A DNA stretch of 34,772 bases, from the NCBI GenBank assembly GCA_030765205.1, contig JAVCDB010000050.1, positions 1 through 34,772 of the forward strand, read 5' to 3'. Positions within the stretch are counted from its first letter, which is position 1. Each line of letters opens with the position of its first letter. The position numbers and the translations under genes are program-made. Below the pieces are notes generated by a model. The model did not search any database, was not told the origin of the DNA, and saw only the letters and a program-made list of their open reading frames with translations. This DNA comes from Candidatus Aadella gelida (GTDB lineage Bacteria; Omnitrophota; Gorgyraeia; Tantalellales; Tantalellaceae). This document shows positions 1 to 34,772 of this stretch, in pieces.

Positions 1-3
1 CAT
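1..3 (-). CDS. Probable start codon of a further minus-strand gene running off the window (product unknown)
   Basis: The reverse complement of positions 1-13 reads AGGAGACGTAATG, i.e. a Shine-Dalgarno-like AGGAG followed by ATG, just downstream of the gltD stop. Confidence 0.35.
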
Positions 4-50
4 TACGTCTCCTTTTATGGCGCTCTATTGGAAAACCTTTTCCCTAATGT

Positions 51-1496
51 TTACATATTCGGAAGATTGGTTTCCCCCATAAGGAATCTGTCAATAAAAT
101 GTGCTGCCTTGCGCCCCTCTGATATGGCCCAAACAATTAAGGACTGACCGCGTCTCATATCTCCCGCTGAAAAGACCTTTTCCACGGAAGTTTTTAGATC
201 CTCTCCCGTTTTGACATTTCCTCTCTCGTCAAGCTTAACGCCCAAATCACTTAAGAGTCCTTCGGGCGCAGGATGCAGAAAACCTAAAGCAAGAATTATA
301 AGATCCGACTCTATCTCAAAAGTGCTTCCGGGAATCTCTATCATTACAGGACAGGAATCCTTGGGCCCATTAATAAATTCAACTCGTGAACATTCAAGTT
401 TCTTAACCGCACCATTTTCACCAATAAATTTTTTGGTAAGTATTGACCATTCCCGCTCTGATCCTTCTTCATGACTGGAAGAAGTTTTAAGCATTAAAGG
501 ATATGTGGGCCACGGATACTCTTTGGTCCTACATTCTTCGGGTCTTGACATAATCTCTATCTGCATAACACAAGATGCGCCTTGGCGGTTAGCTGTACCG
601 ACACAATCCGAACCCGTATCTCCCCCACCTATAACTACGACTTTTTTTCCGGAAGCGTTGATCTCGTTTTCTGCATTTACGGGTGTTCCTGATACCTTAA
701 TATTGCTCTGAATAAGATAATCCATGGCAAAATGTATTCCGCTGAGTTTTCTGCCTTCAACAGAAAGGTCCCTCGGCTTACGAGATCCTCCAGCAAGACA
801 GACGGCGTTATATGTCTTCATTAACTCTTTTGCTTTGTAATCGGATCCTACATTAACAGATGTCTTGAATTCTATTCCTTCATCTTCCATTATTTCAATA
901 CGTCTATCAAGTATCCATTTCTCCAATTTAAAATCAGGAATCCCGTACCTCAGTATTCCTCCTGCTTTATCATACTTCTCAAAAACAGTAACATCATGAC
1001 CGGCTTTATTAAGTTGCATAGCACAGGATAATCCTGCAGGACCGGAACCTACAATAGCCACTTTTTTATCTGTACGGACCATAGGTTGCTCGGGAGCTAT
1101 CATCTTCTTTTTAAATGCATATTCTATTATGCCAAGTTCATTTTCTCTTATGCTTATCGCATCGTCGTTTATACCAAGAACACATGCATGTTCGCAAGGT
1201 GCAGGACAAATCCTACCGGTTATCTCAGGAAGATTGTTGGAAGCGTTTAAAAGCTTAAAAGCTTTTTCCCAATGCCCCTCCGCCATAAGATCATTCCATT
1301 CCGGAATATAATTACCTATTGGACATCCCCAATGACAGAAAGGCGTGCCGCAATCCATACATCGCTCAGCCTGATCGAGAGACTCGTCTTCCTTACGCAG
1401 AACGGAGACATGTTCATAGTCTTTAACCCTTTCACATACAGGTCTATATCCCCCGTCTTGACGCTTACCTTTTAAAAAACCTTTAGGATCACCCAT
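51..1496 (-). CDS. gltD: Glutamate synthase small subunit (NADPH-dependent, FAD and Fe-S binding)
   Basis: 481 aa; N-terminal Cys motifs (CMDCGTPFCHWGCP, CPAPCEHACVLG), GSGPAGL dinucleotide-binding motif, VIGGGDTGSDC; overlaps the gltB stop. Confidence 0.96.
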   Translation of the reverse strand: MGDPKGFLKGKRQDGGYRPVCERVKDYEHVSVLRKEDESLDQAERCMDCGTPFCHWGCPIGNYIPEWNDLMAEGHWEKAFKLLNASNNLPEITGRICPAPCEHACVLGINDDAISIRENELGIIEYAFKKKMIAPEQPMVRTDKKVAIVGSGPAGLSCAMQLNKAGHDVTVFEKYDKAGGILRYGIPDFKLEKWILDRRIEIMEDEGIEFKTSVNVGSDYKAKELMKTYNAVCLAGGSRKPRDLSVEGRKLSGIHFAMDYLIQSNIKVSGTPVNAENEINASGKKVVVIGGGDTGSDCVGTANRQGASCVMQIEIMSRPEECRTKEYPWPTYPLMLKTSSSHEEGSEREWSILTKKFIGENGAVKKLECSRVEFINGPKDSCPVMIEIPGSTFEIESDLIILALGFLHPAPEGLLSDLGVKLDERGNVKTGEDLKTSVEKVFSAGDMRRGQSLIVWAISEGRKAAHFIDRFLMGETNLPNM

Positions 1497-4400
1497 CTGT
1501 TTCCTCCAAAAGACCTAGGTCAGCTTCAACTTTTCTGCTTTCAAGTATACGTTTATACTCTACCGGCAAAACTTTAATAAACTTTCTTGACCCCTTTTTA
1601 AGATCTTTAAGAACCTTATCGGCACTTCGGCTTTTGGTGTATTGTTCATAATTGCGCAGCATATTATATATAGTGGTTATGTCGTCTTCTTTCAGTCTTT
1701 CAAGTTTTACCATATCAAGATTACATCTTTCTTTAAAATCACCATATTCGTCATATACGTACGCTATCCCGCCGGACATCCCCGCAGCGAAATTTTTCCC
1801 GGTTTTTCCAAGTACCACAACTCGTCCGCCTGTCATATATTCACATCCGTGATCCCCAACGCCTTCTACTACGGCATAAAGTCCTGAGTTCCTTATACAA
1901 AAACGTTCTCCTGCTACTCCACCTATGTAAGCTTCTCCGGATATTGCGCCGTAAAAAGCCGTGTTTCCTATGATTATATTGTCTGATGGACTATACTCGG
2001 CCCCTTTTCCTGAATGTATTATTATTTTGCCTCCGCTCATGCCTTTACCCACATAGTCGTTAGCCATTCCGCTAAGCTCGAATGTTATTCCTTTTGTCAA
2101 GAATGCTCCAAAACTCTGCCCGGAAACACCGGTAAATCTGCAGTAAATAGTGTCAGTTGGCAGCCCTCTCTCTCCCCATGTCTGGCAAACCTTACCGCTT
2201 AGCATCGCACCTACTGACCTATTGAAATTCTTTATATTAAGATCGATCTCCACTTTTTTAGCTGTTTTTATAGCCTCTTCTGAAAGCTTTATAAGTTCGA
2301 GGTCTAGTACCTTATCTATAGCATGATCCTGAACTGACACGCACCTAGAAGAAGTGCCTTCGGGAACTTTCGGCCGGTATATTATTTTTGAAAGGTCCAG
2401 TCCTTCGGCTTTTTGTGGAACAATTTCCCTGTTCTCTTCCAGAAGATCCGTCCTTCCTATCATATCGTCTACTGTACGTATACCTAACTCAGCCATTATT
2501 TCCCGCATTTCACGAGCAATAAATTTCATGTAGTTGACAATATAACTAGGCCTTCCTGCAAACCTTTTTTGGAGCATCTCATCTTGAGTAGCTATTCCCA
2601 CAGAACAATTGTTAAGATGACAATGGCGCAACATCACACATCCCAAAGTTATAAGAATAGCCGTTCCAAACCCGAATTCTTCAGCTCCGAGAAGTGCAGC
2701 TATTGCAACGTCTCTGCCTGTTCTCATCTGTCCGTCGGTCTGGAGCCTAACACGTCCGCGCAGTCCATTCAAAAGAAGAGTCTGATGAGTTTCAGAAAGT
2801 CCAAGTTCCCACGAAAGACCCGCATACCTTATAGAACTTCTTGGAGAGGCGCCTGTCCCTCCGTCGCCTCCTGAAATAAGTATCATATCGGCATGTCCTT
2901 TAGCTACCCCTGCTGCTACAGTACCGACACCCATTTCGGAGACAAGTTTAACACTTATGCGTGCTGAAGGATTAACATTTTTAAGATCGAATATAAGCTG
3001 CGCTAAGTCTTCTATAGAATATATGTCATGATGCGGCGGGGGCGAGATTAAAGTCACGCCCGGAGTTGTATACCGAGTCCTTGCTATTCTGGCGCTAACT
3101 TTATGTCCCGGGAGCTGTCCTCCCTCACCGGGTTTAGCACCTTGGGCGATCTTTATCTGTATTTCATCAGCGTTGACCAGATAATTAGTTGTAACTCCGA
3201 ATCTACCCGAAGCTATTTGTTTTATGGAGCTCCTTGCCGAATCTCCATTAGGGAAAGGAGTGAATCTTGCAGGATCTTCCCCGCCTTCACCTGTATTTGA
3301 TCTTGCTCCAAGGCGGTTCATAGCAATAGCAATAGCTTCATGAGCACTGCGGCTTATTGACCCAAGACTCATGGCTCCTGTAACAAAACGTTTTACTATT
3401 TCTTCTTCTGATTCTACCTTATCTATAGATATTGGTTTCGTTTTTCTGAATTTTAAAAGACTTCTTATTGTTGTAGGATTATCTGATTGATCATTTATCA
3501 GTCCCGCAAATTCTTTGTACCTTTTGTAATCATTGTTCCTTACAGAATCCTGGAGAGCCGCTATACTTTCAGGGTTCCAGAGATGAAATTCCCCGTCTCT
3601 TTTCCATTGATAAATCCCTCCGGTCGGGAGAATGTCCTGTTCCCTGCCGCCCCTTTCAGGATAAGCTTCTTTATGCTGTTTAATTGCTTTAGCAGCTATC
3701 TCTTCTATCCCTATTCCACCTATCCGGGAAATTGTGTGAGTGAAATATTTATCGATAACCTCGTCGCCAATCCCCAGAGCTTCGAATATCTGAGCACCTC
3801 TATAACTCGAAAGAGTTGATATACCCATCTTAGATAGAACTTTTAAGATGCCTTTTATCACGGATTTATTATAATTCTCAAGGGCATGTGTTAGATCAGG
3901 TCCGACTTCTCCTTCTTCCTTTAAATATTCTATGGCTCTATATACAAGATAAGGATTAACGCAATCAGCACCATATGCCGAAAGAAGAGCAAAATGATTG
4001 ACCTCTCGGGGTTCTCCGCTTTCCACTATTAAGCTGATTTGAGAACGTATAGCTCTTTTTACAAGATGGTGATGCACAGCGCTTACTGCTAAAAGAGCAG
4101 GCAACCCGGCGCTCTCCTTATTCACTCCTCGGTCCGAAAGTATTATAAAAGAGTATCCCTGCTCAATAGCAAATTCAGCTTCAAAACATACTCTTTCAAG
4201 AGCTTCAGTAAAGTCTTTAGATGAGGTGGGCTTAAAAAAAGTATATATGACTTTTGTTTTAAACCCGTTAACTTTTATATTCTTTATAATGTCGAGTTCT
4301 TCATTGGTAAGTATAGGCCTTTGAACCCTTAGCTTGTGACAATGTTCCGGCCCGTCTTTTAATATATTCTTACCTGATCCTATATAGTTATCAGTGCTCA

Positions 4401-6021
4401 TTACCAGTTCTTCTCTTATGGGATCTATGGCCGGATTTGTCACTTGAGCAAAAAGCTGTTTAAAATGATCATATAGCATTTGCGGGTTTTTAGATAAAAA
4501 CGCATGCGGAAGATCATTCCCCATTGACCCTATAGGCTCTTTACCGGTTTCAGCCATAGGCTTTATTATGAGATTAAGATCCTCGCGGGTATATCCAAAA
4601 GCTTTAAGGTTCGGGAAAATATCCAGATCTTTTTTTATATTTTCACCGGTATGGAGAAGATCGTCGAGCTCTACCATATGCTTCTTATTCCACTCACCAT
4701 ACGGTCTTTCTTCGGAAAGGGTCTTTTTGATCTCTGCGTCGTCAATTATCCGGCCTTCTTCGGTATTTATATACAGCATTTTCCCCGGTTCTAATCTTCC
4801 GGAATGCACTATTTCTGAAGGCCTAATATCCTGGACACCAACTTCCGAAGCCATAATAACTGTTCCGTCTTTCGTAACGATATACCTTGCCGGACGCAGT
4901 CCGTTCCTATCAAGTATCGCACCAATATTCGTCCCGTCAGTGAAACCTATAGCTGCCGGACCGTCCCACGGTTCCATCAAACATGCGTGATATTTATAGA
5001 ATTCCTTAAGCCCTTCTTCCATAACAGCATCCTGTTCCCATGCTACGGGAATAAGCATCATCATGGCATGCGCAAGCGAACGTCCGGAAAGATTGAGAAG
5101 TTCGAAAACATTATCAATAATAGCGGAATCGCTTTTATTCTCAACTATGACAGGTTTTATTTTTGTAATATCATTACCGAAAAGATCGCTCGCAAGAAGC
5201 CTCTCTCCGGAGCGAAACCAGTTTATATTACCCCTCAAAGTATTTATCTCACCGTTATGGGCCAGAAATCTAAAAGGTTGAGCAAGATCCCAAGTTGGAA
5301 ATGTGTTTGTGCTATAGCGCGAGTGCACCAAGACAAGTGCACTTTTCACCCTCTCATCACACAGGTCTTTGTAATACAATCCAACCTGAGATGACATAAG
5401 AAGACCTTTATAGCTAACTGTCCTGGAAGATATATTGGTGATGTAAAAAAAACTTTTTTGCCCGATCTCCGAAGCCTCTATCTGCTTCTCTATCCTTCTT
5501 CGTATGACGTAAAGCCTGCGTTCAAAAGCAAGTCTTTCTTTTATGCTTTTATTACAACCTATTACGACCTGTTTTATTCTTGGCTGCGTTTCCCTTGCGG
5601 TCTCCCCAATTATCGCCCCATCAACAGGAACGTCTCTCCATCCCAAGAGAGTTTGTCCTTCTTCTTCTATTATTTCAGAAAAAATAGCCTCACACTTTTC
5701 TCTGTCCTCATCAAGCGTAGGCATAAAGATTATCCCGGTACCATATTTTCCTTCTTCAGGAAGAGTTATCCCGATATCAGAATATACATCTCTATAGAAC
5801 TCGTGCGGTATCTGCAGCAAAACCCCGGCGCCGTCACCTGTTTTAGGATCTGCTCCTACAGCGCCTCTATGGCTCATCCTTTCAAGAATTTCGATCCCTT
5901 TCTTGACTATATTATTGGACCTCTCCCCATTAATATTACAGACAAACCCCACCCCACAGCTGTCATGTTCGAAGCTGGGATCATAAAGTCCCTGTTTTTT
6001 CGGAAAATGTGTATGTTTCAT
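1489..6021 (-). CDS. gltB: Glutamate synthase large subunit
   Basis: 1510 aa; N-terminal nucleophile amidotransferase (HDSCGVGFV), FMN domain (GGDGGTGASPRSSIRYAG), C-terminal GXGXG beta-helix (SGKVCQTWGERGLPTDT... GGVAGERFCIRNSG). Confidence 0.97.
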   Translation of the reverse strand: MKHTHFPKKQGLYDPSFEHDSCGVGFVCNINGERSNNIVKKGIEILERMSHRGAVGADPKTGDGAGVLLQIPHEFYRDVYSDIGITLPEEGKYGTGIIFMPTLDEDREKCEAIFSEIIEEEGQTLLGWRDVPVDGAIIGETARETQPRIKQVVIGCNKSIKERLAFERRLYVIRRRIEKQIEASEIGQKSFFYITNISSRTVSYKGLLMSSQVGLYYKDLCDERVKSALVLVHSRYSTNTFPTWDLAQPFRFLAHNGEINTLRGNINWFRSGERLLASDLFGNDITKIKPVIVENKSDSAIIDNVFELLNLSGRSLAHAMMMLIPVAWEQDAVMEEGLKEFYKYHACLMEPWDGPAAIGFTDGTNIGAILDRNGLRPARYIVTKDGTVIMASEVGVQDIRPSEIVHSGRLEPGKMLYINTEEGRIIDDAEIKKTLSEERPYGEWNKKHMVELDDLLHTGENIKKDLDIFPNLKAFGYTREDLNLIIKPMAETGKEPIGSMGNDLPHAFLSKNPQMLYDHFKQLFAQVTNPAIDPIREELVMSTDNYIGSGKNILKDGPEHCHKLRVQRPILTNEELDIIKNIKVNGFKTKVIYTFFKPTSSKDFTEALERVCFEAEFAIEQGYSFIILSDRGVNKESAGLPALLAVSAVHHHLVKRAIRSQISLIVESGEPREVNHFALLSAYGADCVNPYLVYRAIEYLKEEGEVGPDLTHALENYNKSVIKGILKVLSKMGISTLSSYRGAQIFEALGIGDEVIDKYFTHTISRIGGIGIEEIAAKAIKQHKEAYPERGGREQDILPTGGIYQWKRDGEFHLWNPESIAALQDSVRNNDYKRYKEFAGLINDQSDNPTTIRSLLKFRKTKPISIDKVESEEEIVKRFVTGAMSLGSISRSAHEAIAIAMNRLGARSNTGEGGEDPARFTPFPNGDSARSSIKQIASGRFGVTTNYLVNADEIQIKIAQGAKPGEGGQLPGHKVSARIARTRYTTPGVTLISPPPHHDIYSIEDLAQLIFDLKNVNPSARISVKLVSEMGVGTVAAGVAKGHADMILISGGDGGTGASPRSSIRYAGLSWELGLSETHQTLLLNGLRGRVRLQTDGQMRTGRDVAIAALLGAEEFGFGTAILITLGCVMLRHCHLNNCSVGIATQDEMLQKRFAGRPSYIVNYMKFIAREMREIMAELGIRTVDDMIGRTDLLEENREIVPQKAEGLDLSKIIYRPKVPEGTSSRCVSVQDHAIDKVLDLELIKLSEEAIKTAKKVEIDLNIKNFNRSVGAMLSGKVCQTWGERGLPTDTIYCRFTGVSGQSFGAFLTKGITFELSGMANDYVGKGMSGGKIIIHSGKGAEYSPSDNIIIGNTAFYGAISGEAYIGGVAGERFCIRNSGLYAVVEGVGDHGCEYMTGGRVVVLGKTGKNFAAGMSGGIAYVYDEYGDFKERCNLDMVKLERLKEDDITTIYNMLRNYEQYTKSRSADKVLKDLKKGSRKFIKVLPVEYKRILESRKVEADLGLLEETDG

Positions 6022-6042
6022 CTTTTATCTGCTCTTTTAGAG

Positions 6043-6079
6043 AAAAAAAAGCCCCTAGAACAATCTTATTCTAGGGGCT
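6043..6079 (-). terminator. Intrinsic terminator/attenuator in the gltB leader
   Basis: Minus strand AGCCCCTAGAA-TAAGATTG-TTCTAGGGGCT (perfect 11-bp stem, 6050-6079) followed by a run of T; lies between a consensus promoter and gltB. Confidence 0.9.
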
Positions 6080-6087
6080 TCTTTGCC
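6076..6087 (-). promoter_or_regulatory. Candidate ANTAR-type hexaloop hairpin in the gltB leader
   Basis: Minus strand GGC-AAAGAA-GCC (loop A1, G4); its 3' GCC overlaps the 5' base of the terminator stem. Confidence 0.65.
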
Positions 6088-6097
6088 TTGTATAATG

Positions 6098-6126
6098 ATA
6101 TTAACACCCCTCATTTGTCCTGTCAA
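6098..6126 (-). promoter_or_regulatory. Sigma70-type promoter of gltBD
   Basis: Minus strand TTGACA (6121-6126), 17-nt spacer, TAATAT (6098-6103). Confidence 0.85.
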
Positions 6127-6144
6127 GCTTAATTATATGGACTT

Positions 6145-6846
6145 TCAAGCTTTTATGATATTTTCAAAATTCTCGCACATTCTTTTCACATTAATGCTTA
6201 AGTTATCCTTTTTATCATGATAATGGCTCATTATTCTTTCTCTTTTAGCCCTTAAAGTCTCTTCACGACTATTCTGATATTCCAGTGTCCAATCATCTAT
6301 CATGCGAGCTGTCATCTCCGGATGAAACTGCAGACCATAGGCATTATTTCCGATCCTGAAGGCTTGATTCCGACAAGCCTCAGAAACTGCTAATAACGTT
6401 CCCCCGCTGGGTATACCGAAAGTATCCTGATGCCACTGAAACACATCTATCTCTTTGCCCAAACCCCTAAACAACGGATCTTCTTCCCCTTCCCCGGTAA
6501 GTTTGACGGAGGAAAAACCTATTTCCTCTTCTCTGGCTTTAGTAACCTTTGCCCCAGAGGCTTTAGCTAAAAGCTGCGCGCCTAAACATATACCCAGAAA
6601 CGGTACTTTTTCATCCAATACCTTTTTGATAAAGGTATCTTCATCTTTAAGATAGGGATACTTATCTTCTTCATAAACATTCATAGGCCCGCCAAGAATA
6701 ATCACGCCTTTTATGCCATTAAGCATATCAGGCAAAGAATCGTTACGACCAAGCTCGACCGTAACGATTCCATATTCCTTTTTGTCAAAATATTGTCCTA
6801 TTAGTCCGGGACTTTCCGAATCAATGTTTTTTACACAGAGTATCAT
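6145..6846 (-). CDS. Class I glutamine amidotransferase (GuaA N-terminal-like)
   Basis: Nucleophile elbow GICLGAQLL, GLQFHPEMT His/Glu; start placed at the internal Met MILCVKN (6846) just after the P-II stop. Confidence 0.85.
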   Translation of the reverse strand: MILCVKNIDSESPGLIGQYFDKKEYGIVTVELGRNDSLPDMLNGIKGVIILGGPMNVYEEDKYPYLKDEDTFIKKVLDEKVPFLGICLGAQLLAKASGAKVTKAREEEIGFSSVKLTGEGEEDPLFRGLGKEIDVFQWHQDTFGIPSGGTLLAVSEACRNQAFRIGNNAYGLQFHPEMTARMIDDWTLEYQNSREETLRAKRERIMSHYHDKKDNLSINVKRMCENFENIIKA

Positions 6847-6848
6847 AA

Positions 6849-7196
6849 TTATCCTATTGCCGCGCCGCCTTTTTCTCCGGTCCTTATCCTTATACATTCC
6901 GGAAGATCCAGCACAAAGATCTTCCCGTCTCCTATATTTCCCGTTCTAGCGCCTTCTATAATAGCATCTATGGTAGGATCAACAAACTCTTTGTTGACCG
7001 CTATTTCTAGCCTAATCTTTTTTAAAAGATTTACTTCATGTACTACGCCTCTATATGTCTCGGTATAACCTTTCTGCTGACCACATCCCAATGCATTCGT
7101 CACCGTCATCTTATGTACATCCGCATCAAATAAAGCTTTTTTAACATCGGGTAATTTGTGCGGCTGTATCATCGCTATTATGAGTTTCATATCCAT
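6849..7196 (-). CDS. glnB: P-II family nitrogen regulatory protein
   Basis: [15 protein letters not shown]..., [13 protein letters not shown]-loop, [12 protein letters not shown] signature; immediately downstream of amtB. Confidence 0.95.
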
Positions 7197-7208
7197 ACCT
7201 CCTTAATT

Positions 7209-8552
7209 TTATTGTGTAGTGAAAACCTGGAATCCCGCATAGGCTTCCATTCCATGTTCACTGATATCAAGTCCTTTAAGTTCCTCTTCCCTCGATACTC
7301 TCAAACCTATAACTTTGTTTATTACCTGAAAAATTATTGTCATACCAACAGCTACAAAGCTTACAACTGCTACGGCTCCTAATGCCTGCACTCCGAGTTG
7401 ACTGAATCCTCCACCCTGGAGCAAGCCGTTATTAGCAAGCCCTAAAGCTTTATGACCAAATATCCCTACAGCAAGCGTGCCCCATACTCCATTGACCAGA
7501 TGTACGGGAACCGCTCCAACAGGATCGTCGATTTGTATTTTATCGAGAAAGAATGTTGCCGCAACAACCAGTATCCCGCCTATAGCACCTATAGCTAGTG
7601 CCTCTACAGGAAGAACATATGCGCAAGGCGCGGTGATCGCAACCAATCCCGCCAAAGCTCCGTTCATCGTCATTGTTAGATCGGGCTTGCCGCATCTTTT
7701 CCAGGCATAAAACATTGCTACAAGCGCTCCGCTAACTGCTGAAAGATTCGTATTTATAGCAACTTTCGCTATAAGACTACCGTCACCTACGGATAAAGTA
7801 GATCCAGGATTGAAACCGAACCAGGCAAACCATAGTATTAAAGCTCCCAATGATGCAAGTGCCATTGAATGCCCCTCTATTGCATTCGCAGAACCATCCT
7901 TATTAAATTTACCTATCCTAGGTCCAAGTATCATGGTTCCCACTAAAGCTGCGGTGCCTCCCACAGAATGAACCACGGCGGATCCGGCAAAATCACTAAA
8001 CCCGAGATTGGCTAACCAGCCTCCTCCCCAGATCCAATGTCCAACAAAAGGATATATGGCCGCTGATATCAGAAATGAATATATTAAATACGCCTTAAAC
8101 TTCATCCTTCCGGCTATTCCTCCGGCAACTATAGTAGCTGCAGCTCCGCAAAAAACCGCATGAAAGAACCATTCGGCTTCAAGTGGTATATGCCCTGTGT
8201 GTGAGGCTCCTGTAAGAGCCCATCCTGTCCATCCCATAAAACCATTCCCTGAACCAAACATTATGGCATACCCGAAAATAAAAAATCCCATGGATGCCAT
8301 GCAAAAATCCAGAAAATTATTCATCAGCACGTTACATACATTCTTAGTCCTAAGAAGTCCCGCCTCAAGCATACCGAACCCTGCCTGCATAAGAAATACC
8401 ATAAATGCGGCTATCATAACCCATAAGGTATCAACACCGGCATTACTGGCATATTTTACCGCATCGTCAGCCATGACATCCCCGCTAAAACCGGCTATAA
8501 ACAGTATGCCTGCAAACAACATCGTAACCTTTTTTAACATCTTTGTTTTCAT
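7209..8552 (-). CDS. amtB: Ammonium transporter (Amt family), copy 1, with N-terminal signal sequence
   Basis: 447 aa; multiple TM helices, ...FVGHWIWGGGWL..., VHSVGGTAALVG, DDPVGAVPVHLVNGVWGTLAVG. Confidence 0.96.
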   Translation of the reverse strand: MKTKMLKKVTMLFAGILFIAGFSGDVMADDAVKYASNAGVDTLWVMIAAFMVFLMQAGFGMLEAGLLRTKNVCNVLMNNFLDFCMASMGFFIFGYAIMFGSGNGFMGWTGWALTGASHTGHIPLEAEWFFHAVFCGAAATIVAGGIAGRMKFKAYLIYSFLISAAIYPFVGHWIWGGGWLANLGFSDFAGSAVVHSVGGTAALVGTMILGPRIGKFNKDGSANAIEGHSMALASLGALILWFAWFGFNPGSTLSVGDGSLIAKVAINTNLSAVSGALVAMFYAWKRCGKPDLTMTMNGALAGLVAITAPCAYVLPVEALAIGAIGGILVVAATFFLDKIQIDDPVGAVPVHLVNGVWGTLAVGIFGHKALGLANNGLLQGGGFSQLGVQALGAVAVVSFVAVGMTIIFQVINKVIGLRVSREEELKGLDISEHGMEAYAGFQVFTTQ

Positions 8553-8581
8553 TCCATGACCTCCATTTGCTTTACTCTTTA

Positions 8582-9919
8582 TTATTCCGTAGTAAAGATC
8601 TGAAACCCGGAATATGCTTCCATACCATGCTCATCTATGTCTAGACCTTTCAGCTGTTCCTGTTCTGTAACTCTAAGTCCCATAACCTTCCTTATTATGA
8701 GAAACAAGAGAAAAGCAGAACCGAAAACCCAGGCAAATACCGACAACACACCTGTGAGCTGTGTCATAAATAAAGATGTCCCCCCGCCGTGCAGAAAGCC
8801 ATTTGTGCCTCCATAAGCGGACTCGGCAAAGAGCCCTACCGCAAGCGTACCCCATGCTCCGCATACACCATGCACGGAAACCGCACCTACAGGGTCATCT
8901 ATATGTAGTTTCTTATCTATGAAATCAACACTAAAAACTACCAATGATCCTCCTATAGCACCTATAATAATAGCGCTAAACGGGGATACATTAGCGCACC
9001 CGGCTGTTATAGCTACGAGCCCAGCCAAAGCTCCGTTGAGTGACATACTGATGTCGGGTTTGCCGTATTTAATCCAAACGGTCACCATTGCAGCTATCGA
9101 ACCTGCCGCTGCCGCTAGATTGGTTGTTACGGCAATAACAGCAATACTAAGATCAGTCCCGGCTGTTGTGCTTCCAGCGTTGAACCCGAACCATCCGAAC
9201 CACAGGATAAAAACACCTAATGCAGCAAGAGGTATATTGTGTCCCGGAATAGCATTAGATGAACCGTCCCTATTATATTTACCAAGTCGCGGACCGAGGA
9301 GTATTGCTCCGGCTAAAGCAGCCCATCCTCCTACAGAGTGCACTACAGTAGAACCCGCAAAATCTATCATCCCTTTTGACGATAACCATCCCCCGCCCCA
9401 GATCCAATGTCCAACAACGGGATATATAAGAGCGGTTATAAACACGCTATATGCCAAATATGATTTAAACTTCGTCCTTTCGGCCATAGCACCCGAAACT
9501 ATAGTCGCGGCTGTGGCGGCAAATACTGTTTGGAACATCCAGAAAGTGAACTGCCATAACCCTTCCTGAGTACTCGGATCTCCGGTGCTCAGAAAAAACC
9601 CTGTTTTTCCGAATAGACCGAAGGCGCTCGCGCCGAACATAATACCGAACCCTATAGCCCAATAAGCTATAGATCCTACAGAAAAATCCATAAGATTTTT
9701 CATCATGATATTACATGCGTTTTTTGCTCTGGTAAAACCCGTTTCTACCATAGCAAATCCGGCTTGCATGAAAAATACAAGAAAGGCCGCAAGTAATGTC
9801 CACATAGTATTTATAGCAACTGCGTTACTAGACGCAGTAGGTTCATCTGCCCACAGAACTGCCGGTAAACATAACATCATCACCGGAAAGATCTTTAATA
9901 TTTTTTTAAATAACTTCAT
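8582..9919 (-). CDS. amtB: Ammonium transporter (Amt family), copy 2, with N-terminal signal sequence
   Basis: Same Amt signatures; AGGAGGAGATATG supports start MKLFKKILK at 9919 rather than the ORF start at 9946. Confidence 0.95.
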   Translation of the reverse strand: MKLFKKILKIFPVMMLCLPAVLWADEPTASSNAVAINTMWTLLAAFLVFFMQAGFAMVETGFTRAKNACNIMMKNLMDFSVGSIAYWAIGFGIMFGASAFGLFGKTGFFLSTGDPSTQEGLWQFTFWMFQTVFAATAATIVSGAMAERTKFKSYLAYSVFITALIYPVVGHWIWGGGWLSSKGMIDFAGSTVVHSVGGWAALAGAILLGPRLGKYNRDGSSNAIPGHNIPLAALGVFILWFGWFGFNAGSTTAGTDLSIAVIAVTTNLAAAAGSIAAMVTVWIKYGKPDISMSLNGALAGLVAITAGCANVSPFSAIIIGAIGGSLVVFSVDFIDKKLHIDDPVGAVSVHGVCGAWGTLAVGLFAESAYGGTNGFLHGGGTSLFMTQLTGVLSVFAWVFGSAFLLFLIIRKVMGLRVTEQEQLKGLDIDEHGMEAYSGFQIFTTE

Positions 9920-9955
9920 ATCTCCTCCTCTTCTAATCGGACTCAAAGGATAACC

Positions 9956-10771
9956 TTAATATGCGAACCCTACGCTTATTCCTCCATAGAACTCATTGCT
10001 CTGTGCGTCGCTATACGTATCCCGGTCAAGTATTACTGAGTAGGCCACTTGAGGTGTTACCGTGAAATATTCGAGTACAGGTATAGAGACATCCGCAGTT
10101 ATAAGCATATCACTCCACCCATGCTGAGTCGTCCATTGCTCATAATTGTACGCAAGCGACGTGCCTAGAGAAGCTTCTATTCCATTACCAAGATCAAAGG
10201 TATGTCCTCCCCCGAACTGCAGGTATGACCCGTGCCCTGCTTCTACATCCCAGTACCAGGTGAAAAATGGCTGAAGAAGTACATTATAAGAGACGCCGAG
10301 CGCAGTCTCATGCGAATAGCTACCGTCCGCTTTTAGGTCAAGATTTGGGAACGTGTAAAATGTATATCCCGTAGTTATGGATAATGGATCGAATATCTCC
10401 GAATCCCCCATATTCATCTTTTCTAAGGCGTCACCAACATTAAATTCGTAGGAAGCGGTATAATCAAGTTCGGTAAATTCCTGATACCTGCCGCTATCTA
10501 CAGTCTTATCTTTCGCTAAACTGTAATTGCCCCATATATCAAAAGTAAATCCATCTTTGGAAAGGGACCCGTCAACCTGCATCACGGGTTCATTACCCAG
10601 ATTTTGGCCTCTCCAGATATATTTTGTCAGAAACGTTGTCGACAGCGACACATCCGGCACCCATTCATCTTTTTCGGGAAGCCATTCCTCTCCAAAAACA
10701 TTCATCCCCGGAAGTACTAACATAACGCTTAATAGCAGGAACATCATATACTTAACAGTTTTATAAAACAT
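9956..10771 (-). CDS. TorF-like putative outer-membrane porin
   Basis: Signal peptide; VSLSTTFLTKYIWRGQNLGNEPVMQVDGSLSKDGFTFDIWGNYSL beta-strand pattern; ends in aromatic Tyr (VGFAY); GGAGAG Shine-Dalgarno before ATG 10771. Confidence 0.75.
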   Translation of the reverse strand: MFYKTVKYMMFLLLSVMLVLPGMNVFGEEWLPEKDEWVPDVSLSTTFLTKYIWRGQNLGNEPVMQVDGSLSKDGFTFDIWGNYSLAKDKTVDSGRYQEFTELDYTASYEFNVGDALEKMNMGDSEIFDPLSITTGYTFYTFPNLDLKADGSYSHETALGVSYNVLLQPFFTWYWDVEAGHGSYLQFGGGHTFDLGNGIEASLGTSLAYNYEQWTTQHGWSDMLITADVSIPVLEYFTVTPQVAYSVILDRDTYSDAQSNEFYGGISVGFAY

Positions 10772-10799
10772 TTCTCTCTCCTTTTTTTGATTCAAAATA

Positions 10800-10838
10800 A
10801 AAAAACCCTTTTATGAGACTAAAAGTCTTATAAAAGGG
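10800..10838 (-). terminator. Intercistronic intrinsic terminator between the ANTAR gene and the porin-amtB operon
   Basis: Minus strand CCCTTTTATAAGACT-TTT-AGTCTCATAAAAGGG (one mismatch) followed by TTTTTTTATTTT. Confidence 0.88.
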
Positions 10839-10870
10839 CATCTATGCCTCTTCCCGTTCTTCTCTTGAAC
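10837..10870 (-). promoter_or_regulatory. Candidate ANTAR two-stem-loop element upstream of the porin-amtB operon
   Basis: Minus strand P1 GTTC-AAGAGAA-GAAC (10856-10870), 7-nt linker, P2 GGC-ATAGAT-GCC (10837-10848; loop A1, G4); P2 overlaps the terminator stem. Confidence 0.7.
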
Positions 10871-10895
10871 CGTTCTTATTGTGCTATCTTAGCAG

Positions 10896-11603
10896 TTATC
10901 TACCATTACTAATCTCAGACGAGAGTATTATCGCCTTTGCGATCTCTTTCATAGAGACTCGTCTGTTCATACTGGCTTTTCTTAATGTCTTAAAAGCCTC
11001 CTCTTCAGAGAGGTTCTGATCCTTCATTAAAATCCCTTTAGCTTTTTCGATCTTTTTACGGCTCTCCAGTTCTTCTTGGATAACCTTAGTTTTCACTATA
11101 AGCTCAGTATTTTCTATTGCCACTGCCGCTTGATTGGCCACAGCACTTAAAAGATCTATATCACTTTTAGTGAATTTATAAGATTCAACGGTATACACGT
11201 TAATGACCCCTATAACCTTATCGTTGACCAGCATGGGAACACTTAACATTGATACTAGTCCTTCCTTTTTGGCCAAAGATCTCTGTTTATACCGCTTCTC
11301 CTCTATAACATCGTCTATAACTATAGGTTTTTTCTCTTTAGCCACCAAACCAACGATACCTTCACCAAACTTTATCGATCTCTCTTCAAGATAATCTTTA
11401 CTCATAGCTTGAGTGGCTCTTATCTTAAGCTCACCTGTTATCTCATCAAGCAGCCATACCGCGCATATTTTAGCACCCATAACATTTGCTGTTAGATTCA
11501 CAATGAGCTTCAGTATATCCTCAAGATAAAGATCGCTTGTTATAGCCTTGCTTATCTTCGTCAATGTTTCAAGATATTGTTTGTCAGCTTTTTTCTTGGG
11601 CAT
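10896..11603 (-). CDS. GAF-ANTAR domain RNA-binding antitermination regulator
   Basis: N-terminal GAF domain (LSVPMLVNDKVIGVINVYT... AVANQAAVAIENTEL); C-terminal ANTAR (KKIEKAKGILMKDQNLSEEEAFKTLRKASMNRRVSMKEIAKAI). Confidence 0.92.
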   Translation of the reverse strand: MPKKKADKQYLETLTKISKAITSDLYLEDILKLIVNLTANVMGAKICAVWLLDEITGELKIRATQAMSKDYLEERSIKFGEGIVGLVAKEKKPIVIDDVIEEKRYKQRSLAKKEGLVSMLSVPMLVNDKVIGVINVYTVESYKFTKSDIDLLSAVANQAAVAIENTELIVKTKVIQEELESRKKIEKAKGILMKDQNLSEEEAFKTLRKASMNRRVSMKEIAKAIILSSEISNGR

Positions 11604-11620
11604 TTTTCACCTTTTCTTAT

Positions 11621-13717
11621 TTAAAGAAACAACATTTCAGCATATGAAGGAAGCGGCCATATCTCATACGGCAAGAGCCCTTCAAGTTTATCTATCGGCC
11701 TACGCAGAGCATTCATCGCCGATATCATTTCTTTAGAATCCTCTTTTTCTATAGCTGTTTCAAGTTTCTTTGTATACTCAAGTGCTTTTTCTGTTTCCGA
11801 AGATACCTCTTTTAAGAGCTCCATGGTCTGCGGCAGTTTACATCCCGAGGCATCGGCTACATCGGATATTGTCCCGGCTAAAGTCGACTGATATTCCAAA
11901 GCAACAGGGATCACCTCTGTCTTGACCATAGTAAGAGCTACATCCGACTCTATTTTGATAATAGCATGATACTGCTCTTCATATATTTCATTCCTTGCCG
12001 CAAATTCAACTTTAGAAAGCACTTTGTGTCTCTCGAAAAGCGCAATGTATTCTTCGTTCTTTTTAACGGCATCTAAAGCCTCAGGCGTGTTCTTAAGATT
12101 AGGAAGACCCCTTTTAAGGGCTTCTTCATGCCAAGCTTCTGTATAGTTATCTCCGTTAAAAAGTATTTTCTTATGTTTTTTTACTATATCTTTCAGTACA
12201 CCCTGAAGCACCTCGTTAAAATCTTTACCTCCTTTAACTTCAGTTTCAAGCTTTGTACATATTTCATCTAAAGAATCCGCCACTATTGTGTTAAGTACGA
12301 CATTTGCACCTGCGCAGCTTTGATTTGAACCTACTGCTCTAAATTCAAACTTGTTACCAGTAAAAGCAAAGGGTGAGGTTCTATTCCTATCTGTCACATC
12401 TCTCGGAAGTGACGGAAGCGATGTAACTCCGAGTTCTAACGGAGCCGTTTGTTTGGAGCTCTTAGCACCACCCTGCTCTATCTGTTCTATAACGTCATAC
12501 AGCTGATCCCCGAGAAATATAGACAGTATAGCGGGCGGCGCTTCATTTGCGCCTAGCCTATGGTCATTCCCGGCACTTGCCACTGCAGCTCTAAGCATAG
12601 GTGCATAAGTATCAACAGCTTTCATGAGAGCACATATCATAGTAAGAAATTTTGCGTTCTCATGAGGATTATCCCCTGGCGTTAACCAATTCTTGTCATC
12701 CGGACCTACAACCGACCAGTTATTATGCTTTCCCGAACCGTTAACTCCCGCAAACGGTTTTTCATGCAGGAGGCAGACAAGATCATATCTTTCAGCAACC
12801 TTTTTTAATATCTCCATAGTCATCATGTTGTGATCAACTGAAAGGTTCTGCTCCTCAAAAACAGGGGCCATCTCAAACTGCGCCGGACAAACTTCATTAT
12901 GCCTTGTCTTTGATGGTATACCCATTATCCAAAGTTCATGATCAAGTTCGGCCATAAATGACATTACACGTGTTTTTATGGCTCCAAAATAATGGTCATC
13001 CATCTGCTGATGTTTAGCAGGAGTTTTACCGAAAAGCGTACGGCCAGTCTGTAGAAGATCTAAACGAGCTTCATAAAAATCCTTATCCACCAAAAAATAT
13101 TCCTGTTCGGGTCCCAAGGTGGCATATGCTCTCTTGTTTTTAGAATCTATCCCAAAAAGTTCAGCTAATCTGCATACCTGTTTTGACAAAGCGGCAACAG
13201 ATCGCAGTAGAGGCGTTTTCTTATCCAAGGCTTCCCCATGATAAGAATAAAACGCCGTTGGGATACAAAGTGTAGCTCCGTTTTCGCCTTCTTTAATAAA
13301 AGCCGGAGAAGTAGGATCCCATGCTGTATACCCGCGAGCTTCAAAAGTCGCCCTTAATCCTCCCGACGGAAAACTCGATGCATCCGGTTCACCCTTGATA
13401 AGTTCTTTCCCGGAGAATTTAAGCATTACTCCGCCTTCAAGATCCGGTTCGATAAAAGAATCATGTTTTTCAGCGGTAGACCCGGTAAGAGGCTGGAACC
13501 AATGAGTAAAATGCGTGGCTCCTTTAGACAAAGCCCATGTCTTCATAGCATCCGCAACCTCATCCGCTATACTCGCGTCGATACAGCCTCCCTCTCTTGT
13601 AGCAGCTACAAGATTCTTGTACGCTTTATCCGATAGATAATTACGCATGGTTTTAAGATTAAAAACGTTCTCACCGTAATAATCAGCAACTGTTTGAATA
13701 TCTGTTTTACCTGTCAT
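11621..13717 (-). CDS. glnA: Type III glutamine synthetase (GSIII / GlnN)
   Basis: 698 aa; FTHWFQPLTG, GGLRATFEARGYTAWDPTSPAF, GPEQEYFLVD, NEVCPAQFEMAP, GKHNNWS, RNRTSPFAFTGNKFEFRAVGSNQS; AGGAGGG Shine-Dalgarno. Confidence 0.97.
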   Translation of the reverse strand: MTGKTDIQTVADYYGENVFNLKTMRNYLSDKAYKNLVAATREGGCIDASIADEVADAMKTWALSKGATHFTHWFQPLTGSTAEKHDSFIEPDLEGGVMLKFSGKELIKGEPDASSFPSGGLRATFEARGYTAWDPTSPAFIKEGENGATLCIPTAFYSYHGEALDKKTPLLRSVAALSKQVCRLAELFGIDSKNKRAYATLGPEQEYFLVDKDFYEARLDLLQTGRTLFGKTPAKHQQMDDHYFGAIKTRVMSFMAELDHELWIMGIPSKTRHNEVCPAQFEMAPVFEEQNLSVDHNMMTMEILKKVAERYDLVCLLHEKPFAGVNGSGKHNNWSVVGPDDKNWLTPGDNPHENAKFLTMICALMKAVDTYAPMLRAAVASAGNDHRLGANEAPPAILSIFLGDQLYDVIEQIEQGGAKSSKQTAPLELGVTSLPSLPRDVTDRNRTSPFAFTGNKFEFRAVGSNQSCAGANVVLNTIVADSLDEICTKLETEVKGGKDFNEVLQGVLKDIVKKHKKILFNGDNYTEAWHEEALKRGLPNLKNTPEALDAVKKNEEYIALFERHKVLSKVEFAARNEIYEEQYHAIIKIESDVALTMVKTEVIPVALEYQSTLAGTISDVADASGCKLPQTMELLKEVSSETEKALEYTKKLETAIEKEDSKEMISAMNALRRPIDKLEGLLPYEIWPLPSYAEMLFL

Positions 13718-13821
13718 TTTTCCCTCCTGTATTTATTTATAATGTATATTCTACCAACAACACGAATTTACGCAATCTTTTAATGCTCTGATCATAAAAA
13801 ACATGGTTCGGGTCTCCAAAT

Positions 13822-13858
13822 AAAAAAAAAGACGTTCTTCCCCGCCAAACCGCAACGT
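13822..13858 (-). terminator. Second (proximal) candidate intrinsic terminator in the glnA leader
   Basis: Minus strand ACGTT...AACGT stem followed by nine T residues (13822-13830); short stem, so weaker than the others. Confidence 0.5.
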
Positions 13859-13862
13859 ATGA

Positions 13863-13878
13863 AGGACATCTTTATCCT
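13863..13878 (-). promoter_or_regulatory. Candidate ANTAR-type hexaloop upstream of the second glnA leader terminator
   Basis: Minus strand AGGAT-AAAGAT-GTCCT (5-bp stem with one G-U pair, hexaloop A1/G4). Confidence 0.45.
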
Positions 13879-13891
13879 GTTCTTTTGAAAT

Positions 13892-13920
13892 AAAAAAAGG
13901 CGTTCCTTTCCCAGGACGCC
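13892..13920 (-). terminator. First (distal) intrinsic terminator in the glnA leader
   Basis: Minus strand GGCGTCCTGGGAAAGGAACGCC followed by TTTTTTTATTT. Confidence 0.85.
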
Positions 13921-13954
13921 TCTATGCTTTTCTTTCGAACACTTCCCCGTGTTC
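13918..13954 (-). promoter_or_regulatory. Candidate ANTAR two-stem-loop element in the glnA leader
   Basis: Minus strand P1 GAACAC-GGGGAA-GTGTTC (perfect 6-bp stem, hexaloop, 13937-13954), 9-nt linker, P2 GC-ATAGAG-GC (13918-13927) overlapping the terminator stem. Confidence 0.65.
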
Positions 13955-13960
13955 ATAGAA

Positions 13961-13988
13961 CATTTTACATACTCACAATTTTTTGTCA
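13961..13988 (-). promoter_or_regulatory. Candidate sigma70 promoter of glnA-ANTAR
   Basis: Minus strand TTGACA, 16-nt spacer, TAAAAT, immediately upstream of the P1 hairpin. Confidence 0.7.
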
Positions 13989-14022
13989 ATACTTTTTTTG
14001 CATTAAATTTTTTGCATTAAAG

Positions 14023-14733
14023 TTACAAACCAAGAGCTTGTATTGCAAGACCTGACAAACATATTGTTCCGCCCGCCGCCGCATGTACATACCGTTCAAA
14101 CCTATTCAATGGCAGAAGGTTTATGCCTTTGAGTGAGACAAGAACTATTGTCATCATAGTCGCTATTGTAACTATACCAAATATACCCGCTATATAAAAA
14201 ATACCGTAAAGACTGCTTTTTGCCGCGGGATACATAAGTATAGGTATAAGCGGTTCACATGGCCCCAGCACGAAAATAGTAAAAAGTATCCATGGTGTTA
14301 TATTCTTTTTTTTGTCCTCATGCACATGAACATGTCCTCCCGAATGGGAATGTTCATGAGAATGCGGCCCATCAGATCCATGATCATGCAAATGACGATG
14401 CGGCTTATTCTTTACCGCTTGATGCAGGCCCCACACAAAATACGCAAAACCAAATCCTATTAAAGACCAGGCCGCAAGATTACCCCTAAAAGATTCCAGC
14501 GCTTCGATCTTCATTATTCCTATACCAAAAGCTATTCCTACAAAACCCAAGACTACAGATCCCAAGATATGTCCTATCCCGCACAGAAAAGTTATAACAG
14601 CAGTCTTTGACAGGGACCATTTCTTTGCTTTAGCCATTACCACAAAAGGAAGATAATGATCCGGCCCTATCAAAGTATGTATAAAACCTATCGAAGCTGC
14701 TGTTACTGCCAGTAGTGCAAATTGTTTATCCAT
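14023..14733 (-). CDS. Polytopic NicO/HupE/RcnA-like metal transporter with His-rich cytoplasmic loop (candidate nickel transporter)
   Basis: HTLIGPDHYLPFVVMAKAKKWS helix motif, GIGHILGS, central HRHLHDHGSDGPHSHEHSHSGGHVHVHE; adjacent to [NiFe]-hydrogenase genes. Confidence 0.7.
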   Translation of the reverse strand: MDKQFALLAVTAASIGFIHTLIGPDHYLPFVVMAKAKKWSLSKTAVITFLCGIGHILGSVVLGFVGIAFGIGIMKIEALESFRGNLAAWSLIGFGFAYFVWGLHQAVKNKPHRHLHDHGSDGPHSHEHSHSGGHVHVHEDKKKNITPWILFTIFVLGPCEPLIPILMYPAAKSSLYGIFYIAGIFGIVTIATMMTIVLVSLKGINLLPLNRFERYVHAAAGGTICLSGLAIQALGL

Positions 14734-15200
14734 TACTCTCCATGCTGTTTCGCATTAATCAGTTTTTTTGTCTCGCCCGCTATGAACGGTATCTTAGCCT
14801 TTATACCTGGTGTGAGCTCCAGTCCAAACTCCGTACTTTCAGGCTGCACTCCGACTATAGTTATTTCCGTATCCATTTCAATCTGCCGGGCCAACGTTAG
14901 GGTCTCAAGAAGGGCCATCCCATGTGTTGAGAATTTGTCTTTAAATGCGGAGGGTTCTATTTCTGTTGCTTTAAATACCCTAACAGCTCCTGGTTTCTCG
15001 CCCATATCAGCCGCATCAACTATTATGACCTCTTTAAAGTCCGGAAAGAACTTTAAAAGATCCATACCTGAAAGGTCACCTCGCTCTAACTTAACCCCTT
15101 CTATAGGATCTTCTTTCTCAAGAACATCTATTACCCTGGGACCTATACCGTCATCTGTCTTGAGGATAGATCCCACTCCTATAACGAGTATTCTTTTCAT
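14733..15200 (-). CDS. [NiFe]-hydrogenase maturation protease (HyaD/HycI/HoxW family)
   Basis: MKRILVIGVGSILKTDDGIGPRVID, VIIVDAADMGEKPG, THGMALLETL; start at MKRILVIG (15200). Confidence 0.9.
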   Translation of the reverse strand: MKRILVIGVGSILKTDDGIGPRVIDVLEKEDPIEGVKLERGDLSGMDLLKFFPDFKEVIIVDAADMGEKPGAVRVFKATEIEPSAFKDKFSTHGMALLETLTLARQIEMDTEITIVGVQPESTEFGLELTPGIKAKIPFIAGETKKLINAKQHGE

Positions 15201-15202
15201 AA

Positions 15203-16531
15203 TTACACGAACTTTACGTCCAGCATATGCGCAGAGCATGAGATACAAGGATCGTATGCTCTTACAAGCATTTCTGAGAGTAGGGTTATTTCTTCTTTCG
15301 TCTTATCAAGATTCTCCGGTATGAGTTTTTTCATATCGAGATCTATATTCGAAAGGTTCTGATTCGTTGGTATAGAACAATTTGCGTTCTTCACAATACC
15401 TTTCTCATCCACCGTATACTCATGCACAAGCATGCCACGCGGGACTTCTACCAGCCCTGCTCCCGTACCGGCTTTGACCGAAAAACCCGCTTTTTCGTCA
15501 TCTTTTGGCCATGAAGTAACCACTTCGCTGTAATCGATCCCTTTCTCAAGAAAATGATCAATTATACGAATAGAGTCATATGTACAATGCGCTATCTCTA
15601 TAACCTGAGCAACAGTGTTCATGAACGAATTGTAACACGGCACTTTAAACCCTAATGCTTCGGCTACACCTTTAGCTTCATCGTTTAGTTTATCATAGTT
15701 GATATTGATCCTAGCCAAGGCCCCAACCATATAGGAATCTCTTTTATTCTTCGAATGTTTTGCCGTTGAATGTTCGGCATGGAACTCATGCACAACTTCC
15801 TTATAGTCACGAGGTTTAACCGTTTTATCTATATCAGTTGTCACAAGGTCTCCTTCATAGAACGCGTATTCATCAGGATGAGTTAGAGCCACGTATTCGG
15901 TTTCACGTTCGAATTCAGGAAGGGTTAAAGACTTAAAGATTTCGACTGTAGCATTAAGATCATCAACTTGGGAGAGAAGAATACTTTTCATCTCTTCAAG
16001 TTCCTTTTTTGTCGGCAGTTTTGTCCATCCCCTCACCACAAGACTTATAGGATGAGTATGACGTCCCGCAAGAATCGTGCAAAGATCGTTATACTGCTTC
16101 TTCATTCTTAGAGCTCTTAATACTACTTCTTTGTGTGTTTTCACTAAAGGCAAGACACTAGGCGCTCCTAGAGCATCCGGAGCCACCAGAAAACAAGCAT
16201 GCAAAAGATGGCTGTCAAGCGTCTCATAATGTAATATTAATTTCCTTAAAAGTTTAGTCTGTTCGCTTACCTCAAACCCTATTGCGTCTTCAGAAGCCTT
16301 TATCGAGGCTAATGAGTGACCGGTAGAGCATATCCCGCATATGCGAGATGTGATATGTTGCACTTCGAAGAGAGATCTATCTCTTACCATGGCCTCGAAG
16401 AAACGTGGAGCTTCAACTATCTCAAGCTGACATTTCTCAACCACACCTTCCTTAATATTGATTACAATATTTCCATGCCCCTCAACGCGGGTTACATGTT
16501 CAACGTTTATGTTTAGGTCTTTTTTACTCAT
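15203..16531 (-). CDS. [NiFe]-hydrogenase large (alpha) subunit, group 3-type
   Basis: RVEGHGNI, L1 motif RICGICSTGH, L2 motif DPCISCSAHMLDVKFV with cleavable C-terminal extension. Confidence 0.95.
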   Translation of the reverse strand: MSKKDLNINVEHVTRVEGHGNIVINIKEGVVEKCQLEIVEAPRFFEAMVRDRSLFEVQHITSRICGICSTGHSLASIKASEDAIGFEVSEQTKLLRKLILHYETLDSHLLHACFLVAPDALGAPSVLPLVKTHKEVVLRALRMKKQYNDLCTILAGRHTHPISLVVRGWTKLPTKKELEEMKSILLSQVDDLNATVEIFKSLTLPEFERETEYVALTHPDEYAFYEGDLVTTDIDKTVKPRDYKEVVHEFHAEHSTAKHSKNKRDSYMVGALARININYDKLNDEAKGVAEALGFKVPCYNSFMNTVAQVIEIAHCTYDSIRIIDHFLEKGIDYSEVVTSWPKDDEKAGFSVKAGTGAGLVEVPRGMLVHEYTVDEKGIVKNANCSIPTNQNLSNIDLDMKKLIPENLDKTKEEITLLSEMLVRAYDPCISCSAHMLDVKFV

Positions 16532-17289
16532 TATTTTTCCGCCTCCAGTTTACATGTGTTATATAGATCAAATTTCTTCTTTAATTCTTCCACTGTATAT
16601 CCATACTTTTTAAGAATATCCATCTGGCCTTCTTCCGGATAATTGTCGAGAAATCCGCGGCATCCATAGCAGGTATTTCCCCAACTTATGCACCACGCAT
16701 CACATCCCCCGCGTGTTACCGGCCCCATACATACCTGCCCTTTTTCAAACAAGCATACGTTTTCTTTAAGTTTGCACTCAACACATACTGCGTATTTAGG
16801 CGGAGTATATCCTTTGCCCAAAAGTATTGATTTAAGAGCTTTAACTACTTCATCTGTACTAACAGGACAACCATGTATGTAATGATCGATCTTAACAACT
16901 TGATCGACGGATCTAGGCTCTCCGGCATCTAACGGAAATTCACGTCCCGCATACACAATATCTTTAGCTTCTTTCTGTGTATACTTCTTTCTAAGACCAT
17001 TCACTCCGCCTATAGTAGCACATGAACCATATGCTATGAGTATAGACGCGTTCTCCCGTATCTTCTTAAGTCTATCCTCATCCTGTTTTCTGGTTATGGA
17101 CCCTTCGATGAAAGCTATGTCATAATCATCGCTGCGTTCTGAAATAGCTTCACGGAAGTTCACGATATCACAATGTTCGAGAACGCCTAGAAACGCTTCA
17201 TTCAAATATGTCACCTGCAACTGACATCCCTCACAACACGCAAAATCAAAAAACGCTATACGTACCTTTTTTTTAGTATCCTTACTCAT
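16531..17289 (-). CDS. [NiFe]-hydrogenase small (delta) subunit
   Basis: FDFACCEGCQLQVTYL, AYGSCATIGG, IHGCPVS, CVECKLKENVC, GCDAWCISWGNTCYGCRG. Confidence 0.94.
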   Translation of the reverse strand: MSKDTKKKVRIAFFDFACCEGCQLQVTYLNEAFLGVLEHCDIVNFREAISERSDDYDIAFIEGSITRKQDEDRLKKIRENASILIAYGSCATIGGVNGLRKKYTQKEAKDIVYAGREFPLDAGEPRSVDQVVKIDHYIHGCPVSTDEVVKALKSILLGKGYTPPKYAVCVECKLKENVCLFEKGQVCMGPVTRGGCDAWCISWGNTCYGCRGFLDNYPEEGQMDILKKYGYTVEELKKKFDLYNTCKLEAEK

Positions 17290-18152
17290 AAGGCTTCCTC
17301 CAATCCTTTTATCTCTTCATATGTGAACGTAGGACCATCCTGACAGACATATTGATCGTTAATCTGACAGTGCCCGCATTTACCTAAACCGCATTTCATC
17401 CTTCTTTCTAAAGAAAGTACTATCTGTTTGTCAGGCAATCCCTTCTTGATAAGTTCCTGAATAACAAACTTATACATAATAGGAGGCCCGACTACTACCG
17501 CATACGTCCTATTAACATCTATATCTACTCCGGGAATAAGAGTGGTTATAACCCCTACATTACCTTTCCATTCCGGATCTGCCTTGTCTACCGTACACGC
17601 ATAATTTATATCCGTTGACTTCTGCCAACTCTCAATTTCTTCCCTAAACAGCCTGTCTCCCGGCTGTTTACATCCCAAAAGGATGGTAACCTCTCCGAAA
17701 TCCCGTCTTTTATCCATAACGAAATTTATAAGTGATCTTAGCGGTACTATACCTAACCCTCCCGCAACCAGCATAAGATCGTTACCTTTCATATCGTCTA
17801 TAGGGAAAGGTTTCCCAAAAGGCCCTCTGACCCCTACTTTATCGCCTTCATTGAGAGCTGTAAGTGCGGCCGTGAAAACTCCAACTTTTCTAACACATAT
17901 TTCAAAAGTGTTTTTGTTGGTTTTCGTAGGTGACGATGATATCGAAATAGGCGCCTCTCCTATACCAAATATAGAAAGTTGAACGAATTGTCCGGGAAGA
18001 TCCCCTAACTTACGATCACCTTCGAGTTTTATCTCAAAGAATTTCTCGTTCTCCGTCATCTGCTCTGTCCTAACAATAGTTCCCTCCATAGGGGAATATA
18101 GAGGATTAACATCTATCGTTTTTACTCGATCTTTATTATTGCAATTACACAT
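17286..18152 (-). CDS. Hydrogenase FAD/NAD(P)-binding (gamma) subunit, sulfhydrogenase/DHOD-like
   Basis: GQFVQLSIFGIGEAPISISSSP, VRGPFGKPFP, MLVAGGLGIVPLRSLI, C-terminal [2Fe-2S] CGLGKCGHCQINDQYVCQDGP. Confidence 0.93.
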   Translation of the reverse strand: MCNCNNKDRVKTIDVNPLYSPMEGTIVRTEQMTENEKFFEIKLEGDRKLGDLPGQFVQLSIFGIGEAPISISSSPTKTNKNTFEICVRKVGVFTAALTALNEGDKVGVRGPFGKPFPIDDMKGNDLMLVAGGLGIVPLRSLINFVMDKRRDFGEVTILLGCKQPGDRLFREEIESWQKSTDINYACTVDKADPEWKGNVGVITTLIPGVDIDVNRTYAVVVGPPIMYKFVIQELIKKGLPDKQIVLSLERRMKCGLGKCGHCQINDQYVCQDGPTFTYEEIKGLEEAL

Positions 18153-19185
18153 TTTTATTCTCCTTTGTAAGCTCGTTCACGGTTTCTATAAGACTTATAC
18201 CAGCCATACAGGTACGAGTACATCTTCCGCAACCCGTACAGAAAAATTTGTTATATTTATCTACAGGATAATCAAATTTCCTATAATACCTGTGTTTTTG
18301 ACGGGAAGATCTCTCTTCACGGAAATTTTCTCCACCGGCAACTTCAGCAAATTCCTCAAGCTGACAAGAATCCCAGACCCGGCCTCTTTCTCCTCCGGAC
18401 ATATCAAGCTCTACATTATCCTGCACATCAAAACAATAGCATGTCGGGCATACCGCGGTACAGTTCCCGCAGGATACGCATTTTTTTCCAATAGCGTCCC
18501 ATGCAGCGCTTTTGAAGGACTTTTTGAATATACCCTGTATATCTCTAAAATCGGCTTTAAGATGTTTTTTGAACTTATCAAGTTTTTTCTTCTGCGCTTC
18601 TTTAAGGGCAGCCTTAATATCTCCTTCGTCGCCTTTCTCAAATATTTTGTGATCGTCAATAAGCTCGTCACCTGCACTAGAATTGATATGGATAACATAT
18701 TTTTTACCAATATCAGTTATCATGATGTCGTATCCTGCTTTAGGCTTGTGCGTATCCATAGTGGCACAGGTCGCACAATCATCGCAAGGAGCCATACATT
18801 CGTATCCTATAACTTTTATTGCCTTCCTTCTCTTCTTATAGTAAGGATCCGCAGGATCATTATAGAAAACCGCTTCAAGACATTCCATCCCGTCAATATC
18901 ACATGTATGCGCAGCGAATATAACGGTAGGTTCTATCTCAACAGTAGTTTTGTCCATTTTTGTCTCACCCATCGTGAAACTTCCAAGTTTTTCTTTTTGC
19001 GGTAAAAAATACTTTTTAGGCGGTAATATAGTAGGTTTATATTCCACAACCAGATCTTCCGCATTGTCTATGTCGGCAAAAACGAATTGGTTTTCCTTTT
19101 TGACGGGTCCGACTACTCGATGGTCTTTCTTTAAAAGATCAACGAATTTCCCTAGATTATCTTTTTCCAAATAAACATACCTCAT
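18145..19185 (-). CDS. Hydrogenase 4Fe-4S (beta) subunit
   Basis: CVSCGNCTAVCPTCYC and CTGCGRCTRTCMAG ferredoxin motifs; position in the HydBGDA-like order. Confidence 0.92.
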   Translation of the reverse strand: MRYVYLEKDNLGKFVDLLKKDHRVVGPVKKENQFVFADIDNAEDLVVEYKPTILPPKKYFLPQKEKLGSFTMGETKMDKTTVEIEPTVIFAAHTCDIDGMECLEAVFYNDPADPYYKKRRKAIKVIGYECMAPCDDCATCATMDTHKPKAGYDIMITDIGKKYVIHINSSAGDELIDDHKIFEKGDEGDIKAALKEAQKKKLDKFKKHLKADFRDIQGIFKKSFKSAAWDAIGKKCVSCGNCTAVCPTCYCFDVQDNVELDMSGGERGRVWDSCQLEEFAEVAGGENFREERSSRQKHRYYRKFDYPVDKYNKFFCTGCGRCTRTCMAGISLIETVNELTKENKNV

Positions 19186-19853
19186 ACTTTCTGCTCCTTT
19201 TTAGTTTTTATCTTATCTTTAACCCATTCGATAAAATTATCTATTCCCTCACCAGTTTTGCATGACATCCTTATAATCTTTATCCCGGGATTTACTGTGC
19301 AAAGACTCTTTTCTGCATATCGCATATCAAAATCTACATGTTCCAGAAGATCTGTCTTATTTATAAGAGCTACTTCACTTTCCTGTATAAGTAGTGGATA
19401 TTTTTCAGGTTTATCATGCCCTTCAGCCGTACTCAATAGCGCCACCTTTTCGTCCTCCCCTATATCAAATTCTGCAGGGCAAACAAGATTTCCCACGTTC
19501 TCTACTATCACCAGATCCAAACCATCTATTTCGACATTCGAAAGAGCTGCCCGAACAAGTCCGGCATCTATATGACAAGCATTCCCTGTATTGATCTGAA
19601 CGACCGGAAGAGACAGTGCATCCATCCTTTCAGCGTCACGTGATGTGAAACAGTCCCCTGTCAGGATAGTGAAGGATATCCCCTCTTTTTTGAGCAGAGG
19701 TCCTGCTTTTTCTAAAAGTGATGTCTTCCCAGCTCCGGGAGAAGAAATCATATTCATCATAAACACCTTCTTCTCTTTTAGAGAAGATCTTATCTTAGAA
19801 GCAGTCTTATCGTTATCTTTGAGTATATTTTCTTTTATCACTTTAAAAGCCAT
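19182..19853 (-). CDS. hypB: Hydrogenase nickel incorporation GTPase HypB
   Basis: SSPGAGKTSLLEK P-loop, ILTGDCFTSRDAERM, VENVGNLVCPAEFDIGE, NKTDLL; no His-rich N-terminus; start MAFKVIKEN at 19853. Confidence 0.95.
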   Translation of the reverse strand: MAFKVIKENILKDNDKTASKIRSSLKEKKVFMMNMISSPGAGKTSLLEKAGPLLKKEGISFTILTGDCFTSRDAERMDALSLPVVQINTGNACHIDAGLVRAALSNVEIDGLDLVIVENVGNLVCPAEFDIGEDEKVALLSTAEGHDKPEKYPLLIQESEVALINKTDLLEHVDFDMRYAEKSLCTVNPGIKIIRMSCKTGEGIDNFIEWVKDKIKTKKEQKV

Positions 19854-19868
19854 AAATCGTCCTTTCAC

Positions 19869-20111
19869 TTAATATTCTATTCCTTTGATCGTAAACTCTT
19901 TTCCTCCGGGCACAACCATTACTTTTAGTTTAGCATTTTTAAGTTTAATACTTTTAGGTACATGTTTGAAACAGTTCTCCATTATCTCCGGAACAATATA
20001 CCTAAGTTCTCCTACCTCAAGATGAACCTCTTTAACTTCATGTATACTTACGTCGTCTACTTCTTTATTCAATATAGAAACCATACTCTCTATAAGTTTC
20101 ATCTCATGCAT
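19869..20111 (-). CDS. hypA: HypA-like nickel chaperone lacking the zinc-ribbon domain
   Basis: 80 aa from MHEMKLIESMV; HypA core and C-terminal GGKEFTIKGIEY present, no Cys pairs; adjacent to hypB and hypE. Confidence 0.85.
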   Translation of the reverse strand: MHEMKLIESMVSILNKEVDDVSIHEVKEVHLEVGELRYIVPEIMENCFKHVPKSIKLKNAKLKVMVVPGGKEFTIKGIEY

Positions 20112-20116
20112 AATAA

Positions 20117-20246
20117 TAGGTCCAAAGGTCAAAAAGTCTAAAGTCGAAAAGTCTCATAGTTTATAACCTTATTTTGTAATGTTCCCTAAATTTGAATGCC
20201 ACAGGATTCTTCGGACCTTTCGACTTTTAGACCTTTGACTTTTAAA
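20117..20246. repeat. Intergenic element with inverted heptamer-repeat arms (element A)
   Basis: Left arm ggtccaaaggtcaaaaagtctaaagtcgaaaagtc and right arm ggacctttcgacttttagacctttgactttt are imperfect reverse complements, both with GTC/GAC at 7-bp spacing. Confidence 0.8.
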
Positions 20247-20251
20247 CTGCC

Positions 20252-21256
20252 CTAACAGATCCTCGGAAGCTGTTCTCCCGTAAGCATACCGACTATCCTG
20301 GTCACTCCATACCTAGTCTTCAAGCAAACCTTCCTGGGATTCTCTTCCGTTACTTCGCCTATAATACACGCGTCCTTACCATACTCATTCTTTTTCAGTA
20401 TATCAATCACTTTATCCGCACATTCCGGAGCTGTAATCAGTACCGCCTTACCTTCATTAGCAATATAGAGAGGGTCCAGTCCCAAAAGTTCACATGCGCC
20501 TTTAACTGCCTCTTTGATAGGCACATTTTTTTCCTCAATAATAATACCGAGATTGCTACTATCTGTTATCTCATTCAGCGTTGTAGCTAATCCTCCTCTG
20601 GTAGGATCGCGCATAAACTTAACTCCGTTTGCCCCGCACATTACCTGATCCAGCATATCATTGAGCGGAGCGCAATCGCTATATATCTCGCTTTCAAATT
20701 CCAGCCCCTTCCTCTCACCCAGCACTGCTACACCGTGGTCACCTACTGTACCCGTTATTATGATTTTATCTCCAGGCTCAATCTGATCTATGCCTATCCG
20801 GTCTCCAGATCCGAAGACCCCTACTCCGGAAGTATTTATAAAAATTTTATCGGCTTCTCCTCTTGCAACGACTTTTGTGTCACCCGTAACGATAGAAACT
20901 CCCGCTTTTTTCGCCCATTCAGACATTGATATTACGATCTTTTCCAGATCTTTTTCAGGGAAACCTTCTTCAAGAATAAACCCGCAGCTCATATATTTAG
21001 GCCTCGCTCCCGCGACAGCAAGATCGTTAACCGTACCGCAAACCGCTATTTTACCTATATCACCGCCCGGGAAAAATATAGGTTTTACTACAAAAGTATC
21101 TGTAGTGAATGCTATTTTCTCAGAAGATATATCCAAAACGGCCGAGTCATCCGCTCTATCGAGAATATCGTTTTTGAAATGTTTAAAAAAGATGTCCTGA
21201 ACAAGCTTATGCGATATCTTTCCGCCGCTTCCATGTTCAAGAGTTATTATACTCAT
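20252..21256 (-). CDS. hypE: Hydrogenase expression/formation protein HypE
   Basis: ITLEHGSGGKISHKLV, FTTDTFVVKPIFFPGGDIGKIAVCGTVNDLAVAGA, C-terminal PRIC; start MSIITLEHGSGG at 21256. Confidence 0.96.
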   Translation of the reverse strand: MSIITLEHGSGGKISHKLVQDIFFKHFKNDILDRADDSAVLDISSEKIAFTTDTFVVKPIFFPGGDIGKIAVCGTVNDLAVAGARPKYMSCGFILEEGFPEKDLEKIVISMSEWAKKAGVSIVTGDTKVVARGEADKIFINTSGVGVFGSGDRIGIDQIEPGDKIIITGTVGDHGVAVLGERKGLEFESEIYSDCAPLNDMLDQVMCGANGVKFMRDPTRGGLATTLNEITDSSNLGIIIEEKNVPIKEAVKGACELLGLDPLYIANEGKAVLITAPECADKVIDILKKNEYGKDACIIGEVTEENPRKVCLKTRYGVTRIVGMLTGEQLPRIC

Positions 21257-21257
21257 A

Positions 21258-22343
21258 TTATTCCCCATATTGATACCATGCCGCGCAGGTACCCTCACTT
21301 GATACCATGCATGCACCTTTGGGCGCTTCGGGTGTACATTCTCTGCCGAAAAGCCCACAATCTGCCGGATCCTTTGCGCCTCTTAAAATGTCTCCGCATA
21401 TACATCCCGAAAAACTTTCTGCCGGAGGAACAGTTATATCAAAAACTTTGTCAGCATCATACTCTGCGTATTTTTCTTTTATCTTAAGTCCTGAATCGGG
21501 TATAATCCCTAACCCTCTCCATTCTGCGTCTGCGGCCCTAAAGACATCGTCCATTACATCTTTGGCTTTTACGTTACCTTCCTCATTTACAACACGTTCA
21601 TAAGCATTTATCAATGCCGGCTGATCCATTTCATGTTTTTCTGTTAAAAGATATATCGCTCTCAAAAGATCTGCGGGTTCAAACCCTGACACGCAGCACG
21701 AGACGCCGCTTTTCTTAACTACCGGATCGTACATCCCTGTCCCAGTTATAGCGGTAACGTGCCCGGGACACAGGAGCGCGTCTATTCTTGAGTCTTTCGC
21801 GTCCGTCACAGCTTTAAGTGCCTGAGGCATAGTTCTGGCGAGAGAAAGAACACTAAAATTATTTATCCTCTCCTCCGTAGCTTGTCTTATTGCTGCTGCT
21901 ATGGTCGGTGCCGTGGTCTCGAACCCTATCCCGATGAATACAACCTTTTTCGCCGGCTCCTCTTTAGCAAGTTTTACAGCGTCCTGCGCCGAATAGACTA
22001 TCCTGACATCACTGCCCGAAGCTTTAGCTTTTATCAAAGAACTGTTCGTGCCCGGAACTCTCATCATGTCCCCGAACGTGCATATTATACAATTGTTCAA
22101 TTCGGATAACGCTATGATCTTATCAATATCCCCGATAGACGCAACACAAACCGGGCATCCGGGTCCGGAGATAAGTTTTATATTATCTCCTACAAGTTTT
22201 TGTATCCCATTTTTTCTTATGGACATAGTATGTCCACCGCATACTTCCATGATATTGAACGGTTTATGGGAGATCTTCTTTATCTCTTCAGATATCTTAA
22301 GGCAAAGGTCGGTATCCCTGTATTCATCAATATACCTGGACAT
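21258..22343 (-). CDS. hypD: Hydrogenase expression/formation protein HypD
   Basis: MEVCGGHTMSIRKNG, LISGPGCPVCV, FIGIGFETTAPTIA, CLCPGHVTAITG-like segment. Confidence 0.97.
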   Translation of the reverse strand: MSRYIDEYRDTDLCLKISEEIKKISHKPFNIMEVCGGHTMSIRKNGIQKLVGDNIKLISGPGCPVCVASIGDIDKIIALSELNNCIICTFGDMMRVPGTNSSLIKAKASGSDVRIVYSAQDAVKLAKEEPAKKVVFIGIGFETTAPTIAAAIRQATEERINNFSVLSLARTMPQALKAVTDAKDSRIDALLCPGHVTAITGTGMYDPVVKKSGVSCCVSGFEPADLLRAIYLLTEKHEMDQPALINAYERVVNEEGNVKAKDVMDDVFRAADAEWRGLGIIPDSGLKIKEKYAEYDADKVFDITVPPAESFSGCICGDILRGAKDPADCGLFGRECTPEAPKGACMVSSEGTCAAWYQYGE

Positions 22344-22344
22344 A

Positions 22345-22554
22345 TTATTTGTTCCCCTTAAAAAAATCTATAGTGAACTTAGCCTTTTCCTCACTGACTT
22401 TCTGTAAAGCATATCCCGCATGTACCAGCACATATTCCCCTACCTCGGGTTCAGAAATAAGATCCAAAGCTACATCCTTTTTAATCCCCGATAGCTCTAT
22501 CGTAGCTATCTTGCCTTTTATTTCAGTTATCTTCCCGGGTACGCTCCAGCACAT
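22345..22554 (-). CDS. hypC: HypC/HybG/HupF family hydrogenase chaperone
   Basis: 69 aa; MCWSVPGKI... VGEYVLVHAGYALQKVSEEKA. Confidence 0.95.
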   Translation of the reverse strand: MCWSVPGKITEIKGKIATIELSGIKKDVALDLISEPEVGEYVLVHAGYALQKVSEEKAKFTIDFFKGNK

Positions 22555-22580
22555 ATCTCTCCTTGGCCATCAGAGATGGC

Positions 22581-22689
22581 AGACCATAGACTGTTGACTA
22601 TTGACTTTTTTAATATTTTTCGAAGAAAAATATTGGTTTACTATCCAATTTACACATCGGTCATTCTCTGTCTATAGTCAATAGTCTCC
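22581..22689. repeat. Intergenic element with inverted heptamer-repeat arms (element B)
   Basis: Left agaccat-agactgt-tgactat-tgacttt; right arm reverse complement agactat-tgactat-agacaga; inner hairpin aatattttt-cgaag-aaaaatatt; shares acatcggtcattctctgtc with element C. Confidence 0.85.
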
Positions 22690-22691
22690 TA

Positions 22692-23771
22692 TTATGCATT
22701 CGCCGCGATAACGGCTTGTCCTACCGATATCCCGAGATCCGTTGTCGAATATTTTTTATGTTTAAAAAGTTCCATTGCGCTGTCTGAAAACATTTCCTCC
22801 AAAAGGTCTACCAGATACTGGTTCTGGAAGCATCCTCCGGATATACACACTTTCCTGATACCCGTTATCTGATGGAGAAGTTCGCTTATGCGGAACACCT
22901 TATCACATACAGTATTGTGGAATTTAGCGCTAATAACTCCGGGATCTATTCCCTCTTTGATATCTTCGACTATGCCTTTTATAAGGCCCGCTACATCTGC
23001 CTCATTGTTTGTTACGCTATACTTATAACTCTCTCCGGTATTTTTATCAGCTATCTGTTCCAGCATTATAGCGCCTTGCGCCTCGTATTCGGCAATATCA
23101 CAAATGCCTACAAGCGCAGCTACAGCATCAAAAAGTCTTCCCATTCCCGACGATAAGGGGCAATTGACGTTCTTCTTTATCATTTGCTCGACCATATCGA
23201 TCTTGTTGCTCTCTATCCTATGTAGCAAAGGTATGTCAGTCTCCCTGAACGCATCTCCATAGGCTTGATAAAGGTAAGCAAGAGCCATCCTCCATATCTC
23301 CGTTACTGCCGCGTCTCCCCCGGGGACCGGGACATAACCCAAATGGTACTTACGTTCAAACTGTTTTCTGTCGCATATAAAGAACTCTCCTCCCCAAGAC
23401 GCTCCGTCGCTACCGTAACCCGTACCGTCAAAAGAAACACCTATTACTTTTTCGTTTATCCCGTTATCTTCCATGCACGAAACTATGTGTGCGTGATGAT
23501 GCTGTACCTTTACCAGTACCGAGTCTTTATTCTCTCTGCCTAACAGTTCGGCAAGAGATGTCGAGAGATAATCCGGATGAAGATCACATGCTATACGATT
23601 CGGAACTATACCCTCCTCGGCAAGATGATCTCTCGTTGTTTTCTCGAACCGGTTATAGTTTTCTATCCCTGTTAAAGTTTCGACGGGTTTACTCACGTAT
23701 ATATGGTCTCCCATAATGACCGTAAAAGTGTTCTTATTTTCTGCGCCAAGCGCTAATATCTTATCCATCAT
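22692..23771 (-). CDS. hypF: HypF C-terminal (Kae1-like carbamoyltransferase) domain only
   Basis: 359 aa starting at MMDKILALGAENKNTF; HHHAH, SFDGTGYGSDGASWGGEFF, SGGCFQNQYL; no acylphosphatase, zinc-finger or YrdC region. Confidence 0.9.
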   Translation of the reverse strand: MMDKILALGAENKNTFTVIMGDHIYVSKPVETLTGIENYNRFEKTTRDHLAEEGIVPNRIACDLHPDYLSTSLAELLGRENKDSVLVKVQHHHAHIVSCMEDNGINEKVIGVSFDGTGYGSDGASWGGEFFICDRKQFERKYHLGYVPVPGGDAAVTEIWRMALAYLYQAYGDAFRETDIPLLHRIESNKIDMVEQMIKKNVNCPLSSGMGRLFDAVAALVGICDIAEYEAQGAIMLEQIADKNTGESYKYSVTNNEADVAGLIKGIVEDIKEGIDPGVISAKFHNTVCDKVFRISELLHQITGIRKVCISGGCFQNQYLVDLLEEMFSDSAMELFKHKKYSTTDLGISVGQAVIAANA

Positions 23772-24418
23772 TTCTTGTTATTCCCATTCTTCCCGGCTAA
23801 AAAATAAGATAATGTCTCAAGTTCCCGAGACAGATCAACGTCTTTTACCTTTATATTCTCCGGAACGTTAAGACTTACGGGAGCAAAGTTCAGGATACAC
23901 TCCACCCCGGCATTTACTAATTCTTCCGCTACCTCCTGCGCCTTCCCTACCGGAACGGTCAGTATGCTAAGTTCCACTTTTTTCTTTTTAACGGTTTGCT
24001 TAATCTCTTCTATGGATTGTATGGTAATATCTAAGAACTTTTTCCCGACTTTCTTTTCATCAGCATCAAAAGCCGCTACTATCTTCAGTCCATGAGTATC
24101 AAATCCCGAGTATGCCAAAAGAGCTGAACCCAAATGCCCCACCCCAACTATTGCAACGTTCCATATTTTATCTTTTCCCAATATATTATTGAGGGCGTTC
24201 TTTAATTCACCCACGGCATATCCTGAACCGCTAACCCCAAATTGTCCGAAATAACCTAGATCCTTTCGAACCTGCGCATCACTCAGGTTTGTTCTTTCTC
24301 CAAGCTCAGCGGATGATATAGTGCGTATATTGATCTTATCAAGTTCAGTGAGTTCTCTAAGGTATACGAACAATCTTGATATAGTGGACTGTGGTATTTT
24401 TTTTCCATTCATAACCAT
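23768..24418 (-). CDS. rex: Redox-sensing transcriptional repressor Rex
   Basis: Winged helix (SSAELGERTNLSDAQVRKDLGYFGQFG), Rossmann VAIVGVGHLGSALLAY; 4-nt overlap with hypF. Confidence 0.95.
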   Translation of the reverse strand: MVMNGKKIPQSTISRLFVYLRELTELDKINIRTISSAELGERTNLSDAQVRKDLGYFGQFGVSGSGYAVGELKNALNNILGKDKIWNVAIVGVGHLGSALLAYSGFDTHGLKIVAAFDADEKKVGKKFLDITIQSIEEIKQTVKKKKVELSILTVPVGKAQEVAEELVNAGVECILNFAPVSLNVPENIKVKDVDLSRELETLSYFLAGKNGNNKK

Positions 24419-24466
24419 TATCGCTTCTTTCCCCTTCCAAAATACTCATGTATAATGCTTAAAAGA

Positions 24467-24484
24467 TTGTGATTCTTTTCACAA
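24467..24484. promoter_or_regulatory. Rex operator
   Basis: TTGTGA-TTCTTT-TCACAA, an 18-bp inverted repeat matching the Rex box pattern, about 50 bp upstream of rex. Confidence 0.88.
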
Positions 24485-24487
24485 ACT

Positions 24488-24505
24488 CTGTACCGAAGTT
24501 CACAA
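24488..24505. promoter_or_regulatory. Degenerate second Rex-like site
   Basis: CTGTAC-CGAAGT-TCACAA with one good half-site (TTCACAA), 21 bp from the first operator. Confidence 0.4.
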
Positions 24506-24560
24506 ATATAATACTTTTCACCCAAAAAGTCAAGTTTATTTTCCTCTTGTTCTGTTAGGT

Positions 24561-24610
24561 TTAAAAGAAAAAGGAGCACCACTCGAATAATGCGAGTGAA
24601 ATGCTCCTTT
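24561..24610 (-). terminator. Intrinsic terminator downstream of the pilus-assembly gene run
   Basis: Minus strand AAAGGAGCA-TTT-CACTCG-loop-CGAGTG-G-TGCTCCTTT followed by TTCTTTT. Confidence 0.85.
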
Positions 24611-24637
24611 ATATCTATATATCTCGGCCTCCGGCCC

Positions 24638-24838
24638 CTATTTCATGATAGCTATACTCAGAAGAAATATTCCTGCCAGAAAATAGAATATGCCGACAAG
24701 TTTTCTTTTTTCGACAAATTTTATGGGATTCATAACAATTTTCATACCAATTTTGTTAAACCTCTCTATCGTACTGGGCTTGAATGAATACAAAAATCCC
24801 AAGATCAATGAAATAACACCTATTATCAAGAACCACAT
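24638..24838 (-). CDS. Small two-TM membrane protein, unknown function
   Basis: 66 aa MWFLIIGVISLILGFLYSF...FYFLAGIFLLSIAIMK; same strand as and just downstream of the pil genes, upstream of the terminator. Confidence 0.6.
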   Translation of the reverse strand: MWFLIIGVISLILGFLYSFKPSTIERFNKIGMKIVMNPIKFVEKRKLVGIFYFLAGIFLLSIAIMK

Positions 24839-24871
24839 AACATACTCCTTCGCCGGGAATTTAATGTTCTC

Positions 24872-25381
24872 TTATTGAAGAGCCCGATCCGACCATAACC
24901 TTAAGATATGTTCTTCATCATCCTTTTTTATTACAACCTCTTCTTTTTCTATGCTTATTACCTCTCCTCCTCCAATTATACCACCTACTCCAATTATTTC
25001 ATCATTGATTATTGCCATCAGTTTCCCTTCGGAATCCATTGTCACGCCTTCTAACCTGAATCCTGAAGTGTATTTCCCCTGTTCATTAGAGCCGCTTTTG
25101 GGAGGGATAAATGGATTGTCTCTCCCCATTCCGATCGTAATATCCTTTTTATCTGAAGATGACATATAAGGTTTTTTTCTATATCCTTTTTGAACTATTA
25201 CCTCGGGTTTGCCCGCTTGCTCCGCAACATTTTTAATCTCTTTTGATTTGCTTTTCTCGCGCTTCCCAGAATTGCTTAAAAGTATCAGAATTAGGACTAT
25301 AATGCCGATCGCGAGCAGGGCAGAAAATACTCTGTCTTTTTTACTTAATTTCTCTATTTTTAGCAGATCTTTCATCTCCAT
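24872..25381 (-). CDS. PilP/GspC-like pilus assembly protein
   Basis: Single N-terminal TM, then RDNPF..., FRLEGVTMDSEGKLMAIINDEIIGVGGIIGGGEVISIEKEEVVI (HR/PilP-like beta domain). Confidence 0.65.
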   Translation of the reverse strand: MEMKDLLKIEKLSKKDRVFSALLAIGIIVLILILLSNSGKREKSKSKEIKNVAEQAGKPEVIVQKGYRKKPYMSSSDKKDITIGMGRDNPFIPPKSGSNEQGKYTSGFRLEGVTMDSEGKLMAIINDEIIGVGGIIGGGEVISIEKEEVVIKKDDEEHILRLWSDRALQ

Positions 25382-25397
25382 ATTAAAATCCCATGTT

Positions 25398-25940
25398 TTA
25401 TTGGATATAAAGCGTAAGCATCATAGATACTTCCAATATCCCAGAAGTTTCGTCATCTGAAGTGTTTATTTGGATATCGTCAATCTTAATAAATTTTTCG
25501 TTTTCAAATATTTTTTTAGAAAAGTTCACTATAGCCGGATATGTCCCGGATGCGCTCACCTCGACTAACATTTCCTCTATTTCAGCTTCCTTATTCTTAT
25601 CTTTTGTTTTTTCCAAAGAATCCACGGAATATATTTTTAAACCGGATTTCCTTGCCCATTCATCTAATCTTTTAAAAAACGCGGTAGTCTCGTCCTTTTT
25701 TAGGAACTTTTTTTTAATACTCGCGGCCTTTTTCTCCCAATTCTCCGCGCTGTCTCGAATTTCGGATATCTCGTTCTTCTTAAAGTCTCTTACCTTAACA
25801 AGATCTTCCTGTGAAAAGAACTGAATCTTTACAGCTTTGAATTGTTCAAGGTGAGGCTTCATTAAAAAATTGAACAATATGACTGCCGAGGCAAGAGCTA
25901 CCGCCGCAAAAACCAATTTATCTTGTTTATTTATATTCAT
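25398..25940 (-). CDS. PilO/GspM-like pilus assembly protein
   Basis: N-terminal TM, coiled coil, ferredoxin-like C-terminal half (EEMLVEVSASGTYPAIVNFSKKIFEN); gene order after PilM-PilN. Confidence 0.7.
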   Translation of the reverse strand: MNINKQDKLVFAAVALASAVILFNFLMKPHLEQFKAVKIQFFSQEDLVKVRDFKKNEISEIRDSAENWEKKAASIKKKFLKKDETTAFFKRLDEWARKSGLKIYSVDSLEKTKDKNKEAEIEEMLVEVSASGTYPAIVNFSKKIFENEKFIKIDDIQINTSDDETSGILEVSMMLTLYIQ

Positions 25941-27370
25941 TCTTTACTGTCTCCTGAAAAACATATTATGCTAAACTCAAACACTCCTTTTTCATCTTTT
26001 CCCTCAATGAAAGACAATTCCGGTTCGTTAATGTCTTCGCATAATTCTAAAAATTCGACATACCGGTATATTGCGTTTTGGTCATAAGATTTTCCATTGA
26101 GGATCAAAGAATCGTTCTTCTGTGAAATCATTTCGGCGATCCAGACCTCCTTGGGGATGTATTTACTTATATCCCCCAATATCGCGGGCCAGTTCTTTCT
26201 TCCTTTTTGAGAAAGAAATTTTTCTCTAGTGTTCCATATGTTTATAGCATCAACTCTCCTCTGATTAAGTTTTTCTACTTCCGACAATACATCTATCTGT
26301 TTAGTAAAATTTTCTTCTATATTGTTCATTTTCTTTTTGTAAGAATCAGCCATCCCGTCAAGTACAAAGCTAGCTAAAAAATAAACAAATATAACCGAAA
26401 TAACAGCGATGAAGGATATCATAAACCTTTTTTCTAAAAGTACCCTTCTTACTCTATCATCAGGAAGCAGGTTTATCTCAAACCCGTATTCCCTCTCTTC
26501 CAAAGTTTTAACCGCTAACCCTGCAGCCACGCTACGCGAAAAATTGTGATCAGTTGATACCTTTCCGAAAACCTGTGCCTGCTCAGCGCTGACATTATTA
26601 TTAGAAAGTTCTAGATCAAGCGCTTTCGCTTTTGAGGCGTCTCCAAAAATAACGATCTTTTCTAAAACTATTCCGGGAAATTGTTCTTCCCAGTAAGTTG
26701 ATGTCATTATTATTTCTCTGCCAAGTTCGGAAATGTCTGAAGGCGTAAGTTTTCTGGCGTATACGGGAACTCCTCCATTAATGACAAACGTATCAGTACC
26801 GTCTGGATGACAAACTACGGCCATTACCGCTTTTTTTGAATTAAGATTGAGATTTCCGCCACATTCAGAATTTGTTGATCGTAAAGCCGCCAAAAACGGC
26901 ATATCTATACTGTTTAGCCTTATACCTGATTTATCAAATGCGGCAAGGAGTGACTTTATAGAACTCTTTCTCATTGCGACCATAAAAACTTCGCCCTTTG
27001 AGATAGTATATCCGTCAACAACTGCTTCTTCGCCGAACATCATATATTTCTGAGCTTCTTCTTGAAGAGCTTTTCGGAATTCAGGTCCGGATGTATTGGA
27101 TAATCCTATGGCACGCACAACAGTTTGTGAATCATAAATGGACGCTCCAACGTTCTTAGAACTCAGGTCGTTATGTTTAAAAAGATCCTTAATGATGTGG
27201 GCCATTCTTTTCGCGTTAATAATAACTCCGCTATCAATGATCCCTTCCGGAATATCCGCACTTACCAGTTTGCTGATTTCGAGTCCCTGCGGCCCCGTTT
27301 CGACTTGTGCCGCAAACACCTTTTTATCGGTTATCATAACACCTGTTGATCTTTTCCGTTTACCCGCCAT
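25937..27370 (-). CDS. PilM-PilN fusion (GspL-like) pilus assembly protein
   Basis: N-terminal PilM-like actin fold, then FEINLLPDDRV (PilN N-terminal motif), TM segment, coiled coil and periplasmic WIAEMISQ...LILNGKSYDQNAIYRYVEFLE. Confidence 0.75.
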   Translation of the reverse strand: MAGKRKRSTGVMITDKKVFAAQVETGPQGLEISKLVSADIPEGIIDSGVIINAKRMAHIIKDLFKHNDLSSKNVGASIYDSQTVVRAIGLSNTSGPEFRKALQEEAQKYMMFGEEAVVDGYTISKGEVFMVAMRKSSIKSLLAAFDKSGIRLNSIDMPFLAALRSTNSECGGNLNLNSKKAVMAVVCHPDGTDTFVINGGVPVYARKLTPSDISELGREIIMTSTYWEEQFPGIVLEKIVIFGDASKAKALDLELSNNNVSAEQAQVFGKVSTDHNFSRSVAAGLAVKTLEEREYGFEINLLPDDRVRRVLLEKRFMISFIAVISVIFVYFLASFVLDGMADSYKKKMNNIEENFTKQIDVLSEVEKLNQRRVDAINIWNTREKFLSQKGRKNWPAILGDISKYIPKEVWIAEMISQKNDSLILNGKSYDQNAIYRYVEFLELCEDINEPELSFIEGKDEKGVFEFSIICFSGDSKE

Positions 27371-27844
27371 TTAAACGCCTTCCTCCATTTCCCGCCATGT
27401 AGTTATAGCAACAGACGAACCCGAACTCGATATTACCGCCTCTACACTATTATCAAAATCTCCGGCCGTGCCCGTTGATGTTATTGTTTTAGGAAGACCT
27501 CCTGTCGGGATTCCGACCTTATATGAACCGACATTCATAGTATCCGAATCATAATCATCTGTATCTGTAGGATACACATTTCCATCCCCATCGGTATCCG
27601 TGTCATATGTAGGGTCATCTTTAAGCTTATAAACCGCATACTCTACACCAGCATCCGCAAGGAACCCTGCTTGAGTGTCTCTCGCATAATTTGTCACTAT
27701 CTGCTGATCTATTGTCACGGTATCCACAAAAACCACTACAAGTAAAGATATGAACATCAAACTAAAAAGCGCCAGGATAAGGGCTATACCCTTATTTGAT
27801 CGTGACTCGTGACTCGTGACTCGTGACTCGTTCAAATTAAACAT
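27371..27844 (-). CDS. PilX/GspK-like minor pilin
   Basis: Leader MFNLNESRVTSHESRSNKG then IALILALFSLMFISLLVVVF; leader encoded by a heptamer array. Confidence 0.7.
   Translation of the reverse strand: MFNLNESRVTSHESRSNKGIALILALFSLMFISLLVVVFVDTVTIDQQIVTNYARDTQAGFLADAGVEYAVYKLKDDPTYDTDTDGDGNVYPTDTDDYDSDTMNVGSYKVGIPTGGLPKTITSTGTAGDFDNSVEAVISSSGSSVAITTWREMEEGV
27801..27832. repeat. Heptamer direct-repeat array (cgtgact)x4
   Basis: cgtgactcgtgactcgtgactcgtgactcg, exact 7-bp period, inside the prepilin leader codons. Confidence 0.97.
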
Positions 27845-27885
27845 CCCCATCTTCTTCCACCATTCACCAATCAACTAGCAGTCTC

Positions 27886-27911
27886 GTAGCCGGGGCTTAA
27901 ACCCCGGCTAC
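27886..27911. repeat. Perfect inverted repeat, REP-like
   Basis: gtagccgggg-cttaaa-ccccggctac; 10-bp GC-rich stem, 6-nt loop, between two minor-pilin genes. Confidence 0.85.
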
Positions 27912-27971
27912 CTTTTTCAGGATCTTTCGTAGAGAAATCCTGGCTTATTGTATGTTGTCTGCAGTCTGTCC

Positions 27972-28955
27972 TTAACTAGTAGTATTGGTCGTACCTGCTG
28001 TATATGTCGCTGTATCACTACTCGCTTCCCAATTACCGGAATCACTAGGAGAAGTTTCGGGATCGATCCTTTCCAGAGTATCACCGTCTCCATCTCCGCC
28101 CCAGGCATCATCATATGTTACCGTATCTACAGCGCCGCCGCCGGAATCTAATAGGTCTAGCGTTTCCGAATTATCACTCAACCCGTTCCCTATGGCAGTA
28201 TCACTCACCATAAGTTTAATGGCACCCGCATCCACACTGTAATTGGAATAAACTTGAGTACTAGTATTTAATGACGTTATTATACCATACCCGCCTGACG
28301 GGATAACAGTAGACCCACCATTCGCTGATATTATATCACCTTCTATAGTCCATCCGGAAACATCTACAGCATCATCTCCAAAATTATATATTTCTATCCA
28401 TTCATTCTTTTTCTCATTTTTGCCGCCTAGAGGTGAATTATAATTTATCTCGTTTATCGCTACACTAATAGACGCCGCGGGATCTTTCCTTATTGTTACT
28501 ACATTTTCAAAAGTCATATCTGCTATCTTTGCTTCGGAATCCGATACTGCCATAGATATTTTTACGGTACGCACTTCAGCAACATCACTTGTAGTGCTAC
28601 CATCACTATCATAATACGTAAAGGTTAAACTATCGATAGGCTCAGCCAAAGTGCTGCCGTCCTTTTCTAGGACCGTCCCCGAGAGATCATATTCTATAGT
28701 TGTCCCTTCCCAATCATCAAACTCCAAGGTAGAGGCTGATATTGTAATAAATTCCGTAGCAGTCTTTATGTTTCTAACCATATCGTCTACTGCTATTCTA
28801 CCGATCTGCATTACCTCGATCTGTCTATCCTGCTTGTCTCTTCCCTCAACCACGGTCCTAAAAAGGGGTGAAACAGCCACTACTACAACAGATACTATCG
28901 CTACAACAAGGATAGCTTCAAGTAAAGTAAACCCATTTATGCTTTTTATATTCAT
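27972..28955 (-). CDS. PilW/GspJ-like minor pilin with C-terminal lamin-tail-like domain
   Basis: NGFTLLEAILVVAIVSVVVVAVSPLF pilin N-terminus; C-terminal INEINYNSPLGGKNEKKNEWIEIYNFGDDAVDVSGWTIEGD...GGYGIITS resembles the lamin-tail domain. Confidence 0.78.
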   Translation of the reverse strand: MNIKSINGFTLLEAILVVAIVSVVVVAVSPLFRTVVEGRDKQDRQIEVMQIGRIAVDDMVRNIKTATEFITISASTLEFDDWEGTTIEYDLSGTVLEKDGSTLAEPIDSLTFTYYDSDGSTTSDVAEVRTVKISMAVSDSEAKIADMTFENVVTIRKDPAASISVAINEINYNSPLGGKNEKKNEWIEIYNFGDDAVDVSGWTIEGDIISANGGSTVIPSGGYGIITSLNTSTQVYSNYSVDAGAIKLMVSDTAIGNGLSDNSETLDLLDSGGGAVDTVTYDDAWGGDGDGDTLERIDPETSPSDSGNWEASSDTATYTAGTTNTTS

Positions 28956-28967
28956 AGAATTTTTATA

Positions 28968-29120
28968 AGACCATTGACTATTGACTATTGACTTTTAAAA
29001 ATCTCTCAACGAAAAATATTAGTCCATAATCTACAGTCATTTCTCTCTTCTTTCTACTCTTCAATTCCAACATCGGTCATTCTCTGTCAATAGTCAATGG
29101 TCTACTGTCAATAGTCTAAT
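28968..29120. repeat. Intergenic element with inverted heptamer-repeat arms (element C)
   Basis: Left agaccat-tgactat-tgactat-tgacttt; right arm tcaatag-tcaatgg-tctactg-tcaatag; shares gaaaaatatt and acatcggtcattctctgtc with element B. Confidence 0.87.
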
Positions 29121-29157
29121 AACACCCCTCATCTTTCTTCCTTCTAGCCTCTGGACC

Positions 29158-29634
29158 CTAATATGTCTCCAGTACTACACTCCCGGTAGTACGTATCACA
29201 GCCGCCTGATATCTCACGCTTCCTATGTTGAACTTGAACGTCCTCGCGACACCTGAAGCACCTGTAGGCGAAAAAGTCACGCTTGCCGGACCGGTCCTTG
29301 CGATACTATCGTCAACAGTTTTATCTTCACTTACTTTGTCCCATGCGCCGCCATTATCCTTGTATATAGCGTATGTATCCCCGGTGAACTCTAATTTATA
29401 ATCATCACTGTTCGTTATGGCCAATCTACGTGTTAACCTAAGATCCGCAGCAACCTGATGTGCCGTGGTATAAACTAAAAACTTGTTGTAAAGATCACCA
29501 CTTGTAACTCTTGGTATAACTACGGCGGCAAGTATTCCTATAACCACTACCGTGAAAAGCAGTTCTATAAGAGAAAAACCCTTTGGGGGCCGTGATTCGT
29601 GATTCGTGATTCGTGATTCGTTAATAAAGATCAC
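29158..29634 (-). CDS. GspH/FimT-like minor pilin
   Basis: Leader MIFINESRITNHESRPPKG then FSLIELLFTVVVIGILAAVVIPR; leader encoded by a heptamer array. Confidence 0.85.
   Translation of the reverse strand: MIFINESRITNHESRPPKGFSLIELLFTVVVIGILAAVVIPRVTSGDLYNKFLVYTTAHQVAADLRLTRRLAITNSDDYKLEFTGDTYAIYKDNGGAWDKVSEDKTVDDSIARTGPASVTFSPTGASGVARTFKFNIGSVRYQAAVIRTTGSVVLETY
29591..29622. repeat. Heptamer direct-repeat array (cgtgatt)x4
   Basis: cgtgattcgtgattcgtgattcgtgattcg, exact 7-bp period, inside the prepilin leader codons. Confidence 0.97.
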
Positions 29635-29641
29635 CAGCCTA

Positions 29642-30055
29642 TTACCTTTCCGCTATCTTAGTATCCAACTGTACATTGTCTTCATCTGCGTCCTGCGTAC
29701 CACCACCATCGGCGTCGAACCATACCGTAACGCTTAATTCCCTAATATCGGCTCCCTGATCATCGGTTACGGTATAATTGTAATCCGTAAATCCTGCAAA
29801 AATACCGGAATCTCCGTATCCACCGGCCTTGTTATACCCATAACTCGCATTAGTACCTAAAATCTGGCCCCGCAGTTCATCAATTTTCTGTTCGGCTAGC
29901 ATTACGTCTCTGGTAAGATGATTTATCTTTCTCAAGAAATCCATCCCGCTCGGTAATATCTCCATAACAGGGACTATCCCCAGCCCTATAATAGCTACTG
30001 TCGCGAGAATCTCAACTAGTGTAAAACCTTTATCGTTCTTCATAGACCCAACCAT
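29642..30055 (-). CDS. PilV/GspI-like minor pilin
   Basis: MKNDKGFTLVEILATVAIIGLGIVPVMEILPSG; gene order between GspG-like and GspH-like pilins. Confidence 0.82.
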   Translation of the reverse strand: MVGSMKNDKGFTLVEILATVAIIGLGIVPVMEILPSGMDFLRKINHLTRDVMLAEQKIDELRGQILGTNASYGYNKAGGYGDSGIFAGFTDYNYTVTDDQGADIRELSVTVWFDADGGGTQDADEDNVQLDTKIAER

Positions 30056-30064
30056 TCACAAATA

Positions 30065-30415
30065 CTATTCACCATCTACCATTTCGTACTCATGCGGTAC
30101 CACGTGGTGTTTTTTCGGATCAAGCACGTATACGGTGCCGTCAACGGGACATTTTGGTATGCCTCCGGGGAAATATTCCTTACTTTCACCTATATCTTTA
30201 AGATCATTTAACGGCCAATATCCCTTATTGAAATACCATTTTTCTACCTGCATATTGATCTTACTAATATTTTCCACATCAGCGCTGATCTTGGCCGAAA
30301 GATCGGTCTCCCCTATTTTGATCATGACAATAGCCATAAGGACCACGAGTATAAAAACAGCAAACAACATCTCGATAAGCGTAAACGCTTTATTAGTTCG
30401 TAGTATGTAGTTCAT
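30065..30415 (-). CDS. GspG-like pilin, paralogue 2
   Basis: MNYILRTNKAFTLIEMLFAVFILVVLMAIVM; INMQVEKWYFNKGYWP...YFPGGIPKCPVDGTVYVLD aligns with the adjacent paralogue. Confidence 0.85.
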   Translation of the reverse strand: MNYILRTNKAFTLIEMLFAVFILVVLMAIVMIKIGETDLSAKISADVENISKINMQVEKWYFNKGYWPLNDLKDIGESKEYFPGGIPKCPVDGTVYVLDPKKHHVVPHEYEMVDGE

Positions 30416-30580
30416 AGTTCGTAGTTTATAACAGTCAAATGGGCAAAAGTATAAAAAACCGAAAATCCAAATTTTAGAGCTTAGTATTTTTATCTATTAC
30501 GAGATTGAGCATGAGTCACTATAACCCTGTGGACTTTATGCCTTTTACACTTAATACCTAACACTTACTACTAATGACTA
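30395..30580. repeat. Intergenic element with inverted heptamer-period arms (element D), overlapping the codons of both flanking genes
   Basis: Left gttcgta-gtatgta-gttcata-gttcgta-gttta; right arm reverse complement gtcatta-gtagtaa-gtgttag-gtattaa-gtgtaaa. Confidence 0.75.
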
Positions 30581-30903
30581 TGTCCGGTCACACGATGTGA
30601 TGTCCCGTCAAGAGCATATGCTGTACTGTCTACGGGGTCCGTTGGCAGCCCATCAGGAAAATAATCATCATCCGCGCCAATATCTGTCAAAGCATCAGCG
30701 GGCCAGCTTCCGTTATCAAAATACCACTTTTCCACTTGTGTGTTTATGTTCGCTTTGTTGGCTAAATTTGCGGCCTTTTTAGCATCCAAAGCTGTGGTTG
30801 TTAGTCTCGGTATAACCACAGCCGCTAAAATAGCTATAACAACCACAACAAATAGGATTTCTATTAACGTGAAACCTTTTCTTCCTCTCTTCCTGAACTT
30901 CAT
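30571..30903 (-). CDS. GspG-like (major pseudopilin-like) pilin, paralogue 1
   Basis: MKFRKRGRKGFTLIEILFVVVVIAILAAVVIPRL; INTQVEKWYFDNGSWP...YFPDGLPTDPVDSTAYALD. Confidence 0.88.
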   Translation of the reverse strand: MKFRKRGRKGFTLIEILFVVVVIAILAAVVIPRLTTTALDAKKAANLANKANINTQVEKWYFDNGSWPADALTDIGADDDYFPDGLPTDPVDSTAYALDGTSHRVTGHSH

Positions 30904-30941
30904 GCTTCCACCTTCCCTTGTCATTACAACTTTACAAGAAT

Positions 30942-31991
30942 TTACTTACTTATTCCCGATACTACATCAAACATTGGCAGATATATAGCCATCGCTATAA
31001 ACCCGATCACAAAAGCTAGCATAGTCGTAAGTGCCGGTTCCAAGCGAGTTACTAATTTACCTATTGTATAATTGATATCTCGGTCAAGAAAATCCGCGCT
31101 TTTATTCAACATTTTTTCTAAAGCTCCTGATACTTCTCCGGCGGATATCATCTGTATGACCATAGGCGGGAATAGATTACTTTCCTCCAATGTATCCGAG
31201 ATCATATTTCCTTCTCTTACGCTTTCTTTGATATTATCCATAAGATCCGCGAAAACTATATTCCCACTAATATCCTTAACCACATCTAGCCCTTTCATTA
31301 TCGGTATCCCGCTAGTAGTGAGTGCCGCTAGCGTCCGAACAACACGCGATACAGCTATCTGACGATTCAATGTCCCAAAAATAGGGGCATTGAGTTTCAT
31401 CATATCAATTGCCCTCCTCACCGCTGGTTTCTTATACATGGCCTTTAAGGCTCCGGCCGAAACTATGCTCAAAACTAAAAGAAGCAGCCAATATTTCCCA
31501 ACTATATTGCTTATGGATACGAGAATTATGGTGGGTAAAGGTAATGTCACACCCATTTTTCTGTATATATCCGCAAAAACAGGTACTATGAATATTGTCA
31601 GAAAGCCTACTATCAAAATCGCAGCAGCAAGCACTATAGTGGGATAGGCAAACGCTTTTTTTATCTCTCTTTTTATATACTGCTGTTTAGAAAGATAAGT
31701 TGCTATCCTTTCAAGGACTTCGTCTAATATTCCTCCGGTCTCACCCGCACGAACTAGGTTGACATAGAAATCAGAAAAGATAGTCGGGTATTTAGACAAA
31801 GCCTCTGAAAGCTGAAGGCCGCCTTCAAGATCTAGACACATACTATAAATTATTCTTTTGAGGTCTTCATTCTCTTCCTGTGTCCTGATGGTATACAAAC
31901 ATTTTATTATTGGAAGACCCGCATCGATCATTGATGAAAGACGTTCCGTAAAGACTACAACTTCATCAATATTTACCTTGTACTTCTTCAT
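30942..31991 (-). CDS. gspF: Type II secretion/type IV pilus inner-membrane platform protein GspF/PilC
   Basis: FTERLSSMIDAGLPIIKCL, NLVRAGETGGILDEVLERIATYL, two repeats of the T2SF domain (MISAGEVSGALEKML). Confidence 0.93.
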   Translation of the reverse strand: MKKYKVNIDEVVVFTERLSSMIDAGLPIIKCLYTIRTQEENEDLKRIIYSMCLDLEGGLQLSEALSKYPTIFSDFYVNLVRAGETGGILDEVLERIATYLSKQQYIKREIKKAFAYPTIVLAAAILIVGFLTIFIVPVFADIYRKMGVTLPLPTIILVSISNIVGKYWLLLLVLSIVSAGALKAMYKKPAVRRAIDMMKLNAPIFGTLNRQIAVSRVVRTLAALTTSGIPIMKGLDVVKDISGNIVFADLMDNIKESVREGNMISDTLEESNLFPPMVIQMISAGEVSGALEKMLNKSADFLDRDINYTIGKLVTRLEPALTTMLAFVIGFIAMAIYLPMFDVVSGISK

Positions 31992-31997
31992 ATTCTC

Positions 31998-33692
31998 CTA
32001 ATCCAAATAAACTACTCGTTTTATCTCTTCAATAGTGGTTATCTTGTTCAACACTTTATCCGCCGCATTATCCTGCAGGGTTCTCATCCCCTCTTTAATG
32101 GCAAATTCTCGTATAGTCTCTATTGATTTTTCATTGTTGATCAATTTACGTATCCCTGGAGACATCTTCATGATCTCATATACGGCTACTCTTCCTCTAT
32201 ACCCCGTATTAAAACAGAACGCACATCCCGTCCCCCTGGCTAATGTCTGACCGGGTTCCAATTTAATGCCTGTATTCTCAAGTTCTTTGCTGTCCGGAAC
32301 ATATTCTTCTTTGCACTCCGGGCAGATACACCGGCACAACCTTTGAGCCAAAGCACCGATGACCGTAGATGAAATAAGAAACGGTTCGGCTCCCATCTCG
32401 ACTAATCTCGTCACGGCACTGGGAGCATCATTAGTGTGTAGCGTGCTAAGAACAAGATGACCCGTCAAAGCTGCCTGCACAGCAACGTCAACAGTTTCTG
32501 CATCCCTGATCTCTCCTACCATTATCTTATCAGGATCCTGTCTTAATATTGTTCTTAAGCCCGTCGCAAAGGTTATCTTTGAGGCTGTATCTACTTGTAT
32601 CTGATTTATTCTATTAAGCCTGTACTCAACTGGATTCTCTATTGTTACTATATTGGAAGTACTAGAGTTCATTTGATTGAGCGCAGCATATAGCGTAGTA
32701 GTCTTTCCGCTACCGGTAGGTCCTGTAACAAGTATCATGCCATAAGGCTTATCAATGAGTTTTCTAAAATCATCTTCGTCTTCTTTGCTAAACCCCAGTC
32801 TTCCTAAGTCTATCATCATGTTGCCTCTATCTAAGACACGCAACACAACCTTCTCACCTGCCACTGTCATTAGAGTAGAGACCCTGAGATCATAATCTTT
32901 ACCGTCTTTCTTGAGAGTTATATGTCCATCCTGAGGTATCCTTTGCTTGGTTATGTCTAGATTTGATAATATTTTTATTCTTGATACCACTGAAGGAATG
33001 ATATGTGAAGGCACTGTCATGATGTCATGCAATATCCCATCAACTCTATATCGAACAACCATTTCAGGATCTTGGGGTTCCAGATGTATATCACTTGCCT
33101 TAGAATTAATGGCCCCGTTTATTATGTCGTTCACTAATTTGACTATAGGAAGATCTTCTTTTCTGCCTAACCCTTCCTCGACCTTTACAACACTTAGTTT
33201 TTTTTGTTTTTTGAACCGCTGCATACGCATATCTATCAGAGCTTGTTTACTTATTTCCTCAACCTTGTAATATTGGTTAAGCGCCCTGTCTATTTCTTTT
33301 TCCGTAGCCACTAAAGGTTTTATATCAAGCCCTGTCACATGTTTCATCTCGTCTCTTGCCGGAAGGTTAAGCGGTGAAACTAAAGCTACATACAGTGACT
33401 CACCTTCGATCCTAACCGGAACGGCTTTATATTTCCGGGCTATTTCTTCCGGGACCATCTTGACCGCCTGGACATCTATTTCTTCTTCTGTCAATCTGAC
33501 ATACGGAATATTTAACTGTTCCCCTATAGCCTTGGCCAGATCCTCATCAGATACAGCACTTCTTTTAAGAAGCGCATCCTGCAAAGATATTCCGGATTCT
33601 TTCTGCTCTTTAATAACTTCGATTGCTTGATCTTCTGTGATAAGTTTTTTATCGAGCAATATATCAATTATTTTTTTACTTTTTTCAGTCAT
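31998..33692 (-). CDS. gspE: Type II secretion/type IV pilus assembly ATPase GspE/PilB
   Basis: MshEN N-terminal domain, GPTGSGKTTTLYA Walker A, ILRQDPDKIMVGEIRDAETVD Walker B, CICPEC...GCAFC zinc motif. Confidence 0.96.
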   Translation of the reverse strand: MTEKSKKIIDILLDKKLITEDQAIEVIKEQKESGISLQDALLKRSAVSDEDLAKAIGEQLNIPYVRLTEEEIDVQAVKMVPEEIARKYKAVPVRIEGESLYVALVSPLNLPARDEMKHVTGLDIKPLVATEKEIDRALNQYYKVEEISKQALIDMRMQRFKKQKKLSVVKVEEGLGRKEDLPIVKLVNDIINGAINSKASDIHLEPQDPEMVVRYRVDGILHDIMTVPSHIIPSVVSRIKILSNLDITKQRIPQDGHITLKKDGKDYDLRVSTLMTVAGEKVVLRVLDRGNMMIDLGRLGFSKEDEDDFRKLIDKPYGMILVTGPTGSGKTTTLYAALNQMNSSTSNIVTIENPVEYRLNRINQIQVDTASKITFATGLRTILRQDPDKIMVGEIRDAETVDVAVQAALTGHLVLSTLHTNDAPSAVTRLVEMGAEPFLISSTVIGALAQRLCRCICPECKEEYVPDSKELENTGIKLEPGQTLARGTGCAFCFNTGYRGRVAVYEIMKMSPGIRKLINNEKSIETIREFAIKEGMRTLQDNAADKVLNKITTIEEIKRVVYLD

Positions 33693-33707
33693 GTCCCCTC
33701 CAGGATA

Positions 33708-34073
33708 TCACGTTAACGCTTTTCCAACCTTCTCCAGCAAGATGGGCGGACTAAAAGGTTTTACTATATAATCCGCAGCTCCCGCAGATTGGGCTTTTTC
33801 AACATCTTCTGACTGACCTTTAGCGGTAAACATTATCACCGGGATGTTCTTCGTTTCTTCGGTAGCCTTAAGCTTGATTAATGTTTCTATTCCATCCATC
33901 TCCGGCATCACCATGTCAAGAATAATAAGATCTGGCTTTTCCTTTTTAGCTGTTTCAAAGCCCTCCGCACCGTTGGGGGCGATTATTATAACAAATCCAT
34001 TCGCAATCAACCTAGACTTTACCATCATTATTATATGAGGTTCATCATCCACAATTAATATCTTCTTAGCCAT
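33708..34073 (-). CDS. Single-domain response regulator (receiver only)
   Basis: KILIVDDEPHIIMMV, DLIILDMVMPEMDG, PVIMFTAKG, YIVKPF. Confidence 0.94.
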   Translation of the reverse strand: MAKKILIVDDEPHIIMMVKSRLIANGFVIIIAPNGAEGFETAKKEKPDLIILDMVMPEMDGIETLIKLKATEETKNIPVIMFTAKGQSEDVEKAQSAGAADYIVKPFSPPILLEKVGKALT

Positions 34074-34103
34074 CTATTCTTCACTCCTCTTTTGTAGTTC
34101 TTT

Positions 34104-34134
34104 TTTTAACACCTAATACTTACCCTCCTAATCC
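34104..34134. repeat. Heptamer-period single arm overlapping a response-regulator stop codon
   Basis: taacacc-taatact-taccctc-ctaatcc; similar to the right arm of element D. Confidence 0.55.
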
Positions 34135-34484
34135 TCCCCGATATGTTTCCTTATCTTTTCTAGAAGTTCTTCCGTTTTGAAGGGTTTATAAATATGGTCT
34201 GTTACCCCTTCTCCGTCGAAGAGATCCGTCATACCGGTATTCGCGGTAAGAACTATTACCGGTATTTCTTTCTCCTCTTTTTTTAATTCCCGTACGAACG
34301 TGTATCCGTCCATTATCGGCATAAGAATATCCACGATAATAAGATCAGGATTTTCCTGATGCATTTTATCCAACCCTTCTTTGCCGTTAAAAGCGGTGAC
34401 AACTTCATACCCATTAGCCTCTAATCTAGATTTTACCATCTTGATTATGTGCGGTTCATCATCGATTATAAGTATTTTTTTCAT
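34128..34484 (-). CDS. Single-domain response regulator (receiver only), paralogue
   Basis: KILIIDDEPHIIKMVKSRLEANGYEVV, DLIIVDILMPIMDG, PVIVLTANT, HIYKPF. Confidence 0.94.
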   Translation of the reverse strand: MKKILIIDDEPHIIKMVKSRLEANGYEVVTAFNGKEGLDKMHQENPDLIIVDILMPIMDGYTFVRELKKEEKEIPVIVLTANTGMTDLFDGEGVTDHIYKPFKTEELLEKIRKHIGED

Positions 34485-34772
34485 GATATCACTTCCTCAA
34501 ATTAGATAGTTTACCCATTTCGTCTATCTCACCCTGCCCGCCACATACTATTATAATATTGTTATATCAGGCATTGGTCAATAGCTCTTTTCAATATTTA
34601 AACATGTTTCTCTCTATAATAATATAGTAGAGTATGCATTTAAACGTCCTTTTTGTCAAATTACTGCCTGTTATGTATTATTGTGTATCTAAACGTATGT
34701 ATAACACATTAATACTTCCAGAGTCTCTCCCCCGCCCTTCTACACTTAAATAAAATGCAGTTTGTCAAAAAA

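Follow-up and report, generated by a model that had tools for sequence, protein, structure and literature searches.

Predicted ANTAR-type antitermination elements of a nitrogen-assimilation regulon in Candidatus Aadella gelida and related Omnitrophota

The principle of ANTAR antitermination and its association with nitrogen genes are already known (Ramesh 2012). In the EutV/eutP dual hexaloop antiterminator of Enterococcus faecalis (PMC3369931, PMC8934654), the 3' arm of a hairpin with G at position 4 (G4) of its hexaloop lies over the base of a terminator, and the main text of PMC3369931 states that EutV needs the upstream hairpin, P1, in vivo. The sensor of EutV is a phosphorylated REC domain, and the loop base of the eutP P1 is A29 from the start site. 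The same text describes predicted ANTAR RNAs ahead of nitrogen genes in Desulfotomaculum and Pelobacter, where the theme, as here, is P-II, ammonium transporters, and glutamate and glutamine synthases in several operons per genome; that survey covers other phyla, and two hairpins were required by its search definition. In the main text of PMC3369931, no mention was found of start-site geometry, of a class without P1 or of Omnitrophota. Literature searches, with most subscription papers outside their scope, returned nothing relevant on nitrogen control by GAF-ANTAR proteins or on ANTAR in Omnitrophota. Nitrogen genes are also controlled by antitermination in NasR/nasF and AmiR/amiE, and NasR is likewise a single-protein sensor-ANTAR. 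These two systems serve one operon each, and their sensor parts are other than GAF.

The window is the whole stretch of DNA analysed here, 34,772 nt of Candidatus Aadella gelida (Omnitrophota; GCA_030765205.1, contig JAVCDB010000050.1, positions 1 to 34,772), and probably (at a probability of about 0.86, judged from sequence) it carries antitermination elements of the ANTAR type that together make up a regulon for nitrogen assimilation. Unless stated otherwise, its features lie on the minus strand. The cluster begins with a GSIII-type glutamine synthetase (glnA, 11621..13717; Pfam PF12437, PF00120, PF18318), followed by a GAF-ANTAR protein (10896..11603; PF01590, PF03861) that is the proposed antiterminator. 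Since this gene directly follows glnA, downstream of two elements, the predicted circuit is autogenous. The next gene encodes a porin-like outer-membrane protein (9956..10795) with no Pfam match, the counterpart of which in locus L188 belongs to PF09694. Two ammonium transporters AmtB (8582..9946 and 7209..8552; both PF00909), a P-II signal protein (GlnB/GlnK, 6849..7196; PF00543) and a class-I glutamine amidotransferase (6145..6897; PF00117) come next. The final genes encode the large (gltB, 1489..6021; PF00310, PF04898, PF01645, PF01493) and small (gltD, 51..1496; PF14691, PF07992) subunits of glutamate synthase (GOGAT). Pfam bears out the gene identities GSIII, GAF-ANTAR, two Amt, P-II, class-I amidotransferase and both GOGAT subunits.

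The genome encodes no ANTAR protein besides this GAF-ANTAR protein, whose ANTAR domain scores 76-79 bits with PF03861 against a curated cut-off of 27.3. Nearly all EutV RNA contacts are shared: nine of the 11 are identical (R142, K143, K147, K149, E160, R168, M172, N173, R175), whereas Y164 is conservatively changed to F and R177 is lost to S. The sensor half is a GAF domain, unlike the REC domain of EutV, and among named families it is closest to the PtsP (EI-Ntr) and NifA GAF domains (3trc E 3e-17). The NCBIfam scores for PtsP (68 bits) and NifA (64 bits) are each below the cut-off of the full-length model. The GAF domains of PtsP and NifA bind glutamine (PMC4848567) and 2-oxoglutarate (PMC8219145), but are joined to a PTS enzyme or an AAA+ activator and not, as here, to ANTAR.

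Candidate elements were identified by a descriptor (ANNGNN hexaloop, stem of at least 3 bp, 3' arm within a terminator) and by a covariance model, R1, in which the 5' arm of the terminator-proximal hairpin, P2, was left unpaired. The predicted glnA promoter has a -35 box TTGACA (13984..13989) and a -10 box TAAAAT (13962..13967) with a 16 bp spacer (consensus scan, combined score 11). About 7 nt past the -10 box begins P1 (GAACAC-GGGGAA-GTGTTC, 13937..13954), a G1/G4 hexaloop hairpin with orthologous GCAC(RNNGNN)GTGC hairpins in loci L032 and L034 of relatives. P2a (GC-ATAGAG-GC, 13918..13927) follows and overlaps the folded terminator T1 (13899..13920, then U7). With only 2 bp and a flanking A.G, P2a fails the descriptor, and the form GC-RNNGRR-GC with flanking A.G is found again in the glnA leaders of relatives. 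Farther down this leader is a fourth window element, P2b (AGGAT-AAAGAT-GTCCT, A1/G4, 5 bp, 13863..13878), overlooked in the preliminary description and overlapped by terminator T2 (13831..13870, then a U-tract). P2b is kept with compensatory changes in relatives (GTTC/GAAC in L034, AAGAT/GTCTT in L177). Both glnA elements match R1 weakly (E 1.2-1.9).

The leader of the porin-amt-amt-glnB unit occupies the intergenic region between ANTAR and the porin gene. By sequence and fold it contains a P1-like hairpin with a 7-nt loop (GTTC-AAGAGAA-GAAC, 10856..10870), then P2 (GGC-ATAGAT-GCC, 10837..10848; found by the descriptor, R1 E 3e-5), the position of which is kept in relatives, and an overlapping terminator (10806..10838, then U7). 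A consensus scan saw no promoter belonging to this unit, so its element may act within the glnA-ANTAR transcript. The gltB leader has a predicted promoter of its own (-35 box TTGACA, 6121..6126; -10 box TAATAT, 6098..6103; spacer 17 bp; consensus scan), with the -10 box 10 nt before P2 (GGC-AAAGAA-GCC, 6076..6087; R1 E 3e-7). In the predicted transcript this hairpin lies at about +4, and its terminator (6051..6078 by fold) is followed by U8 (6043-6050). No P1 is present in the gltB leader, and the predicted promoter leaves too little space for one downstream of it. R1 matches on the opposite strand, such as window 6040-6084 (+), are the terminator palindrome read in reverse.

The hairpins that the preliminary description had placed in the gltB, porin/amt and glnA leaders were found with exactly the sequences claimed, each with a 3' arm that also serves as the base, on the 5' side, of an intrinsic terminator running into a U-tract. 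The A1/G4 hexaloop is present in all four P2 loops of the window, and the P2 3' arms overlap their terminators. The claim of paired stem-loops holds in part: a hexaloop P1 occurs in the first glnA element alone, albeit with G1 instead of A1, whereas the P1-like porin loop has 7 nt and gltB has no P1. Strictly, none of the four window elements has both hairpins of the dual-hairpin definition (an upstream P1 of at least 3 bp with an A1/G4 hexaloop, plus P2), and such pairs do occur in relatives, e.g. L065:8102, L056:6936 and L185:367. The regulon had also been called self-contained, which is only partly right, as another contig carries a further element (C7:36726-36765) ahead of an FNR-gltA glutamate synthase operon.

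Across 1.3 Mb of ANTAR-containing loci, the descriptor gave 71 matches, compared with 3-5 in shuffled sequence, a number that chance does not explain. The top three R1 hits in the own genome are the gltB, porin and distal FNR-gltA (E 0.003) leaders, and counterparts in relatives precede gltB, GSIII, GlnA-I, amtB, carA/carB, GDH and FNR-gltA. The seeds of R1 were picked on P2 pairing, and covariation was therefore counted in the 68 non-seed hits (E<0.1). The second P2 pair is GC in 37 of these and AU in 27, so that 64 of 68 are paired against 48.9 expected (permutation p<2e-4, a value that is optimistic because the sequences are related). Among all 150 hits, 78% of cells are paired, compared with 25-55% after sliding. 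The fourth loop base is G in 144 of these hits, and position 1 is A or G in 148, which differs from EutV/eutP. Elements occur in 63 of 110 ANTAR-bearing genomes vs 6 of 36 without ANTAR (p=1.8e-5). The six MAGs without ANTAR that carry an element-like match may reflect incompleteness or other terminators. Weak R1 matches at L169, L175, L184, L189, L195 and L202 have no nitrogen gene and were taken as chance terminators. Good scores were also obtained at L170, upstream of ATP synthase subunit a, and at L172 (Na/Pi symporter), both outside the gene theme.

Ordinary intrinsic terminators or attenuators that are not read by ANTAR, with the hexaloop hairpin as a by-product of GC-rich terminator bases, would fit the strong terminator overlapping every element, as well as the porin element directly past a gene end, where a terminator is expected. 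This explanation is nevertheless very unlikely, as the non-seed hits show covariation of column 13 with column 4, which the terminator does not include, loop G4 is almost invariant, P1 hairpins with a like loop occur at a fixed place, and the elements are confined to nitrogen genes and co-occur with ANTAR. The GGC-N6-GCC inverted repeats near +1 could instead act as DNA, as operators bound by a nitrogen transcription factor, and not as RNA structures, and a P2-only palindrome at the predicted +1 is a typical operator site. The six-base spacer is, however, asymmetric and conserved as RNNGNN, the porin element is within an apparent transcription unit without a promoter, and the 3' arm is always fused to a terminator, all of which make operators very unlikely. 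A metabolite riboswitch, for example one sensing glutamine, has precedents upstream of glnA and GOGAT in other bacteria. It is the most improbable of these explanations: no Rfam family is found in the whole window at gathering score, the conserved part of 12-30 nt is small for a ligand pocket, and the motif obeys the EutV hexaloop rule. For GSIII-ANTAR (autogenous), Amt/P-II and GOGAT, the predicted control by ANTAR antitermination proposed in the preliminary description is well supported by covariation of the hairpin stem in related genomes (the non-seed hits and the compensatory changes of P2b), synteny, the RNA-contact residues and the co-occurrence of ANTAR with the elements.

In the usual predicted geometry, a pattern seen in sequence, the predicted +1 marks the start of P1, with P2 after it, unlike in eutP. 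Of 26 promoter-bearing leaders, 19 carry a P1 hairpin with an R..G.. hexaloop, against 1.1 in shuffled sequence, and P1 loops without G4 in these leaders are not enriched (5 vs 3.7). An earlier P1 scan of all hits with a high energy cut-off gave 8 of 71, a low count because 3-bp AAC/GTT stems were left out and many elements are internal; the scan was then repeated on the promoter-bearing leaders. In a second class, absent from EutV/eutP, P2 itself is at the predicted +1 without P1. This class consists of the window gltB leader and nine others, and four of the ten precede gltB. These may be single-hexaloop ANTAR antiterminators, in which the terminator-overlapping hairpin is transcribed first (about +1 to +5) with no recruiting P1 and a GAF-ANTAR dimer acts on one hexaloop, a tentative reading to which we give slightly less than even odds. 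Given the P1 requirement of EutV in vivo in the main text of PMC3369931, the P1-less gltB class counts against the ANTAR reading. The Omnitrophota-wide predicted regulon, the geometry in which the first hairpin begins at about the predicted +1, and the P1-less class are new.

Shortly before GSIII-ANTAR, the porin-Amt-P-II unit and GOGAT, the nascent leader would by default fold as an intrinsic terminator. The GAF domain would sense a nitrogen/carbon metabolite, e.g. glutamine or 2-oxoglutarate, and the active protein would bind the RNNGNN hexaloops and keep P2 closed. A closed P2 would deprive the terminator of its basal pairs beside the U-tract and allow the polymerase to read through. Start sites, signal and response direction are all inferred. 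Antitermination by EutV is said to require two hexaloops, yet in the structure each is bound singly, an open mechanistic question for which single-hexaloop leaders at the predicted +1 beside two-hexaloop orthologous leaders are a natural test. For the uncultured and little-known phylum Omnitrophota, the elements predict a central nitrogen control circuit by RNA antitermination. Here this circuit would span glutamine synthetase, GOGAT, Amt and P-II, to which relatives would add GDH and carAB.

The whole 34.8-kb contig forming the window (G000:C48) belongs to a 1.59-Mb metagenome-assembled genome and encodes on its minus strand a GSIII glutamine synthetase, a GAF-ANTAR protein (10896..11603), a porin-like protein, two ammonium transporters, P-II, a class-I glutamine amidotransferase and the large and small subunits of GOGAT. 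Only one ANTAR protein is encoded in this genome. Relatives retain, entire or in part, the block GSIII - GAF-ANTAR - porin - Amt - P-II - gltB, and an equivalent locus lies on a 77,050-bp contig of G004, a genome of the same family. In the MAG of one relative (G008), a GAF-ANTAR match with the identical score of 327.1 bits occurs on nine contigs (C43, C71, C227, C263, C318, C359, C372, C471 and C510), which would represent either a mobile or amplified gene or an artefact of assembly. Inspection by eye showed that, in many relatives (loci L034, L035, L041, L057, L065, L082, L103 and L114), gltB is preceded by a small ORF whose C-terminal end resembles a Fis-type helix-turn-helix (..GINRNTLR..); the window has none at that position. 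Elsewhere the window encodes, at 15203-19185 and 20252-24418, a NiFe hydrogenase operon (genes for the large subunit and for Oxidored_q6, FNR-like and Fer4_22 proteins) together with maturation genes (a HypE-like AIRS protein and, as a separate ORF, the C-terminal part of HypF), and type IV pilus/type II secretion genes (PilM-like, T2SSF and T2SSE; 25937-33692) with a lamin-tail-domain protein in between.

The preliminary description placed terminator-overlapping hexaloop hairpins (P2) in the leaders of gltB, porin-amtB-amtB-glnB and glnA-ANTAR, and all three, with their terminator overlap, are present in the window exactly as described. A count of ANNGNN hexaloop hairpins with stems of 3 bp or more and the 3' arm within a terminator gave 71 across 1.3 Mb of sequence from ANTAR loci, versus 3-5 in shuffled sequence. 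A relaxed scan of the window identified a second glnA element, P2b (AGGAT-AAAGAT-GTCCT, 13863-13878), with its own terminator. This tandem recurs in several relatives as an upstream hairpin with a G1/G4 loop (P1), P2a with a 2-bp stem, a terminator, P2b and another terminator, and the P2b stem shows compensatory change (GGAT/GTCC, GTTC/GAAC, AAGAT/GTCTT). One relative carries four P2-terminator units in tandem at a spacing of approximately 62 nt, each with a hexaloop (L178:148-385, G012:C228).

The structure of the covariance model R1 consists of the terminator only, with the P2 5' arm and loop entered as unpaired sequence; because P2 is not treated as a helix, the 68 non-seed matches can test it. 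Of these, 67 have C-G or U-G as the closing pair, and the third pair is GC in 55, AU in 5 and mismatched in 8. At the second pair (GC 37, AU 27, mismatch 4), 64 are paired versus 48.9 expected from column composition, a number reached in 0 of 5000 permutations, although such p-values are optimistic because the sequences are related. Compensatory changes, whose absence from related genomes was named beforehand as evidence against the proposal, are present in the P2 helix of the non-seed matches. Of all 150 matches, 144 have G at loop position 4; at position 1, 128 have A and 20 have G.

In the genome itself, R1 scores best on the leaders of gltB and porin and on C7:36726-36765, which is followed by an FNR-like subunit and then the NADPH-dependent glutamate synthase gltA (TIGR01316, 593 bits); an FNR-like gene preceded by an element is also found in L042, L087 and L191. 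At a permissive cut-off (E<=1), R1 matches occur in 37 of 39 genomes. Among the genes examined, those behind clear elements are gltB, GSIII, GlnA-I, amtB, carA, carB, glutamate dehydrogenase, glutamine-dependent NAD synthase and a permease fused to P-II. Across Omnitrophota, the element (E<=0.02) is found in 63/110 ANTAR-positive versus 6/36 ANTAR-negative genomes (Fisher p 1.8e-5). The ORF at L061:9786-11663, downstream of an ANTAR-type element, encodes a 625-aa amino-acid permease whose C-terminal domain is P-II. Glutamate dehydrogenase genes in L042, L043, L044 and L057 bear the same element as the other nitrogen genes, and may therefore share one antiterminator with GS/GOGAT; the two systems are often oppositely regulated, and shared control would be unusual. 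Outside the nitrogen theme, high-scoring elements precede ATP synthase subunit a (L170) and a Na/Pi symporter (L172).

A sigma-70-like promoter lies within 100 nt of 47 of the 102 elements, versus 10.5 in shuffles. With a promoter score of at least 10.5, distances from the -10 box to P2 form two groups, one of 6-14 nt (10 observed, 0.04 expected) and one of 19-33 nt (22 observed, 0.1 expected). An R..G.. hexaloop hairpin (P1) is located between the -10 box and P2 in 19 of 26 longer-class leaders (promoter score >=10, distance 17-42 nt) versus 1.1 shuffled, and hexaloop hairpins without G4 show no enrichment in this interval (5 versus 3.7). P1 begins 5-7 nt past the -10 box in 15 of the 19, which corresponds to the predicted +1, since bacterial transcripts start approximately 7 nt past this box. 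Shorter-class leaders have P2 itself at the predicted +1, and no P1 would be possible on a transcript from that predicted promoter. This class comprises leaders of gltB (window, L176, L182, L039), amt (L183, L089), FNR-gltA (L042), a GATase_2 domain protein (L083) and NAD synthase (L114), as well as that of L170; nor was a P1 found when the search was extended upstream of the gltB element in the window.

The ANTAR domain is alignable to EutV (6WSH, E 6e-12), Rv1626 (1S8N), NasR and AmiR. EutV has eleven residues reported to contact RNA (PMC8934654); nine are identical here, Arg177 is replaced by Ser, and Tyr164, which stacks on loop G4 in EutV, by Phe. The closest relatives of the sensor half are the GAF domains of PtsP and NifA, whose ligands are glutamine (PMC4848567) and 2-oxoglutarate (PMC8219145), respectively; this kinship is a pointer towards the signal and does not establish it. 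The gltB leader folds at -26.2 kcal/mol as the terminator versus -14.7 with P2 forced, and the terminator would be the default fold. A bound ANTAR protein would need to capture P2 before synthesis of the 3' half, as in the EutV model. Forcing P2 removes the terminator basal pairs adjoining the U-tract, so termination should weaken.

Antitermination by ANTAR proteins and the hexaloop rule were described for other phyla in 2012, together with most of the target genes, in an article that also reports both hairpins as necessary in vivo for EutV (PMC3369931); one hexaloop has been put forward as the minimal motif for binding (PMC8934654). The limited literature searched contained neither the predicted Omnitrophota regulon nor the start-site geometry or the class lacking P1, and within it all three appear to be new. 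Judging from its gene set, the regulon would be active under nitrogen limitation.
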